This document shows positions 1 through 64,000 of a stretch of DNA of 64,000 nucleotides, one piece after another (the stretch's first letter is position 1; every line of letters starts with the position of its first letter). The DNA lies in NCBI RefSeq assembly GCF_002874775.1, contig NZ_CP020991.1, positions 1,431,225 to 1,495,224 of the forward strand, read 5' to 3'. Under the pieces are notes generated by a model, which was given only the letters and a program-made list of their open reading frames with translations, did no database searches and had not been told where the DNA came from. The translations under genes and the position numbers were made by a program. This DNA is from Monoglobus pectinilyticus. GTDB taxonomy: Bacteria > Bacillota > Clostridia > Monoglobales > Monoglobaceae.

Positions 1-33
1 TATAATAGCAACAACTTTAAATCTTCTTGTCAT
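1..33 (-). CDS. 5' end of an unidentified gene running off the left edge
   Basis: On the minus strand an ATG at 33-31 follows a good ribosome binding site (GAGGGG, about 7 nt upstream). It opens a frame reading MTRRFKVVAII before the window ends. A sigma-A type promoter lies about 120 nt upstream on the same strand. The basic start followed by hydrophobic residues could begin a signal peptide or a membrane anchor, but eleven residues are too few to assign a family. It follows the stalk-domain gene on the same strand. Confidence 0.55.
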   Translation of the reverse strand, partial: MTRRFKVVAII

Positions 34-153
34 TGAGATTCCCCTCGTAATGTTTGTGTTTTATATTTTTATGGTCAGAAAATATCTTATTCAAATATAT
101 TCAAGTATCAAATAAAAATTCGAGTTCATTATTCGACAAAAAATACTATGCTA

Positions 154-181
154 ATTATACCATATATTGTGGGCTTGTCAA
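154..181 (-). promoter_or_regulatory. Sigma-A type promoter for the left-edge gene
   Basis: Read on the minus strand, TTGACA (181-176) and TATAAT (159-154) are both perfect consensus and are separated by 16 nt. The promoter lies between the end of the stalk-domain gene and the ATG at 33, so it would drive the partial gene at the window edge. Confidence 0.7.
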
Positions 182-221
182 TAAAGCAATCTAATAGTTA
201 ACTAAATATTCATAAAAGTAT

Positions 222-956
222 TTAGAGGGGAAGTATAACTATTCTGAATATATCTCCCATGTAACCGGCTAGAACAGTTAGGCTGTCTTTGGTATATATA
301 TAGTAGTTCTCTTTTTCTAAGACAGTAAATCCGTTTGATGTCATAACTAACCGGTATTTTTCCTGAGCTCCTGTCTCCAGCCCGGTTTTTGAATAATTGT
401 ATATGGTTCCGTTTTCCAAAACCGAGACTGGACTGATACCAACACAAGCTCCAAAATCAGGGACTGTTGTATAGGTTTGATAAAATACCGTTGCCGAATT
501 ATCTAAAGGCGCTGAAGTAATGTTTACTCTATTTTTATCGTTTTCCCATTCCACAATACAGCCCAACGCTTCTGAAATTGCCCGGAGCGGCACGAATGTT
601 GTATCATATACGAGATTGGGTGGATTGTCAAGAGTGTTCGGTTCACCGTTTATATACATTATATTTAAGCCGATTGCCAATATAGCCGTGGTTTGACCTT
701 TTACCGCACTTACGCTTTGCGTGTCATCGTCCCATGTGACAGCCGCTCCGAGTTCCTCAAAAATTTTACGCATAGGAACCATTACCCTGTCGTTTTCCAT
801 ATACGGATTTGCCTGAAAGGAGACGCGTTTATTGTCAATATAGACGGAAATATTACTTGTTTCCGCAAATGACAATATGGGTATTGATAATGAAAATAGC
901 AGCAATAAGGCGGTAATTATTGAGATAATCTTATGACTTGTATTTTTTATATTCAT
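222..956 (-). CDS. Secreted copper amine oxidase N-terminal (stalk) domain protein
   Basis: A 244-residue exported protein. Residues 1-31 form a signal peptide (lysine, a long hydrophobic core, then SFAET). Residues 35-150 carry two copies of the copper-amine-oxidase-like N-terminal fold (PF07833 type): VMVPMRKIFEELGAAV with WDDDTQSV, then TFVPLRAISEALGC with WENDKNRV. The last 90 residues are unassigned. The fold is common in secreted Clostridia proteins and is thought to be a structural or wall-associated module; no copper enzyme is implied. The ATG at 956 has GGAG 7 nt upstream. It follows nadE by 14 nt on the same strand, so the two may be co-transcribed. A second stalk protein lies at 25047. 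Confidence 0.8.
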   Translation of the reverse strand: MNIKNTSHKIISIITALLLLFSLSIPILSFAETSNISVYIDNKRVSFQANPYMENDRVMVPMRKIFEELGAAVTWDDDTQSVSAVKGQTTAILAIGLNIMYINGEPNTLDNPPNLVYDTTFVPLRAISEALGCIVEWENDKNRVNITSAPLDNSATVFYQTYTTVPDFGACVGISPVSVLENGTIYNYSKTGLETGAQEKYRLVMTSNGFTVLEKENYYIYTKDSLTVLAGYMGDIFRIVILPL

Positions 957-970
957 TTTTATTCTCCGGT

Positions 971-2851
971 TTAAAATATTATTTCACTGTCGCTTGGCAT
1001 TCTCCAGTCACCTCTAGGAGACAGCGATACGGTTCCAACTTTGGGGCCGTCAGGCAGACATGAGCGTTTAAATTGGTTTTGATAAAAACGCTTATAGAAC
1101 ACATCAAGCCATTTTTTTATTATATTATCTGAATATGTTCCGTCAAAGGCGGCTTTAGCCATTCTGTATATTTTGGATTTGGTAAAACCAAAGCGCAGAA
1201 AGTAGAATAGGAAAAAGTCGTGCAGTTCATAGGGGCCTACCAAACTTTCTGTCTGCTGTGATATATTGCCGTCCTCAGACGGAAGAAGCTCAGGGCTTAC
1301 CGGAGTTTCTAATATATCATACAAAGTGAATTTAAGTTTATGGTCGCTTATATCAGCAACATGCTTAACAAGATATTTAACCAATGTTTTCGGTATAGAG
1401 GCGTTAACTCCATACATTGACATGTGGTCTCCGTTATAAGTTGCCCACCCTAATGCAAGCTCGCTGAGGTCTCCTGTACCGACGACTATACCGCCGGTTT
1501 CGTTGGAATAATCCATCAAAACCTGTGTTCTCTCACGAGCCTGCGCATTTTCATATGTTGTATTATGGTTATTGATGTCTGCGCCTATGTCTTTTAAGTG
1601 CTGAGTGACAGATTCGTTTATTGGAATCTCCACAAGTTCAGCGCCGATATATTCAATCAACTTTTTGGCGTTGTTGTAAGTCCTGTCTGTAGTTCCAAAG
1701 CATGGCATAGTTACGGCTTTTATTCCGCGAAATGATATTCTGAGCATTTCAAAAGCTTTGGCGGCAACCAAAAGCGCTAAGGTGCTGTCAAGCCCCCCCG
1801 AAATTCCTATTGTAACAGTGTTGCAGCCGATATGCTGAAGTCTTTTTCTGAGACCTTCAGCCTGCATTGTGAAAATAAGTTCACAGCGTTCATTTAGGTC
1901 CGCAGTATTTTTGGGAACAAACGGGTGAGGGTCAAAACGCCGCTCAAGTTCTGCATCGTTTACTGCTGTAGAAAAGTAAATTTTTTGATACTCATTGTCG
2001 AATTTCTCAGTATAGGTGGTCATTTTTCGTCTTTCCAGCATTATTCGGTTTATGTCTATATCTGAGTATATGATTCCATTATTAAACAGTGTAGATTCAG
2101 TAAGCAACGAACCGTTTTCGGCAATTAAATTATGTCCGGAAAAGACCAAATCAGTTGTCGATTCTCCGTCTCCGGCGTCCGCGTATACGTAGCCGCAAAG
2201 CGCTCTGGCGGACTGAGAAGTAACCAGTTTTCTCCTGTATTCAGCTTTTGAGATAACCTCGTCGCTGGCTGAGAGGTTTAAAATTATAGAAGCCCCGTTT
2301 TCAGAAAGGTAACCTGAAGGCGGATTTGTTACCCACAAATCTTCACAGATTTCAACTCCTACTTTAAAATCTGAGGGATACTCCGCACAGAATATCAATT
2401 TAGGACCCGCAAAATAATCCTTACATCCAATTCTGACTGTCGTATTGCTATCTAAAGTATTAAAGTGCCGTGCTTCATAAAACTCTGAGTAATTAGGAAG
2501 ATGACTTTTGGTAACAAAACCGAGAATATCACCGTCTTTTATTATAGCCGCGGCATTATAAAGTTTGCTTTCTATTGCTAGGGGAAGTCCTACGGCAATC
2601 AGTATATCTAGATTTACTGTTGCGTCAGCAATTTCAAAAACAGATTTTAGAGCATTTTTAATCAAAGCGTCCTGCATAAATAAGTCGCCGCATGTGTATG
2701 CGGTAACACATAGTTCCGGGAAAGTTATCAGTTTTGCTCCGTGACTTGCGGCTTCTTTGACATTTTCAATAATTTGTTTAGCATTAAAGTTTGTATCTCC
2801 GACTTTTATTCGCGGTGTGGCTGCGGCAACTTTTATAAATCCGTCTTTCAT
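971..2851 (-). CDS. nadE: Glutamine-dependent NAD+ synthetase
   Basis: Catalyses the last step of NAD synthesis, amidating nicotinate adenine dinucleotide with ATP and ammonia taken from glutamine. The 626 residues are the usual two-domain length. The N-terminal nitrilase-type amidase (about 1-270) has the Glu-Lys-Cys triad: E46 in FPELCVTAY, K115 in TKSHLPNY and C169 in GVEICEDLW. The C-terminal synthetase has the ATP-pyrophosphatase loop ISGGLDST near residue 350 and GTGDLSELALGW further on. The start MKDGFIKVAAATP matches the family although the ribosome binding site is weak. It lies 48 nt downstream of mtaB on the same strand and could be transcribed with it. Confidence 0.95.
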   Translation of the reverse strand: MKDGFIKVAAATPRIKVGDTNFNAKQIIENVKEAASHGAKLITFPELCVTAYTCGDLFMQDALIKNALKSVFEIADATVNLDILIAVGLPLAIESKLYNAAAIIKDGDILGFVTKSHLPNYSEFYEARHFNTLDSNTTVRIGCKDYFAGPKLIFCAEYPSDFKVGVEICEDLWVTNPPSGYLSENGASIILNLSASDEVISKAEYRRKLVTSQSARALCGYVYADAGDGESTTDLVFSGHNLIAENGSLLTESTLFNNGIIYSDIDINRIMLERRKMTTYTEKFDNEYQKIYFSTAVNDAELERRFDPHPFVPKNTADLNERCELIFTMQAEGLRKRLQHIGCNTVTIGISGGLDSTLALLVAAKAFEMLRISFRGIKAVTMPCFGTTDRTYNNAKKLIEYIGAELVEIPINESVTQHLKDIGADINNHNTTYENAQARERTQVLMDYSNETGGIVVGTGDLSELALGWATYNGDHMSMYGVNASIPKTLVKYLVKHVADISDHKLKFTLYDILETPVSPELLPSEDGNISQQTESLVGPYELHDFFLFYFLRFGFTKSKIYRMAKAAFDGTYSDNIIKKWLDVFYKRFYQNQFKRSCLPDGPKVGTVSLSPRGDWRMPSDSEIIF

Positions 2852-2899
2852 AGTTTTTACCAGGTACTTGAGGCCGTGGCTTCAGTACGCATCCTTTCT

Positions 2900-4204
2900 T
2901 TATAGTAATTCTCCATGTATAAACCCGTTTTTATATTCTGTGAGTTTTGCTTTTAACGTCTCTCCTGCTATGTTGTGGGAAGGACAATTAAATAACACGT
3001 CCATGTGATTCGGGGTAGTTCCATGATATATACCAGCTTCTTTTTCCTGCTCTGCCAGTATGGAAACAATCTTTCCCTCATATTTTCTGTAAAATTTTTC
3101 TTTCATATTCTCTGCCAGTTCAATCATTTGCCGGCTGCGGTCCTCTTTTATCTCGCCGCGTATTCTGTCAGGCAGTTTTTCAGCGGCAGTACCCTCTCTG
3201 ATAGAATACTTAAAAATGTGCATCTGCATAAACCCAATGGATTTGCAGAACTCATAAGATTCAAGAAACTCATCTTGTGTTTCTCCCGAAAATCCTACCA
3301 TTAAATCAGTTGTTATTGATGTGTCAGGAATATTTTCTCTTAAAAGTTCAACAGCTTTTTTGAATTCTTCTGATGTATAATGCCTGTTCATACGTTTGAG
3401 AGTTGCATTTGAACCGCTTTGAAGGGACAGATGAAACTGAGGACAGAGTTTTGTTAGGTTCTTTGCACGGCTGACAAAATCCTGTGTGATAATTACAGGC
3501 TCAATAGAACCTAGACGTATTCTTTCTATGCCTTTTACATTATTAACAGATTCTATCACATCTATAAGTTTAAGTCCATTGTTTAAATCTTTGCCGTATG
3601 AGCCGATATGTATACCGGTCAATACCACTTCTTTATACCCATTTTCAGCCAGGGTCTCAGCTTCGCTGACAATTTTTTCTATATTACGGGAACGCACCGG
3701 CCCCCTAGCATATGGAATAATGCAGTAAGTACAGAAGTTATTGCAGCCATCCTCTATCTTGATATTGGCGCGGACTCTGCTTTGAGTATGAGTGACCGGA
3801 AGTTCTTCATATTCGTGTTCGGTTAGAATATTATCTACAATATCTGCCTTTTTGCCTTGTTCTGCAGCCTTAACTAATTCAACGATTTTTGAGCGTCCTT
3901 TATTGCCGATTATTATATCAGCGCCAAGTTCTCTGACCTCTTCGGGTGATGTTTGTGAAAAACACCCTGTCACAGCTATTAAGGCGTTCGGGTTTTGGCG
4001 TTTTGCTCTGCGTATCTGCTGTCTTGATTTTCTTGCGCCCATGCCTGTAACTGTACAGGTATTTACAACACAGACGTCAGCAGGAGCGTTGTCATCGGTT
4101 ATTATTTCATATCCTGATTCTCTGAACAGCTCAGCCATTGATTCGCTCTCGTATATGTTTGTTTTACAGCCTAGTGTAATAAATTTTACTGTAATTTTTG
4201 TCAC
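2900..4204 (-). CDS. mtaB: tRNA (t6A37) methylthiotransferase MtaB
   Basis: A radical-SAM enzyme that adds a methylthio group to t6A37 of tRNAs reading ANN codons. The N-terminal UPF0004 domain begins FITLGCKTNIYES and supplies cluster cysteines (also CVVNTCTVT and VTGCFSQ). The radical-SAM motif is CNNFCTYCIIPYARG, followed by a C-terminal TRAM-like domain. Start choice is uncertain. The frame is open back to an ATG at 4273, but that extension is unlike the family. A GTG at 4204 (the end given here) sits only 1-2 nt after the Shine-Dalgarno GAGAGGA. An ATT at 4195 sits about 10 nt after it and would give the typical N-terminus MTVKFITLGCKTN. Confidence 0.92.
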   Translation of the reverse strand: MTKITVKFITLGCKTNIYESESMAELFRESGYEIITDDNAPADVCVVNTCTVTGMGARKSRQQIRRAKRQNPNALIAVTGCFSQTSPEEVRELGADIIIGNKGRSKIVELVKAAEQGKKADIVDNILTEHEYEELPVTHTQSRVRANIKIEDGCNNFCTYCIIPYARGPVRSRNIEKIVSEAETLAENGYKEVVLTGIHIGSYGKDLNNGLKLIDVIESVNNVKGIERIRLGSIEPVIITQDFVSRAKNLTKLCPQFHLSLQSGSNATLKRMNRHYTSEEFKKAVELLRENIPDTSITTDLMVGFSGETQDEFLESYEFCKSIGFMQMHIFKYSIREGTAAEKLPDRIRGEIKEDRSRQMIELAENMKEKFYRKYEGKIVSILAEQEKEAGIYHGTTPNHMDVLFNCPSHNIAGETLKAKLTEYKNGFIHGELL

Positions 4205-4317
4205 TTCCTCTCGAAAAATGAAAGTCTTACAGATTTTTAGCCACATTGTTTGAAAATGCTGGAAATGTTGCATAAAAATCTTTAAAGAAAATTATACAAT
4301 AATTATAGTATTTTTGA

Positions 4318-4346
4318 TTGACTAATGCAAGATAAAATTATATAAT
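4318..4346 (+). promoter_or_regulatory. Sigma-A type promoter for the HPr-like gene
   Basis: TTGACT at 4318-4323 and a perfect TATAAT at 4341-4346, separated by 17 nt. The transcript would start near 4353, about 47 nt before the HPr-like ATG. The divergent mtaB gene begins upstream. Confidence 0.75.
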
Positions 4347-4399
4347 TTAATGGATAAAAATAAATTAAGTTAAAACAATTTTATTGGAGGTAGAGAGAA

Positions 4400-4627
4400 A
4401 TGAAAAAGGTTACTGTATCATTAGCTTCAATCAACGATGTAAAAAGTTTTGTAAACATTGTTTCAAAGTATGATTTTGATGTTGACTTAATCTCAGGCAG
4501 ATACGTTGTTGACGCTAAGTCAATAATGGGTATATTCAGTCTTGATTTGTCTAAGCCGATTGATGTTGAGGTTATGACTGATGATTGTGATTCATTTATT
4601 GATGAAATAAAGCCGTTTACTGTTTAA
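4400..4627 (+). CDS. HPr-family protein lacking the catalytic histidine
   Basis: A 75-residue protein. It aligns with HPr of the phosphotransferase system through SKYDFDVDL and DAKSIMGIFSLDL, against SKYDADVNL and LKSIMGVMSL in Bacillus HPr. The regulatory serine (Ser46 of HPr, in KSIMG) is kept. The phosphorylatable His15 is replaced by Ser and Arg17 by Asn, so it cannot carry phosphate from enzyme I in the usual way. By analogy with Crh, which also lacks His15, it could be a regulatory partner of HPr kinase and CcpA, but this is inference. It has its own promoter and an upstream TTGGAGG site, and no PTS gene is nearby. Confidence 0.8.
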   Translation: MKKVTVSLASINDVKSFVNIVSKYDFDVDLISGRYVVDAKSIMGIFSLDLSKPIDVEVMTDDCDSFIDEIKPFTV

Positions 4628-4648
4628 TTTTAATTTGTAATAGGTTTT

Positions 4649-4708
4649 CCGATACCGTATTTTGGGGCTGATGTATTCATTAGCCTCCGGGGTATGCGGT
4701 TTTATCGG
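4649..4708 (+). other. Imperfect long hairpin between the HPr-like gene and tadA
   Basis: CCGATA/TATCGG (4649-4654 with 4703-4708), CCGTAT/ATGCGG (4655-4660 with 4694-4699, one G-U) and GGGGCT/AGCCTC (4664-4669 with 4682-4687) stack into one stem broken by small internal loops. No U-run follows directly, so it is not an ordinary intrinsic terminator. It ends about 50 nt before the tadA ribosome binding site and may shape the transcript there. It lacks the conserved apical loop of SRP RNA. Confidence 0.4.
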
Positions 4709-4765
4709 GTTGTGGTGTGTCTGTCATTTTTAATATTGGCGTATAAATATGCCGCGGAGGTTAGT

Positions 4766-5197
4766 TTGGAAAACGAATATATGCGTCTTGCCCTCAATGA
4801 GGCTGCTTTGGCGGAAGCCTCGGGCGATATTCCGGTAGGGGCCGTGATTGTAAAAAATGGTGTGGTGATAGCAAAAGCCCACAACACCAGGGAAAAGTAC
4901 ATGAACGCTTTGTGTCATGCGGAGATTTCAGCTATTAACAGTGCTTGCCGTTATCTTAATAACTGGCGGCTTGACGACTGCGATATGTATGTTACGCTGG
5001 AGCCTTGCATTATGTGTTCCGGTGCTGTCGTTCAGTCAAGAATAAGACGCGTGTTTTTTGGCGCCTATGATATCGAAAACGGTTATATGGCGTCGAATTT
5101 TGTTCCGGGTTTGAAATTGCCTGAATGTTATTGCGGTATAATGGAAGAAGAATGCAAATCAGCTTTGGTAAAGTTTTTTGATAAGCTGAGGAAATAA
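4766..5197 (+). CDS. tadA: tRNA-specific adenosine deaminase TadA
   Basis: Deaminates A34 of tRNA-Arg(ACG) to inosine. The zinc-dependent cytidine-deaminase fold shows H51-A-E53 (proton-shuttle Glu) and the ligands C81 and C84 in PCIMC. The start is set at TTG 4766, which follows GGAGG (4756-4760) by 5 nt and gives the family-like N-terminus (M)ENEYMRLALNEA. An ATG at 4694 is in frame, but it would add 24 unrelated hydrophobic residues inside the upstream hairpin. The resulting length is 143 residues, typical for TadA. It has no obvious promoter of its own and may be co-transcribed with the HPr-like gene. Confidence 0.92.
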   Translation: MENEYMRLALNEAALAEASGDIPVGAVIVKNGVVIAKAHNTREKYMNALCHAEISAINSACRYLNNWRLDDCDMYVTLEPCIMCSGAVVQSRIRRVFFGAYDIENGYMASNFVPGLKLPECYCGIMEEECKSALVKFFDKLRK

Positions 5198-5297
5198 TAT
5201 ATATGTTTTAAAGCTGATAAAATGATAGTTTGATAATAAAATTTAATTAGTGAAAATATAACGTTAGAAAAAACTTAAATTTAAGGAGAAAATACAA

Positions 5298-7919
5298 ATG
5301 TCTAAAAAATATGTATACCTTTTCAGCGAAGGCGACGCGTCAATGAGAAACATTCTCGGAGGCAAAGGTGCTAACTTGGCGGAAATGACAAGAATGGGAT
5401 TTCCGGTTCCGCAGGGATTCACGGTTTCAACAGAGGCGTGTACAAAATACTACGAGGATGGACAGAAAATATCTGATGAGATTTTAGAGCAAATATATGC
5501 GGCTTTGGCCGAGACAGAAAAAATCGTCGGAAAAAAGTTTGGAGATTTAGAAAATCCATTCCTGGTATCTGTTAGAAGCGGTGCGCGCGCGTCAATGCCC
5601 GGTATGATGGATACAATATTAAATTTAGGATTAAACGATATAGCTGTTCAGGGTCTTGCTAAGAAGACAAATAATGAGAGGTTCGCTTATGACAGTTACC
5701 GCCGTTTTATACAGATGTTCTCAGATGTTGTTATGGAACTCTCAAAGAAACGTTTTGAAGAAATTATTGATGAGATGAAAGAGGAGAGAGGTATCACATT
5801 TGATACCGAGTTTTCAACTGAAGACCTCAAGGAAATGGTTGAGAAGTTCAAAGCGTTCTATAAGTCTGAAAAAGGTGAAGACTTCCCTCAGGACCCAAAA
5901 GTTCAGATGATAGAGTCTATAAAAGCTGTGTTCCGTTCATGGGATAACCCGAGAGCTAATGTTTACAGAAGAATGAATGATATTCCTTATTCATGGGGTA
6001 CTGCTGTTAATGTTCAGGCTATGGTATTCGGTAACATGGGCGAGACTTCCGGTACAGGTGTTGCGTTTACGCGTAATCCATCCACCGGAGAGAAAAAACT
6101 GTATGGAGAGTATCTCATAAACGCTCAGGGAGAAGACGTTGTTGCAGGTGTAAGAACACCTAACCCAATTGCTCAGCTTGAAAACGATATGCCTGAGGTA
6201 TATAAAGAGTTTACAGAGATTGCAACAAAATTGGAGAACCATTACAGAGACATGCAGGATATGGAGTATACAATTGAAGAAGGAAAGCTCTACATGCTTC
6301 AAACCCGTAATGGTAAAAGAACTGCAGCTTCTGCAATAAAAATAGCTGTTGATTTGGTTAACGAGGGTATGCTTACCAAAGAGGAAGCTATTCTAAAGGT
6401 TGAGCCAAAGCAGCTTGATTCCCTGCTTCATCCAACATTTGTTCAAGATGAACTTAAAAAAGCTGATGTGTTTGTAAAAGGTCTTGCAGCGTCACCAGGT
6501 GCTGCTTGCGGTAAGGTTTATTTTACTGCTGAAGATTGTGTTGAAGCGGTTCAAAGAGGCGAAAAGGTTGTTCTTGTGCGTTTGGAAACGTCGCCTGAGG
6601 ATATTGAGGGTATGGACGCTGCTGAAGGTATTTTGACCTCAAGAGGCGGCATGACAAGTCACGCTGCTGTTGTTGCCCGCGGAATGGGTACATGCTGTGT
6701 AGCCGGCTGCGGTGATGTTAAAGTTGATTATGATAACAGCTGTTTCTATGTGAATGATACGAAAGTTTCAGAAGGAGACTATATTTCTCTTGACGGCTCA
6801 ACAGGTAACGTTTATCTTGGACAAATCCCTACAGAGGAAGCAAAGCTGGCAGGTGATTTTGAAACGTTTATGGGCTGGGCTGATGAAATCAGAACTCTTA
6901 AAGTTTATACAAACGCTGACACTCCGCGTGACGCTAAACATGCGGTTGAGTTCGGAGCTCAGGGTATAGGCCTTTGCCGTACTGAACATATGTTCTTTGC
7001 TGAAGACAGAATTGCCGCTATACGTGAAATGATAGTGTCAAAGACTGTTGAGCAAAGAAAGGCAGCTCTTGATAAACTTTTACCTATGCAGCGCGGAGAT
7101 TTTGAAGAGCTGTACAGAGTAATGGGTGACAGACCTGTGACGGTTCGTCTGCTTGACCCGCCGCTTCATGAGTTTGTTCCGCATACAGATGAAGAAATAA
7201 AGGATTTGGCAAAGGAAATGGGACTCGAATTTGCTGACCTTAAGGCAACTGTTGAGGGTCTTAAAGAATTCAACCCAATGCTGGGTCACAGAGGATGCCG
7301 TTTGGCCGTAACATATCCTGAAATCGCTGAGATGCAGGCACGTGCCATAATGGAAGCCGCTGTAGCCTGCAACAAAGACGGATTAAACGTTGTTCCTGAA
7401 ATTATGATACCGTTGGTTGGAGAAGTTAAGGAACTTAAATATGTAAAGAGTTTTGTTGTTGAAACTGCAAAGAAGGTTCTTGAAGAAAATAATATGGACT
7501 TTGATTTTGAGGTTGGAACCATGATAGAAGTTCCCCGTGCAGCTTTAACAGCTGGAGAAATTGCAAAAGAAGCTGAGTTCTTCTCATTCGGAACCAATGA
7601 CTTGACGCAGATGACTTTTGGATTCTCGCGTGATGACGCAGGTGCATTCCTTAATGACTATTATGAAAAGAAGATATTTGAATCCGATCCGTTTGCTAAG
7701 CTCGACCAAATAGGTGTTGGTAAGCTGGTTCGCATGGCGGCTGAGGCAGGCAGAGAAGCTCGTCCTGAGATTAAATTAGGTATATGCGGAGAACATGGCG
7801 GTGATCCTTCTACTATTGATTTCTGTCATAGAGTTGGTCTGAACTATGTATCATGTTCACCGTTCCGTGTTCCAATAGCAAGGCTTGCGGCAGCTCATGC
7901 AGCAGTAAATAATAAGTAA
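5298..7919 (+). CDS. ppdK: Pyruvate, phosphate dikinase
   Basis: Interconverts pyruvate, ATP and phosphate with PEP, AMP and pyrophosphate; in anaerobes it often serves as a pyrophosphate-linked glycolytic step. At 873 residues it is full length. The N-terminal ATP-grasp domain starts MSKKYVYLFSEGDASM. The swivelling domain has the phosphorylated His455 in GGMTSHAAVVARGMG, the same number as in the Clostridium symbiosum enzyme. The C-terminal TIM barrel ends with C830 in GICGEHGGDP and the conserved CSPFRVPIARLAAAHA. The ATG follows AAGGAGA. It is a single gene, closed by a terminator 33 nt after the stop. Confidence 0.97.
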   Translation: MSKKYVYLFSEGDASMRNILGGKGANLAEMTRMGFPVPQGFTVSTEACTKYYEDGQKISDEILEQIYAALAETEKIVGKKFGDLENPFLVSVRSGARASMPGMMDTILNLGLNDIAVQGLAKKTNNERFAYDSYRRFIQMFSDVVMELSKKRFEEIIDEMKEERGITFDTEFSTEDLKEMVEKFKAFYKSEKGEDFPQDPKVQMIESIKAVFRSWDNPRANVYRRMNDIPYSWGTAVNVQAMVFGNMGETSGTGVAFTRNPSTGEKKLYGEYLINAQGEDVVAGVRTPNPIAQLENDMPEVYKEFTEIATKLENHYRDMQDMEYTIEEGKLYMLQTRNGKRTAASAIKIAVDLVNEGMLTKEEAILKVEPKQLDSLLHPTFVQDELKKADVFVKGLAASPGAACGKVYFTAEDCVEAVQRGEKVVLVRLETSPEDIEGMDAAEGILTSRGGMTSHAAVVARGMGTCCVAGCGDVKVDYDNSCFYVNDTKVSEGDYISLDGSTGNVYLGQIPTEEAKLAGDFETFMGWADEIRTLKVYTNADTPRDAKHAVEFGAQGIGLCRTEHMFFAEDRIAAIREMIVSKTVEQRKAALDKLLPMQRGDFEELYRVMGDRPVTVRLLDPPLHEFVPHTDEEIKDLAKEMGLEFADLKATVEGLKEFNPMLGHRGCRLAVTYPEIAEMQARAIMEAAVACNKDGLNVVPEIMIPLVGEVKELKYVKSFVVETAKKVLEENNMDFDFEVGTMIEVPRAALTAGEIAKEAEFFSFGTNDLTQMTFGFSRDDAGAFLNDYYEKKIFESDPFAKLDQIGVGKLVRMAAEAGREARPEIKLGICGEHGGDPSTIDFCHRVGLNYVSCSPFRVPIARLAAAHAAVNNK

Positions 7920-7951
7920 TTATTTCATTAAAAAATAAATTCAATCATAAT

Positions 7952-7987
7952 AAGCGTATTGCTGGCGGCAGTAATACGCTTGTTTTT
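7952..7987 (+). terminator. Intrinsic terminator after ppdK
   Basis: AAGCGTATT (7952-7960) pairs perfectly with AATACGCTT (7973-7981) around a 12-nt loop and is followed by GTTTTTT. Confidence 0.85.
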
Positions 7988-7988
7988 T

Positions 7989-8623
7989 GTCAACAAAAGT
8001 ATGATTTTATAAATATGATTAAATACGTTAGAGAATATCAGATAAATAATATTAAATTGAAGTATTTTTCTGCCTGTAAGTCTGACAGTGCAGCTTATAA
8101 GCGGGTAAATATAATGATAATATATGAGTATAGTAAATAAAAGTAAGCTCTGGTTAAATGTCTTGATATATCATATTAAAATTCTTTTCATAAATATAAT
8201 TTTTTGGACTGAATAATATTTGAGATAATGAATTATGTTTAAAGTTTTTGTAATCACAGTATGTGAAACAAAGGAAGTTCTGTAAAACTCACCTCTTGGT
8301 AAACTACAATAAATTGTAGAGAAAAATTAAAGGTGTTTATAGTGAAATTGGGTCGGTTTGATTCCGCATTACAAGTTCGGTTACGCCTCCAATGCCTGCA
8401 AAACCACATTTTTATATAGTTTTAATATTTATTTTTTGATATATAACCTTAACATTTTTGCCTGATTTATTGTAAATTGTCAGCTATTCTACAGCAATTT
8501 AATTCAATTGTAAATATTTCTTTCGCTATATATAAAAATAATTAAAACTTTATTATTATGTAATTTTTGAAGCTTGAAATATTAACCTGATAAACATATA
8601 AAAAACTAAATAAAATATAAAAA
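7989..8623. other. Long intergenic stretch with one less AT-rich island
   Basis: No convincing gene is seen. Most is very AT-rich. Within it 8262-8405 is clearly less so and contains a 7-bp hairpin (8304-8319) enclosed by CACCT/AGGTG (8290-8294 with 8331-8335), then GGTCGGTTTGATTCCGC and GTTCGGTTACGCC. Neither a tRNA nor a known riboswitch could be fitted. A minus-strand frame of about 50 codons starts at 8414 but has no ribosome binding site. Confidence 0.4.
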
Positions 8624-8655
8624 ATGCACAGCTTAGATATACTTAAGCTGTGCAT
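8624..8655 (-). terminator. Intrinsic terminator after the histidine kinase gene
   Basis: A perfect 12-bp stem (8624-8635 with 8644-8655) and an 8-nt loop lie 5 nt beyond the minus-strand stop at 8661. On the minus strand the stem is followed by a T-rich tract (TTTTATATTTTAT). Confidence 0.85.
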
Positions 8656-8660
8656 GATTT

Positions 8661-11438
8661 TTATTTATTCTTTCCAATAAATTTTTCTAAAGTTGCATAC
8701 AGAAGTTCCGGATTAATAGGTTTTGCAAGATGCTCGTTTATACCTGCTGATAAAGATTTTTCGATATCCTCCTGATAAGCGTTTGCGGACATGGCGATTA
8801 TAGGTATATTTTTAGCGTCAGGGCGGTTAAGTTTTCTTATTTTTTTTGTAGTCTCAAGTCCGTCCATTACCGGCATTCTTATGTCCATAAGAATTGCGTC
8901 AAATTCATATTGGTCTGATGACCTAAACTTATTTAAACCGTCAAGGCCGTTCTTGGCGCTTACTACTGTGACTCCCTTATTTTCCAAAATTTTTTCTGCT
9001 ATTTCGGTGTTTAAGGGATGGTCTTCCACCAAAAGCACCTTTTTTCCATTTAAATCACCTATTAAATTATCAGCTATTTTATTAGTAACAATCTGCTCTT
9101 TTGCAGCCAATGGAATTTCAAGATGAATAATTACTGTTGTACCCTTTCCTTCTTTACTGCTTACATTAATATTCCCGCCCATGAGATCAAGAATATTTTT
9201 TGTAATGGCTAAACCGAGACCGGTTCCTTCTGTGGTGTTAGTATCATCATGTTCCCTGGCAAACGGATTAAACATTTCTTTTTGGAATTCTTCACTCATC
9301 CCAATACCGTTATCGGAAATTATATAATCAGCAGATAAATTTTTATTATTAACTAAGATATTTTTCATTTCATATTTAACTTCTCCGCCGTTTGGGGTGT
9401 ATTTTATAGCGTTGCTTAATATGTTGAAAAATATTTGATTAAAACGAACCTTATCAACGAACAGCGCTGTGTTTTCAGTTAATCCTCTTTCAATAATAAA
9501 CGTCACATTTTTATTGTTGCACAAAGGAGTAAACATGGCGCTTATGTTACTTAAAAAATCATTATAAAAATATACCGAAGGATTAAAGTTGAGACTGCCG
9601 CTCTCAATCTTTGACATATCGAGTATGTCATTAATCAAACCTAGAAGAAAATTGCTTGATGAATTTATTTTTTCCAAATAATCTAAAGTTTCTTCCGATA
9701 CATTGGCACTTTTTTTTGCAAGGTTGGTCATACCTATAATTGCGTTCATTGGAGTTCTTATGTCATGACTCATCCTGGAAAGAAAATCAGTTTTTGCAGC
9801 ATTTGCTTTTCTTAGCTCATCGTTTATGGATGATAAAGCTGCTTTTTGTTTTGAGATGGCGTAGTATCTGATTAACCATATGCAGGCAAATAAAAGAACT
9901 AAAAATATAATAAATAAAATGAAAATAAAAACTCCTGTATTTGTTTGTATAAAATAACTTAAGCTTGCTTCCGGAGCCATATTTGTTGTGTAGTTCAAAA
10001 GGGCTTGCGTCTGATCCTCGCTTTTAATAGTGCTTATTTCTTTATTAAAGATAGATTTAAGTATTTCAGAATCGCTTCCGGTAAATTTTATAGCGATTCC
10101 TATATTAGTTTCAGTTGTGGGAATAAAATTTACATCGGTGCGGTTTTCTTTGATTAGTATATTATTTGAGGTATATAGGCTTGAAAAAACGAGATCAACC
10201 TTTCCTTCTTTTAAAAGGTCAAAACACTCTTTTATAGTATTGCATTCTATAATATTATAATTTGGATTAGTGTGTTCAAGATAGTCCCTGATTGCCGGTC
10301 TTCCGGAAGTCATAGCTACTGTATATGAAGAATTGACATTATAATCAAATCCCCAGTTACAGTATAAATAGAATGGGAATTCAAAAATTGGTTTGGTGAT
10401 TTTTTCGTTATCACTCTCTTTAGTATATTCTGATGTATAATTATTAACTATGCTTATAAAAGCATATTGATTTTTTGAATCGTCAATTAAAGCTCTGTCA
10501 ACTAAAGATTTATATTGTATTTTGAGCCCGGTAGAGTGTGAAATGAGTTCACAGTTGTCAATAATTACGCCTTTCATATTTCCGCTTTTTTTATCTACGA
10601 AAGTTATGGGAGCAGCTTCCGGATCGAAAAAGAGTTCTATGCCGTTTGAATTGTTTATATAATCTTTTTCTTCGGAAGTTAAAGGGTCAACAGATATATA
10701 AGGAAAGTAATACTCAATCAGGGAATCTTCAAATTCAGATTCATAAAGTTTTATTTTTAAAATAGCATTATCAATCATTTCGGTGAGAGCTGAGTTGCCT
10801 TTCCAGGTGGTGAAATAAAATGGAGAGAAACAATACTTATCTAAGATGTTCCATTCAGGAAGGATAGTGTGAACGCTTGCCGCCATAATGTCTATTTCTC
10901 CATTTTGCAAAGCGTTGACAAGCTGAGGTTCGGTATCATAAAAAGTTAAAGAACCGGTTATGTTATGTTCAGACATCCAATTATAAAGCTCGCTTTTGCG
11001 GACATAGTCTATAGTACAGCCGATACTGGCGTCTGAAAATGAAGTGTAATCCTGGAAGGTATAATCTTTATCAGGCAGACAGGCAAGCGAAGCGTATGTA
11101 ACGCCGTATTCGTATTTGCAGAAGTCATAATTTTGCAGTCTTTCATCACTGGTTTGCATTGTGCCCACTAAATCAATTTGATGATTCTCCAACATTTTAA
11201 CAGCATTTTGCCATGTTCCGCAATCAACAAATTCATATTGCATTCCGGTATATTCAGAAATTTTGTCCAGATATTCTTTGTCATAACTTTTAACGGTTCC
11301 GTCATCTTCAGAAATAAAATAGTTTCCGCTGTTAAATTTAGCAACACGAATAACCTGCTTCGGCTCATAAGCAAAAACAGGTGAGACAGAAAGAAATATT
11401 ATATAAAATATAAGAAATATACTTACGAATTTTTTCAT
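8661..11438 (-). CDS. Hybrid sensor histidine kinase with two solute-binding sensor domains
   Basis: A 925-residue membrane sensor. After a signal peptide (1-23) come two periplasmic-type SBP_bac_3 domains (about 28-250 and 255-500), the first beginning VIRVAKFNSGNYFISEDDGTV. A single membrane helix follows (about 507-530, FIFILFIIFLVLLFACIWLI). The cytoplasmic part has HisKA with H558 in MSHDIRTPMNA, HATPase_c (NILSNAIKYTP, DNGIGMS, GTGLGLAITK) and a C-terminal receiver with D852 in LMDIRMP. It likely senses a small amino-acid-like ligand and autophosphorylates. No separate response regulator or transporter gene adjoins it. AGGAG lies 16 nt from the ATG, unusually far. Confidence 0.92.
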   Translation of the reverse strand: MKKFVSIFLIFYIIFLSVSPVFAYEPKQVIRVAKFNSGNYFISEDDGTVKSYDKEYLDKISEYTGMQYEFVDCGTWQNAVKMLENHQIDLVGTMQTSDERLQNYDFCKYEYGVTYASLACLPDKDYTFQDYTSFSDASIGCTIDYVRKSELYNWMSEHNITGSLTFYDTEPQLVNALQNGEIDIMAASVHTILPEWNILDKYCFSPFYFTTWKGNSALTEMIDNAILKIKLYESEFEDSLIEYYFPYISVDPLTSEEKDYINNSNGIELFFDPEAAPITFVDKKSGNMKGVIIDNCELISHSTGLKIQYKSLVDRALIDDSKNQYAFISIVNNYTSEYTKESDNEKITKPIFEFPFYLYCNWGFDYNVNSSYTVAMTSGRPAIRDYLEHTNPNYNIIECNTIKECFDLLKEGKVDLVFSSLYTSNNILIKENRTDVNFIPTTETNIGIAIKFTGSDSEILKSIFNKEISTIKSEDQTQALLNYTTNMAPEASLSYFIQTNTGVFIFILFIIFLVLLFACIWLIRYYAISKQKAALSSINDELRKANAAKTDFLSRMSHDIRTPMNAIIGMTNLAKKSANVSEETLDYLEKINSSSNFLLGLINDILDMSKIESGSLNFNPSVYFYNDFLSNISAMFTPLCNNKNVTFIIERGLTENTALFVDKVRFNQIFFNILSNAIKYTPNGGEVKYEMKNILVNNKNLSADYIISDNGIGMSEEFQKEMFNPFAREHDDTNTTEGTGLGLAITKNILDLMGGNINVSSKEGKGTTVIIHLEIPLAAKEQIVTNKIADNLIGDLNGKKVLLVEDHPLNTEIAEKILENKGVTVVSAKNGLDGLNKFRSSDQYEFDAILMDIRMPVMDGLETTKKIRKLNRPDAKNIPIIAMSANAYQEDIEKSLSAGINEHLAKPINPELLYATLEKFIGKNK

Positions 11439-11494
11439 ATAAATGTTATCATATCTCCTAAATAATTTTTTGACAATTATTAAAATTACATTTT

Positions 11495-11523
11495 ATTATA
11501 CACTATCTTATGCAAAAAAACAA
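11495..11523 (-). promoter_or_regulatory. Probable promoter of the histidine kinase gene
   Basis: On the minus strand TATAAT (11500-11495) is perfect consensus. A weak -35, TTGTTT (11523-11518), sits 17 nt upstream. The transcript would start about 50 nt before the kinase ATG. Confidence 0.45.
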
Positions 11524-12419
11524 GAGAAAGAAAACATTAATATGACTTAGTTTAATTAATTAAGAAATAAACATTATTTATTGTTAAAAATTATATAAAA
11601 CATATAAGGCTACAAGTATTTGGTTTTTATAATGTAGTATAATGTTGATTAAACTGCTGAAAAGGTTATAATAAAGTGTATAAAAAATTAAGGTGAGTAT
11701 AATAAAAGCAGAAAAAACTATATAAAAATCTAGTATGACAAGCAGCAAATGGCGTGATTGCGTACACATCACAACTAAGTATGATTGTTGACGCTGCAGG
11801 GTTATATATAATTTAGTAAAATTTATAATGCTTAGTTTTTAAAATGTAGTCAGAGTTTGTGTAATCAAAATATTTACATTGAAGGTTATAGAAAATAAAT
11901 CACTTTGCATCACACACGCCTTACCGGTGTGTTCATGGTTACATATATACCGGTGTTTAGCAAAAAGCGCTGTATCTAGGATAATAATCATAAAATAGAA
12001 ATTATATAAAAAAGTGATATAGCAAACATCGGAGTGCATATGAAATCTGCCGCATAAGGCGCGCAGTTACGCAAAAGTTTATTATAAAAAGGTTTATAAT
12101 GAACTTTTCTAAGTGTATTCGTGCTTTAATATTCGCGTTTAAAATAATATGGTATTTAACTTAATAAGGTATGTAAACAGATACTTCACAACTAAGAAAT
12201 TATTAACATTGATGTATAATCAAAAAGAGACAATATGAATCAGACAAACTATCCCATGTTTGATAAACTGCGTTTTTTATATAATTTACTTATAATTTAT
12301 ATGACCTTAATTTTTCTGTCTAGTTTTTTGTTGAAATTTCAGTTCTGCACTTGTTTCAGTTATATATTCTTATTTACTTTACCTTTAATTTTTTATAAAA
12401 AAAGTAGATAAAAAAGTGC
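11524..12419. other. Intergenic region of about 0.9 kb, no gene recognised
   Basis: AT-rich and without a credible coding frame. The only local structure I noticed is a direct repeat TACCGGTGT at 11922-11930 and 11948-11956, spaced 26 bp, in a slightly less AT-rich patch (11900-12070). Its function is unknown. Confidence 0.4.
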
Positions 12420-12447
12420 TTGACAAACCGCTCTTATGTGTTATAAT
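12420..12447 (+). promoter_or_regulatory. Strong sigma-A promoter of the str-type cluster
   Basis: TTGACA (12420-12425) and TATAAT (12442-12447), both perfect consensus, with 16-nt spacing. The -10 is preceded by TGTG. It lies about 70 nt before the L7Ae-like ATG and is the natural promoter for the ribosomal protein genes that follow. Confidence 0.85.
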
Positions 12448-12516
12448 AGAATGGTTCGTGTAATGAATGGTGTAATAGGATATATTTACCGTTTACATTT
12501 ATTTTTGAGGTTTGTT

Positions 12517-12759
12517 ATGGAAAATTTGAAACATAGAAATAAGGTTATTGGTGTCAAGCAAGTGAAAAATGCTTTGAAAAGCGGACGTGCTGACATGGTT
12601 TATGTTGCAGATGACGCTGATACCTCTGTGACACAATCAATATTTGAAATGTGTCGTGAAAACGGTATAGAACCTATTATTGTCGAAACACGAAAAGAGC
12701 TCGGAAGAGCCTGCGGCATTGATGTTTTTACAGCTGCTGCCGCAACATTAAAAAGTTAA
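12517..12759 (+). CDS. L7Ae-family ribosomal protein (YbxF/RplGB type)
   Basis: An 80-residue RNA-binding protein of the L7Ae/L30e family, which binds kink-turn RNA. The typical fold is seen in IGVKQVKNALKSGRADMVYVADDAD, then EMCRENGIEPIIVETRKELGRACGIDV. The ATG at 12517 was chosen because GAGG lies 6 nt upstream and the family N-terminus begins there; the frame extends 27 codons further upstream across the promoter. In Firmicutes this gene usually sits between rpoC and rpsL. Here rpoBC is absent upstream and the gene has its own strong promoter. Confidence 0.88.
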   Translation: MENLKHRNKVIGVKQVKNALKSGRADMVYVADDADTSVTQSIFEMCRENGIEPIIVETRKELGRACGIDVFTAAAATLKS

Positions 12760-12777
12760 AACCGCCTTAGGCGTTTT
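12757..12777 (+). terminator. Short hairpin with U-run between the L7Ae-like gene and rpsL
   Basis: CGCC-TTA-GGCG with flanking A/T pairs (one C-T mismatch) is followed by TTTTTAT. The stem is short, so it may give only partial termination before rpsL. Confidence 0.4.
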
Positions 12778-12813
12778 TATAAATTTATTATATTATGTAT
12801 GGAGGTGAACATA

Positions 12814-13224
12814 TTGCCAACGTTTAACCAATTAGTTAGAAAGGGCAGAGCTACAATAGAAAAGAAGTCAACAGCTCCGGCGCTATTGAAAGGTGTTAAT
12901 ACAATCAAAAAGCGTCCTACAGACCAGGCTTCTCCTCAGAAGAGAGGAGTATGTACTTCTGTTAGAACTATGACTCCTAAAAAGCCTAACTCAGCCCTGC
13001 GTAAGGTTGCCAGAGTACGTCTCACAAACGGAATCGAGGTTTCTGCTTATATTCCGGGTATCGGACACAATTTGCAGGAGCATAGTGTTGTTATGATTCG
13101 CGGAGGACGTATAAAGGACCTTCCTGGTGTACGTTACCACATTATCCGCGGTACTCTTGATACATCAGGTGTGGACGCACGTAGACAGTCAAGGTCTAAG
13201 TATGGTGCAAAGAGACCTAAATAG
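12814..13224 (+). CDS. rpsL: 30S ribosomal protein S12
   Basis: Decoding-centre protein of the small subunit, 136 residues from the chosen start. Family hallmarks are [32 protein letters not shown] (streptomycin-contact loop) and [15 protein letters not shown], which holds the aspartate that is methylthiolated in other bacteria. The start is TTG at 12814, 5 nt after GGAGGTGA (12801-12808), and gives the canonical (M)PTFNQL. An ATG at 12799 overlaps that ribosome binding site and is unlikely. It is second in the cluster, followed by rpsG after 130 nt. Confidence 0.96.
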
Positions 13225-13354
13225 TCTCGCTAATTGAAAAATGTGTGCATATGTTTATATATAAAATTTGATTATATATGACCTATGTGCGCGACAGTGT
13301 TAAAAAACATTGAGTACCTTATGGTGAATAAACCTAGCGAAGGAGGGGAAGAAA

Positions 13355-13825
13355 GTGCCAAGAAGAGGTCATATAGCTCGTCGTGATGTATTGCCTGATC
13401 CTATGTATAACAGCAAGACTGTTACACGTCTCGTAAATAACATCATGCTCGACGGAAAAAAAGGTGTTGCTCAGAGAATAGTTTATGATGCATTTGATAT
13501 CATAAAGGAAAAGACAGGAAAGGATCCTGTTGAAGTATTTGAAGAAGCAATGAACAGCGTAATGCCGGTTCTGGAGGTTAAGGCTCGCCGTGTCGGCGGT
13601 GCTAACTATCAGGTTCCGATTGAGGTTAGACCGGAAAGACGTCAAACTCTCGGACTTAGATGGATTACTCAGTTCTCAAGACAGCGTTCTGAAAGAACGA
13701 TGGCTGAAAGACTTGCAAATGAGTTGATTGACGCTACAAACAGCACCGGTGGTGCATATAAGAAGAAAGAAGATACACACAGAATGGCAGAAGCGAATAA
13801 GGCATTCGCTAATTTCCGTTGGTAA
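13355..13825 (+). CDS. rpsG: 30S ribosomal protein S7
   Basis: Primary 16S rRNA-binding assembly protein of the 30S head, 156 residues, the standard length. Motifs include [48 protein letters not shown] and the C-terminal [17 protein letters not shown]. The start is GTG at 13355, preceded by GGAGGGG (13342-13348). It lies between rpsL and fusA in the usual str order. The 234-nt gap to fusA holds a structured element. Confidence 0.96.
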
Positions 13826-13842
13826 TTTTTACTTTAAAAATT

Positions 13843-13915
13843 CACTCATCTTAGTCTTTTCGGAACCCTAGCGTACCGAATGTACGCGTCGGCTTCCTGC
13901 AAAGACAAATCTGAG
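13843..13915 (+). other. Structured RNA element between rpsG and fusA
   Basis: Nested inverted repeats can be drawn: CTCA/TGAG near the ends, GTCTTT/AAAGAC (13854-13859 with 13901-13906), GGAACC/GGCTTCC with one bulge, and a perfect apical GCGTAC-CGAAT-GTACGC (13871-13887). The order and GC-rich centre stand out from the AT-rich flanks. It could be a regulatory leader for fusA or a partial terminator; there is no clean U-run. Confidence 0.45.
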
Positions 13916-14059
13916 CAAATTTTCTTGTAAATAAAAATGATAATATAGGAAACTATATAATGGAAATTGTTTTGCCGGCGGTGCTGCCGGTGTGTAATAC
14001 TTGATATGCTGCAGGATTTGCCTGCGTGTAATACGACATTAGTCGGGAAGGAGAAAATT

Positions 14060-16141
14060 ATGGGTAGAGCGTTTTCATTAGAGAAAACCAGAAATATAGG
14101 TATCATGGCTCATATTGATGCCGGTAAGACTACCACCACAGAACGTATTTTGTTCTATACTGGACGTGTGCACAAGATTGGTGAAACCCATGAAGGTGCT
14201 GCTACCATGGACTGGATGGAGCAGGAGCAGGAACGTGGTATTACCATTACTTCTGCTGCTACTACAGCACAGTGGAAAGACCACAGAATTAACATAATTG
14301 ATACACCTGGACACGTTGATTTCACAGTTGAGGTTGAGCGTTCTCTGCGTGTACTTGATGGAAGTGTTACTGTTCTTTGTGCTAAGGGCGGCGTTGAGCC
14401 TCAGTCAGAAACCGTTTGGAGACAGGCTGATAAGTATCAGGTTCCAAGAATGGTATATGTTAATAAGATGGATATCATGGGCGCTGATTTTTATAATGTT
14501 GTTTCCATGATGAAAGACCGTCTGAAATGTAATGCTGTTCCTATTCAGCTTCCTATCGGAGCTGAGGACGAGTTCAAAGGTCTTATTGACTTGATTCAAA
14601 TGAAGGCTTTCATTTATTATGATGAACTGGGACAGGATGAAAGAATAGAAGAGATTCCAGCAGATATGGCTGATAAAGCTGCTGAATACAGAGAAGCAAT
14701 GCTGGAGGCTGTTGCTGAGACAGATGAAGAGCTGATGGATAAGTATCTTGAGGAGGGCGACCTTAGTATCGACGAAATCAAGAAGGCTATCCGTAAAGCT
14801 ACTATAGCAAACGAAATGGTACCTGTTCTGTGTGGTTCTTCATACAGAAACAAGGGCGTTCAGAATATGCTTGACGCTGTTATAGACTTTATGCCGTCAC
14901 CTCTTGACGTACCGCCTATTAAGGGTGTTGTGCCGAGAACAGAGGAAGAAGCTGTTAGACATTCATCAGACGATGAGCCGTTTGCTGCTTTGGCGTTTAA
15001 GATTATGACAGACCCGTTTGTTGGTAAGCTGTGCTTCTTTAGAGTTTATTCAGGAACACTTAACAGTGGTTCCCATGTTTATAACTCTGTTAAAGGAAAC
15101 AAAGAGAGAATAGGACGTATTCTTCAAATGCACGCTAACCACAGAGAAGATATTGACACTGTTTATGCAGGTGATATTGCTGCTGCTGTCGGTCTAAAGA
15201 ATACTACAACAGGTGACACACTTTGTGATGAGAGTGCTCCGGTTATCCTTGAGTCTATGGAATTCCCGGAACCGGTTATCCGTGTTGCGATAGAGCCTAA
15301 GACAAAAGCCGGACAGGAAAAGATGGGTATTGCCCTTGCAAAATTGGCTGAAGAAGATCCGACATTCAGAACTTATACTGATGACGAGACAGGTCAGACA
15401 ATTATTGCCGGTATGGGTGAGCTTCATCTTGAAATTATCGTTGACAGACTTCTGCGTGAGTTTAAGGTAGAAGCTGATGTAGGTAATCCTCAGGTATCTT
15501 ACCGTGAGACTATAAGAAACAAGATACATGTTGACCATAAATATGCTCGTCAGTCGGGTGGTAAAGGTCAGTACGGACATGTTGTTATGGATATGGAACC
15601 TCTTCCGGCTGGAGAAGGTTATGTATTTGAGAATAAGATTGTCGGCGGTGCTATTCCTAAGGAATATATTCCTGCTGTTGACGCAGGTATTCAAGGCGCA
15701 ATGCAGACAGGTGTTCTCGCCGGTTACCCGGTTGTTGACGTAAAATGTACTTTGGTAGACGGTTCTTACCATGAAGTCGATTCATCTGAAATGGCGTTTA
15801 AGATTGCCGGTTCTATGGCATTCAAAGACGGCTGTAAGAAAGGTAATCCGGTTATCATGGAGCCTATCATGAAGGTTGTTGTTAATGTTCCTGAAGAATA
15901 CATGGGAGATGTTATGGGTGACCTTAACTCACGCCGTGGACAAATTCAGGGTATGGAAGCAAGAACCGGTGCTCAGGAAATTACTGCAAACGTGCCGCTT
16001 TCTGAAATGTTTGGATATGCGACAGAGCTGCGTTCCAGAACACAGGGCCGCGGTCAGTATTCAATGGAGCCGAGTCATTTTGAAGAGCTGCCGAAGAGTA
16101 TTGCTGAAAAGATTATAAAAGAGAGATCAAGCGAGGACTAA
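14060..16141 (+). CDS. fusA: Elongation factor G
   Basis: Translocation GTPase of the ribosome, 693 residues. The G-domain shows [15 protein letters not shown] (P-loop), RGITI (switch I), DTPGHVDF and NKMD. Domains II-V follow, ending [23 protein letters not shown]. The start is the ATG at 14060, with GGGAAGGAG upstream and the canonical [20 protein letters not shown]. An earlier in-frame ATG at 13967 adds cysteine-rich residues not found in the family. It follows rpsG and precedes tuf, which has its own promoter. Confidence 0.97.
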
Positions 16142-16245
16142 TTAAAACCGGATGCGGTTATTTAACTGACTGTGTATGAGATTATTGACGATAAATGTCA
16201 TTTTTGTGACGAATTTGAAATTTTAAAAATTTTAACAAAAAAGTC

Positions 16246-16274
16246 TTGAAATTTCTATAATTTAATAGTACAAT
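16246..16274 (+). promoter_or_regulatory. Promoter of tuf
   Basis: TTGAAA (16246-16251), a 17-nt spacer and TACAAT (16269-16274). It lies in the 213-nt gap between fusA and tuf and gives tuf an independent transcript with a leader of about 75 nt. Confidence 0.65.
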
Positions 16275-16354
16275 GGGATAGTAATTTCATAATGCCGGAA
16301 TTATTTGGTTAAAGTTAAAAATTTAATTATTAAACATAAGGAGGTCATTGTAAA

Positions 16355-17557
16355 ATGGCAAAGGAAAAGTACGAAAGAAGCAAACCTCATGTTAATATTG
16401 GAACGATTGGTCACGTTGACCACGGTAAGACAACTCTTACAGCCGCTATTACAAAGGTATTGGCTATGGATGGAAAAGCAGAGTACGAAGCTTACGATAT
16501 GATCGATAAAGCTCCGGAAGAAAGAGAAAGAGGAATCACAATTTCAACAGCTCACGTTGAGTATGAGACAGAGAACCGTCACTATGCTCACGTTGACTGC
16601 CCAGGACATGCTGACTATGTTAAGAACATGATCACCGGTGCTGCTCAGATGGACGGCGCTATCCTGGTTGTATCTGCTGCTGATGGTCCTATGCCTCAGA
16701 CAAGAGAGCATATCCTTCTTTCACGTCAGGTTGGCGTTCCTTACATCATCGTATTTATGAATAAGGTTGACCAGGTTGATGACGAAGAATTGCTTGAATT
16801 GGTTGAGATGGAAATCAGAGAGCTTCTCTCAGAGTATGAATTCCCGGGAGACGACATTCCGATTATCAAGGGCTCAGCTCTTAAGGTTATTGAATCTACA
16901 TCTACAGATCCAAACGCTCCTGAGTATCAGTGCATCCATGAGCTTATGGACGCTGTTGACAGCTATATCCCAACACCTGAAAGAAAGAGCGATCTTCCTT
17001 TCTTGATGCCTATCGAGGATATCTTCTCTATCACAGGCCGTGGTACAGTTGCTACAGGCCGTGTTGAGAGAGGTCAGCTTAACCTTAATGATGAAGTTGA
17101 AATCGTTGGTCTTTCAGACGAGACACGTAAGGTTGTTGTTACAGGTATCGAAATGTTCAGAAAGCTTCTTGATTATGCTGAAGCTGGAGATAACATCGGT
17201 GCTCTTCTCCGTGGTGTTGCACGTGATGAAATCGAAAGAGGTCAGGTACTTGCTAAGCCGGGTACAATCACACCGCACACACAGTTTAAGGGTGAGGTTT
17301 ATGTCCTGACAAAGGATGAAGGCGGTCGTCATACACCATTCTTCACAAACTACAGACCTCAGTTCTATTTTAGAACAACTGACGTTACAGGTGTTGTTAA
17401 TCTTCCTGACGGCGTAGAAATGTGTATGCCTGGTGATAACATCACAATGTCTGTTGAACTTACAACAACAATCGCTATTGAAGAAGGACTTCGTTTCGCT
17501 ATCCGTGAAGGCGGAAGAACCGTTGGTTCAGGCGTTGTTACTGAAATCATTAAATAA
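16355..17557 (+). CDS. tuf: Elongation factor Tu
   Basis: GTPase that delivers aminoacyl-tRNA to the ribosome, 400 residues. GTP-binding motifs are [25 protein letters not shown] and NKVD. The beta-barrel domains are complete and end SGVVTEIIK. The ATG at 16355 follows AAGGAGGTCATT. Codon usage is strongly biased, as expected for a highly expressed gene. A clean terminator follows, so the translation cluster ends here. Confidence 0.98.
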
Positions 17558-17578
17558 TTTTATTGATTATAATTTATT

Positions 17579-17614
17579 AACCCCCGAAAACTTATAGTTT
17601 TCGGGGGTTGTTTA
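17579..17614 (+). terminator. Intrinsic terminator after tuf
   Basis: A 13-bp perfect stem (17579-17591 with 17597-17609) with five C-G pairs and a 5-nt loop, followed by GTTTATTATTT. Confidence 0.88.
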
Positions 17615-18015
17615 TTATTTACAAAATTATATTAATATGAGTTTTAACTAACATTTGGCTAACCAACGTATTTTCTATACAGATAAATACGGATTATACA
17701 ATGTTTTTATTACTGTTGTATTATGTTGCTTCTGTTTGAGTTGTAATAAAGGTTTAGTTTATTATCTATGTTTGATTTGTCAATGTAAGATTAATGAAAA
17801 AGTATTTTAGCATATAAAGAATTTACCATGTAAATATATGAATTGAGCCAACTATATTTTTAATAAAAAAATAAATTGTGAAATAATTATAGAATTAAAT
17901 ATATATGTTTTTATATGTTAATTTACTGATAAGTCTATGTAATAAACGGAATTGTTTTATCTTGGAAAATAATCAAACTATGAATTTGAAATATTTTATT
18001 TTTTGTTCCCGGCTA
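17615..18015. other. AT-rich spacer, nothing recognised
   Basis: About 400 nt between the tuf terminator and the end of the convergent ruvC gene. No coding frame, repeat or strong hairpin was seen. Confidence 0.4.
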
Positions 18016-18516
18016 TTAAGATTGATTCAGTATATTTTGAACTCTGGGATTATATGAATGGGCGTGACATACTGCAATAGCTAAAGCGTCTGCTGTATCA
18101 TCCGGTTTCGGCACTTTTTCCAGTCCAAGAATTGATTTTACCAGTAATTGCACTTGTTTTTTTTCGGCTCTGCCATATCCAACCACTGCTTGTTTTACTT
18201 GAAGCGGTGTATATTCGTGTACGCTTATGCCATGATTAAGAGCTGATAACAAAAGAACTCCCCGTGCTTGTGCGACGTTTATAGCTGTCTTTTGGTTGCT
18301 GTTAAAAAACAGTTCCTCAATAGCTAAAAATTCGGGTTTTGTGCGTTCTATTATCGTGTTGAGGTCATCATGTATAGATTTAAATCTCTCATTCATATTT
18401 TGATTCGATTCAGTTGTTATCGCGCCATATTCGACTATCTTAAATTTGTTGCCTATATAATCTATAACTCCGTAGCCGACTATAGCATATCCGGGGTCAA
18501 TTCCAATTATTCTCAA
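18016..18516 (-). CDS. ruvC: Holliday junction resolvase RuvC
   Basis: Endonuclease that cuts Holliday junctions during recombination repair, 166 residues, the usual length. The RNase H-like catalytic acids are visible: D7 in GIDPG, E67/E68 in AIEELFF, and D140/D143 in [10 protein letters not shown]. The start is TTG at 18516, with GGAG 9 nt upstream, giving the family-typical (M)RIIGIDPG. ruvA and ruvB are not adjacent, unlike many genomes. Confidence 0.95.
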
Positions 18517-19402
18517 AATTTATTACTCCATTTCTTTTTAATCTCTGTTTGTTTATATGATATGTAAAGTTGTAATTCTAAAAAACATGTTGTGAAAAAC
18601 TTATGTAAACATATAATTTATTTGAAATGCTTGATATTAACTTTGCTGCGTTAAATGTGTTTTTATATTTTTTTAATTAATTTGGACATTACTTCTGATG
18701 TAATGTCATAATCGCATAGTTCATTTTTCATGCTTCTTTTTCTTTCCAAAGTTATATAATGAAAAGAAATGAATCGTTTCTTCAAATATATATTTAGGAA
18801 GTTGATTTATATTTGTGTAGCTTTTATATGCAGCGTTTAAAAAGAAACTGCAATTATTGTTTCATGTCTAATTCAGTTTATCATAGTGATTACAACTATA
18901 GAATATTGATAAAACTCATAGCTGAATTATTTTGCTTTAAAGCAAAATCACACCAAGAAAATGTCCGTTTTATGCTAAGTTTGAAGATAAAGCCGTAATT
19001 TGCAGATATTTAGCTGATGTGCAAAGAACCCTGTTAGTAGTAGGTGTCCGGGGATTTTATCTAGTTTGTATTTTATTTTACATGCTTTTGAAATTTTAAA
19101 TATAGTGATAATATCAGCTGGCCTTATTCTAGCTAAATCTATCTCATACCATAAATCAAATATAATACTACATGCAGTATATCATATTCTTGTTATTAAG
19201 TCAAAAATTTTGAGATGATAAAGCTATTCAGACCAATCTAAGGTATAAAAAATATTAAGGTGTTATGTATTTTATTTTATAAAACTAAAAATATAATTTT
19301 GTTTAATTAATTTTTATATTTAAAAATAAATATAGCGCAATACTTGGTCATAGAACATTTTGTACAAAAGTGTATAAATGAAAAATATTGTATAAAATTA
19401 TA
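18517..19402. other. Intergenic region of about 0.9 kb, no gene recognised
   Basis: AT-rich. A small hairpin GACATTAC/GTAATGTC occurs at 18685-18707. A 61-codon plus-strand frame at 18813-18998 has no ribosome binding site, no family resemblance and low complexity, so I do not call it. The upstream part presumably holds the ruvC promoter. Confidence 0.4.
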
Positions 19403-19431
19403 TTGCAAAAGGTTTGTTATTGTGCTATAAT
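19403..19431 (+). promoter_or_regulatory. Promoter of the 2-isopropylmalate synthase gene
   Basis: TTGCAA (19403-19408), a 17-nt spacer and a perfect TATAAT (19426-19431). The leader of about 85 nt shows one CTTAC/GTAAG hairpin but no T-box or Leu attenuator that I could recognise. Confidence 0.7.
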
Positions 19432-19524
19432 AAATTCCTTACTAAAATCATAATCTTTTGGTAAGTTAGAGTTTTCAATATAATTTTCAGTAATTGTAAA
19501 TATCTTTGAAAGGAGGAGGTTATT

Positions 19525-21198
19525 ATGAAAAACTTTAACAAGTATAAGAAGGGCTATTTTATGCCGCCCGTTAAATCATTAAAATGGGTAGAAAAAGACG
19601 CTATCGAAAAAGCGCCAATATGGTGCAGCGTAGACCTAAGGGATGGAAACCAGGCTTTGGTGGTGCCGATGAGCCTAGAAGAAAAATTGGAGTTTTTTGT
19701 TTTCCTATGTAAGCTGGGTTTTAAGGAGATTGAAGTTGGATTTCCTGCCGCTTCTGAGACAGAATACCTCTTTCTTCGCAGATTGATTGAGGATAATCTC
19801 ATTCCTGATGACGTTACTATTCAGGTTTTGACTCAGGCGAGAGAACATATAATAAAAAAGACTTTTGAATCTTTGGACGGAGCTAAACAAGCAATTGTTC
19901 ATGTTTATAATTCGACTTCTTTGGCTCAGCGCGAACAGGTGTTTAGAAAATCAAAAGAAGAAATTAAACAGATTGCTGTTGACGGCGCAAAATTGCTTAA
20001 AAGGCTTGCTGACGAGACTGAAGGTAATTTTAGGTTTGAATACAGCCCGGAGAGCTTTACCGGAACTGAGCCTGAGTATGCTTTGGATGTCTGCAATGCT
20101 GTCATAGATGTTTGGCAGCCAACACCTGAAAAAAAGGTTATTATTAATCTTCCGGTTACCGTGCAGATGTCTCTGCCGCATGTTTATGCGAGTCAGATAG
20201 AATATATGAGCGATAATATGAATTGCCGTGAAAATGTGATTTTATCTCTGCATCCTCATAATGACAGAGGAACAGGTGTTGCTGATACAGAGCTTGGGCT
20301 GCTTGCCGGAGCTGACCGTGTTGAAGGAACAATTTTCGGCAATGGTGAGAGAACAGGTAATGTTGATATAGTAACATTAGCATTGAACATGTATACCCAT
20401 GGCGTTGACCCGAAGCTTGATTTTTCAAATATGCCTGAAGTTGTCGAGACATATGAAAGATTAACAGGAATGAATGTTGACCCGAGACAACCGTATGGCG
20501 GAAAATTGGTTTTTGCTGCTTTTTCGGGCTCACATCAGGACGCAATAGCCAAAGGTATGAAATATAGAGAAGAAAAATGCGAAAACTGCTGGACTGTTCC
20601 GTATCTTCCTGTTGACCCTAAAGACCTGGGACGTGAATATGACGGCGATGTGATTCGTATAAACAGCCAGTCGGGCAAGGGCGGTATCGGATATCTGATG
20701 GAGCAGAGGTTTGGTTTTAATATACCAAAGAAGATGCGTGAAGATTTCGGATACATTGTAAAGGGTGTTTCTGACCATTTACATAAAGAGCTCCAGCCTG
20801 ATGAGATTTTTAATATATTCAAAGATACATATATTAATATAGATAAGTCTATGAAGATGATAGAAACTCATTTTGAGCAGAAGGATAATGGTATTGTTGC
20901 ACATATAACAGTGTCGCGTGATGGAGAGAATGAAGTGCTGACCGGAAGCGGAAACGGCCGTCTTGACGCCGTTAATAATGCGTTTGACAGCATCCTTATG
21001 GGTAAATACACCATAGATACTTATGAGGAACATGCTATAGGTACCGGTTCAAATTCGAAGGCGTGTGCTTATATTGGATTATCAGACAGCTATGGTAATA
21101 TTACATGGGGTGTTGGAATCCATGATGACATTATAAACGCTTCAATTATTGCCTTAATCAGCGCCATAAACCGTACTGTAAACAAAAGGGGTAAATAA
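19525..21198 (+). CDS. leuA: 2-isopropylmalate synthase
   Basis: Condenses acetyl-CoA with 2-oxoisovalerate, the committed step of leucine synthesis. The 557 residues match the long type-2 LeuA form. The DRE-TIM barrel shows WCSVDLRDGNQALV (metal-binding R-D), EVGFPAAS, LHPHNDRGTGVADTELGLLAGADRVEGTIFGNGERTGNVD split across its signature, and a C-terminal LeuA-dimer regulatory region near residues 430-550. The ATG at 19525 follows AAAGGAGGAGG. No other leu or ilv gene is nearby, so it is a solitary unit with its own promoter. Confidence 0.93.
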   Translation: MKNFNKYKKGYFMPPVKSLKWVEKDAIEKAPIWCSVDLRDGNQALVVPMSLEEKLEFFVFLCKLGFKEIEVGFPAASETEYLFLRRLIEDNLIPDDVTIQVLTQAREHIIKKTFESLDGAKQAIVHVYNSTSLAQREQVFRKSKEEIKQIAVDGAKLLKRLADETEGNFRFEYSPESFTGTEPEYALDVCNAVIDVWQPTPEKKVIINLPVTVQMSLPHVYASQIEYMSDNMNCRENVILSLHPHNDRGTGVADTELGLLAGADRVEGTIFGNGERTGNVDIVTLALNMYTHGVDPKLDFSNMPEVVETYERLTGMNVDPRQPYGGKLVFAAFSGSHQDAIAKGMKYREEKCENCWTVPYLPVDPKDLGREYDGDVIRINSQSGKGGIGYLMEQRFGFNIPKKMREDFGYIVKGVSDHLHKELQPDEIFNIFKDTYINIDKSMKMIETHFEQKDNGIVAHITVSRDGENEVLTGSGNGRLDAVNNAFDSILMGKYTIDTYEEHAIGTGSNSKACAYIGLSDSYGNITWGVGIHDDIINASIIALISAINRTVNKRGK

Positions 21199-21262
21199 TT
21201 ATATAGAAAGATTTTTCTATTATTTTAATAATTTAATATTGATTTTATAGGAGTTGGGATAC

Positions 21263-23905
21263 ATGAAAAAGATAATTATACTGCTAGAGGCTATAATTTT
21301 ATCGATATGTATCTTAACTCCTTTTTCTGTGTTTGCGGATTCTGATATCTATCAGGGTCTATTTAGATTTGACACATTATCAGTAAAGTATAGTGACGGA
21401 GTTTTAAACAGACCGGGCGGCAATGTTGCGCTTGATAATGTAAAAGTTTTATCTACAGTCGGTCAGCAGCCAAGTCCTGAACCGGAGAAACTTTCTGAAG
21501 AAAATGAACTTGCATCCTTAAACATAGAGCTTGGAGCATATGTGACTAGAGCCCAGGCGGTATATGTTTTAGTAAGCGGTTTGGGAGACGAGCTTAAGGC
21601 TGTTAAACCGGCTGATTTATCAGTTTTTTCTGACAGTTCTGAAATTGAGCCTATATATCAGAAAAGTCTTGGTCTTGCAGTTTCTTTGGGGGCAGTCAAT
21701 GGCTCTGATGACGGCAAGCTCCATGGTAATGACTACATAACAAGAGTTGAGGCGTTTGCGATAGTGAGCCGCGTCTTATCTCAGGATGATTTGCCTACGG
21801 ATTTAGGGGATGGTGAATCATTTTTTAATGATATTCCGGATTGGGCGGTTCCTGATATTTGCCGCCTTAAAAATGCTGGGCTTATTTTAGGTTATGGCGA
21901 CGGAACTTTGGGGTCGGACGATTTTATGACATATGAGCAGGTACTGCTTGTGTATTCCCGTCTTCTTAAATATCAGAATGCTCTTCCTACAAATAATCTT
22001 TACAAAAACGATTATTATGAATATGTAAATGAACAGTGGCTTTCTGAGACGCAGCTTCCTGAAGGTTATGCTAAATGGTCAAACGTTGAGCAGCTTTCTC
22101 AAAATAATGCTTATCGAATACAAAATATAATCGGTGATATTATAACAGAATATTATATAGGAAATATCCCGCCGAAGGACAGCAATAAACAAAAAATACT
22201 TGATATATATAAGGCTTCGGCAAATGTTAAATACCGTGACAGCGTCGGTATAGAGCCAATAAGAAAATATCTTGATATGATAGACGGTATTCAGAATATT
22301 TCTGATTTTACAAATGTTATGGCTGAGCTTGAAAACAATGGATTTCATTCATTGATTCCGATTAGGGTTAATAATGATTTTAAGGATTCCACAAAATATT
22401 CGCTTACGTTTGAATCTTGCTATACAGGTATTGAATCGGGTGTCGTTAAAAGCGGGGAATATGAAAAAATTGAAGAAAATTACAAGAACTATATCAGAAC
22501 ATTATTTATAATCAGCGGTCAGTCGCCGGCCGAAGCTGAAAAGAAGGCTGACTTGGCAGTAAGGTTTTGTCTTAAACTCGCCAATGCTACTATGGACGAG
22601 TCTCAGTGGGATAATCCCGGTGATATTTATAATGTCTATTCTACAAATAGTTTGGAAAATTTATTTTCAAATATGAATATGCTGGGATATCTTAAAAAGT
22701 TAGGGTATAATAATGTCAGTGAGATTATGGTATATGATAAAGAATTGGCTAAAACCATTAACTCTTTGCTGGACAGAGATAACATTCCTATGCTTAAAGA
22801 ATACTTGCGGGCGTCTGTCTTAGACTACTCGTCTTTGTATTTGAATACTGAGATGTTTAATGCATATCAGAATTATATTAATAGTATCAGCGGAGTTAAC
22901 GCCCAAATCACACCTGACGCTTATGCTGTAACAATAACCCAGTCTCTTATGGGATTGGAGCTTGGTGAAGAATATGTTGAACGTTATTTTTCCTCCGATT
23001 CCAAAAAGGAAATAGAAGACCTGGCGTCAGTGATAATTGATACTTTTGAAAACAGGATTAAAGAATTGGATTGGATGAGTGATGAAACGAAAAATGTCGC
23101 TATTGAAAAGCTGAGCGCTATATCAATAAGAATAGGCTATCCTGATTATCTTATAAATTATACGAACCGTGATTATTCAATTCGCAGCATTGAGGATGGC
23201 GGAACCATTATGGAATATCTTATTGACTATAATAAGATGGCGCATAATCAGGATGTTACTTTGATAAATGAGAAAGTTCCGGTTAACAAGGAAAGCTGGA
23301 CATTAACTCCGCAGACTGTTAACGCTTATTATGACAGAGCCAATAACTGCATAGTCATTCCAGCCGGTATACTGCAGGCTCCGTATTATAGTCCAAACGC
23401 AAGTTATGAAGGAAACCTGGGAGGAATAGGGAGCGTTATAGCACATGAGATTACTCACGCGTTTGATAATGTTGGTTCTCAGTTTGACAAAGATGGAAAT
23501 TTAAATGATTGGTGGAAGGCCGAAGATTTTTCTGCGTTTAATCAGATATGTAAACAATTTGTATCAGAGTATGATAAGCTTGAAGTGATGGATGGTTGTT
23601 TTGTTGACGGGAAGCTTACACTGAGTGAAAATATTGCGGATATCGGAGGAATGGCCTGCGTGCTTGATATTGCCGGCGAAGACAATCCGAACCTGGATGA
23701 GCTTTTTAAAACCTACACTAGAACCTATAGGTCTGTCTGCACTGAAGAATATGCTAAAATGCTGTTGGTGACTGATGAACATGCACCAAATAAAGTGCGT
23801 GTGAATATGGTGTTATCTAACTTTGAAAAGTTTATAAATCTATATCATTTGCAGTCCGGTGACGGTATGTATAGAAACGAAAGCAGCAGGCTATCAATAT
23901 GGTAA
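21263..23905 (+). CDS. Secreted M13 metallopeptidase with SLH-like repeats
   Basis: An 880-residue exported zinc peptidase of the neprilysin/PepO family. A signal peptide (1-25) is followed by SLH-like segments around residues 75-240 (YVTRAQAVYVLVSGL, YITRVEAFAIVSRVL with FNDIPDWAVPDI, and GLILGYGDGTL), which would anchor it to the cell wall. The M13 part has the zinc site H728-E729-x-x-H732 in HEITHAFD, E789 in ENIAD, and the C-terminal NKVRVNMVLSNFEKF block. The ATG at 21263 has TAGGAG 9 nt upstream; a TTG at 21254 is also in frame. It probably trims peptides at the cell surface. Confidence 0.88.
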   Translation: MKKIIILLEAIILSICILTPFSVFADSDIYQGLFRFDTLSVKYSDGVLNRPGGNVALDNVKVLSTVGQQPSPEPEKLSEENELASLNIELGAYVTRAQAVYVLVSGLGDELKAVKPADLSVFSDSSEIEPIYQKSLGLAVSLGAVNGSDDGKLHGNDYITRVEAFAIVSRVLSQDDLPTDLGDGESFFNDIPDWAVPDICRLKNAGLILGYGDGTLGSDDFMTYEQVLLVYSRLLKYQNALPTNNLYKNDYYEYVNEQWLSETQLPEGYAKWSNVEQLSQNNAYRIQNIIGDIITEYYIGNIPPKDSNKQKILDIYKASANVKYRDSVGIEPIRKYLDMIDGIQNISDFTNVMAELENNGFHSLIPIRVNNDFKDSTKYSLTFESCYTGIESGVVKSGEYEKIEENYKNYIRTLFIISGQSPAEAEKKADLAVRFCLKLANATMDESQWDNPGDIYNVYSTNSLENLFSNMNMLGYLKKLGYNNVSEIMVYDKELAKTINSLLDRDNIPMLKEYLRASVLDYSSLYLNTEMFNAYQNYINSISGVNAQITPDAYAVTITQSLMGLELGEEYVERYFSSDSKKEIEDLASVIIDTFENRIKELDWMSDETKNVAIEKLSAISIRIGYPDYLINYTNRDYSIRSIEDGGTIMEYLIDYNKMAHNQDVTLINEKVPVNKESWTLTPQTVNAYYDRANNCIVIPAGILQAPYYSPNASYEGNLGGIGSVIAHEITHAFDNVGSQFDKDGNLNDWWKAEDFSAFNQICKQFVSEYDKLEVMDGCFVDGKLTLSENIADIGGMACVLDIAGEDNPNLDELFKTYTRTYRSVCTEEYAKMLLVTDEHAPNKVRVNMVLSNFEKFINLYHLQSGDGMYRNESSRLSIW

Positions 23906-23935
23906 ATTAGATTATAAAGAAGAGGGAGAGATAAT

Positions 23936-24799
23936 TTGAAAACTGCCAGTAAAACAAAAGGAATAACGTGCATAATAATATCGGCGTTTTGTTTCGCGTT
24001 TATGAATACATTTGTTAGAATGGCAGGAGATTTGCCGTCAGTTGAGAAGAGTTTTTTCAGGAATTTTGTAGCGCTTATATTTGCGGCTGTGATGCTGCTG
24101 AGAACAGAAGAAAAATTCAGGTTTGATAAAAAGAATCTGCCGTATCTTCTTTTGAGAGCTTTTTTTGGGACAGTCGGCATATTAGGAAATTTTTATGCTA
24201 TCGACCATCTTGTTCTTGCGGACGCCTCAATGCTGAATAAGCTTTCTCCGTTTTTTGCCATAATATTTTCATTTATAATTTTACGTGAAAAGGTAAATAT
24301 ATGGCAAAGTTTAGCCGTTGTTATCGCGTTTGTCGGAGCGTTGTTTATAATAAAGCCGACAGGCGTGAGTTTTAATTCTGCAAGTTTGGCAGGAGTAATC
24401 GGTGGCGTCGGCGCCGGTATCGCTTATACAATGGTCAGGCTTTTGAGTAAACGAGGTGAAAGAGGCGCGTTTATTGTATTTTTCTTTTCAGCGTTTTCAT
24501 GCTTAACGACCTTGCCGTTAATGCTTGCGGATTTTCGGCCTATGGCATGGTGGCAGCTTTTAAGTTTACTGGGAGCAGGGCTTGCGGCAACCGGCGGACA
24601 GTTTGCAATAACGGCCGCATACTCATATGCACCGGCTAAAGAAATCTCAGTATTTGATTATACTCAGATAATATTTGTGGCAGTATTGGGTTTGATTTTC
24701 TTTTCAGAGCTTCCCGATATATTCAGCATAATAGGTTACTTAATCATAATTTTAGTTTCAATATGTATGTTTTTATATGAAAGAAACATGAAGTCATAA
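23936..24799 (+). CDS. EamA-family (DMT) transporter
   Basis: A 287-residue membrane protein of the drug/metabolite transporter superfamily, with about ten hydrophobic helices arranged as two EamA repeats (about 5-135 and 145-280). The repeats contain FVRMAGDLPSVEKSFFRNFVAL, LNKLSPFFAIIFSFIILREKV and SVFDYTQIIFVAVLGLIFFSE. The substrate cannot be told from sequence. The start is TTG at 23936, preceded by AGAGGGAGAG. It lies 30 nt after the M13 gene, so the two may share a transcript that ends at the hairpin at 24889. Confidence 0.87.
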   Translation: MKTASKTKGITCIIISAFCFAFMNTFVRMAGDLPSVEKSFFRNFVALIFAAVMLLRTEEKFRFDKKNLPYLLLRAFFGTVGILGNFYAIDHLVLADASMLNKLSPFFAIIFSFIILREKVNIWQSLAVVIAFVGALFIIKPTGVSFNSASLAGVIGGVGAGIAYTMVRLLSKRGERGAFIVFFFSAFSCLTTLPLMLADFRPMAWWQLLSLLGAGLAATGGQFAITAAYSYAPAKEISVFDYTQIIFVAVLGLIFFSELPDIFSIIGYLIIILVSICMFLYERNMKS

Positions 24800-24888
24800 T
24801 ATAACAAGTAATGTAATGCGTTTAGAGAAGAATGTTTTAATTAAATTTATAGCGTTCTAATGTTTTAAACGGGATAATAGGTAAAGGT

Positions 24889-24936
24889 AATCCGCCGTAT
24901 ATTAACAAATATTTGTTGATATACGGCGGATTTTAT
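24889..24936 (+). terminator. Long palindrome acting as terminator
   Basis: The arms 24889-24910 and 24911-24932 are almost perfectly complementary over 22 bp (one G-U), with no spacer, and are followed by TTTTATATT. It closes the M13/EamA unit and is symmetric enough to work in both directions. Confidence 0.8.
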
Positions 24937-24967
24937 ATTGTCAGAAAAAATATGAGGTTAATTTTCA

Positions 24968-24996
24968 TTGCGAATTTTATTTAAATAATGTATAAT
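24968..24996 (+). promoter_or_regulatory. Promoter of the stalk-DHHW gene
   Basis: TTGCGA (24968-24973), a 17-nt spacer and a perfect TATAAT (24991-24996), about 50 nt before the ATG. Confidence 0.6.
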
Positions 24997-25046
24997 AGAT
25001 TTATATATATTTTAGAAGTTAGTATAATAAATAAGGAGGTAGTATA

Positions 25047-26465
25047 ATGAGACATATAAAGAGAATTATTTGCACTGTTTTATTTGCGGCTATGCTGATA
25101 ACTTCGCTTTCAGCTGTCACTGTTTCAGCTGACGAAAGTATAAAGGTTATTTTAGACGGAAAACAGCTTCAGTTTGATGTTCCACCGCAGACAATCGAGT
25201 GGCGTACAATGGTTCCTATGAGAGTGATTTTTGAGGAATTGGGAGCAGAGGTTTATTGGGAGGATTCGACCCAAACAATAACAGCTTATAAGGGTTCAAC
25301 CACAATAGTGATGCAGATTGGCAACAAAATGCTAACTAAAGACGGTCAGCAGATAGAAATGGATGTTCCGCCGCTTGAGATAGACGGGCGCACATTGGTA
25401 CCGGTTAGGGCTATATCCGAGAGTTTGGGCTGTAATGTCAGCTGGATAGAAGATACACAGACTGTTCAAATAACAAGCGGTTCTGCACCAGGCAATGCTC
25501 CTAGTGCTAATTCTCTAGTTATGAAGGATACATATATTGGTGATGACTATAGAGTATCAGAAGAAGGCGTCCAAACATATAACGGAATACTTGTGTTCGG
25601 AACAATGGCTATGCACCCTGAGGAACTTACACAGGACAGCGCGAAAGCTTATGCAAGTGTAGTAAATGAGGTGGCGGACAGTTTGCCGGGTGTTAATACA
25701 TATAATATTTTGATTCCAACCTCAGATGAATTTTATGCTCCAAAGTCATATTATAAGGACCAACTCAGTGCGTTTAAGACTGTATATGAAAATCTGAACG
25801 ACAATGTGACCGCAGTAAATGCTGTAAAACCACTGTGGGATCATGCGTCTGAAAAGATTTATTTTTCAACTGACCACCATTGGACTCAACGCGGTTCATA
25901 TTATGCTTATCAGGCATTTAAAGAGGCAAAGGGTGAAACTGCGCCGCCTCTTGATAGTTATGAACGTCAGGTGAGTGAAAACTACGTCGGCTCATTTGCA
26001 GCGAAAATGGAGGGAACTCCCGGTGAGGAGATTTTAAAAGATAATCCTGATTATGTTGAAAAATTTATGCCGTTGGTTGAAGCGAATGGCACAATATATA
26101 ATGACCAGGAGAGACAGCAGGTTAAATACGAAAATGTTCCGGTAATTAAAGATTACAATTCTTATATAGCTTTTATTGCAGGCGACAATCCGATGACGGT
26201 TTATAAAACATCAGCCGGCAATGGAAAGAAATTGGTTATTCTTAAAGAATCTTATGGGAATGCGTTTTCAACATGGACAGTAAATGATTACAGCGAAGTA
26301 TATATCGTTGATATTCGCCGTTTTAACGGAAATGACGGAAACGCTAATACGTTTAGTCTTTCATCACTTTATCAGGATATTCATTTTGACGATCTTGTTA
26401 TAATTACATATCCGCCAATGATGGCATATGGTTCAATGAGAAATCTTTTAAAGAATATGAAATAG
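25047..26465 (+). CDS. Secreted stalk-domain plus DHHW-family protein
   Basis: A 472-residue exported protein. A signal peptide (1-28) is followed by a copper-amine-oxidase-like stalk pair (about 30-148: TMVPMRVIFEELGAEVYWED, TLVPVRAISESLGCNVSW). The region from about 165 to the C-terminus resembles the DHHW family, with STDHHWTQRGSYYAYQAF and LKESYGNAFSTW. DHHW proteins are related to AlgX/AlgJ-type SGNH enzymes that O-acetylate extracellular polymers, so acetylation of a surface glycan is a possible role, by inference only. AAGGAGG precedes the ATG. It is a single gene with its own promoter and terminator. Confidence 0.82.
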   Translation: MRHIKRIICTVLFAAMLITSLSAVTVSADESIKVILDGKQLQFDVPPQTIEWRTMVPMRVIFEELGAEVYWEDSTQTITAYKGSTTIVMQIGNKMLTKDGQQIEMDVPPLEIDGRTLVPVRAISESLGCNVSWIEDTQTVQITSGSAPGNAPSANSLVMKDTYIGDDYRVSEEGVQTYNGILVFGTMAMHPEELTQDSAKAYASVVNEVADSLPGVNTYNILIPTSDEFYAPKSYYKDQLSAFKTVYENLNDNVTAVNAVKPLWDHASEKIYFSTDHHWTQRGSYYAYQAFKEAKGETAPPLDSYERQVSENYVGSFAAKMEGTPGEEILKDNPDYVEKFMPLVEANGTIYNDQERQQVKYENVPVIKDYNSYIAFIAGDNPMTVYKTSAGNGKKLVILKESYGNAFSTWTVNDYSEVYIVDIRRFNGNDGNANTFSLSSLYQDIHFDDLVIITYPPMMAYGSMRNLLKNMK

Positions 26466-26476
26466 GATAACTATGC

Positions 26477-26509
26477 AAAACCGCATTGCTTTAAGTAATG
26501 CGGTTTTAT
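26477..26509 (+). terminator. Intrinsic terminator after the DHHW gene
   Basis: AAAACCGCATT (26477-26487) pairs with AATGCGGTTTT (26497-26507), and the loop can pair further. A short T-rich tail follows. Confidence 0.8.
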
Positions 26510-26810
26510 ATTTTAGGTAAATTGTTTATAGAGCAGGTTTTTTGACATTTTAATATTATAAATATTTAAAATGGAATTATTTTTGCTTTCTTTATTACAA
26601 TAGAAATAGTGAAGTTTTAAATGCTTTATAAATTCAACCCTCTTAACAAAATAAAAGCTAAAGTTTTATATAAATTCATAGATAATAAGAACAGTTATTG
26701 CCGGCAGTGTGGTGATAGTTTTGGGAGGAGGAATATAAATAATTATTAGGAAGCCGTATTTTATATAAGGTTAAAGCATTTTATCTGATGACAGTATGTA
26801 TTTGTATAAT
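26510..26810. other. AT-rich spacer before the glutamate synthase operon
   Basis: About 300 nt without a coding frame. GGGAGGAGG at 26723-26731 resembles a ribosome binding site, but no ATG or open frame follows it. Confidence 0.4.
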
Positions 26811-26846
26811 TTGTCAGTTGACAATTTTTTTATATAATGATATACT
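26811..26846 (+). promoter_or_regulatory. Promoter and palindromic operator candidate of the glutamate synthase operon
   Basis: TTGACA (26818-26823) with TATACT (26841-26846) at 17-nt spacing. An overlapping alternative is TTGTCA (26811-26816) with TATAAT (26833-26838) at 16 nt. The two -35 hexamers together form a palindrome, TTGTCA-GT-TGACAA (26811-26824), that a dimeric regulator could bind to block the promoter. Confidence 0.6.
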
Positions 26847-26863
26847 TGTTAAACCGAACAAAG

Positions 26864-26904
26864 GCGTTCGTCAGTTGAGATGTATCAACGGACGGGCGCT
26901 TTTT
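26864..26904 (+). terminator. Leader terminator ahead of the glutamate synthase operon
   Basis: A 15-bp stem with a few G-U pairs and one mismatch (26864-26878 with 26885-26899) has a 6-nt loop GATGTA and is followed by TTTTTA. It lies only about 10-20 nt after the predicted transcript start and before the first gene, so it would stop most transcripts unless relieved. A smaller hairpin TTGTT-AAACCG-AACAA (26847-26862) precedes it. Confidence 0.7.
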
Positions 26905-26959
26905 ATTTTGCTCAAAATTATTAGCGGTAATCTTTAGTTTGATTAAAGGAGGAAATTTT

Positions 26960-28081
26960 ATGCTTTTAAAAGAAGGCGAGAACGGCAACAGAATACCGTC
27001 CGGATGTGCTATATCGGGAATATTCTCTAAGAGCGGAAGGAGAATAAGCGGCGGGTCAATTGTAAGCTCTATAGCTGTTATGCACGACAGGTCCAATGGT
27101 CTTGGCGGAGGATTTGCCGGGTATGGTATATATCCCGAGTATAAAAATCAATATGCCTTCCATGTTTTCTATGACAGCAATGAGGCAAAAGAAGTTTGTG
27201 AAAGATATTTGGACAGACATTTTGATGTGATTAATCTTTCAAAAATACCTATAAACAGAATTCCTGAAATAACAGATGAACCTTTGATTTGGCGTTACTT
27301 TGTTGATCCACTTCCAACTAAATTAGCCGCTTCACAGTTAGATGTTAAGGAATATGTTGTCCGCTGTGTAAATAAAATAAATACTCAGATTGACGGCTGT
27401 TATGTATTTTCATGCGGAAAGAATATGGGAGTTTTTAAAGCCGTCGGTTTTCCGGAAGATGTGGGTCGTTTTTACAGATTAGATGAGTATGAGGGATACT
27501 GCTGGACTGCTCACGGACGTTATCCGACCAATACTCCGGGCTGGTGGGGCGGTGCCCATCCGTTTGCAATGCTTGATTATTCAATAGTACATAATGGAGA
27601 AATATCGTCATATGACGCTAATAGAAGATTTATTGAAATGTATGGATATAAATGCAGTCTGCTGACTGACACGGAAGTTATTACTTATATAACCGACTAT
27701 TTGTTAAGAAAAAAAGAGTTGACCCTGGAAGAGATGGCGTCAGTGATTGCGGCTCCGTTTTGGTCAACCATAGAACATATGCCCGAGCCTGAAAAGACAA
27801 GGTATAAGTTTTTAAGAAATACTTTTAGCAGTCTTTTGATTACAGGGCCTTTCTCAATATTATTGGGCTTTACAGGCGGAATGATGGCCTTAAATGACAG
27901 GTTAAAACTGCGCAGTATGGTTGTGGGAGAAAAGGATGATATGGTGTATATAGCCAGCGAGGAATGTGCTATGAGAGTGATTGAACCTAATCTTGATAAT
28001 ATTTGGTCTCCGCGCGGAGGAGAGCCTGTTATTGTAAGGCTTGATAAACAAGCTATGAAAGAAATTGGAGGTGAAGAATAA
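26960..28081 (+). CDS. Archaeal-type glutamate synthase, glutaminase subunit (GltB1)
   Basis: A class II glutamine amidotransferase of 373 residues that releases ammonia from glutamine for the partner synthase. The nucleophile is C16 in SGCAISGIF, implying removal of a 15-residue propeptide. Further family motifs are AHGRYPTNTPGWWGGAHPF, YSIVHNGEISSYDANR and LTDTEVITY. The ATG at 26960 has AAAGGAGG 8 nt upstream; an earlier in-frame ATG at 26939 lies in that leader. Its stop overlaps the ATG of the next gene (TAATG), showing translational coupling. In standard bacterial GltB this domain is fused to the synthase; here it is separate. Confidence 0.9.
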   Translation: MLLKEGENGNRIPSGCAISGIFSKSGRRISGGSIVSSIAVMHDRSNGLGGGFAGYGIYPEYKNQYAFHVFYDSNEAKEVCERYLDRHFDVINLSKIPINRIPEITDEPLIWRYFVDPLPTKLAASQLDVKEYVVRCVNKINTQIDGCYVFSCGKNMGVFKAVGFPEDVGRFYRLDEYEGYCWTAHGRYPTNTPGWWGGAHPFAMLDYSIVHNGEISSYDANRRFIEMYGYKCSLLTDTEVITYITDYLLRKKELTLEEMASVIAAPFWSTIEHMPEPEKTRYKFLRNTFSSLLITGPFSILLGFTGGMMALNDRLKLRSMVVGEKDDMVYIASEECAMRVIEPNLDNIWSPRGGEPVIVRLDKQAMKEIGGEE

Positions 28082-29586
28082 TGGTACGTGATTATTTATA
28101 TCCTGACTACGAGGTAATCCGTAATGCAGATATGTGTATAGCCTGCCGCGTCTGTGAGCGGCAGTGTGCAAATGAAGTGCATAAGTACGATGCCGATTTA
28201 AAGAAAATGGTAAGCAATACGGCGTCTTGTGTAGATTGTCAAAGATGCGTCTGTCTTTGTCCTACACATGCTCTTAAAGTAATAAAAAGCGATAACACGT
28301 TTAAGATAAATGCTAATTGGACAAATGAGGCAATAAGCGATATTATTCGTCAGGCCGGAACGGGAGCGGTTTTGCTTTCAGCTATGGGAACCCCAAAAGA
28401 GTATCCGGTTTATTGGGATAAAATATTGATAAATGCGTCTCAGGTTACCAACCCGTCTATAGACCCTCTCAGAGAGCCTATGGAGACTAAAACATACCTA
28501 GGAAAAAAAGCCGCTGAAATAATCCGCGATAAAAATGGAAATATTGTGCCGAAAACATCACCTCAATTGGAATTGGAGGTTCCGATAATGTTTTCCGCTA
28601 TGTCATATGGTTCGATAAGTTATAATGCTCATAAAAGTTTGGCTATGGCCGCAGAAGAACTTGGTATTTTATATAATACCGGTGAAGGCGGCCTTCATGA
28701 GGATTTTTATCAGTATGGCTCCAATACAATAGTACAAGTAGCCTCGGGACGTTTTGGAGTTCACGAGGATTATTTAAACAGCGGCGCCGCTATAGAAATA
28801 AAAATGGGTCAGGGCGCTAAGCCGGGTATAGGCGGACATCTGCCGGGGGCGAAAATCGTCGGTGATATTTCTAAGACAAGAATGATTCCTGAAGGGACAG
28901 ACGCTATTTCTCCGGCTCCTCATCATGATATATATTCTATTGAGGATTTAAGACAATTAGTATTCTCGCTTAAAGAAGCAAGTGATTATAAAAAGCCGGT
29001 TATTGTAAAAATAGCGGCTGTTCATAATGTTGCAGCTATTGCGAGCGGTATTGCAAGAAGCGGTGCGGATATTATTGCGATAGACGGATATCGTGGAGGC
29101 ACCGGAGCGGCTCCGAAAAAAATACGTGACAATGTGGGAATACCGATTGAATTGGCGCTTGCCAGCGTTGACCAGCGGTTGCGTGACGAGGGTATAAGAG
29201 GTGATGTCTCAGTTGTTGTGGGAGGAAGCATAAGAAGCAGCGCTGATATAGTTAAAGCGGTTGCTTTAGGAGCTGACGCCGTATATATTGCAACTTCGGC
29301 GTTGATTGCGCTTGGGTGCCATCTTTGCAGAAGCTGTCAGAGCGGAAAATGCAACTGGGGAATAGCAACTCAGATACCTGAACTTGTCAAAAGGCTTAAT
29401 CCCGAAGACGGAAAAGAACGGTTAGTAAATTTAGTAAATGCCTGGACTCATGAAATAAAAGAAATGTTAGGCGGAATGGGTATCAATTCAATTGAGGCTT
29501 TAAGAGGAAACCGACTGATGCTGAGAGGTATAGGTATGAACGAAAAAGAACTGGAAATTTTAGGCATAAAGCATGCGGGGGAATAA
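28081..29586 (+). CDS. Archaeal-type glutamate synthase, FMN synthase subunit (GltB2)
   Basis: A 501-residue catalytic subunit that makes glutamate from 2-oxoglutarate and ammonia. The N-terminus carries a two-cluster ferredoxin domain (CIACRVCERQC near 19-29, CVDCQRCVCLCP near 50-61). The Glu_synthase FMN barrel follows (PIMFSAMSYGSISYNAHKSL, GEGGLHEDF, GQGAKPGIGGHLPG, DGYRGGTGAAP). The additional cluster cysteines are in CHLCRSCQSGKCNWGIATQ. It starts inside the stop of gltB1 and shares the operon with an Fe-S protein, a flavoprotein and the GXGXG subunit. This layout is known from archaea, Thermotoga and some Clostridia. Confidence 0.92.
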   Translation: MVRDYLYPDYEVIRNADMCIACRVCERQCANEVHKYDADLKKMVSNTASCVDCQRCVCLCPTHALKVIKSDNTFKINANWTNEAISDIIRQAGTGAVLLSAMGTPKEYPVYWDKILINASQVTNPSIDPLREPMETKTYLGKKAAEIIRDKNGNIVPKTSPQLELEVPIMFSAMSYGSISYNAHKSLAMAAEELGILYNTGEGGLHEDFYQYGSNTIVQVASGRFGVHEDYLNSGAAIEIKMGQGAKPGIGGHLPGAKIVGDISKTRMIPEGTDAISPAPHHDIYSIEDLRQLVFSLKEASDYKKPVIVKIAAVHNVAAIASGIARSGADIIAIDGYRGGTGAAPKKIRDNVGIPIELALASVDQRLRDEGIRGDVSVVVGGSIRSSADIVKAVALGADAVYIATSALIALGCHLCRSCQSGKCNWGIATQIPELVKRLNPEDGKERLVNLVNAWTHEIKEMLGGMGINSIEALRGNRLMLRGIGMNEKELEILGIKHAGE

Positions 29587-29609
29587 TTTTACAGAAAGGA
29601 ACAGATATT

Positions 29610-30047
29610 ATGAAGAGAATATTTATTAACGAAGAATGGTGTCTGGGCTGTCACCTTTGTGAATACCAATGTGCATATGCAAATTCCGGTATAGATGATA
29701 TGGTTAAGGCTTTAAAAGGAAAAGAAATTCACCCAAGAATAGTTGTTGAGGGTGATAATAACCGAAGTTTTCCGATAAATTGCCGCCATTGTCTGGAGCC
29801 GCTTTGTGTCAAAAGCTGTATTTCGGGCGCCTTGTCTAAGAATAACGATGGTGCAGTTATGCTTGACGCTGAAAAATGCGTAGGGTGTTTTACGTGTGTC
29901 TCGGCCTGTCCGGTCGGAGCTATTATGCCTGTGCCGAATCAAGGCAAGGTTCAGAAATGCCAGCTTTGTATTGATAATCAGTTTGGTGAACCGGCTTGCG
30001 TCAAAGGATGTCCCAATAGGGCTCTAGTGTATGAAGACAGAGGTTAG
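29610..30047 (+). CDS. 4Fe-4S dicluster electron-transfer protein (HycB/PhsB type)
   Basis: A 145-residue ferredoxin-like subunit with four cysteine groups: CLGCHLCEYQC, CRHCLEPLCVKSC, CVGCFTCVSACP and CQLCIDNQ with ACVKGCP. This matches the HycB/NrfC pattern holding up to four [4Fe-4S] clusters. Its place between the synthase and the flavoprotein suggests it passes electrons from the flavoprotein to GltB2. GAAAGGAAC lies before the ATG and the gap to gltB2 is 23 nt. Confidence 0.88.
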   Translation: MKRIFINEEWCLGCHLCEYQCAYANSGIDDMVKALKGKEIHPRIVVEGDNNRSFPINCRHCLEPLCVKSCISGALSKNNDGAVMLDAEKCVGCFTCVSACPVGAIMPVPNQGKVQKCQLCIDNQFGEPACVKGCPNRALVYEDRG

Positions 30048-30068
30048 GTTCAGAAAGGAGCGTTTAAA

Positions 30069-31313
30069 TTGAAATATGATTATTTTATAATTGGTAACTC
30101 CGCCGCTGCTGTCGGCTGTATTGAGGGAATCCGCAGGGAAAGCAAGAATGGCAAAATATGTGTTGTGAGTGATGAGAATTACCGTGCATACGGACGTCCT
30201 CTTATTTCTTATTTTTTGTGGGGAAAGACTTCCGAGGAAAATATGCTTAAATACAGACCAAAGGATTTTTATGAAAAGAACGGAGCAGATTTGATTCTGG
30301 GGACAAGAGCTGTAAAGATAAACCCTGATTCTAAGACAGTTAGTCTCAGCAACGGAGACACTTATGAATATGGAAAGTTGTTGGTTGCTGCAGGTTCTCG
30401 TCCGTTTGTTCCGCAAATGGCAGGTTTTGAGACAGTGGAAAAGAAGTTTAATTTTATGACGCTGGATGACGCTAAAGCTCTCCGCAAAGCTGTGGATAAG
30501 GACAGTAAAGTATTGATAGTGGGAGCCGGCCTCATCGGTTTAAAGTGTGCCGAGGGAATAAGTGACAGTGTAAAAAGTATTACAGTAGTAGATTTAGCAA
30601 ACAGAATTTTGCCAAGTATATTGGATGAAGAAGGCTCGAAAATAGTCCAGGAATATATAGAGGGGCATGGGATAAAGTTTTATCTCAGCGACAGTGTTGA
30701 TGAATTCCGCAGTGGAATCGCTTCTCTAAAAAGCGGAACAAGGATAGAATACGACGTAGTGGTAATCGCGGTTGGAGTTCGTCCGAATTCTGAGCTTGTT
30801 GCTGAAGCCGGGGGGAATGTCAACCGTGGTATAGTGACTAATCTCAAATGTGAGACATCACTGAAGGACGTATATGCGGCGGGTGATTGTTCTGAAAGCC
30901 TGAACAGCGCAACAGGTAAACTGCAGGTTATGGCGCTGCTGCCAAACGCCTATATACAGGGGGAAGCGGCAGGTATAAATATGGCTGGAGGCATGAAACT
31001 TTATGATGACGCCATACCTATGAATTCCATTGGCTTTTGGGATATTCATGTAACGACTGCCGGCAGTTACGAAGGAAGAGAAATCGTCAGACGCGATGAT
31101 GATAATTATAAAAAACTGATAGTTTCGGATGATAAGAAATTACTAAAAGGATTTATACTGATTGGTGATATAAAAAGAGCAGGAATTTATACAAGGCTTA
31201 TTCGGGAAAAGGTTCCGCTGGATACAATCGATTTTGATGAAATGATTGAAAAACCGCAGGAAATGGCGTTCCCCAGTTCTGTCAGAAAGATGTATATGGG
31301 AGGTGTTATGTGA
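30069..31313 (+). CDS. NAD(P)H/FAD-dependent oxidoreductase of the glutamate synthase operon
   Basis: A 414-residue flavoprotein of the pyridine nucleotide-disulfide/rubredoxin reductase type. Visible elements are the N-terminal FAD fold (YFIIGNSAAAVGCIEGI), the NAD(P)-binding fold (VLIVGAGLIGLKCAEGI) and the second FAD site (LKDVYAAGDCSES). No redox-active cysteine pair is seen, as expected for a simple electron donor. It most likely reduces the operon's Fe-S protein to drive the synthase, doing the job of GltD. The start is TTG at 30069 after AGAAAGGAGCG. Its stop overlaps the next gene. Confidence 0.88.
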   Translation: MKYDYFIIGNSAAAVGCIEGIRRESKNGKICVVSDENYRAYGRPLISYFLWGKTSEENMLKYRPKDFYEKNGADLILGTRAVKINPDSKTVSLSNGDTYEYGKLLVAAGSRPFVPQMAGFETVEKKFNFMTLDDAKALRKAVDKDSKVLIVGAGLIGLKCAEGISDSVKSITVVDLANRILPSILDEEGSKIVQEYIEGHGIKFYLSDSVDEFRSGIASLKSGTRIEYDVVVIAVGVRPNSELVAEAGGNVNRGIVTNLKCETSLKDVYAAGDCSESLNSATGKLQVMALLPNAYIQGEAAGINMAGGMKLYDDAIPMNSIGFWDIHVTTAGSYEGREIVRRDDDNYKKLIVSDDKKLLKGFILIGDIKRAGIYTRLIREKVPLDTIDFDEMIEKPQEMAFPSSVRKMYMGGVM

Positions 31314-32035
31314 TGAAAATAGATGCAGGTTTGACATATTATGATGAAATAAATAAGAAAATACGGGCTGCCAAAGACTGTGAAATTGAAGTTGATAATT
31401 GTTTGGGTCAGCGTTATATTGGCTGTGGATTATCAGGGAAAAATGTGGTTGTGAACGGAACGCCGGGCAATGCACTTGGAGCATATCTAAACGGAGGTAA
31501 TGTCAAGGTTTTTGGAAATGCGCAGGACGCCACAGGGGATACCATGAATGACGGAAAAATATTTATTCATGGTTCATCCGGCGATGCAACAGGTTACGCA
31601 ATGAGGGGCGGAAAAATCTTTGTGCGGGGAAATGCAGGATATCGTGCAGGAATCCATATGAAAGCGTATAAAGATAAAACTCCGGTTTTAGTAATCGGAG
31701 GAAAGGCAGGCAGCTTTTTGGGAGAATATCAGGCCGGAGGATATATAATTGTTTTAGGCTTAGGGCATGACAAAGGCGGTGTTGTAGAAAGATTTTGTGC
31801 GACAGGCATGCACGGAGGAAAAATATTCTTAAGATGTGATGATCTGCCTTATGATTTGCCTGAGCAGGTAATAGCAAAAAAAGCGTCTAAACAGGACCTT
31901 GACGAGATAGAGGAATACCTGGATGAATATATTAATGAGTTTGGCGGAGATAAGACAAAAATAATGAAGAAAAATTTTTATGTATTGATTCCTGACACAA
32001 AAAATCCATATAAACAGATTTATACTGCTTGCTGA
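31313..32035 (+). CDS. Archaeal-type glutamate synthase, GXGXG subunit (GltB3)
   Basis: A 240-residue right-handed beta-helix protein equivalent to the C-terminal GXGXG domain of GltB. Repeats include GQRYIGCGLSGKNVVVNGTPGNALGAYLNGG split over several coils, GDTMNDGKIFIHGSSGDATGYAMRGGKIFVRGNAGYRAG, and GGYIIVLGLGHD. Each run is quoted only in part by family; the glycine spacing is the diagnostic feature. ATG 31313 overlaps the upstream TGA (TGATG) and is preceded by GGGAGG; a GTG at 31310 is a possible alternative. It is the last gene of the operon. Confidence 0.85.
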   Translation: MKIDAGLTYYDEINKKIRAAKDCEIEVDNCLGQRYIGCGLSGKNVVVNGTPGNALGAYLNGGNVKVFGNAQDATGDTMNDGKIFIHGSSGDATGYAMRGGKIFVRGNAGYRAGIHMKAYKDKTPVLVIGGKAGSFLGEYQAGGYIIVLGLGHDKGGVVERFCATGMHGGKIFLRCDDLPYDLPEQVIAKKASKQDLDEIEEYLDEYINEFGGDKTKIMKKNFYVLIPDTKNPYKQIYTAC

Positions 32036-32144
32036 GTTTAGCATCCAGATTTACTTATCGTATGCTTATTTAGATATATAATTATTTTGTCATTGTCTAA
32101 CTAGGATAAATATTATATTATAAAGTGTTGTAAGTGTATATAAT

Positions 32145-32219
32145 AAAGTCCGCATTTAACATAATTGATTTAAAAAGAACTGACAAAATATTATGTTAAG
32201 GTGAGTAAGGGACTTTTTC
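32145..32219 (+). other. Nested inverted repeats downstream of gltB3
   Basis: AAAGTCC (32145-32151) pairs with GGACTTT (32210-32216), and inside it TTAACATAAT (32156-32165) pairs with ATTATGTTAA (32190-32199). TTTTC follows. It may be the operon terminator or a small structured RNA. Confidence 0.45.
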
Positions 32220-32336
32220 AGAAAGGATTTTTGGATAGTATTTGAGGTATATTTAAGATATAGAGTTATTGTTATGCTTCGACTTATATTGCAGTATATA
32301 AAGAACTTTGCAATAAAATATTAAATTCTATATAAG

Positions 32337-32371
32337 AAACTGATTTTGTTATTTAACCAAATCAGTTTTTT
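32337..32371 (+). terminator. Intrinsic terminator in the region after gltB3
   Basis: AAACTGATTT (32337-32346) pairs with AAATCAGTTT (32359-32368) and is followed by TTT. It lies 300 nt after the operon stop. Confidence 0.7.
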
Positions 32372-32422
32372 AAACTCTTATGTTGTTGGTTAATATGTGT
32401 ATACATTTATATCATTTGCGCG

Positions 32423-32463
32423 AAACGCATATGTTTAAGTTATATTCGGCATATGCGTTTTAT
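32423..32463. terminator. Symmetric hairpin, possible bidirectional terminator
   Basis: AAACGCATATG (32423-32433) pairs with CATATGCGTTT (32450-32460), followed by TATTTTATT. It is the third stem-loop in 320 nt after the glutamate synthase operon. Confidence 0.5.
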
Positions 32464-32932
32464 TTTATTATTTAAAGAAATGCGTTTTTGTGAGTGCCTA
32501 TATTTTATATATATGTTTTTTTATGTAATATATTTTTGTCAGAAAATGCTGCCGGGTATATTGGCCGCATCTTTGGATTTGAGAATTAAACAACAATACA
32601 AAATGTTCTATCAAAATTAATATGCAATAAAATAGATTTAATTATTGCTCGCCGAATGAGAATGGTGGCAGGAGCGGATAAAATTGCGCAGTGGCGGACT
32701 GAATAGCAGGCGAACAAAGTAAACCGAATAGATTGTTAAATCAAAATAGGATTTTTAGTCATATGGTAAAGCTTCGGAACGAGAATCAAAATTGGTCGTT
32801 ATACAATAAATATCCACAATAAGCAGAAATATACTATAAAATCTGGTTATAATTATATATTTATTTTGTAAAATTATTGTTTATTAATTAATAAAACGTC
32901 GGAAAAAACATAAAGTGCCTTTGCAAAAATAC
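32464..32932. other. Intergenic stretch with a GC-richer island
   Basis: No gene is seen. Against the AT-rich flanks, 32648-32735 is distinctly GC-richer (CTCGCCGAATGAG, GGTGGCAGGAGCGG, GCGCAGTGGCGG) and can be closed by TCGCC/GGCGA. The minus strand reads CCGCCACTGC, recalling part of a cobalamin riboswitch box, but the other conserved boxes are missing. It is left unassigned. Confidence 0.35.
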
Positions 32933-32961
32933 TTTACATTTACAGCGTTTTTTGATATAAT
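32933..32961 (+). promoter_or_regulatory. Promoter of the antiporter gene
   Basis: TTTACA (32933-32938), a 17-nt spacer and a perfect TATAAT (32956-32961) with an extended -10 (TGA just before it). It lies about 70 nt before the ATG. Confidence 0.7.
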
Positions 32962-33031
32962 ATATATTATTAATTTTGTAGATATAGCAAACATATTTAT
33001 TAGATAATACAATTTTGATTGGAGGTATGAT

Positions 33032-34630
33032 ATGCCGGTATATATTTTAATAGCTTCGGTGGTTATTATTGCTTGTATAATTTTGAATAAAGTCACGAAT
33101 AAGCTGGGTATACCTATGCTTCTGGCTTTTATTTTACTTGGTATATTTTTTGGTTCTGACGGTGTTGTAAAGATAGAGTTCGGCAATTATGATTTTGCCG
33201 AACAAATCTGTTCTGCAGCGTTGATATTTATAATGTTCTACGGCGGTTTCGGAACCAAATGGAGCGAGGCTAGACCTGTAGCTGTAAAAGCTGTTTTATT
33301 GTCTTCGCTCGGTGTTGTTCTGACTGCTGCTATAACAGGTCTGTTTTGTCATTACTTTCTAAAAATTGAATGGCTTGAAAGTTTTTTAATCGGCTCAGTT
33401 ATCAGTTCAACTGACGCCGCTTCTGTGTTTTCAATACTTCGTTCCAAAAGACTTAATCTTAAATATAATACTGCTTCTCTGCTTGAAGTAGAAAGCGGAA
33501 GCAACGACCCTTGTTCGTATATGCTCACAATAATTGTCTTAGCGTTAATGGAAGGTTCGGCAAGCGGCGGCGGAATAGCATACTTGGTGTTTGCCCAGTT
33601 TGTTTATAGTACGGTGTTTGGTTTTGCTTTAGCGTTTGGTTCAGTTTGGATAATGAAAAAGTATAAATTTTCATCCGCAGGTTTTGACGCGGCTTTTGTG
33701 CTGGCTGTCGCTCTTCTTGCATATGCGGTGCCTTCCCTGCTCGGCGGAAACGGATATTTGTGTACATATATAGTTGGTATTTACATGGGAAATCAAGAGA
33801 TAAAAAATAAAAAGTCGCTTGTAAACTTTTTTGACGGGGTAACAGGTCTTATGCAGATGCTGTTGTTCTTCCTGCTGGGACTATTATCTTTTCCGTCACA
33901 GATGCCAAGCGTAATACTTCCGGCTGTTGCAATTGCGCTTTTCCTTACGTTTATTGCACGTCCTGCGGCGGTATTTGCAATATTAACTCCGTTTAAAAGC
34001 AATCTCAAACAGCGTTTGCTTGTATCGTGGTCCGGGCTCAGGGGAGCCGCGTCGATTGTATTTGCCGTCATGGCGACGGTGAGTCCGGCTTCTACGAGCA
34101 ACGATATATTTCATATTGTTTTTTTGATAGTGCTGTTTTCAATTTTAATTCAGGGGTCTCTAATACCATTGGTTTCAAAGAAACTTGGTATGATTGATAA
34201 CAAAATAAATGTGTTAAAAACATTTTCGGATTACAGTGACGAGGTTCCGGTTCAGTATATTAAATTTAAAATACCTGAAAACCATTTTTGGGCGAAAAAG
34301 AAGGTTACAGATATTATTCTTCCGCCTGAGACTTTGCTTGTCTTGCTTCAGCGTGGAAGCGATAAAATGATTCCTGACGGGGAGACTGTGCTGCTGCCGG
34401 AAGATACACTGGTTTTAATTGCAAAAGCGCCGGGGGAAATAGAAGGGGTTAGGCTCACAGAACGTCAGATAGAACCTGATGATGAACTTGCCGGCAGACG
34501 TATTTCAGAAATACCAAAAAGAGACGGCATGCAGATAACAATGATTCATAGAAACGGTAAAGTTATTATCCCTAAAGGATATACTAAATTAAAATCCGGT
34601 GACCTTATGGTAATAAACCGTGTTGAATAG
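33032..34630 (+). CDS. K+/H+ (NhaP2/CvrA type) antiporter
   Basis: A 532-residue membrane protein. The first 385 residues form a CPA1-type cation/proton exchanger of about 12 helices with SSTDAASVFSILRSKRLN and EVESGSNDPCSYML, the residues typical of NhaP2. Residues about 400-530 contain a RCK_C/TrkA_C-like cytosolic domain (PPETLLVLLQRGSDKMIPDGETVLLPEDTLVLIAK in part), usual for nucleotide-regulated potassium/proton antiporters. It probably exchanges K+ for H+ to control cytoplasmic pH and potassium. GGAGG lies before the ATG. It is a single gene with its own promoter and terminator. Confidence 0.88.
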   Translation: MPVYILIASVVIIACIILNKVTNKLGIPMLLAFILLGIFFGSDGVVKIEFGNYDFAEQICSAALIFIMFYGGFGTKWSEARPVAVKAVLLSSLGVVLTAAITGLFCHYFLKIEWLESFLIGSVISSTDAASVFSILRSKRLNLKYNTASLLEVESGSNDPCSYMLTIIVLALMEGSASGGGIAYLVFAQFVYSTVFGFALAFGSVWIMKKYKFSSAGFDAAFVLAVALLAYAVPSLLGGNGYLCTYIVGIYMGNQEIKNKKSLVNFFDGVTGLMQMLLFFLLGLLSFPSQMPSVILPAVAIALFLTFIARPAAVFAILTPFKSNLKQRLLVSWSGLRGAASIVFAVMATVSPASTSNDIFHIVFLIVLFSILIQGSLIPLVSKKLGMIDNKINVLKTFSDYSDEVPVQYIKFKIPENHFWAKKKVTDIILPPETLLVLLQRGSDKMIPDGETVLLPEDTLVLIAKAPGEIEGVRLTERQIEPDDELAGRRISEIPKRDGMQITMIHRNGKVIIPKGYTKLKSGDLMVINRVE

Positions 34631-34708
34631 ATATATGGTTATGTTGTTTTAATAAAATGTTTATACGTATCTAATGTTGTACTGCATAAAAGATGAAACT
34701 AGTAGGAT

Positions 34709-34750
34709 AGGCTGGCCGCTCTGATTATATTGCAAAGAGGCCGGCCTTTT
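34709..34750 (+). terminator. Intrinsic terminator after the antiporter gene
   Basis: GGCTGGCC (34710-34717) pairs with GGCCGGCC (34739-34746), with TCT/AGA above it. TTTTATATT follows. Confidence 0.8.
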
Positions 34751-34771
34751 ATATTGTATTTGTAAAACGTC

Positions 34772-35194
34772 TTATCTGCCTTTATGTTTTTCTTTCTTTT
34801 TTTGCTTCCTTAAATTATAACGGGTTTCCTGCTCAAGTTTTTTGGTTTCCTTTTTTCTGACTTTTCTTTCATCTTTAACAAGTTTATGCTGAAGTTTTAA
34901 GGCTTGCTGAGCCTTTGTTCCAATACTGCTGAACCGGATTCTTTTATTGATTTCGCGCTGAAGTCTTTTGGGGTTAATATGATGTGTTTTTGTATCATCA
35001 CTTTTTATAGGTTTAGTAAAACACAGATTGTTCCAATTGTTCATCATATAATCATATACTTCGTAATCCTTAGGCTCTGAACCAAAAGTGATTTTACAAA
35101 CCTCATAGCTGTCAAAATATGTTCGTTCATATACTGCTATCCAGAAAGGGTCTTCAAAGGTTACGGTTAAGATGCTTTTTATATTATTCTCCAT
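34772..35194 (-). CDS. YjdF-family (DUF2992) protein
   Basis: A 140-residue protein that I place in the YjdF/DUF2992 family by its N-terminal block (ILTVTFEDPFWIAVYER), the central NPKRLQREINKRIRFSSIGTKAQQALKLQ region quoted here only as a landmark, and the strongly basic tail rich in KKETKK and KKKEKHKG. In Bacillus, yjdF is preceded by a riboswitch that responds to azaaromatic compounds; I see none here. Instead a PadR regulator gene precedes it and overlaps it by 11 nt, so the two are one operon and YjdF is probably under PadR control. The function is not established. Confidence 0.8.
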   Translation of the reverse strand: MENNIKSILTVTFEDPFWIAVYERTYFDSYEVCKITFGSEPKDYEVYDYMMNNWNNLCFTKPIKSDDTKTHHINPKRLQREINKRIRFSSIGTKAQQALKLQHKLVKDERKVRKKETKKLEQETRYNLRKQKKKEKHKGR

Positions 35195-35723
35195 TTTTTA
35201 AATCTTTTAGAAATTCAGTTTCAAATTCGCTCATCCAGTCCAATAGTGAACTATACAGCGCTGCCTGCTGCTTAAATATAGTTCTGCCTGTCAGCGGAAT
35301 ATCCGAATACAATTCTGTATATTTTTTGTTATTTCCCTGAGCTTTTATAATATTATCTCTAATTTTATTGATAAGTTCCAGAGCTTTAGGTTTTGACATT
35401 TTATTTAAATTTGAAATAACAACATTAAAGTTTATTGGAATTGTTATTTCTTGTTCAGAATATTTTTCCATCAGCTCCTGAAAATATTCAATGCCCTTAT
35501 TGGTAATAGAATATATGGACTTTTCAGCGAATTTACCGTTTTTGACAACATCAGTCGTTAAATAATTTTTTTCTTTAAGAGTAATAACCTTTTTGTATAT
35601 TGATGGAGTGCTTATTTTTGTCCACCTGTCTAAATGGTGATATTCAACATCCTTTTGGATATCATAAGCGCTTTGGGGTTTTTCTGATACGATACCTAAA
35701 ATTATTAAATCAATCAGCGACAT
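35184..35723 (-). CDS. PadR-family transcriptional regulator
   Basis: A 179-residue regulator. The N-terminal winged helix-turn-helix is recognisable in LIDLIILGIVSEKPQSAYDI and TPSIYKKVITLKEKNYL, with the wing around KSIYSITNKGIEYFQEL. The C-terminal half (about 95-175) is the helical dimerisation domain of the longer PadR type. PadR proteins respond to phenolic or other aromatic compounds and commonly repress a neighbouring gene and themselves. Here a perfect palindrome lies inside its own promoter. The ATG at 35723 follows AAAGGAGG. Confidence 0.88.
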   Translation of the reverse strand: MSLIDLIILGIVSEKPQSAYDIQKDVEYHHLDRWTKISTPSIYKKVITLKEKNYLTTDVVKNGKFAEKSIYSITNKGIEYFQELMEKYSEQEITIPINFNVVISNLNKMSKPKALELINKIRDNIIKAQGNNKKYTELYSDIPLTGRTIFKQQAALYSSLLDWMSEFETEFLKDLKNGE

Positions 35724-35749
35724 TTGTATTACCTCCTTTAATATATTAT

Positions 35750-35778
35750 ATATTACTATAATTTATAGTAATAGTCAA
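35750..35778 (-). promoter_or_regulatory. PadR promoter with an embedded operator palindrome
   Basis: On the minus strand TTGACT (35778-35773) and TAATAT (35755-35750) are spaced 17 nt. A perfect 9-3-9 inverted repeat, ATTACTATA-att-TATAGTAAT (35752-35772), fills the spacer and enters the -10. A protein bound there would block RNA polymerase, so this is the likely PadR self-operator. Confidence 0.7.
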
Positions 35779-36441
35779 TATTTATTTTTAGATATAATAT
35801 TTTGTTTTAGAGAAAAAGCTGTTTATATGATGTATAAACAGTTTTATTTTGTGCTTTAAAAATGTAAACGACTACCAATCAGAATTGTGAAAAAAGCTTT
35901 AGGAAATATGATTTTCAGTGATATAACAGTGGCTTAATATTCTAATTATTAAAATACTGAGAAGATTTTTATTATAATAAGATAGAAATAGTAAAGAAGT
36001 TAAAATTAAGCAAAAATACAGATGTCAAAATTACATTATATTATAGCCTAAATATAGATAAAAAGAGTTTGTGTGGAGTTAAAATATGATATATTAAGAG
36101 AACGCTGTGAGCCAAATAAAACAGAGAACATATAAGCAGAGATTTGCTCTGAACATATTCATATTCAAATAATTATTCTGCTGTATTTAAATAAGTAAAC
36201 TATGGGAAATAATTAAAACTTTGTTATTGATATTTGAAATACATGAAAATATAAAGTGTAAATATTGAAGAAAATTTTTTTATTGCAAAAGATAACATGC
36301 AAACACAGCAGCGAGAAATAAAAAGATTATAGTGTGATTTATTTAGAAATTAATCAGAGTAATAAGATGTAATGAATTAGATAATTAAATTATAAAAAAC
36401 AAACTTACCTGTTTATAATTAGAAAAACAAAAAATCGGTGA
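35779..36441. other. AT-rich intergenic region, nothing recognised
   Basis: About 660 nt. A weak stem-loop CTGTTTAT/ATAAACAG lies at 35818-35841. No coding frame or known RNA was found. Confidence 0.4.
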
Positions 36442-36469
36442 AAGACAGCCGCTTGTAAGCGGCTGTCTT
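36442..36469 (-). terminator. Strong hairpin downstream of the DUF3794-LysM gene
   Basis: AAGACAGCCGCTT (36442-36454) and AAGCGGCTGTCTT (36457-36469) form a 13-bp perfect stem. On the minus strand a T-run (GATTTTTTG) comes a few nt after it. It lies about 150 nt past the minus-strand stop at 36616. Confidence 0.6.
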
Positions 36470-36615
36470 AAATAGTAGTGCGTTGCCAAACCTTCTGTAT
36501 CATTTTCAGAGTTTAAACCTGTATCAGTTATATTTGGAAACTGTATAAGGCGTTAAGAAACCGGTGGTTTTGCTTTATTAAATTAGACTTTGAAAATTAT
36601 AATAAACTTATATAT

Positions 36616-38319
36616 CTATGTCAGTGACATAATCTTAATTTTTTGACCGACATTAATTTTATCTCTGTCAGCTATATTATTGTTTTTTACAAGTTCATCC
36701 ACCGTCGTATGATACCTTTTTGCTATATTCCAAAGTGTGTCGCCGCTTTGGACAAAATAAATTATATAACATTGCATACCTCTCTGTTCAGTATCCTCAG
36801 ATTCTTCCCTGTCTATTGCTGTAACGGTTTTAATTCTGTCGTTTTTTACAAGTTTGATAGATATGCCGATTATCATTCGGAGGTCAACAGAATCAGAGCC
36901 GGATATTGTATAACCCAAATGGTTTATAAATATTTTGGCGTCACATGCAACTTTGTTTCCAAGTTCTTGGTCGCAGTCAAAACTATGCTCAAATTCAGTC
37001 TTACAGTCTATGGCGTACAATGGTTGATTTTCATCATTTGAAGAACATAATACTTTGGCGTTAATGGTTCCTTTAATATATACAGTATTGTCTTTAATTT
37101 TTAAATCATCTACAGAAGTCTTTTCAATAGTTACGCCGCAGACTCCAAGTATTTCAGCGTCGGTTGCTTTTCTTTTAGCGGTAAATTTGTGAGATATTTG
37201 AGCAGTTTTGGTATCAATAAGCTGTTCGGGAGCTGTTTCGCTGAACTCTAGAGTAAGAGTGCTGCCATCCGTAGAGTATGCGTCTGTAACCGCCTGCGGC
37301 TCTGATATCATATATCCGGAAATACTAACTCCGACTACTACTTCAGCGCCAATCATCCGAGGTTCTCCGTCTAAATTGTCTCTTATTTCAGTGTATATTT
37401 CTCTAACTGTATATTCCGCGTCACATTCCATGTCATCCATAGAGTTAGGAGTATCAAACTGCTCATTGTATGGAATGGTAAATTCAGCATTCCTGAGCAA
37501 AGATTTTTTATTGCTGTCTGAGGAAGTATCCGCAGCGTCTTCATATAGAACATTAACTTTTACTATTCCTTTAAGACGTGTATTGCCGCTGCTTGTAACC
37601 ATTTCTTCAGGCTCAACGGTTGCTGTGGCGTTAAGAATTTCACCGATTTGCGGGAGCTTTGAAGAAATTTCGTGCTGTTCTCTAAGTATCATGCTTCCAT
37701 CTGAAATAAATTGTTTATCGGCCAGTCTTATAGGAACTTTCTTAAGTTCAATTTTTGAACAGGTATTTGTCGGCGCACTCTCATTATCGGATTGCCGAGG
37801 CGTGAATGGAATAAGATCCATTGCGGGAGGCTTGGGTTCACATTCAATAACTATTTCATCTGTGCCTGTCGGCAGTTCAAGGGGTTCACACCTGCATATT
37901 TTAGCTCCTATATTTATGCCCAGTCTGATATTTACTTTCCTGGAGTTTATAAGAGTGCTGTCAACAGATCCAATTTCTGATTCCGCAGTAACCTGGTCAT
38001 CCGCAGTTGTTCCTTTTGCATCAATTGTATAACTGAATTCGCGGCTCATAACCAGAGCCTTTGTATTGCCGATAACGTCGCCGTCCGGCAAATAAAGAAC
38101 GGTTGCCTTTGCGGTTCCTTCAATATGAATCTTGTCCTGCCCCGGTGTGATATCTGTTATGTAGCTTCTTGCTGAAACATCTAAAATCTTTTTTATATCC
38201 GGTTTTATATCGGGAACTATTAATGTGTCGTCTACGACTGTTCTTCCAAACTTCATTGCGACAGTTCTGCAAATATCAAACCTCTCTGTCTTTAAATTCA
38301 CCTCTGACATTTGTATCAC
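36616..38319 (-). CDS. DUF3794 (SPOCS) and LysM domain protein, spore-envelope type
   Basis: A 567-residue protein without a signal peptide. It holds repeats of the DUF3794/SPOCS type, with recurring VVDDTLIVPDIKPDIKKIL-like and GTAKATVLY or GIVKVNVLYE strands. The C-terminus is a LysM domain (about 520-565: YFVQSGDTLWNIAKRYHTTVDEL), which binds peptidoglycan. This architecture is typical of Clostridia proteins related to the coat/cortex proteins SafA and SpoVID, and suggests a spore-forming ancestry. Its exact role is unknown. The ATG at 38319 follows GGAAAGGTGATAC. It is a single gene. Confidence 0.85.
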   Translation of the reverse strand: MIQMSEVNLKTERFDICRTVAMKFGRTVVDDTLIVPDIKPDIKKILDVSARSYITDITPGQDKIHIEGTAKATVLYLPDGDVIGNTKALVMSREFSYTIDAKGTTADDQVTAESEIGSVDSTLINSRKVNIRLGINIGAKICRCEPLELPTGTDEIVIECEPKPPAMDLIPFTPRQSDNESAPTNTCSKIELKKVPIRLADKQFISDGSMILREQHEISSKLPQIGEILNATATVEPEEMVTSSGNTRLKGIVKVNVLYEDAADTSSDSNKKSLLRNAEFTIPYNEQFDTPNSMDDMECDAEYTVREIYTEIRDNLDGEPRMIGAEVVVGVSISGYMISEPQAVTDAYSTDGSTLTLEFSETAPEQLIDTKTAQISHKFTAKRKATDAEILGVCGVTIEKTSVDDLKIKDNTVYIKGTINAKVLCSSNDENQPLYAIDCKTEFEHSFDCDQELGNKVACDAKIFINHLGYTISGSDSVDLRMIIGISIKLVKNDRIKTVTAIDREESEDTEQRGMQCYIIYFVQSGDTLWNIAKRYHTTVDELVKNNNIADRDKINVGQKIKIMSLT

Positions 38320-38466
38320 CTTTCCTTAACCATAGTATTAAACATGGTAGATTATATGTTGTTGTTGCTGAGTTTATGAATATAAAATATTATCATGGGT
38401 TTGCAGTCCGTTTTATTGGACTGTATAGCTGATATAATATATACATATTTGAAAGGGGGAACTAAT

Positions 38467-38619
38467 ATGAGTGAAAGAGAACTTAGAATTGAAAGAAGAA
38501 GGGTTATTAGAGAGAAGAGGGAAGCCTGTCAGGAAATCTTAAGATGTTTGTTTGATAGTTTCTTCTTTTTAATAAGTGCGGCAATAATAGTTGTAGGTTT
38601 GGGCGTGTTTTTTGTATAA
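38467..38619 (+). CDS. Small membrane protein of 50 residues
   Basis: The frame opens with ATG 38467 after GAAAGGGGGA. The product has a charged N-terminal half (SERELRIERRRVIREKREAC) and one hydrophobic helix (SFFFLISAAIIVVGLGVFFV) that reaches the C-terminus, so it is a single-pass protein with a basic cytosolic face. I recognise no family. A longer frame from 38395 lacks a ribosome binding site. It stands alone between the divergent LysM gene and rubrerythrin. Confidence 0.6.
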   Translation: MSERELRIERRRVIREKREACQEILRCLFDSFFFLISAAIIVVGLGVFFV

Positions 38620-38672
38620 AATTTTTGTAAACATATTTTAATCAATGTATTTGGAATATTTTTGTAAAAATG

Positions 38673-38700
38673 TTGATATTTATTTTATTTGTGTTAAAAT
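38673..38700 (+). promoter_or_regulatory. Possible promoter of the rubrerythrin gene
   Basis: TTGATA (38673-38678), a 16-nt spacer and TAAAAT (38695-38700), about 85 nt before the rubrerythrin ATG. Confidence 0.45.
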
Positions 38701-38784
38701 ATAAATAACTGGGAATAATATCCGGTGTGGAGATAATATATGCCAGGTATGTTTTCAAATTTGTTTAGAAAGGGTGTTTTTATT

Positions 38785-39327
38785 ATGAAAGATTTAAAAG
38801 GTTCAAAAACAGAAGCAAACTTGCTTGCTGCATTCGCGGGAGAATCACAGGCTAGAAATAAGTATACTTATTATGCCAGCAAAGCAAGAAAAGACGGATA
38901 TGTTCAAATAGCAGAGATTTTTGAGGAAACTGCCAATAATGAAAAAGAACATGCAAAGATTTGGTTTAAGATTTTAAAAGGCGGAGAAATTCCTGATACA
39001 GCAACAAATCTTCAGGACGGCGTAGACGGCGAGAATTATGAGTGGACAGATATGTATGCCGGATTTGCTAAAACTGCAAAAGAAGAAGGATTTGATAAAA
39101 TTGCAGCTTTATTTGAGGGCGTTGCTAAAATTGAAAAGGAGCATGAGGAACGTTATAAAAAGCTTCTTGACAATGTAAAAGGCGAGTGCGTATTCTCAAA
39201 AGACGGAGACGTTATTTGGCAGTGTATCAACTGCGGTCATATTGTTATTGGCAAAAAAGCACCTGCTGTATGTCCGGTTTGTGCTCATCCTCAGGCATAT
39301 TTCCAGGTTAAGCCTGAAAATTATTAA
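38785..39327 (+). CDS. rbr: Rubrerythrin
   Basis: A 180-residue peroxide-reducing protein of anaerobes. The N-terminal ferritin-like domain binds a diiron centre through its glutamate/histidine helices ([43 protein letters not shown]). The C-terminal rubredoxin domain has CINCGH and CPVCAH. It detoxifies hydrogen peroxide, using NADH-linked donors. The ATG at 38785 gives the family start [10 protein letters not shown]; an ATG at 38740 also has a GGAG site but adds 15 unlike residues. It is closed by a terminator. Confidence 0.95.
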
Positions 39328-39392
39328 ATCATATTAAGTTTAGAGTAATTTTTGTTTTCATTCCTTTTAGAAAAATTATTAATAATTTAATT

Positions 39393-39429
39393 AAGACGAT
39401 ACTGATTTTATCCGGTATCGTCTTTTTTT
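39393..39429 (+). terminator. Intrinsic terminator after rubrerythrin
   Basis: AAGACGATAC (39393-39402) pairs perfectly with GTATCGTCTT (39415-39424), followed by TTTTTG. Confidence 0.88.
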
Positions 39430-39582
39430 GTTTTATCGCTGTATATTATATTATAAAAATAAGTTTGATTACGGATATATTGATAATTATTCTAATTTTA
39501 TAAAAATTGTAAATTATTTAATATTTGATATTGTGAAAAATTATCACAAATATAAACTGTAAAATATACATAGTAACTAAAA

Positions 39583-39640
39583 AAATAAAATTTATTTGTA
39601 TAGTTTTAATATTTACGAAATTTTGAACGAGTGTTATAAT
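39583..39640 (+). promoter_or_regulatory. Surface-regulon promoter cassette, copy A
   Basis: Palindrome AAATAAA-a-TTTATTT (39583-39597), 14 nt, -35 TTTACG (39612-39617), a 17-nt spacer, -10 TATAAT (39635-39640). The same geometry recurs at 46619, 48808 and 52335, although copy A is the most diverged outside these elements. It lies about 150 nt before the RCC1 gene and would serve three genes in line (39788, 42845, 45120). Confidence 0.75.
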
Positions 39641-39787
39641 GTTAAATAGATGATGTTACGAATATATGATATGCGTATCATGTGAATAATGACGAATAAA
39701 ATAAATAATTGGCGGTGTATTACTATGGTTTAAGCACAATTGATGCGGTGTGTGGTGAAACTTTAAAATTATAAAAAGGAGAAAGTT

Positions 39788-42700
39788 ATGAAAAAAACAA
39801 GGTTAATTAGTTCATTTATTTGTATTGTATTTATAACAACAATATTTTTTGGCGTATACGCTGCAAAACCGGGACAGGATGAACCAAAAAACATTGTTGA
39901 AACTGACATAAATTTGTCTGACGAACCGGAAGTCAGTCCCGGAACAGGCGATTCAATGCAGCAGCCGGAAATTTCTGCGGAACCTGAAGAAATTGCTGCT
40001 GAAAATGCTGAGGAAGAAAATGTTCAATCGGCCAGTCCTTCTCCGGAAGTAAACGATGAAGTTGATGAAGCCGAAGTGCCTGAAACGGAGATTAAACCTG
40101 AAACAGAACAACCGAAAGATGCAGAAGCCACTCCGGAAGTGTATATAAATGAAGACGGTGCGCCATTTATTGAAACGATTGAAAATACTGAGGCTCAAAT
40201 TGTAAATAATGACGGAGACGTTTTAGCTGTTGAAGATATTAGCGAAGAAGAAATTCAACCATATGAAACAAATGGTCAGGTTATGTTAATGAATGATTCT
40301 GATGTCGATTTAGAGTCAATAATTGATGTAAATATTGATATAAATTCAATAGAGCACAAAACAATTGTTACAGGAAATGACCACGTTCTTATGATTAATT
40401 CCGACGGTACTGTTTCTGCATGGGGCAGTAACACTTACGGTCAATTGGGAAATGGTACTAACACAAGCAGTATAGAGCCGGTAGTGGTTCAGGGGCTTTC
40501 AGATATTATAGAAGTAACAGCGGGCGATGGATATAGCTTGGCGATGGACAAAAACGGAGAAGTTTATTCTTGGGGCAGAAACAGCTGGGGAATGCTGGGA
40601 AACGGTAATACTTTAAATGCAAATATTCCAAATAAAATAAATGCTCTCAGCGGTTTAAATATAGTTAAAGTTTCAACCAGCGGTTATCATTGTTTAGCAC
40701 TTGCCAATAATGGTGATGTTTATTCTTGGGGAACAAATGGCAATGGACAGCTGGGATTAGGTGACAGAGAATATAAATTGGTTCCTACTATTATACAAAA
40801 CTTGCCGAGTTCAATTGATATAGCGGCTGCTGGTTTTTCAAGTTATGCGGTTGATATGACCGGAAGTGTATGGTCATGGGGAAACAATAACAGTTGCAAG
40901 CTGGGATTTACTTATAGCGGGGATATTTTGTCTCCTAACAAGACTGTTATAAAAGATATAGAATCAATATCAACGGGATATGACCATTGTTTAGCAATAG
41001 GTGAAGACGGAAATATTTATTCCTGGGGAGATAATGGATTCGGACAGCTCGGCGTCACAGGAATAACTACATATACGCCCCAGAAGCAGAATATTGGACT
41101 TTCAAATGTTAAAAATTCATTTAGCAAATGCCATCATAACGTGGCGGTTACATCTGACGGAAAAACTTATGCCTGGGGACGAAATGATTATGGGCAGTTG
41201 GGAATAGGAACAATATCGGACAAAGTTTTTGAACCAACATTAGTTTTTGAAAACTCATTTGAAACTGTAGCAATGGATATTTATTCGACGTATGCTGTAA
41301 GCAGTGACGGTAATTTATTTAAGTGGGGATATATGCCAAACACAGATATATCAAAGTATATAAGCGGCGGAAGCTGTGTTCCGCTTGATATACCCACTGA
41401 AACTCGGTTTGTACAAGTGGAAGCAAAACGTAACAGCGTTGTTGCTCTCGATGTAAATGGAGATGTATATACCTGGGGTGACGGAGCGTATGACGATTTA
41501 GGTCATGGGAATAAAGATAATGTATATTACCCTAAAAAGGTAGAGGGCTTGCCAAAGATTAAACAAGTGGCGAAAGGTGAGAATCATACTCTTGCTGTGG
41601 ATATAGATGGAAACGTATGGGGATGGGGCAACAATTCAAGCAAAGAGATAGATTATAATTATAGTGGTCATATAATTACACCTGTTAAATTAACTGAAAT
41701 TGATAATGTTGATTGTGTTTCTGCAGGGCAAGGGTTCAGCGCCGCAATAAAAGATGATAGTTCTCTTTGGACTTGGGGGCAAAACTATGCAGGTCAATTA
41801 GGTATAGGCGGTTCTAAAGTTAATAATGTTAATAAAATTTCTGGTATAGATTGTTTCCATTCCATAGTGGAATGCGGAGAGTCATATCTATTAACTCAAT
41901 ATCTTTATTCTAATAATGATGTAACTTACGATCCATATTCTCATCATTGCACCATGGCATGCGGAGCAAATAATCGTGGACAGTTGGGAAAAGGAGATTT
42001 AGTAAATTCTTCAGTTTTATCAAAAGTTCAGGATATAGAAGGGTATGAAGTAAAAGACTTGTCTGCCGGAAGAGAGCATGCTTTAGCATTATATTCTAAT
42101 GGAGATGTCTATTCGTGGGGGAGTAATACTATAGGCCAGCTTGGTCTTGGTGATAAGGTGGATAGAATGCTTCCGGTTAAAATACAGGGTATTTCAGACA
42201 TTAAATATATTGAAGCGGCATATGCGCATAGTATGGTTATAACAAATAGCGGAAATCTTTACGCATGGGGAGAAGGAAGAGACGGACAATTAGGTATAGG
42301 GATAAAAGAAACCAAAAGATTGCCTGTTTTAGTACAAGGGATAAAAAATGTTAGTTCGGTAACAGGAGGTTCTGCATTTAGTATTGCATTGGATGAAAAA
42401 GGCAGATTGTGGTCTTTTGGGTCAAATGCTTATGGACAGTTAGGTGTTATTAGCAGCGTTCCTGAAAAAATAGATCATGATACATTGTTTAGCAATACAT
42501 TAGTTTTTGATGTTAATGAAGGGGATTATTGTTCTATACCGTATGATGTTTTAAACGTTTCTGATTTTAGTGGTTTAGAGTTCAGTTTGAAATTTGATCC
42601 TCTGGATTTTGAAATAGTAGATGTTTGTGAGTTTACATTAGATAAAGAAGTTGGTACAGGAAATATTAACAATGCTAATGTATATATTACTAAAATTAAC

Positions 42701-42829
42701 GATGGCTATATGGCATTTAAGTCCACAATAGTGTCGACAGTTAAGTGGTCGGGAAATATAAATACTGTAAAAATAAAGGCGAAGAGAAATGGAAAGCTGT
42801 CTGTTGTATGCCGAGTAAAAAATAATTAG
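39788..42829 (+). CDS. Secreted RCC1-repeat beta-propeller protein
   Basis: A 1013-residue exported protein. Residues 1-26 are a signal peptide; about 30-165 form a Glu/Pro-rich acidic linker. From about 195 to 905 RCC1-type blades repeat, each with a WGxNxxGQLG core (WGSNTYGQLG, WGTNGNGQLG, WGDNGFGQLG and so on). I count fourteen, two of them degenerate, which fits two seven-bladed propellers in tandem. The last 110 residues look like a beta-sandwich domain (FSGLEFSLKFDPLDFEIVDV). Such proteins are thought to bind proteins or glycans outside the cell; no enzyme motif is seen. AAAGGAG precedes the ATG. It heads a likely three-gene unit. Confidence 0.88.
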   Translation: MKKTRLISSFICIVFITTIFFGVYAAKPGQDEPKNIVETDINLSDEPEVSPGTGDSMQQPEISAEPEEIAAENAEEENVQSASPSPEVNDEVDEAEVPETEIKPETEQPKDAEATPEVYINEDGAPFIETIENTEAQIVNNDGDVLAVEDISEEEIQPYETNGQVMLMNDSDVDLESIIDVNIDINSIEHKTIVTGNDHVLMINSDGTVSAWGSNTYGQLGNGTNTSSIEPVVVQGLSDIIEVTAGDGYSLAMDKNGEVYSWGRNSWGMLGNGNTLNANIPNKINALSGLNIVKVSTSGYHCLALANNGDVYSWGTNGNGQLGLGDREYKLVPTIIQNLPSSIDIAAAGFSSYAVDMTGSVWSWGNNNSCKLGFTYSGDILSPNKTVIKDIESISTGYDHCLAIGEDGNIYSWGDNGFGQLGVTGITTYTPQKQNIGLSNVKNSFSKCHHNVAVTSDGKTYAWGRNDYGQLGIGTISDKVFEPTLVFENSFETVAMDIYSTYAVSSDGNLFKWGYMPNTDISKYISGGSCVPLDIPTETRFVQVEAKRNSVVALDVNGDVYTWGDGAYDDLGHGNKDNVYYPKKVEGLPKIKQVAKGENHTLAVDIDGNVWGWGNNSSKEIDYNYSGHIITPVKLTEIDNVDCVSAGQGFSAAIKDDSSLWTWGQNYAGQLGIGGSKVNNVNKISGIDCFHSIVECGESYLLTQYLYSNNDVTYDPYSHHCTMACGANNRGQLGKGDLVNSSVLSKVQDIEGYEVKDLSAGREHALALYSNGDVYSWGSNTIGQLGLGDKVDRMLPVKIQGISDIKYIEAAYAHSMVITNSGNLYAWGEGRDGQLGIGIKETKRLPVLVQGIKNVSSVTGGSAFSIALDEKGRLWSFGSNAYGQLGVISSVPEKIDHDTLFSNTLVFDVNEGDYCSIPYDVLNVSDFSGLEFSLKFDPLDFEIVDVCEFTLDKEVGTGNINNANVYITKINDGYMAFKSTIVSTVKWSGNINTVKIKAKRNGKLSVVCRVKNN

Positions 42830-42844
42830 AGAGGGGTAATAATA

Positions 42845-45109
42845 ATGAAAGTTAAAATATATAAATATATTATAAGATTATTTACAGTATCGCTAGTTAG
42901 TATAATGGTTTTAAATATTATTAGTTTAGAAGTAGTTAAAGCGGCCCCTTTTTTTGATGTAAGGCAGACAATAACTCAGCCAAACGGCGATGTAATTGAA
43001 TGTTATACCAGCGGTGATGAGTTTTTCTCATACTTGCATGACAGCGATGGAAATATAATAGTGCAGAATACTCAGGGGCAATATGTTTATGCTAAATTAG
43101 AAAATAATATTATGGTTCCATCAGATAATGTTGTATTGCCAAGCGGAATTGCAATTTGTGATAAAATAAAGATTACTGATGTTCCGGAATCATATATAAA
43201 AATGATGCGTGAAGCATCTCCGTTTTATAAACAGCCAGAAGCTGAACTGGCTTTAAGCAATGATGAATATAAACTACATCCGTTTTTAAATGAAACATTA
43301 AATAATATAGTTATATTTATTAGTTTTTCCGATTTCGACTTTGATAAAGCCTATCCAGCATCATTTTATGAAAATTTATTTAATGGGGATGGAAATTCTT
43401 TAAAAAACTGGTTTGCCACGGCTTCTTATGGAAAAACTGGTGTTAACTCGTGGATATATCCCCAAATAGATGGCAATACATGTATTGCAAGTTATAAAGA
43501 TTATAAACCAAGAAGCGCATATGAGGGAACACCATATGTTGATAATAATGGTTCATTACAATATAGATTTATTAATGATGATGGGTCAGTTACTAACTGG
43601 AACGGTATGGCTTTTCCGCTTTTTGAAAGAGCAGTAAACTCAATAAAATCACAAGTGCCGTTAGATTTAGATCTTGATGTTGATAATGATGGTTGTATAG
43701 ATTATATTACTTTTGTTATGCCAGGAAGTATAGTATATGGTAATTGGATACTTCATCCGAACCAATTTTGTATGGCTGGTAATAAAACATTAAAAATTAA
43801 TGGTAAAAAAGTATATAATTATAATGTTCAGGTTGAAGAACAACTTCATGATACCAAATATGTACGGGCAGGGGTATTAGCGCATGAAGGGTTTCATATA
43901 TTTGGAGCTTATGATTTATATAGCGGAGCTAGCAATATTCATGAGTGGGATTTAATGTATTCACAAATGGGTCAAATGCCCAGCACATATACTAAATATA
44001 GATGTGGACAATGGATTGAAAATATACCTGAGATAAAAGAGAGTAAATCTTATTTTTTAAAAGAATCAATTTTGGATCCAAATAATTGTTATATGATTAG
44101 ATCTCCGTTATCTTCTGATGAAGCTTTCATTTTGGAATTTCGAAAAAAGGAGGGAATTTTCGATAATTATATACCTGGAACTGGATTAGTTATATATAGA
44201 GTTAATTTGAAGAATAATCATATATTAATAGACGATGATGATCCTGTGACCTGTTTTTATCCTTATAGAGATACTTCTGTTAATTTGCGATTAGGTGATG
44301 GTACTTATGCTGGAATAGAAATAAGTAATATATCACTTGTTGGAGATACGATTTCATTTTCAGTAAATATTTCTAACCAAAAAAATGCTTTATATTTTAA
44401 AGATATTAGAGTTGCACAAGCTATTAGTAAAGAAATAAATAAAGATATCAAAAATATAACAGAGGAGGATTTGACAAAAATTTCAGAATTATACATAAAT
44501 CCTGTTGATCAATTTGATTTACCTATAGATTTGGATGGCATTGATAAATTAGTAAGTTTACAGAAGATTACATTGGAAAGATGTAAATTAAATGATATAA
44601 GTAATTTGAAAGGATTAAAAAATTTATCGGAATTAAGATTAGTCGATAATAATATTGAAAATATTGAATCACTAAGAGATTTAAAATCATTGAAAATATT
44701 GACTCTTAGAGGCAATTTAATAAATGACTATTCACCGGTTTCCGGGTATTATAACAATTTAGTAGAAAAAGATTTTTCCTTATTGAATAACGATTTATAT
44801 ATTAGCATACCTAATATAAATACTAATAAAACAATAGAAACTATTTTTATAAACTGTACAGATTTTGTTCCTAAAAAAATGTATGTTACAGCTGAACGTT
44901 ATACTGAGGATGGAAAATTTATAAAACGTATTAGAATAGATAATGTTGATTTAAGTAATAAAAATACACAAATAAATATTCCTGAATTTATAAATTGTCA
45001 GGACGGATCATATGTTGTAATAAGTTGTTATGAACGTTGGGATTATAAGCAATTACTGGCGCGGAATGTAATAAAACCTGTAACATTTGATATGGAAAAT
45101 ACTTATTAG
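42845..45109 (+). CDS. Secreted M6-family metallopeptidase with leucine-rich repeats
   Basis: A 754-residue exported protein. A signal peptide (1-34) precedes an M6 (immune inhibitor A-like) catalytic domain with the zinc site H347-E348-x-x-H351-x-x-G-x-x-D in HEGFHIFGAYD. The domain runs to about residue 510 (TGLVIYRVN). An SDS22/internalin-like LRR segment follows (about 535-645: LQKITLERCKLNDISNLKGL, LRLVDNNIENIESL) and then a C-terminal beta domain. It likely digests extracellular proteins, with the LRRs directing binding. It lies 15 nt after the RCC1 gene and 11 nt before the next ATG, so the three genes are probably co-transcribed. Confidence 0.87.
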   Translation: MKVKIYKYIIRLFTVSLVSIMVLNIISLEVVKAAPFFDVRQTITQPNGDVIECYTSGDEFFSYLHDSDGNIIVQNTQGQYVYAKLENNIMVPSDNVVLPSGIAICDKIKITDVPESYIKMMREASPFYKQPEAELALSNDEYKLHPFLNETLNNIVIFISFSDFDFDKAYPASFYENLFNGDGNSLKNWFATASYGKTGVNSWIYPQIDGNTCIASYKDYKPRSAYEGTPYVDNNGSLQYRFINDDGSVTNWNGMAFPLFERAVNSIKSQVPLDLDLDVDNDGCIDYITFVMPGSIVYGNWILHPNQFCMAGNKTLKINGKKVYNYNVQVEEQLHDTKYVRAGVLAHEGFHIFGAYDLYSGASNIHEWDLMYSQMGQMPSTYTKYRCGQWIENIPEIKESKSYFLKESILDPNNCYMIRSPLSSDEAFILEFRKKEGIFDNYIPGTGLVIYRVNLKNNHILIDDDDPVTCFYPYRDTSVNLRLGDGTYAGIEISNISLVGDTISFSVNISNQKNALYFKDIRVAQAISKEINKDIKNITEEDLTKISELYINPVDQFDLPIDLDGIDKLVSLQKITLERCKLNDISNLKGLKNLSELRLVDNNIENIESLRDLKSLKILTLRGNLINDYSPVSGYYNNLVEKDFSLLNNDLYISIPNINTNKTIETIFINCTDFVPKKMYVTAERYTEDGKFIKRIRIDNVDLSNKNTQINIPEFINCQDGSYVVISCYERWDYKQLLARNVIKPVTFDMENTY

Positions 45110-45119
45110 GAGGATTGAC

Positions 45120-46343
45120 ATGAAAAAAGTGCTTACTGTTATACTAATTATTATATTTTCTTTAAGTTTTAACTTAGTTGTTTTTTCTTATGGGACACCA
45201 CTGATATTAGTGAAGTATGTAGATTCATCAATATATTTGACAGAGTATTTTGACGAAGGAAAGGAATTAGAAATCTCAGTATCTAACATAGATGAAGTAT
45301 GCAGTTTACTTATAGTAAGCTATGATATAAATGATTGTTTAATAAACTGTATAGTTAAAGAAAATATAAATTCTGACTGTTTAGAAAAATATCTTCCGCC
45401 TAATAATACTGATATGATAAAAGTATTTATTTGGGATAATAAAAATAATATTTCGCCGAAATGTGTAGGAAATACTTTATATAAATCTATTAATTATGAG
45501 AAACCCATTGGAAACGGAACTGATGAGAGTCCTTACAAAGTTACCTCCGTTGCCGAATTGTCTTATTTGAGAGAAGAGCCTGGAGCTGCTTATATACTTG
45601 CTAACAATATTGATTTAAGTGATGTTAGGTGGAATCCGTTTTTCTTTTGCGGAAAACTTGATGGCCTTAATAATAGTATTACAGGGATAAAGGTAGCTGA
45701 TAATGCTCATAACAGCGGTTTGTTTTCTAAATTTGAAAATCGCACTCGGAATGAGGGATTAATTGATGTACCTTTGGATAGTTATATTAAAAATTTAAAT
45801 GTGGAAATATTGGATAGTGGTAGTTCAGCTGTTTTTTCCGGTGGTATTGCTGGTGAACTGGGATTTTATATGCCATTGATAGAAAATTGTTCGGTTAAAG
45901 GTAATATTACTGCAAGAAGCAAACAACAGGGTGTTAAAGCATGTGCCGGAGGAATTGCAGGTATCAGCCCAAATACAAATATAAATATGTGCTCTAGTAC
46001 TGCAAATATTGCTTCATATGGTATTGATAGAGCAGTATCCGGGGGGATTGTAGGAGAGTTCCAGGAAAACCCTGCCATACATTTTTATGCATCCATTAAT
46101 AATTGTTCGGCAAGCGGTCAGATTTTTTCAAAGTGCAGTAATTTAGAAAGTGGAGATATAGTGGCTTCAGGTGGAATATGCGGTTATTTTTATGGAAATT
46201 TTAATTATATAGAAAACTGTATATCAAATACACAGTTATATTCTGATAAATCTGCAGGCGGTATAGTAGGTGAAGCGATTGATAATGAGGCTTTTAATAG
46301 AATTGAAAATTGTATAGATAATTCTGTAGTTGTAAAATATTAA
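45120..46343 (+). CDS. Secreted protein with the shared VW module and GLUG-type repeats
   Basis: A 407-residue exported protein. A signal peptide (1-23) is followed by the small domain shared by this cluster (about 27-125, ending DMIKVFIWDNKNNISP). A beta-helix-like region with GLUG-type motifs follows (GNGTDESPYKVTSVAEL, FFCGKLDGLNNSITGI, NSGLFSKF, CSVKGNI, GGIAGE). GLUG repeats occur in surface adhesins and in domains near IgA peptidases. ATG 45120 follows TAGGAGG; an earlier in-frame ATG overlaps the M6 gene. It is the last gene of the unit started by promoter copy A. Confidence 0.78.
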   Translation: MKKVLTVILIIIFSLSFNLVVFSYGTPLILVKYVDSSIYLTEYFDEGKELEISVSNIDEVCSLLIVSYDINDCLINCIVKENINSDCLEKYLPPNNTDMIKVFIWDNKNNISPKCVGNTLYKSINYEKPIGNGTDESPYKVTSVAELSYLREEPGAAYILANNIDLSDVRWNPFFFCGKLDGLNNSITGIKVADNAHNSGLFSKFENRTRNEGLIDVPLDSYIKNLNVEILDSGSSAVFSGGIAGELGFYMPLIENCSVKGNITARSKQQGVKACAGGIAGISPNTNINMCSSTANIASYGIDRAVSGGIVGEFQENPAIHFYASINNCSASGQIFSKCSNLESGDIVASGGICGYFYGNFNYIENCISNTQLYSDKSAGGIVGEAIDNEAFNRIENCIDNSVVVKY

Positions 46344-46528
46344 TTAAATTTAGTAAATTAATTGAATATTTTGTGATGTGGTTATCGTGTATGCTGTAAA
46401 AAATGTATTTATGGCAATCAAAACAAAAAATGATATGTATAGCTAGGATAATGAAAATAGTATAATAAGATATATAAAAGTAAGAAGTAAGAAGTGAGAA
46501 TTAAAATAATAAATTTAAAATTTTTTAT

Positions 46529-46565
46529 AAGCAATAGTCTAAAATATTAGACTATTGCTTTATAT
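46529..46565 (+). terminator. Intrinsic terminator after the first GLUG-type gene
   Basis: A 14-bp perfect stem (46529-46542 with 46547-46560) and a 4-nt loop, followed by TATATTTG. It lies 185 nt after the stop. Confidence 0.75.
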
Positions 46566-46585
46566 TTGTAAAATAATATGTAGTT

Positions 46586-46676
46586 GAGAAAATAATTCAC
46601 CTGTCGAAATTACTAAAAAAATAAACTTTATTTGGTTATTATTAATCTTTACGAAATATAGAATGAGAGTTATAAT
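46586..46676 (+). promoter_or_regulatory. Surface-regulon promoter cassette, copy B
   Basis: Palindrome AAATAAA-c-TTTATTT (46619-46633), 14 nt, TTTACG (46648-46653), 17 nt, TATAAT (46671-46676). The sequence from GAGAAAATAATTCACCTG at 46586 to the -10 is nearly identical to copy C and very similar to copy D. It drives the LRR gene at 46873. Confidence 0.85.
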
Positions 46677-46872
46677 ATAAATGTGGATGCAGGAAACGCA
46701 ATTCCTGTAGGGAAAGGAGATATAATTACGAAAAATTTGTTGTAGGTTTTAATGTTTGTGAGTTCCTTATGCTTTTGGTTATAATCGAAGGGTTTGTCAA
46801 TAATTTTAGAAGTTCAGAAGAGGTTATGAACCATGCTTGGGAAAACATAATAAATAGTGAGGAGTTGGTACA
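46677..46872 (+). other. Leader after copy B with a vestigial start site
   Basis: At 46715-46732 AAAGGAGATATAATT is followed by ACG-AAA-AAT. This aligns with AAGGAGGCAATATTT-ATG-AAA-AAG at the start of the gene behind copy D. The position thus looks like an old ribosome binding site with its ATG changed to ACG, followed by a stop after four codons. Downstream it also matches the leader after copy C (TAGGTTT...TGTTTGT). Confidence 0.45.
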
Positions 46873-48696
46873 ATGAAAAAATGCTGTGTAGTTTTTTTAA
46901 CTGTTATTATAATACTGTCAAACTTTTCTTTAAACGTTTTTTCTGCTGAAAGCTCTATTGAGTTTGAGCATTCATGGGAGAAGACCGCTATAATAAATTC
47001 ATTAAAAAAATCTATGCCGGAGAAATATGGTAACTATGATGAAAATAGTGATATTTATCTTAGTGACTATAAAAATATAATCTATTTGGAATATTCAGAT
47101 GGTAGATGGCCTTGGTCTGAAATGAATACTATAAAGTATTTAGATAAAATGATCAATTTAGAGGAGTTAACAGTTAAAGGATATGTTATGACAAAATTAG
47201 ATTTAAGCAAAAATAAAAAGTTAAGAAAACTAACATGTTCTATGAATGCGCTGTCTGAACTAGACCTAAGCAATAATCCGGAACTTATAGAACTTGATTG
47301 CAAGTACAATAATTTAAAGAAACTTGACTTAAGCAACAATAATAAGATAGAATCGGTTGACTGTTCGCAAAACTGGATAGAAGATATTAATGTTAGTAAT
47401 TGTATAAATTTATATAACTTGCAGTGTTCAGAAAATTGCTTGAGAGATATAAATATTGACCCTCAAATCGGTTGGGAAGCGCCGGAGGAGAAGACGCCTG
47501 TAATTAACATATCACAGAATTATATTGATTCTGAAAACAATGAAATACTTAGTGAAAAGCTTGAAGATTTAAAAGTGAAATTAAAGTCCAAATCGGGAAA
47601 TGTTTTATGGGGAACTGGATATGGAGATTCTCCTGATTCATTGGTAAAACTTGATCCGAGTTTTGAATATGAGCTTATGCAAATGTACCAGAATATTAGT
47701 TCGGATCCAATGGATTGGTCATTTACCAGGGAGGGTTTAAGTAAGTTTACTGATTTATATTTTATGACATATGTTGAACTGCTTATGCCTATATTGAATT
47801 TATCAGGTATAGAATGTTTTACCAATCTAACATCGTTGTCATCAGAGTATGATATAAAAATCAGAGAACTTGACTTAAGTCAAAATAAAAAGTTGAAAAA
47901 TTATGGAATAAAAGCAAGTAAATTAGAAAATTTGATATTTAAAGATAACACTGAAATTTTATCATTATATTGTCCAAATGGCAGTTTAACAAATTTGGAT
48001 CTAAGCGGATGTATAAACCTGACTTCGTTGGATTGTAGTAATAATAATTTAAGTGAATTGGATCTAAGCTCTACACCAGGTTTAAGTATTTTAAAATGTT
48101 CAAATAATATTCTTAAAACTTTAGATGTTTCAAATAATATAAGGTTATTTTATTTTATGTGTAACGATAATGAAATTAATAATCTAATATTAAGTGAAAA
48201 TGCAGAGTGGAAAAAACCGGATCATTCAAATTATTCACCTGTGTTTGATATACATAATAACTATCTTGATATATCAGACGGTTCACAGCTTAAAGAAAAA
48301 CTAAGTATTATTGAACCCAAAATAATGTCTGGAGGAACAGAACAAAATCCTGCACAGTTTATTTATTCGCCGCAAAAAGGGGACGGTATTTGTTGGTCAT
48401 TATCATTAACGAATGAAAATGGTATAATAAAATGTATAGCTGAAAATGTAGCAAACAAAAGTCAAAATAGTTCATTAATTTTATCTTATTACAGTGAAGA
48501 TGAAATATTGGAATATACAGAAATTAAAAATATTGTTGCAGGTATAGGAGAAAGTATTATTGTTGATGCAGATATTCCGGAAAGTAAGAAAGATAGTATA
48601 AAAACAATAAGAGCGTTTGTATGGAATAACATAGAACAAATGAGTGCAGAATCGATGTATTCAGAGTTTATCGTAGATAAAACAACAAATAAATAG
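46873..48696 (+). CDS. Secreted leucine-rich repeat protein with a C-terminal VW module
   Basis: A 607-residue exported protein with a signal peptide (1-25). Two blocks of LRRs of the bacterial LDLSxNxxLxxLDC type occur (about 95-185 and 325-435: LDLSKNKKLRKLTCSMNALSEL in part, LDLSGCINLTSLDCSNNNL). The C-terminus (about 500-600) is the shared cluster domain ending IRAFVWNNIEQMSAESM. No catalytic motif is seen, so binding to a protein or glycan is the likely role. GAGGAG precedes the ATG. It is a single gene between promoter copy B and a terminator. Confidence 0.85.
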   Translation: MKKCCVVFLTVIIILSNFSLNVFSAESSIEFEHSWEKTAIINSLKKSMPEKYGNYDENSDIYLSDYKNIIYLEYSDGRWPWSEMNTIKYLDKMINLEELTVKGYVMTKLDLSKNKKLRKLTCSMNALSELDLSNNPELIELDCKYNNLKKLDLSNNNKIESVDCSQNWIEDINVSNCINLYNLQCSENCLRDINIDPQIGWEAPEEKTPVINISQNYIDSENNEILSEKLEDLKVKLKSKSGNVLWGTGYGDSPDSLVKLDPSFEYELMQMYQNISSDPMDWSFTREGLSKFTDLYFMTYVELLMPILNLSGIECFTNLTSLSSEYDIKIRELDLSQNKKLKNYGIKASKLENLIFKDNTEILSLYCPNGSLTNLDLSGCINLTSLDCSNNNLSELDLSSTPGLSILKCSNNILKTLDVSNNIRLFYFMCNDNEINNLILSENAEWKKPDHSNYSPVFDIHNNYLDISDGSQLKEKLSIIEPKIMSGGTEQNPAQFIYSPQKGDGICWSLSLTNENGIIKCIAENVANKSQNSSLILSYYSEDEILEYTEIKNIVAGIGESIIVDADIPESKKDSIKTIRAFVWNNIEQMSAESMYSEFIVDKTTNK

Positions 48697-48710
48697 AAAA
48701 TTTAATCTAG

Positions 48711-48745
48711 CACGAGTCATAATACACATTATGGCTCGTGTTATT
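48711..48745 (+). terminator. Intrinsic terminator after the LRR gene
   Basis: A 13-bp perfect stem (48711-48723 with 48728-48740) and a 4-nt loop, followed by TTATTTT. Confidence 0.85.
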
Positions 48746-48774
48746 TTAAGTAAAGAATTAATTTAAAATGAAAA

Positions 48775-48865
48775 GAGAAAATAATTCACCTGTCGAAATT
48801 ACTAAAAAAATAAACTTTATTTGGTTATTATTAATCTTTACGAAATATAGAATGAGGGGTATAAT
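48775..48865 (+). promoter_or_regulatory. Surface-regulon promoter cassette, copy C
   Basis: Palindrome at 48808-48822, 14 nt, TTTACG (48837-48842), 17 nt, TATAAT (48860-48865). It is almost identical to copy B across the whole 90 nt. It drives the gene at 49081 after a leader of about 215 nt, which holds a micro-ORF ATG-GTA-AAA-CAT-TAG at 48919-48933. Confidence 0.85.
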
Positions 48866-49080
48866 ATAAATGGTGTTATATGAAATGTGTTTCTGATATT
48901 GGAGAGGAAATTTTAATTATGGTAAAACATTAGCTTTAGGTTTATTTGTTTGTATGGTTTATTATATTTATAGAGTATTTAAATATTTTCGGGGCGGTAA
49001 TCAATATTTATATTTGGTGAATAATAATACATTCTCAGTAATATTTAAAAAATATAACTTACTAAAATAGGAGAAAATAT

Positions 49081-50142
49081 ATGCGTAAAAAATTTATTTA
49101 CATAATAATTATTGTAATATTATTTTGTACTGTACAAGATGTTTGTGCCGCTTCGGGGTATAACTATATATCTATACGCTATGATAATAATGTTGCCGCG
49201 GATTGTATAAAACCAAACAGGGTATTAGAAATATCTGTAAATGATTTCAGGGAATATAACGATGAGATTTTATATGTTGCACAGTATGATAAGAATGATG
49301 TCTTGGTTGCGCTTGATTCAGTTGAAGCAAAAGTATCTAAGAAGCTGCAGATAAAACCGGATGAAAGCGTTGAGAAAGTCAGAGCTTTTCTTTGGAGCCC
49401 ATCTATTCAGCCGGTTTACGCTCAAAATGAGTTAGAAAAAATAAGTGCAGAAAACTTGCCAAAAGGCAGCGGAACACATGAAGACCCTTATAGAATAACG
49501 ACGCCGGATGAATTAAAATATATGTTTGTAGAAAATCATCAAGTGTATAAATTGATGAATGATATTGATTTAAGCAATGAAACGTGGTATCCAAAGGCGT
49601 TTCTCGGTGTATTGGATGGCGGAGGTCGTTCCATTTTGGGATTATCTGTTGATCAGAATTCAGAGTACAGCGGCTTGATTTCGATATTAGGTGATTCATA
49701 CTTTTCGGCGTGCAGTATCAAAAATTTAAATATAGAAATTAAAAATTCAGCTCAGAATGCAAAATATAGTGGAGCAGTTGCAGGTTATATGTGGTTCCCG
49801 GCTCAGATTATAAATTGTAATATTTCAGGGACAATCGTATCAAATACAGATGAATCATACATAGGCGGTGTATCGGGGTATACTTACGGGGGAGAAATAC
49901 AAAATTGTAATGTTAATATGTCTTTACTCGCAATGAAAGGTGAAACAGTTTGTGTTGGAGGTATTTTCGGCGGTGCGTTTCCTTGGGTAAATAACCATTA
50001 TACAATAATAAAAGACAGTAATACAAAAGGCACAATAGCATATTATTCTCCAAAGAACAAAGTGGGTGGTATATGCGGAGATGTGGTAGATACAATAATA
50101 GAAAATTGTACTGATGATATGAGTTTGATTAATAATTACTAA
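49081..50142 (+). CDS. Secreted protein with N-terminal VW module and GLUG-type repeats
   Basis: A 353-residue exported protein with the same layout as the product of 45120: signal peptide (1-24), shared domain (about 28-118, ending EKVRAFLWSPSIQPVYAQ), then GLUG-type beta-helix repeats (GSGTHEDPYRITTPDEL, FLGVLDGGGRSILGLSV, YSGLISILGD, AGYMWFPAQIINCNISG). The two genes are probably paralogs. AGGAG lies 7 nt before the ATG. The next gene follows only after a terminator-like hairpin. Confidence 0.8.
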   Translation: MRKKFIYIIIIVILFCTVQDVCAASGYNYISIRYDNNVAADCIKPNRVLEISVNDFREYNDEILYVAQYDKNDVLVALDSVEAKVSKKLQIKPDESVEKVRAFLWSPSIQPVYAQNELEKISAENLPKGSGTHEDPYRITTPDELKYMFVENHQVYKLMNDIDLSNETWYPKAFLGVLDGGGRSILGLSVDQNSEYSGLISILGDSYFSACSIKNLNIEIKNSAQNAKYSGAVAGYMWFPAQIINCNISGTIVSNTDESYIGGVSGYTYGGEIQNCNVNMSLLAMKGETVCVGGIFGGAFPWVNNHYTIIKDSNTKGTIAYYSPKNKVGGICGDVVDTIIENCTDDMSLINNY

Positions 50143-50208
50143 ATGGTAGTTTGTAAATGATTATATGTTTGAAAAAACAGAAATATTTATTAATGACTGA
50201 ATTGTATT

Positions 50209-50255
50209 TATAGCGCGTGGAGGCGGTCGTATATGCGCTATAATATTGTTTTTTG
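50209..50255 (+). terminator. Intrinsic terminator after the second GLUG-type gene
   Basis: TATAGCGC (50209-50216) pairs with GCGCTATA (50235-50242), then ATATTGTTTTTTG. No copy of the promoter cassette was found before the next gene. Confidence 0.7.
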
Positions 50256-50317
50256 TTAGTATAATGCTGTTTCGTAACAATGTGATTAAATAGCGTTTTG
50301 TGTTAGGAAGTGATTTT

Positions 50318-52222
50318 ATGAAATATTTTATCAAAGTAATGTCCCTTACTTTTGTTTTACTGTTTTGTTTTATTTGTTCAATGCCAAAAATAACGGCGGA
50401 AGAAACCGGAGCTATTAATATTGAACATGCTTTTATTAATGATTATTATCCGGTTGTTGGGGAGAGAATTTATGTAAAAGTTTATACAAGTGACATTTTT
50501 GATATTCCGGCCAACGATACTGAGGAGAGTTTCTCATATCAGTGGTATAAAAATGATGTGAATTCAAATAATGGCGGCGTACCATTGGCTGGCGCTGAAG
50601 AAAAATATTATATTCCGCTGAGTGAGGATGCAGGAAGCTATCTATATTGTAAGGTGACGGGTAATGGTAAATATACCGGAGAAATCATCACCGGACCGAC
50701 ATGTAGCGCTGTGGAAAAAACAGCGGAAATAGGCGGAGCATATATAGTCGAAAATAGAAACAGTATTCCAAAGCTCGGACAAGAGATAATAGGTTGTTTG
50801 TTTAGATATGGCTCTGTTGTTTTTGATGATTATTTATATCCTGCCAAAACACCGGTTGATACTGCTATATATGGCGATGAAGTTGCAGAATATCAATGGT
50901 ACAGAACAAAGGAAGAGAACAACACAGGCGGAGAGCCAATTGTTGGCGCTAATTCATATAAGTTTACTCCAACGTCAGAAGACTATGGTTTTCATTTGTA
51001 TTTTACTGCATCGGGAAAAGGCGGGTATTTTGGAAGCGTAACTTCAAATGTAACATCGTATCCTATTTCTATTGTTGATGGCGGAGGAGGAAGCGGAGAT
51101 GGATATTTTCCGTTATCATTAAGTATTGAAGGCGCCGCAGTAAATCACGCTGTTTTGACAACTGATAAATACAGCTGGGTTAAATATCAATGGTATAGAA
51201 ATGATTTTGCTGAAAACAGCGGAGGAACGCCTATACCGGGTGCTACATTTTATAAGTATACTGTAACGGCTGAAGACGTGGGCAAATATTTATATGTTGC
51301 AGTAAAAAAGACAGAGGATGACAAAACCGAATCCGTTGTCTCTCCTGTGACTGATATGATATCAAATACATCGGTTGAATTGTTAAATGTTATAATCGAA
51401 AAAGGTGATAAATCAAATCCTAAACGTCATATAAAACTGACTTCTGAATCATCTATGCCCAAAAATGCGACAGCAACAGTGCAGTGGTACAGAAATGATG
51501 TTATGAGCAATTCAGGAGGCGAGCCTATATTGGGGGCAAGTTATTCATCTTATACTCCGACCTTGTATGATGTTGGGAAATATCTATATTGTGTCTATAC
51601 GCCAGTATTTCCATTTACCGGTAAGCCTGTGTATTCTGAGGTTACAGCCGCAGTAGAAAATACAGCAACAGTGTTTTTTGATTCTAATGGCGCTGATAGT
51701 GGAATAGGTTGTGAGGATATAGAAATTGGAGGGACAATAGAAAATATAGATACATTTGTTCTTGAAAGAGAAGGATATGAATTTATAGGATGGGGAACGG
51801 CACCTGATAAAAATGTATCTGATTTTGACAAAAATACTATTGTTGAAAATGACATTACACTATATGCTTTATGGAATAAAATAATATGCAGTCCTGAACC
51901 GACTTCTGATGTTAATCCATCTCCGGGCAAAGTCCCCAATATAATATTGAGATATACTGATAATGGAGATTTAGTAACTAAAAATTTTGTGACAAACAGA
52001 GAAATTGAGATTTTGCTGGAGCAGAATAAGAATCTTTATTCGCTTTACGTTGTAAGTTATGATAAGAATGGCATGTTAAAAAACTGCAAATATTTGGATG
52101 AGTGTGATTCTGAATGTTCATTATTATATATTGCAGATGATGATTCTTATACGCTGAAAGTATTTTTGTGGGAAGATATGAAATCTGTGTTGGATTGTAT
52201 TGTTCTGAGCAGATTTGAATAA
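50318..52222 (+). CDS. Secreted protein with four Ig-like repeats, an InlB-type repeat and a VW module
   Basis: A 634-residue exported protein. A signal peptide (1-28) is followed by four repeats of an Ig-like domain with the pattern QWYRND...GG.PI.GA....Y.PT..D.G.YLY (cores at QWYKNDV, QWYRTKE, QWYRNDF and QWYRNDV). An InlB B-repeat/Flg_new unit follows (about 440-515: ATVFFDSNGADSGIG, GYEFIGWGTAPDKN, ITLYALWNK), and the C-terminus is the shared domain ending LKVFLWEDMKSV. It is probably an adhesin or wall-associated binding protein. ATG 50318 follows AGGAAGTG; the longer frame from 50300 lacks a site. Confidence 0.82.
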   Translation: MKYFIKVMSLTFVLLFCFICSMPKITAEETGAINIEHAFINDYYPVVGERIYVKVYTSDIFDIPANDTEESFSYQWYKNDVNSNNGGVPLAGAEEKYYIPLSEDAGSYLYCKVTGNGKYTGEIITGPTCSAVEKTAEIGGAYIVENRNSIPKLGQEIIGCLFRYGSVVFDDYLYPAKTPVDTAIYGDEVAEYQWYRTKEENNTGGEPIVGANSYKFTPTSEDYGFHLYFTASGKGGYFGSVTSNVTSYPISIVDGGGGSGDGYFPLSLSIEGAAVNHAVLTTDKYSWVKYQWYRNDFAENSGGTPIPGATFYKYTVTAEDVGKYLYVAVKKTEDDKTESVVSPVTDMISNTSVELLNVIIEKGDKSNPKRHIKLTSESSMPKNATATVQWYRNDVMSNSGGEPILGASYSSYTPTLYDVGKYLYCVYTPVFPFTGKPVYSEVTAAVENTATVFFDSNGADSGIGCEDIEIGGTIENIDTFVLEREGYEFIGWGTAPDKNVSDFDKNTIVENDITLYALWNKIICSPEPTSDVNPSPGKVPNIILRYTDNGDLVTKNFVTNREIEILLEQNKNLYSLYVVSYDKNGMLKNCKYLDECDSECSLLYIADDDSYTLKVFLWEDMKSVLDCIVLSRFE

Positions 52223-52249
52223 GCGACATATTTTTTGATAAACTAGAGA

Positions 52250-52295
52250 AACTGCGCCTAAAAAGCTGAATGCTTTTGAAGGTGCAGTTTTTTAT
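52250..52295 (+). terminator. Intrinsic terminator after the Ig-like gene
   Basis: AACTGCGCCT (52250-52259) pairs with AGGTGCAGTT (52280-52289, one G-U) with AAAAGC/GCTTTT inside, followed by TTTTAT. Confidence 0.85.
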
Positions 52296-52307
52296 ATAAG
52301 TGTGATA

Positions 52308-52392
52308 ATAATTCACCTGTCGAAATAACTAAAAAAATAAACTTTATTTGGTTATTATACATCTTTACGAAATATGGAATGAGGGATATAAT
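52308..52392 (+). promoter_or_regulatory. Surface-regulon promoter cassette, copy D
   Basis: Palindrome at 52335-52349, 14 nt, TTTACG (52364-52369), 17 nt, TATAAT (52387-52392). It differs from copies B and C at only a few positions. The gene starts 53 nt after the -10, the shortest leader of the four. Confidence 0.85.
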
Positions 52393-52444
52393 ATAAATAT
52401 GTTAACAGGAAATATATTTCTGTGTTTATAAGGAGGCAATATTT

Positions 52445-54385
52445 ATGAAAAAGTTCATATTTTTATCGCTTTTTGCAACAACTATAATTTCTATATTTTC
52501 TTCAGTTTCATATGCGTATAATGTAATACCGCTTGATATTAATTTCCCGGAAAAACGGGTTATCAAGGTGCTGCATGATGATGCAGAAAGTCCTTCTCCA
52601 ACACCGACTCAGGGATGTACATATCTTCCTATATACGGAAAATACGGAGTTTTAAGTTATGAAATAAGAGACGGAATAGTGAAAATATTGTCGTGTGATG
52701 AATCTGCTGCTGGTGAGATTGATATACCTAATGAAATAGAGGGATATCCGGTAACTGAGCTAGCAGATTGGTTATTTAGTTATTTTAAAGAAATAAGCGG
52801 AATAAGAATTCCGGCTAATGTATCGGATATAGATAAAAACGTCTTTTTTGACTGTAATGGTTTAAATAAAATTGAAGTTGATGAATTGAATAGATGTTTT
52901 AGTTCTGATAATGGTGTGTTGTTTAATAAGGCAAAAACGAAGTTGATTCAGTATCCTGTCGGAAAAACTGATGTTGAATATACTGTGCCAGAGGGAGTAA
53001 CAACCATAGGAGATTATTCGTTTTTTTCCTGTGTGAATTTAAATAATATAAAAATGCCAAGAGAATTAAAGACTATTGAAAAAGGCGCTTTTAAAGAATG
53101 TACGGATTTAGATAATGTTGAGATACCAAAAGGAGCGACATATATAGGGGGACAAGCTTTTCATGGTTGTGGTGGCTTAAATCAAATAGTAATTTCTGAA
53201 ACGGTTACAAATATTGATATGGACGCTTTTAACGGCTGTGACAATTTAACCATATATGGAATTGCAAATTCATATGCAGAGAAATATGCAAATGAAAATG
53301 GTATTAATTTTAGTGCTTTAGAAGAATTTATTGTAGAAAATGGAGTTTTGATAGAATATAATGGTTCAGGCGGTGATATAGTTATACCCGGTGATATGAG
53401 AATAACATCAATCGGAAAATACGTATTTTGTAATAATCAAAGTATTACATCTGTAAAAATCCCGGACGGAATTGAACTTATAGGAGATGGAGCTTTTATG
53501 GAATGTACTAATTTAAAAAGTGTGTCTTTTCCTACAAATTATTTTCGTATTGCTCCATATGCGTTTGGAGGGGCGGGATTTATAACTCTTAAATATCCCA
53601 AAAATTGTAGCGGAGGAAATTGGGCTTTTTACTGTTGTGAAAATCTTAAAGAAATAATTGTTGAAGAGGGAGTGACATCCTTATCAACAGGTTTGTTCGA
53701 TGGTTGCAGTTCCTTAAAAACGGTAACCTTGCCAAGCACTTGCACGTTTATTTTACCAGCGTTTAAAAATTGCGATAACTTAACGGAAATAATTTTATCT
53801 GATGGAATACCTAAAGTGTTGAACGGTATTTTTTACAAATGTTCGGCAATTAAAAAAATATATATTCCGGACAGTGCAACTGAAATTGAGTCGGGGGCAT
53901 TTACTGACTGTGAATCACTGGAAGCGATAGTGGTTCCAAATAGTGTAACTCAGATAGAAGAAAATGTAATAACAAATTGTGATAAGGCTGTAATATATTC
54001 TGAGCCGGATGCTTATGCAAGAAAATATGCGGAGGCAAATAATATTCCTTGGGCTGATATAAAGACCTTAAACGGAGGGTGGAATTGGGAAACATCAATA
54101 GAGAAAGGTGAAGATAAAGAAAATACGTATATATGTACCGCAAAAAATGTGAGTACCGGAAAGAAAACGGGGGAGTTTATATTGGCATATTATGATGAAT
54201 TTGGAAATATGCTTGGAAGTGAGATTAAGGATTTGAATAGGAATTCAGGAGAAAAGGAAACAATATGTATAACAATACCAATTGGTGATATGTCAAAAGT
54301 AAAAACGATAAAAGCATTTGTATGGGATAGTCTTGCAAATATGAATGCGGTATCACAATATGCAGAGTGTATTATAAATAATTAG
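52445..54385 (+). CDS. Secreted BspA-type (LRR_5) leucine-rich repeat protein with VW module
   Basis: A 646-residue exported protein with a signal peptide (1-24). Residues about 75-530 are LRR_5/BspA-like repeats (VTTIGDYSFFSCVNLNNIKMP, LKTIEKGAFKECTDLDNVEIP, VTNIDMDAFNGCDNL, ATEIESGAFTDCESLEAIVVP, all typical). The C-terminus (about 540-646) is the shared domain ending IKAFVWDSLANMNAVSQYAE. BspA-type proteins of gut and oral bacteria bind host or bacterial surfaces, a possible role here. AAGGAGG precedes the ATG. It is the last gene of the cluster, followed by a terminator. Confidence 0.86.
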   Translation: MKKFIFLSLFATTIISIFSSVSYAYNVIPLDINFPEKRVIKVLHDDAESPSPTPTQGCTYLPIYGKYGVLSYEIRDGIVKILSCDESAAGEIDIPNEIEGYPVTELADWLFSYFKEISGIRIPANVSDIDKNVFFDCNGLNKIEVDELNRCFSSDNGVLFNKAKTKLIQYPVGKTDVEYTVPEGVTTIGDYSFFSCVNLNNIKMPRELKTIEKGAFKECTDLDNVEIPKGATYIGGQAFHGCGGLNQIVISETVTNIDMDAFNGCDNLTIYGIANSYAEKYANENGINFSALEEFIVENGVLIEYNGSGGDIVIPGDMRITSIGKYVFCNNQSITSVKIPDGIELIGDGAFMECTNLKSVSFPTNYFRIAPYAFGGAGFITLKYPKNCSGGNWAFYCCENLKEIIVEEGVTSLSTGLFDGCSSLKTVTLPSTCTFILPAFKNCDNLTEIILSDGIPKVLNGIFYKCSAIKKIYIPDSATEIESGAFTDCESLEAIVVPNSVTQIEENVITNCDKAVIYSEPDAYARKYAEANNIPWADIKTLNGGWNWETSIEKGEDKENTYICTAKNVSTGKKTGEFILAYYDEFGNMLGSEIKDLNRNSGEKETICITIPIGDMSKVKTIKAFVWDSLANMNAVSQYAECIINN

Positions 54386-54413
54386 AAAATAAATAAAATG
54401 ATTTCTTCCCAAT

Positions 54414-54447
54414 CAAGAGCCTGATATTTTCAGGCTCTTGTTATTTT
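54414..54447 (+). terminator. Intrinsic terminator after the BspA-type gene
   Basis: CAAGAGCCTG (54414-54423) pairs perfectly with CAGGCTCTTG (54431-54440), then TTATTTTT. Confidence 0.88.
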
Positions 54448-54616
54448 TAATTAGAATAAATTGGTCATACTCTATAGATTTTATAGGTTGGCATATATAC
54501 TAAAAATATACATATGTTATTTATATAATAATCCAATCTAATATAATAAACTTCAATATATTTTATGTCATTTCTTTAAAATTTCAGTAATCAATTTAAG
54601 AGGATTTATGCTTAAC

Positions 54617-55564
54617 CTATTTTAGTGAATCACGGGCTGATAAAGCGGCTCCAATTATTCCCGCGTCGTTCCCTAGGACCGCTATACCTATCTCTGTTTG
54701 CCGAATGTTTTTGCAGAAGTAATTTTTCTCACAGTATTCTTTTATTGGATTTAATAAATAGCCGCCTTCTTTGCTTATTCCTCCGCCAATTAAAAGAAGT
54801 TCAGGCTCAAATATATTTACAAGACTGCATATCCCGTCAGCCACATATTCTATATATTGTTTTACTACAGTTTGTGCGCTAATGTCTCCGGCTTTTGCCG
54901 CGTCAAAAGCAGTTTTGCCGTTTATTTCTCCTGTTTCTTTATATGACTTTGCCATCAGCGAATCCTGATTAAGCATTATGGAGCGGGAAGTTTGGCGTAT
55001 TAGGGCGGTTACTGAACCGTAAGCTTCCCAACAGCCTTTTCTTCCGCATGTGCATTTTTCTCCGTTAAACACCAAAGTCGAGTGTCCGACTTCGGCTCCG
55101 GCTCCGTTAAATCCACGATAAATCTTTCCGTCAATAATTATTCCTCCGCCAATTCCTGTGCCAAGTGTTATAAAGATAAAGTCTTTAACTTTTTTGCCGC
55201 ACATAGCATACTCGCCATAGGCTGCGGCGTTAGCGTCGTTTTCTAAATTTATGGGAATATTATAATACTTATTAAGTTCATCACATATAGCAGCGTTAGT
55301 CCAATTCAAGTTTCCGGCGTATAAAACTACTCCGTTTTTATTGTCTATAGCTCCCGGACTGCCGATTCCAATCGCTTTTATTTCGTCTTCAGTTATGCTT
55401 GAGATGCTCAATAAGTTTGAACATAATTCTGCCATATCTCCAATTATTTCGTCAAATGGACGCCCGGGCAGAGTTGGGCAAGATAATTTCTTTAAAATTT
55501 CGCCATTTTTGTTTACTATACCGGCCGCGATATTTGTCCCGCCTAAGTCAATTCCAAGATACAT
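54617..55564 (-). CDS. ROK-family sugar kinase, probable glucokinase
   Basis: A 315-residue kinase that phosphorylates glucose or a related sugar with ATP. The N-terminus has the phosphate loop LGIDLGGTNIAAGIV. END-A (LENDANAAAYGEY) holds the catalytic aspartate. The ROK zinc motif is GHSTLVFNGEKCTCGRKGCWEAYGS in extent, with three cysteines. GTGIGGGIIIDGKIYRG follows the usual pattern. The start MYLGIDLGGT at 55564 was chosen because GGAGG lies 6 nt upstream; a longer frame from 55576 includes that site. It is a single gene near the polysaccharide enzyme. Confidence 0.9.
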   Translation of the reverse strand: MYLGIDLGGTNIAAGIVNKNGEILKKLSCPTLPGRPFDEIIGDMAELCSNLLSISSITEDEIKAIGIGSPGAIDNKNGVVLYAGNLNWTNAAICDELNKYYNIPINLENDANAAAYGEYAMCGKKVKDFIFITLGTGIGGGIIIDGKIYRGFNGAGAEVGHSTLVFNGEKCTCGRKGCWEAYGSVTALIRQTSRSIMLNQDSLMAKSYKETGEINGKTAFDAAKAGDISAQTVVKQYIEYVADGICSLVNIFEPELLLIGGGISKEGGYLLNPIKEYCEKNYFCKNIRQTEIGIAVLGNDAGIIGAALSARDSLK

Positions 55565-55654
55565 TTCTACCTCCATACTGAATAAATCCAGTTAGTTAAA
55601 GAATGTATACAGTATAACTTAATTTCAATAAGTTGTAAAGTTTGATGATAAAAT

Positions 55655-56035
55655 TTATAGCAGGCTTTCAAGGTCCAGTTTTTCAAAAAATGGAAGATGT
55701 TTTATAAGCAGGTTAAATAAAACAAACTCGCCTATAAAGTCTTCTTTGTCTTTTATCTCGGCATAATGCATACATTGCTGTAATGATATTTCTATTTCCT
55801 CAAGTTCTGCTGAATCAATAGTCATACCAACCCAGGTCTGCACTTCATCCCATGATTGTTTTATTTTATTTAATTCATCAGTTATTTTATCATAGTCGTC
55901 ATTGTGATATGCTTCTATAATAGTGTCATAAGATGAATCTACTGTTTTATCAAGAGTGTTTACCTTTTGAAAATGGAAAAAAATCAGACTTGCCGCCAAA
56001 ACTACTATCACTGAAGAAATTATTACCCTATTCAT
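55655..56035 (-). CDS. DUF4363 family protein
   Basis: A 126-residue protein with one N-terminal membrane anchor (VIISSVIVVLAASLIFF) and a helical extracytoplasmic part (DKITDELNKIKQSWDEVQTW, then ISLQQCMHYAEIKD), matching DUF4363. Proteins of this family usually follow a DUF421 gene in Clostridia. Here the upstream DUF421 gene overlaps its start by 8 nt, so the two are translationally coupled and probably act together. The function is not known; a spore or envelope role is sometimes suggested. Confidence 0.8.
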   Translation of the reverse strand: MNRVIISSVIVVLAASLIFFHFQKVNTLDKTVDSSYDTIIEAYHNDDYDKITDELNKIKQSWDEVQTWVGMTIDSAELEEIEISLQQCMHYAEIKDKEDFIGEFVLFNLLIKHLPFFEKLDLESLL

Positions 56036-56714
56036 TTGAATCCCTGCCCTTTTTTACGACAACAGCGTTGCCGCTTTTATCAGCTCCCATATAAAAAACT
56101 TGGGAAATCTTTTTAAGACCGTTTTCGTGAAGTTTATCCATAACCCATTTCCGGCTGATTTTCAAACGCTCTAAATTATTTTTAATCAAAGTGCCGTTAT
56201 CAATTAAAATATAACTTATTTCGGTTTGTGCGGCCTTTATTCCCATATCGGACGGCGTTACCGGTCTGTTCTCTGTGTTTAATATAACGCTTACGTTTCC
56301 GTTTGTCTCCATGATAACATATTCTACATCATCTAAGGACGTTGCTCCGCTGTTTCTGATCTCCTCTAAAAGGTCGCTCATATTAAACCTTTGGCTCTCC
56401 ATTTCGTTTTGGTTTATTCTTCCGTCGCTGAAGAATGTGCTTGGTTTTCCATAAAGCAATGTTCTGAAACCAATATGTTTATAAGCAATAAATGAGAGTA
56501 TGATTTCAAGAAATAATAAAATAGCTATGGCTAATGCTGCTGTGGCAAACGGTTTACCGGGGTCCACTATAGGGTCTGTAGCAATTTCGGAAATTATAAT
56601 TGTTACCACGAGTTCAGACGGCTCAAGTTCGGCAATTTGACGTTTTCCCATCACTCGAAGACATAATACGACAAATACATACATTATGGCGGTTCTAAGT
56701 ACGGTTACCAGCAT
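56028..56714 (-). CDS. DUF421 (YetF-like) membrane protein
   Basis: A 228-residue protein with three N-terminal membrane helices (about 1-80) and the family core LRVMGKRQIAELEPSELVVTIIISEIATDP in extent, followed by cytosolic YetF-type alpha/beta domains (GFRTLLYGKPSTFFSDGRINQ). The ATG at 56714 gives the typical start MLVTVLRTAIMYV; a TTG at 56723 is also in frame. The ribosome binding site is weak. It overlaps the DUF4363 gene, a common pairing in spore-forming Clostridia. Its function is unknown. Confidence 0.87.
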   Translation of the reverse strand: MLVTVLRTAIMYVFVVLCLRVMGKRQIAELEPSELVVTIIISEIATDPIVDPGKPFATAALAIAILLFLEIILSFIAYKHIGFRTLLYGKPSTFFSDGRINQNEMESQRFNMSDLLEEIRNSGATSLDDVEYVIMETNGNVSVILNTENRPVTPSDMGIKAAQTEISYILIDNGTLIKNNLERLKISRKWVMDKLHENGLKKISQVFYMGADKSGNAVVVKKGRDSNE

Positions 56715-57210
56715 ACTAATCAATCCATTTCATTTTATTTTTTAAATATTATTGACAAGTTTAAAAAAATTAAAAGTATTATTTGTATTTATTTTAAAAA
56801 TGTTCTATATAAATATTTTTACTTAGATTGTAAGAGGCTAAAAAGATAGTTATATAATTTGAGAATATAGCAGGCCAGCTGTAGTATTTTAAAATTCAGA
56901 TTTTATATAATGGAAGCTCGTTTATATAAACGGTGGAATTTTTATTGAAATAAATCGTAATAATTATCATACATTCCAAATCTTATTGCATATGTAATAA
57001 ATTACATATTTTTAAGTGTTGAAAAGCAAATAAATTTTATATTGTTTAATAGAAAATATAAATTAAATTTTTATTTAATTTTAATTAGTAAAAACATAAT
57101 AGATTAAATGTTTATAATAATGTTTTTATGTATTTACATATTAAAGTTATAAAGTTAAAAAATTAATTAAAATCCAACTATAAATAAAATACTAGTATAA
57201 TGTGGCAATT
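56715..57210. other. Very AT-rich spacer between divergent genes
   Basis: About 500 nt with no coding frame. A TATAAT occurs at 57196-57201 without a good -35. It presumably holds the DUF421 promoter on the minus strand, which I could not place. Confidence 0.4.
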
Positions 57211-57256
57211 TTGGCCCTATAAAAATTGTAGTGAATTGGCCCTGTTAATTTTGACT
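57211..57256 (+). promoter_or_regulatory. Direct-repeat operator candidate before the GH95-CE8 gene
   Basis: TTGGCCCT occurs twice in the same direction (57211-57218 and 57236-57243), 25 bp apart, in an otherwise AT-only region. TTGACT (57251-57256) follows and may be a -35, with TATACA at 57276 as a loosely spaced -10 (19 nt). Tandem direct repeats just upstream of a -35 are typical of AraC-type activator sites. Confidence 0.5.
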
Positions 57257-57327
57257 AAAAAATATTATTATAAAGTATACATGATAGAAAAAATAATAAA
57301 AGTATATATTTTCAGGAGGGGAAAAAC

Positions 57328-60300
57328 ATGTTAAAAAGGTTAGGAGCATTTGTACTTTCAATAGTTATGACGCTCGGAACAGTTTCTGCTGCTGCAGCAA
57401 CTATTAACAGTACGGACGTAGCCGCAGAGAGCAGCGCGGCGTCCGAAAATGGATTTAATCCGGAAACAGTAATGTGGACTGATAATCCTATCGAAAATGT
57501 TTTGGCAGAGCAAGGAATCTACCAAAATGCTGCGGAAATTAATCCGAATGCGGAGAAAAAAGAGATTGATGTAATAAATCCGTATGCAAAGTCAGGAAAT
57601 CTTCAGAGCTGGGCGTATTCTGAATTTCTGTGGACCAATTTTTATCCAATAGGAAACGGCAGAATGGCCGGAATGGTTGCCGGAGGTATTGATAAGGAAG
57701 TTATTCAGATTAATGAGGATACATGCTGGGATGGTTCTCCTTACGGAACTCTTAAAGATGAAAGCGGCAATACTTTGACTACAATTGATCAGACGTCTAA
57801 GGCGGCTAAAATAACAACTGAAAATCAGACAAGCGGAAGTGTTGATGGAAACTGGAGATATTTCAGAGGTGCTGATGAAAATGGAAATCCGGCGGAAATA
57901 GGCGCGAAAGATGTTACAGTTGGTGACGAAGCGTTTAGAACTAGCTTTCCGGATTTTGCAAACAAGAGTATATCGTATCAGGCTTTAAATGTCAGCAATG
58001 GATTTAACCAGAAAGAGTCTCAAGGCAGATGGGATTTGCACGAGATGGTTGAGCAGACTTTCTTGGGGAAACCAACAAGACAGAGGGCGTACAAATCATT
58101 TGTAGAAGTTTATCTTGATTTTGGTCAGGATCATTCTAAGGCTACAAATTATACAAAGAGTTTGGATATGGAAAAGGGAATGGTTACTGTTGAATACGAT
58201 TATGACGGAAACCATTATAAGCGCGAAAATTTTTCAAGTTATCCTGATCAGGTTGTAGCTACACATGTTGAGTCTGACGCGGAATTGAATTTCTCGGCCC
58301 AGCTTCATTCATATCATAATCAGAGTGGATATTATGAGTATTCAAAAGTAAGTGATAATGAGGTAAAATTAGTTGCAAGCGTATATAATGGAAGTAAAGA
58401 TAATAATGATCCTGCAACTGTAAACGCTATTAAGTTTGAAGCACATATGTTCTTGGTTGGTGACGGACAGTTCTCAGTATCGGATGACAATACTACTGTG
58501 TCAGTTGTCGGCGGAAAGAGCGCTGATATCTATGTGGTAGGAGCTACGAATTATGTTGATTATTTAAATCTTGATAATTCGAAACCTGCGGCTGACTGCT
58601 TAAAGTATGCTAATAATGTTAAGAGCAAGACTTACAGCCAAATAAAGGAAAGACATTTGGCGGATTTTTCAGAGCAATTTTCAAAAACTGATTTGACATT
58701 AGAAAACAGTTCCACTGATAAGAATGCTTTTAGTAATATACCTACAGAGAAGCGTATCCGTAAGGATGTAGACGGAAAATCAGGTTTCTTGAAAAACGGC
58801 GGAAACAGTATACCTAATGCAAATACCTTACATGTATATTCTACATATAACGATGGGGATAATCAGCTTGCAGCTCTTGAATTTAATTACGGAAAGTATT
58901 TGTTGATAGCTGGTGCTCGTGAAGGCAGACAGGCGACAGGTGAAGGTGAAATAGATATACCTGGAAGCCAGCCGCTCAACCTTACCGGTAAGTGGAATGC
59001 CGCACTTTCGGCTTCCTGGAACGGAAAGTATACAGTTAATATCAATACTGAGATGAACTATTGGGCAGCTCAGCCCCTTGGCCTCCAAGGTACAGAAAAA
59101 ACTTTGATAGATACTTTTGACGAACTTGCTCAAAGCGGAAGTATAACTGCAAAATATCAATATGGTATAAATAATGAAAGAGGCGACGACCAATACCAGC
59201 CCGGGGATCCTTGGGTAATGCACCATAACTATGACCTATGGAGGGGTACGCAGCCCATTGATAACGCTACGGCAGGTCTATGGCCTACAGGCGGAATATG
59301 GCTTCTTGACCATGCTTGGCAGTATTATAATTTCAATAAAGATACTGAGTATTTGGCAGAAGTATATCCTTATTTGGTAGGTGCGGCTAAGTTCTTTACA
59401 CAGTTCCTGGTTGTTGATCCAAAGACGGGATATTTAATTACTGCGGCTTCATGTTCTCCTGAGCAGGGCGGAGTTCAGCCGGGACCGGCAATGGATACAC
59501 AGCTTATCAGAAACCTTTATGATACTGTTCAGAAGGCTTCCGAAATTTTAGGCAAAACTGAGGAAAATGCAGCGCTTCTTGCTAAAATTGATGAGCAGAT
59601 GCCGTCATCATACTTAGCTGATGAAAAAGGCAAACTCGCACCGAACCTTATTGACGGTTCAGGTCTTATTAAAGAATGGGTTCGCGGAGACGTAACATTT
59701 GACTTTACTGAGGTGGAGGCAGGAAAAGGTAAATTTAACGTTACAAGTCCGTTTACCGGTGAAACAAAAGGTATTAATAAACATGACGCCAGCAATAAAG
59801 CGGGTCATAGACATTGTTCGCATCTGTGGGAATTGTTCCCCGGAACACATTTGAGCGCTTACAGTGAGGACGCAAATGAGCAGAAAATATTTAAGGCGTT
59901 CCAAAAGGCAACATCAGCTCGTGGCGCAGGCAGCGGTCAAGGTTGGGGACTTGCTTGGAGAATAAGTTTGAATGCGAGAGCTCTTAATGGCGAGGCTGCT
60001 TCAAATATGCTTGAGCAAATGTTTAGAACTAGAACATCACCTAACTTATTTGACCAGCATCCAAATTTCCAGATAGACGGAAACTATGGAGCAACTGCAG
60101 GTATTATAGAAATGCTGGTGCAGAGTCATGACGGGGCTATAGATTTGCTTCCGGCAATTCCTAAAAAATGGGGCAGCGGTTCTTTCACTGGCTTTAATAC
60201 ACGTGAAGACGCTACTGTTGATTTGAGCTGGGACGAAGGAAAGCCGACAGAAGCAAAAATTCACTCAAGAAGAACCGGTGATATAAGTATACGTACAAAA

Positions 60301-63300
60301 TATGCTTCTAAAGCTAAAGTGTATGATGAAAATGGTACAGAAATTGCACAAACGCTTAATGAGGATGGAAGTCTATTGACATTTGCGGCTGAGAATGGAA
60401 AGACTTATACAATTAATAATTTTGGCTTAGATATTGAGACATACTATGCGAAGGATGCTAAAGATTTCTTTGCAAGTGATTCAACTGCCAGCGATAAAAT
60501 TCCAAAGCTTGCTAATGATAATACAGAAGTTGGTTGGTTGTATAGGCGTAACGGAGTAAAAGTTGGTTATGCAGTAGATGGTTTTAACTTTGACGGACTT
60601 TCTAAATTAGTGTTGAAGATGGCTAAGGTAAGAGATGAGAACATCTATGTGTCAGTTACGCTGGATTCTAAAGATGGAAAAGAAATTGCTAATCAGCTTT
60701 TGCCAAAAAGTAGCGAACCGTCTGAAACTGAACTTGAATTAAAGAATATTGATGATATAAATGGAGTACATAAAATATACTTATCTTATTATCAGAACCC
60801 GTTTAATTCTGAAAGTACGGACGCATATATAGGAAATGCAAGTGATTTGGTGGCAACATATGGCGAAAATATAAATCCTAATGATCCGACATCATCACCG
60901 AAGCCAACAGCTGAGCCGACAGCTCCTCCTACAGCAGCACCGGCTAAGTATGATTATGAGATTACTAATGCATATTTCAACGAAGACGGAAAGCTCAGTG
61001 TTGATATCAATTATATTGGAGAAAGCACAGCTCCAAAGGCTAAATTGCTTGTAGGTTCATATATTGATGAGAATACAATGACAGATTCAGGCGTATTTGA
61101 TGTTGACGGAGCAGGAAATCTGACAGTAGATTATACAAAACCTGAAAATGGAACGGTTAAATTATACATTTGGGACGGTACTGATACAATGGTACCTCTC
61201 AGTGCAGTAAAGGAAGCCGGGGAAGCTCCGGCTCCTGCAACTGCAACCCCTGAACCGACAAAGGAACCAGGCCCGACAATGGCTCCGGGAACATTTATTG
61301 GATGGGACTTTAATAACGTTGCTGCATCAACAAAATATAATGCAGGCGATGTTATAGAAAATGAGAATGGTAATAATATTGAAATTATCTTTGGTTCTGA
61401 GGCAGCAGGCGGTTTGCAGCCTGAAATTGCCGAGAGGACAGCTGGCGATAATTATATTAAGTTTACAGACGGCGGTGCTGGTCAGGATGGCTGGAGATAT
61501 ATAGCTGACAGTCCTATGGACGGATGTATGTTTACAGCTTCTTTAGACTTTATGAACAGTACCGCTGACAAAGATACAATATTGATGAGAGTGTTTGATG
61601 AAAATAATGCAAATACTGAAAATACTTACACTACAGCAACTGACGGTCGTGTGTTTGAAATTAAGACAGGTGATAATGGTATTTTAAAAATATCTGATTA
61701 CTTCTCTAAAGGCGCAACGGATACTAAGCCCCAGGATACAGAAATTTCTGGAATTACACTCAGCGCTAACACATGGTATGGCTTGAAACTTGAATATATC
61801 AAAGGAGAAAATAAGGTTAAGGTATATTTGAAGACAGGAGATTCTGATTATAGTCTCAAGGGGACTTATACTTTAGGAAGCGGCACTAAAAAAGTAAGTA
61901 CTGTACCTGAACTGGCTCCGACAACGGTTTCGACTTCTACGCGCGGAAGTCAGACAGGAGCATATACTTTAGGTATTGATAACATTCAAATTGGTGTGTC
62001 TGAAGCTCCGCTTGTACCTACAGAGACGCCGGGACCGGCAACGGCAACACCAGGACCTACATCGGATCCGGATAAGACAATAACTGTTGATTCAAGCCAG
62101 GAAACAAATGCTGACGCAAAGATTTATAAGACAGTTAATGAAGCGGTCGCTGCCGTTGAAGCAAATCCGCCTGCAAACGAAGAAAATCGTGCGTATATTA
62201 ACATTATGCCGGGAACTTATCGTGAACAGGTAGTTGTGAAATCGCCTTATATTACAATGAAGAAAGCTCCGGGAACAAATGGAGAAGTCAAACTTACATG
62301 GTATTATGGTTTGGGTTCACTATATGACAGCTGTAATGAAAAAGGTTACTATGATCCAAGTGTTATAGGCGACGGTAAAGCATATGGACCTAAAGATTGG
62401 GGTCCATCGCTTAAAGTAGATAAGGGCGCAACTGCATTTATTGCTGAAGATTTAGTTTTAGAAAACTCTTATAATAGATACTATACACAGGAAGAATTGA
62501 CTGACATAGCAGGTGTTGATCCTGATCCGAACAATGGTAACTTCCACAGAGTAGAATGGATAAATGAACAAATTAGTAATGGTGCAAGCGATGATACAAT
62601 AAACAAATTTTTGCAGTCTAGAAAAGAAATAACTTATAAAGGCGTAACCGGAAGCCCAAGAGAGCGTAGTGCGGCTATTCATGTTTCCGCTGATAAGGTT
62701 CAGTTCTTAAACTGTGAAGTTATGTCTACACAGGACACGATAGGAATTAATTCGGGCAGAATGTATTTTAAGAATTGTAAGCTCGGGGGAACTACAGATT
62801 ATATTTGCGGCAGTGCTACAGCAGTATTCGATAATTGTGAACTTTATACAAATGCTGGTCCAAGTCAAGCTGAATCTGCAACTGTAACAGCACCAAGCAG
62901 CACTGTAGATACAGAGGGATATCTGTTTTTTAATTGCCATATTACCGGTTCAAAAACTTCCACATCCGGGAGTTTCGGGAGACCATGGGGAGCAAATGGC
63001 GGTCCGGCAGCACATTACATCAATACAATTATTGACAATGCCGGTTCTGGCGGCGGAAAGCTTATCGGATCAGCTGGTTGGAGTGCGATGAGTGGTAATA
63101 AGCCGGAGAATGCTAGATTTGGTGAGTATAATAGCATTGATAGCTCAGGAAATAAAATCGATACTTCAGGAAGAACGAAAGGTACGGTTCTTAATGAGTG
63201 GACAATGCTGAGATATAATCCCCTTACCTTTACTTTAGGTAATGATGGTTGGGATCCGGCAGGACTTATCAGCACTTATGCAGACGTAAATAATGTTTTG

Positions 63301-64000
63301 AATACTACAACGATTGATACAAGCGATAGCACAACAAACGAAATTGCGCTTCCTCAGGCTCCAAGCGGGTATGAGTTTAAGTGGGAAAGTGTCAGCGAAT
63401 TTGCAAAAGTAAGTTCTGACGGCACAAAAGTGACGCTTATACGCCCTGCATTTGGCGAACAGCCAATTGACGCCGCTATTAAACTTTATGTAAGGGAGAG
63501 TGGAAACAAAGAAATTGGCGCTGAAAAATCCATTAAATTTAGTATTCTGCCGACAAGCGATACTGAAAATGTGTTTAATGTAAGCGGCACAGTTACCCTT
63601 TCAAAAGTAAGCGATGCAGAACAGACAATAAATATTATATTTAAAAATGGAGAAGCGGTTATAAAAACTGTAGATGTAATTATACCGGCAGGACAGACTT
63701 CACAGAGTTATACAGCTGAAAATTTACCGGTTGGTTCTTATACAGCATATTTCTCTTCTTTAAATACTGAGTATAGTATAGTTCAGGATCCACAGTCAGT
63801 TACAGGTGCAAAGGGAGACGCTGTGACAGTTGATATTACTGCTAAAAAAATGGCGTCTTTGAAGGTTTCAAGTCCTGATTTTGCAGATGCGGGATATGAG
63901 CCAAAAATAACTTCTGCCACAGGATTCAGCGCTGGAAAATATACAGTTACCGGAAATGAGACTGCTAATCTTGGAGAGGCTGGGAATGTAGTATATAAGG
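57328..64000 (+). CDS. Giant secreted GH95 glycosidase fused to pectin methylesterase (3' end outside window)
   Basis: Open from ATG 57328 (after GGAGGGG) to the window end, at least 2,224 residues. A signal peptide (1-24) is followed by GH95 (about 85-1040; alpha-L-fucosidase or alpha-L-galactosidase) with YPIGNGRMAGMV, N571-x-N573 in NINTEMNYW, E712 in SCSPEQG and D917 in QIDGNYG, all expected catalytic residues. Then come a small beta domain, a Pro/Thr linker, the cluster's VW module (W1282), a second linker, a CBM-like domain (about 1325-1560) and a third linker. Pectinesterase CE8 runs from about 1586 to 1990 with D1803 in STQDTIG, D1824 in TTDYICG and R1885/W1887 in GRPWG. Ig-like domains follow. 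It would remove terminal fucose or galactose and methyl esters from pectin outside the cell. Confidence 0.92.
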   Translation, partial: MLKRLGAFVLSIVMTLGTVSAAAATINSTDVAAESSAASENGFNPETVMWTDNPIENVLAEQGIYQNAAEINPNAEKKEIDVINPYAKSGNLQSWAYSEFLWTNFYPIGNGRMAGMVAGGIDKEVIQINEDTCWDGSPYGTLKDESGNTLTTIDQTSKAAKITTENQTSGSVDGNWRYFRGADENGNPAEIGAKDVTVGDEAFRTSFPDFANKSISYQALNVSNGFNQKESQGRWDLHEMVEQTFLGKPTRQRAYKSFVEVYLDFGQDHSKATNYTKSLDMEKGMVTVEYDYDGNHYKRENFSSYPDQVVATHVESDAELNFSAQLHSYHNQSGYYEYSKVSDNEVKLVASVYNGSKDNNDPATVNAIKFEAHMFLVGDGQFSVSDDNTTVSVVGGKSADIYVVGATNYVDYLNLDNSKPAADCLKYANNVKSKTYSQIKERHLADFSEQFSKTDLTLENSSTDKNAFSNIPTEKRIRKDVDGKSGFLKNGGNSIPNANTLHVYSTYNDGDNQLAALEFNYGKYLLIAGAREGRQATGEGEIDIPGSQPLNLTGKWNAALSASWNGKYTVNINTEMNYWAAQPLGLQGTEKTLIDTFDELAQSGSITAKYQYGINNERGDDQYQPGDPWVMHHNYDLWRGTQPIDNATAGLWPTGGIWLLDHAWQYYNFNKDTEYLAEVYPYLVGAAKFFTQFLVVDPKTGYLITAASCSPEQGGVQPGPAMDTQLIRNLYDTVQKASEILGKTEENAALLAKIDEQMPSSYLADEKGKLAPNLIDGSGLIKEWVRGDVTFDFTEVEAGKGKFNVTSPFTGETKGINKHDASNKAGHRHCSHLWELFPGTHLSAYSEDANEQKIFKAFQKATSARGAGSGQGWGLAWRISLNARALNGEAASNMLEQMFRTRTSPNLFDQHPNFQIDGNYGATAGIIEMLVQSHDGAIDLLPAIPKKWGSGSFTGFNTREDATVDLSWDEGKPTEAKIHSRRTGDISIRTKYASKAKVYDENGTEIAQTLNEDGSLLTFAAENGKTYTINNFGLDIETYYAKDAKDFFASDSTASDKIPKLANDNTEVGWLYRRNGVKVGYAVDGFNFDGLSKLVLKMAKVRDENIYVSVTLDSKDGKEIANQLLPKSSEPSETELELKNIDDINGVHKIYLSYYQNPFNSESTDAYIGNASDLVATYGENINPNDPTSSPKPTAEPTAPPTAAPAKYDYEITNAYFNEDGKLSVDINYIGESTAPKAKLLVGSYIDENTMTDSGVFDVDGAGNLTVDYTKPENGTVKLYIWDGTDTMVPLSAVKEAGEAPAPATATPEPTKEPGPTMAPGTFIGWDFNNVAASTKYNAGDVIENENGNNIEIIFGSEAAGGLQPEIAERTAGDNYIKFTDGGAGQDGWRYIADSPMDGCMFTASLDFMNSTADKDTILMRVFDENNANTENTYTTATDGRVFEIKTGDNGILKISDYFSKGATDTKPQDTEISGITLSANTWYGLKLEYIKGENKVKVYLKTGDSDYSLKGTYTLGSGTKKVSTVPELAPTTVSTSTRGSQTGAYTLGIDNIQIGVSEAPLVPTETPGPATATPGPTSDPDKTITVDSSQETNADAKIYKTVNEAVAAVEANPPANEENRAYINIMPGTYREQVVVKSPYITMKKAPGTNGEVKLTWYYGLGSLYDSCNEKGYYDPSVIGDGKAYGPKDWGPSLKVDKGATAFIAEDLVLENSYNRYYTQEELTDIAGVDPDPNNGNFHRVEWINEQISNGASDDTINKFLQSRKEITYKGVTGSPRERSAAIHVSADKVQFLNCEVMSTQDTIGINSGRMYFKNCKLGGTTDYICGSATAVFDNCELYTNAGPSQAESATVTAPSSTVDTEGYLFFNCHITGSKTSTSGSFGRPWGANGGPAAHYINTIIDNAGSGGGKLIGSAGWSAMSGNKPENARFGEYNSIDSSGNKIDTSGRTKGTVLNEWTMLRYNPLTFTLGNDGWDPAGLISTYADVNNVLNTTTIDTSDSTTNEIALPQAPSGYEFKWESVSEFAKVSSDGTKVTLIRPAFGEQPIDAAIKLYVRESGNKEIGAEKSIKFSILPTSDTENVFNVSGTVTLSKVSDAEQTINIIFKNGEAVIKTVDVIIPAGQTSQSYTAENLPVGSYTAYFSSLNTEYSIVQDPQSVTGAKGDAVTVDITAKKMASLKVSSPDFADAGYEPKITSATGFSAGKYTVTGNETANLGEAGNVVYK

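Follow-up and report, generated by a model that had tools for sequence, protein, structure and literature searches.

Four copies of a palindrome-bearing promoter cassette form a local array before secreted-repeat-protein genes in Monoglobus pectinilyticus

Does a palindrome that recurs at a fixed distance from a promoter mark a regulon of surface proteins, or is it a local feature of one locus? We addressed this question in a 64,000-nucleotide stretch of the Monoglobus pectinilyticus genome, here called the window. The palindrome AAATAAANTTTATTT had four exact matches in the window, at 39583, 46619, 48808 and 52335, which agrees with the preliminary description. When one mismatch was allowed, 6 sites were found against a mean of 0.47 in shuffled sequences, and none of 100 shuffles reached 6. 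The pattern TTTACG-N17-TATAAT also matched exactly four times (39612, 46648, 48837 and 52364; shuffle mean 0.04). The constant gaps reported earlier, 14 nt from the palindrome to TTTACG and 17 nt from there to TATAAT, held in 4/4 copies.

In each copy a sigma-A-type promoter is predicted, whose -35 box (TTTACG) is weak and whose -10 box is perfect. All promoter-relative positions given here assume that transcription starts 7 nt after the -10 box. On this assumption the palindrome, first placed near -50, spans -64 to -50 with its centre at -57. It lies inside an invariant, asymmetric AT-tract element of 23 nt, ACTAAAAAAATAAAnTTTATTTG, at about -71 to -49. The arms of the palindrome do not vary, and conservation in the element reaches 7 bases beyond the left arm but only 1 base beyond the right. 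The left-hand bases, ACTAAAA, were present in all four copies. The features of the locus are as follows.

39393-39424, + strand: terminator before cassette A (z -6.2)
39576-39647, + strand: cassette A, given as the block common to A and B (palindrome 39583-39597, -35 box 39612-39617, -10 box 39635-39640)
39788-42829, + strand: g1, secreted RCC1-repeat protein, unit A (signal-peptide-like N-terminus by eye)
42845-45109, + strand: g2, M6-metalloprotease-like protein, unit A (TIGR03296, E 1.6e-20, under the curated cut-off; LRR below cut-off)
45120-46343, + strand: g3, GLUG-motif protein, unit A
46529-46560, + strand: terminator before cassette B (z -6.6)
46586-46684, + strand: cassette B (palindrome 46619-46633, -35 box 46648-46653, -10 box 46671-46676)
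46873-48696, + strand: g4, secreted LRR protein, unit B (LRR_4 slightly under cut-off; g4 is missing from the second strain)
48708-48743, + strand: terminator before cassette C (z -9.7)
48775-48873, + strand: cassette C (palindrome 48808-48822, -35 box 48837-48842, -10 box 48860-48865)
49081-50142, + strand: g5, GLUG-motif protein, unit C
50318-52222, + strand: g6, secreted protein with Ig-like and Listeria-Bacteroides repeats, unit C (mechanical ORF start at 50300)
52246-52293, + strand: terminator before cassette D (z -7.9)
52304-52397, + strand: cassette D (palindrome 52335-52349, -35 box 52364-52369, -10 box 52387-52392)
52445-54385, + strand: g7, secreted BspA-type LRR_5 protein, unit D
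54414-54440, + strand: terminator after unit D (z -5.8)

Five strong terminators thus bracket four transcription units. Secreted repeat proteins had been described behind every copy, and genes with signal-peptide-like starts were found there; the units have seven genes, not four. A terminator precedes each copy and genes with such starts follow it, so the four units could plausibly be under shared control. The array proteins that have domains in common are only 30-33% identical, whereas cassettes B to D are 93-98% identical.

Cassettes B and C showed 98% identity over 94 nt, with 82 nt perfectly identical (46586-46667), and B and D showed 93% identity over 95 nt. The near-identity of B, C and D over 85-90 nt was thus confirmed, but their homology is longer. 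Between B and C it covers 179 alignment columns at 82%, and between B and D it extends to 10 nt beyond the g7 start codon of unit D. Copy A had been said to keep only the palindrome, the spacing and the boxes. This was wrong: A is 85% identical to B over 65 bp and keeps 12-13 of the 17 bases between the -35 and -10 boxes. Between A and B, the palindrome and boxes are still better retained (26/27) than the two spacers (22/31; Fisher p = 0.014). The block conserved between A and B extends from about -71 to the region of the -10 box, and similarity drops outside it (17/48 upstream, 5/20 downstream). Because the copies are homologous by descent, they do not represent four independent events.

When the whole genome (2.76 Mb) was searched with up to 3 mismatches, only four sites were found, all within 12.8 kb, and the reversed control gave 0. 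A profile search recovered the same four only, and no further exact palindrome was present elsewhere. Among relatives, the search returned only weak partial matches. With only four copies in the genome and no more than such matches in relatives, the cassette set is a local four-unit array and not the genome-wide surface-protein regulon that had been proposed. At one-mismatch tolerance, 30 palindromes were found against 18 with the reversed pattern. None of the 26 one-mismatch palindromes in the genome had the promoter at the cassette spacing (25 were checked on both strands, the last on one strand). With gaps of 11-18, the best promoter-like pair scored at most 8/12 in 25 of them; the exception, at 1141030 on the minus strand, scored 10/12 at gap 18 with a spacer of 16. 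The cassette was also absent before three other GLUG-motif ORFs and two other BspA-type-like ORFs (E <= 1e-20) in the genome. Two weak matches in the same genome, at 1057105 (E 0.011) and 1823938, were rejected as AT-rich sequence without the promoter.

The ROK gene adjoining the array is present in 8 of 11 other genomes of the genus (E <= 1e-60). We compared the array-side stretches of these eight (1.9 to 20 kb) with the window by blastp at 1e-5, using relatives' ORFs of at least 90 aa. In G001, G004, G006 and G009 the contig runs out within 12 kb, and the ROK ORF of G003 was filtered out. Besides ROK, the stretches contained a single g7-like ORF (25%, ~17 kb away, in G002) and no ORF resembling g1 to g6. 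Across the 11 other genomes, g2 had no match at E <= 1e-20, and g7-like proteins were found in 11/11 at the same threshold. Viral contigs, searched with the exact core pattern, and phage records gave no match. Across 84,980 species, a looser pattern matched 7 stretches, in a search from which records of this genome were possibly left out. All seven were rejected, as 0/7 had TTTACG and 0/7 had the left-hand ACTAAAA.

The leaders behind the cassettes bear on how the copies arose. The homology of B, C and D runs on into the leader, and in B and D through the g7 start codon. In alignments of the leaders only, the observed score was reached by 3 (B-C), 12 (C-D) and 36 (B-D) of 500 shuffles. Leaders B and C look like carriers of decayed gene starts:

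46728-46745, + strand: leader B, apparent remnant of a gene start (ACG replaces ATG; the sixth codon is a stop)
48919-48933, + strand: leader C, apparent remnant of a gene start (ATG; the fifth codon is a stop)

The copies look like the 5' ends of old tandem duplicates, and tandem duplication with gene decay would account for them. Leader A showed no homology to the other leaders (its scores were reached by 382, 238 and 114 of 500 shuffles), so A may have another history.

A second M. pectinilyticus strain, TSDC17.2-1.2, has the same locus in a draft assembly, in which unit B is missing. The relevant features in the window are:

46586-48774, + strand: unit B from repeat to repeat, 2,189 bp, missing in the second strain (both ends assigned to the left limit of the identical sequence)
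46586-46667, + strand: 82-nt stretch of full identity between B and C, with the second-strain junction inside

The single cassette at the junction is B-type at 18/18 sites to the left of the 82 nt and C-type at 10/10 sites to the right. In this draft record the junction is a hybrid B/C cassette, with the exchange within 82 identical bp. A deletion in this strain, rather than an insertion in the other, is the direction we infer. Repeat collapse in the draft assembly might mimic a deletion, and the comparison has one second strain only. The palindrome is unchanged in all three cassettes that this strain has at the locus, so it is perfect in 7/7 copies across the two strains and identical in all except for the centre base. 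Cassette D showed 0 differences between strains in the 64 nt at 52293-52356, palindrome included, and 9 in the next 36 (p = 5e-5); a recombination boundary could also give rise to this contrast. In the open-access literature searched we found no relevant account of a comparable repeat-mediated deletion.

We propose, with a probability of about 0.6 for the model as a whole, that an ancestral gene for a secreted protein gave rise to tandem copies within a single 15-kb locus, and that the cassette is what was once its promoter end. Downstream of the copies, coding regions would have diverged or been exchanged while the promoter stayed. The AT element would help RNA polymerase directly, as an UP-like contact for the alpha C-terminal domain or as bent DNA, and four separately terminated units for secreted repeat proteins would thereby be expressed alike. 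Because neighbouring copies are nearly identical and face the same direction, homologous recombination between them could remove or add a whole unit and leave an intact promoter ahead of the next gene; the TSDC17.2-1.2 junction is of this kind. The promoter copies thus appear to behave as recombination sites at which units come and go.

The palindrome is most likely part of this AT-rich, UP-like upstream element. An UP element predicts AT-rich sequence conserved with the promoter between about -60 and -40, and the conserved tract was found at about -71 to -49 (assumed start). Genes of B. subtilis that depend on alpha-CTD are marked by AT-rich sequence with centres at -43 and -53 (PMC4495994), and one Bacillus UP element gave protection from -57 to -85 (PMC9655642). 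The cassette resembles these cases in having AT tracts ahead of a -35 box that is weak, in its promoter-linked conservation and in its overlapping position. It differs in its perfect 7-1-7 inverted repeat, which at -64 to -50 lies slightly upstream of the -53 subsite. We found no account of the half-sites as a clostridial promoter element in the open-access literature searched. An extension of this model, which we put forward tentatively, is that selection maintains the copies for two functions together: they would drive expression, and they would serve as crossover sites in a modular array of secreted-protein genes.

In a scaled-down form of the first proposal, the palindrome could instead be an operator, bound by a dimeric regulator that is as yet undescribed and serves only the four promoters at this locus. 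The perfect palindromes in 7/7 copies and the retention contrast between A and B fit this reading as well, and so do the 64 nt of cassette D without strain differences. However, the invariant element is asymmetric and AT-tract-like, a form that suits an UP-type element no less well than a dimer operator, and the genome has no other exact palindrome. The array contains no regulator gene. In the scanned stretch (six neighbouring proteins) the nearest regulator is PadR-like, at 35184-35723; it forms an operon with a partner gene, and we saw no link between it and the site. We consider a dedicated regulator doubtful. Operators of the Fur family (Fur, PerR, Zur) have the same 7-1-7 inverted repeat layout. 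The arm differs, AAATAAA against TGATAAT or TTATAAT, and as only 4/7 positions per arm matched the Fur and PerR consensuses by eye, this candidate was rejected.

Control of units B, C and D by Spo0A, with the palindrome secondary, would be compatible with the other readings. It would act through TGTCGAA at about -81 to -75, upstream of the -35 box:

46602-46608, + strand: TGTCGAA, Spo0A-box core, cassette B
48791-48797, + strand: TGTCGAA, Spo0A-box core, cassette C
52318-52324, + strand: TGTCGAA, Spo0A-box core, cassette D

These perfect cores make up 3 of the 6 such motifs in the window (both strands). The genome encodes two Spo0A proteins, and the core that Spo0A of C. difficile binds is TGTCGAA (PMC3485338). 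Copy A differs from Spo0A-controlled promoters in having no such box, and no sporulation gene was recognised in the array. Moreover, B, C and D share one ancestor, so that the box in three copies counts as one coincidence. We regard this control as unlikely.

It is still less likely that the cassettes are a plain residue of recent tandem duplication, in which the palindrome and repeats have no special role beyond chance. B, C and D are indeed homologous far past the promoter, and recombination is possible between any direct repeats. On the other hand, coding parts 30% identical or unrelated follow promoters that are 93-98% identical, the A-B block stops near the promoter limits, and the strain differences in cassette D are unevenly placed (0/64 against 9/36).

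The surface-layer genes of Campylobacter fetus have shared 5' regions. These genes and Mycoplasma vsa resemble the array in that several genes of surface or secreted type stand behind near-identical, recombining 5' regions. Both are inversion systems (PMC11852207), whereas the array has direct repeats and a promoter and terminator for each unit, so recombination would not switch its units but lose or gain them. An invertible phase switch or mobile promoter element, which the likeness of near-identical promoters before different secreted genes might suggest, is highly improbable, as all copies have the same orientation and occupy equivalent positions, with a terminator before them and a gene behind, no inverted or elsewhere-placed copy exists in the genome, and no inverted repeat of at least 30 nt was found in 39000-54600 at the settings used; no recombinase was seen in the array.

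Since what looked like a regulon does not extend beyond one locus, a search for a new global regulator starting from this site would probably fail. If the tandem-duplication model is true, a gut pectin specialist can reshuffle secreted RCC1, LRR, GLUG and Ig-type proteins behind a constant promoter, needs no site-specific recombinase to do so, and has strain breaks at predictable positions. If the copies also serve in two roles, terminator-bounded units could be deleted, gained and exchanged between strains while the remaining expression is undisturbed. This would be promoter-anchored variation of secreted repeat proteins in a gut commensal, by ordinary homologous recombination. The open-access literature searched yielded nothing on surface layer homology together with pectin in Monoglobus pectinilyticus, and nothing on leucine-rich-repeat surface proteins of Monoglobus.

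An Rfam scan of the window at gathering thresholds gave 0 matches, and thus no known riboswitch in the leaders. A hairpin common to all leaders was rejected: a clear folding advantage over shuffles was seen for B alone (z -2.2), compared with -0.15 for C, -0.8 for D, and -0.8 (56 nt) or +0.65 (146 nt) for A. Repeated intergenic segments were also compared in 17 stretches (5 from this genome, 12 from relatives); the matches listed established no second promoter family and included many dispersed repeats.

The four near-copies of the palindrome-promoter, cassettes A–D, form a local array and not a regulon scattered over the genome. The palindrome and promoter boxes were confirmed at the claimed positions in every cassette, and the 14-nt and 17-nt gaps were exact in 4/4. 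Five terminators (z within −5.8 to −9.7 across the five) bracket four units, which carry genes g1–g7 behind the cassettes (domains from Pfam/NCBIfam):

39393–39424: terminator
39583: palindrome of cassette A; unit A, g1 RCC1, g2 M6-like, g3 GLUG
46529–46560: terminator
46619: palindrome of cassette B; unit B, g4 LRR
48708–48743: terminator
48808: palindrome of cassette C; unit C, g5 GLUG, g6 Ig-like and Listeria-Bacteroides repeats
52246–52293: terminator
52335: palindrome of cassette D; unit D, g7 BspA LRR_5
54414–54440: terminator

For g2 both the M6 and the Pfam LRR match, and for g4 the Pfam LRR match, fell under the curated cut-offs. Judged by eye, the N-terminus of 7/7 products resembles a signal peptide. 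No wall-anchor domain came up in Pfam or NCBIfam for the array products, so "secreted" is a safer term than the "surface" of the preliminary description. GC content is 28–30% in 44000–49999 versus 36% for the window.

We searched the genome (2,757,678 bp, one contig) with the full pattern, palindrome-N14-TTTACG-N17-TATAAT. At ≤3 mismatches it occurred at 4 sites, every one in this locus, and the reversed-pattern control gave 0 sites genome-wide at the same limit. A sequence-profile search returned the same four cassettes; blastn found them at E 2e-14 or better, with the remainder at E ≥ 0.01. The exact palindrome occurs four times in the genome, only in this locus. None of the 26 one-mismatch palindrome sites had the promoter at the cassette spacing, and 11 of them fall inside mechanically called ORFs (≥80 aa). 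Three of five ORFs with GLUG motifs, and two of three similar to g7 (E ≤ 1e-20), are located elsewhere without a cassette. Profile searches with stricter filters, prone to losing weak matches, found weak matches in 22/50 other genomes of the order (E ≤ 0.1, best 19.9 bits) and 22/390 of the class (E ≤ 0.01, best 20.9 bits), versus 63.8–75.5 bits for the four own cassettes. Among the matches listed by blastn against 59 relatives, all were partial (≤53 nt, E ≥ 2.9e-4). Thus the proposed genome-wide regulon was not borne out.

Cassettes B and C are identical over 82 nt (46586–46667), and B and D agree at 93% across 95 nt (blastn). Cassette A had been described as keeping only palindrome, spacing and boxes; it is closer to the rest, at 85% to B across 65 bp. 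The stretch ACTAAAAAAATAAAnTTTATTTG is invariant across A–D at 22/23 positions, and 12–13 of 17 bases of A's −35/−10 spacer are kept. Between A and B, palindrome and boxes are kept at 26/27 positions versus 22/31 in the spacers (p = 0.014). On either side of the conserved span A and B are unrelated, with 17/48 positions matching upstream and 5/20 downstream. By eye, a TTGTGA-N7-TCACAA inverted repeat lies at 39531–39549, about 100 nt upstream of unit A's assumed start, with none in B, C or D; it could be a separate site or chance.

The palindrome had been placed near −50. With a start assumed 7 nt after the −10 box it spans −64 to −50. We favour an AT-tract upstream element that would aid RNA polymerase at a promoter whose −35 is weak. 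In B. subtilis, alpha-CTD-dependent genes are marked by AT-rich stretches with their centres at −43 and −53 (PMC4495994), and PMC9655642 reports protection from −57 to −85 for one Bacillus UP element. Alternatively, the palindrome is possibly the site of a dimeric regulator. Spo0A has a putative role in B, C and D through TGTCGAA, its core according to PMC3485338; these boxes are three of the six such motifs in the window (both strands), but cassette A has none. The genome holds two Spo0A genes (266 aa each; genome contig 299213–299524, minus strand, and 2358690–2359001, plus strand), whose products by eye differ only within their first 60 residues. One is preceded by an ORF which we take to be spoIVB-like; the second is sited away from it.

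Homology between B and C continues past the promoter (179 alignment columns, 82%). The B–D alignment reaches 10 nt beyond the g7 start codon, so homology among B, C and D extends past the 85–90 nt first described; C–D crosses that codon in the leader-only test alone. In that test 3 (B–C), 12 (C–D) and 36 (B–D) of 500 shuffles scored as well, and leader A showed no relation to those of B, C and D. At the place of the g7 start, leader B has ACG (46728) with a stop at the sixth codon and leader C has ATG (48919) with a stop at the fifth. The present gene starts lie 145 and 162 nt downstream of these positions. We read this as an ancient tandem duplication of promoter and gene, after which the coding parts behind promoters B and C would have decayed and been replaced. 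Domain-sharing proteins (g3–g5, g3–g6, g5–g6, g4–g7) are 30–33% identical, so the promoters have stayed alike, by conservation or homogenisation, to a far greater degree than the genes.

A second strain, M. pectinilyticus TSDC17.2-1.2 (a draft), carries the locus in NZ_OY725739.1, from the plasmid collection. PLSDB labels this record and its sister NZ_OY725740.1 as plasmids; the former carries ftsZ and the latter fusA and other window genes, with further housekeeping genes across the two, so both are probably chromosomal contigs of the draft. Strain 2 matched 87% of 39000–54600 at 98.6% identity, which by inference places the window in that species, and has g1, g2, g3, g5, g6 and g7 without g4, which also had no match in the plasmid collection, holding part of that assembly. 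Its cassette between g3 and g5, with spacing of palindrome and boxes unchanged, is B-type at 18/18 differing sites in 46560–46585 and C-type at 10/10 in 46668–46699. These markers point to an exchange within the 82 nt identical in B and C, with 2,189 bp absent from strain 2. Repeat collapse in the draft is a possible cause of the same picture, but the contig continues unbroken through the site. The comparison fits either a deletion or an insertion. The flanks (41700–46667 and 48775–50024) hold 4 strain differences in about 6,200 positions, leaving out B/C marker sites 46668 and 46670, versus about 2% in the wider locus, so the event looks recent. A new point is that the promoter copies may be the places where recombination adds or removes whole units, as suggested by this one draft strain.

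Cassette A of strain 2 shows a single change, which falls in the −35/−10 spacer. Its cassette D has 0 changes in 52293–52356, including TGTCGAA box and palindrome, versus 9 in 52357–52392, among them −35 TTTACG to TTTGCG (p = 5e-5). Cassette D lies inside a local divergence peak (78 substitutions in four bins, 51775–52774), so the pattern may reflect a recombination boundary instead of selection. This 1-kb peak beside about 8 kb of near-identity (41700–50024) around B and C makes a strain mosaic that looks as if tracts had been exchanged.

A large gene begins at about 57330 and runs past the window end; its strain-2 counterpart is a pectinesterase-family protein (7,290 nt). A one-mismatch palindrome without the cassette promoter lies about 300 nt upstream, at 57028. 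A PadR-like regulator gene overlaps a DUF2992 (YjdF) gene (34772–35723), and an Rfam scan of the window at gathering score gave no yjdF riboswitch. The gap upstream of the gene at 25047 contains a 44-nt near-perfect inverted repeat (24889–24932, 95%). Among matches listed, a dispersed intergenic repeat (12004–12090, about 74–80% alike) recurs at several genome places, including own-genome stretches L196 and L197, and its direct and inverted copies make up a 2.4-kb ORF-free region in another stretch (L195, 4051–6453).
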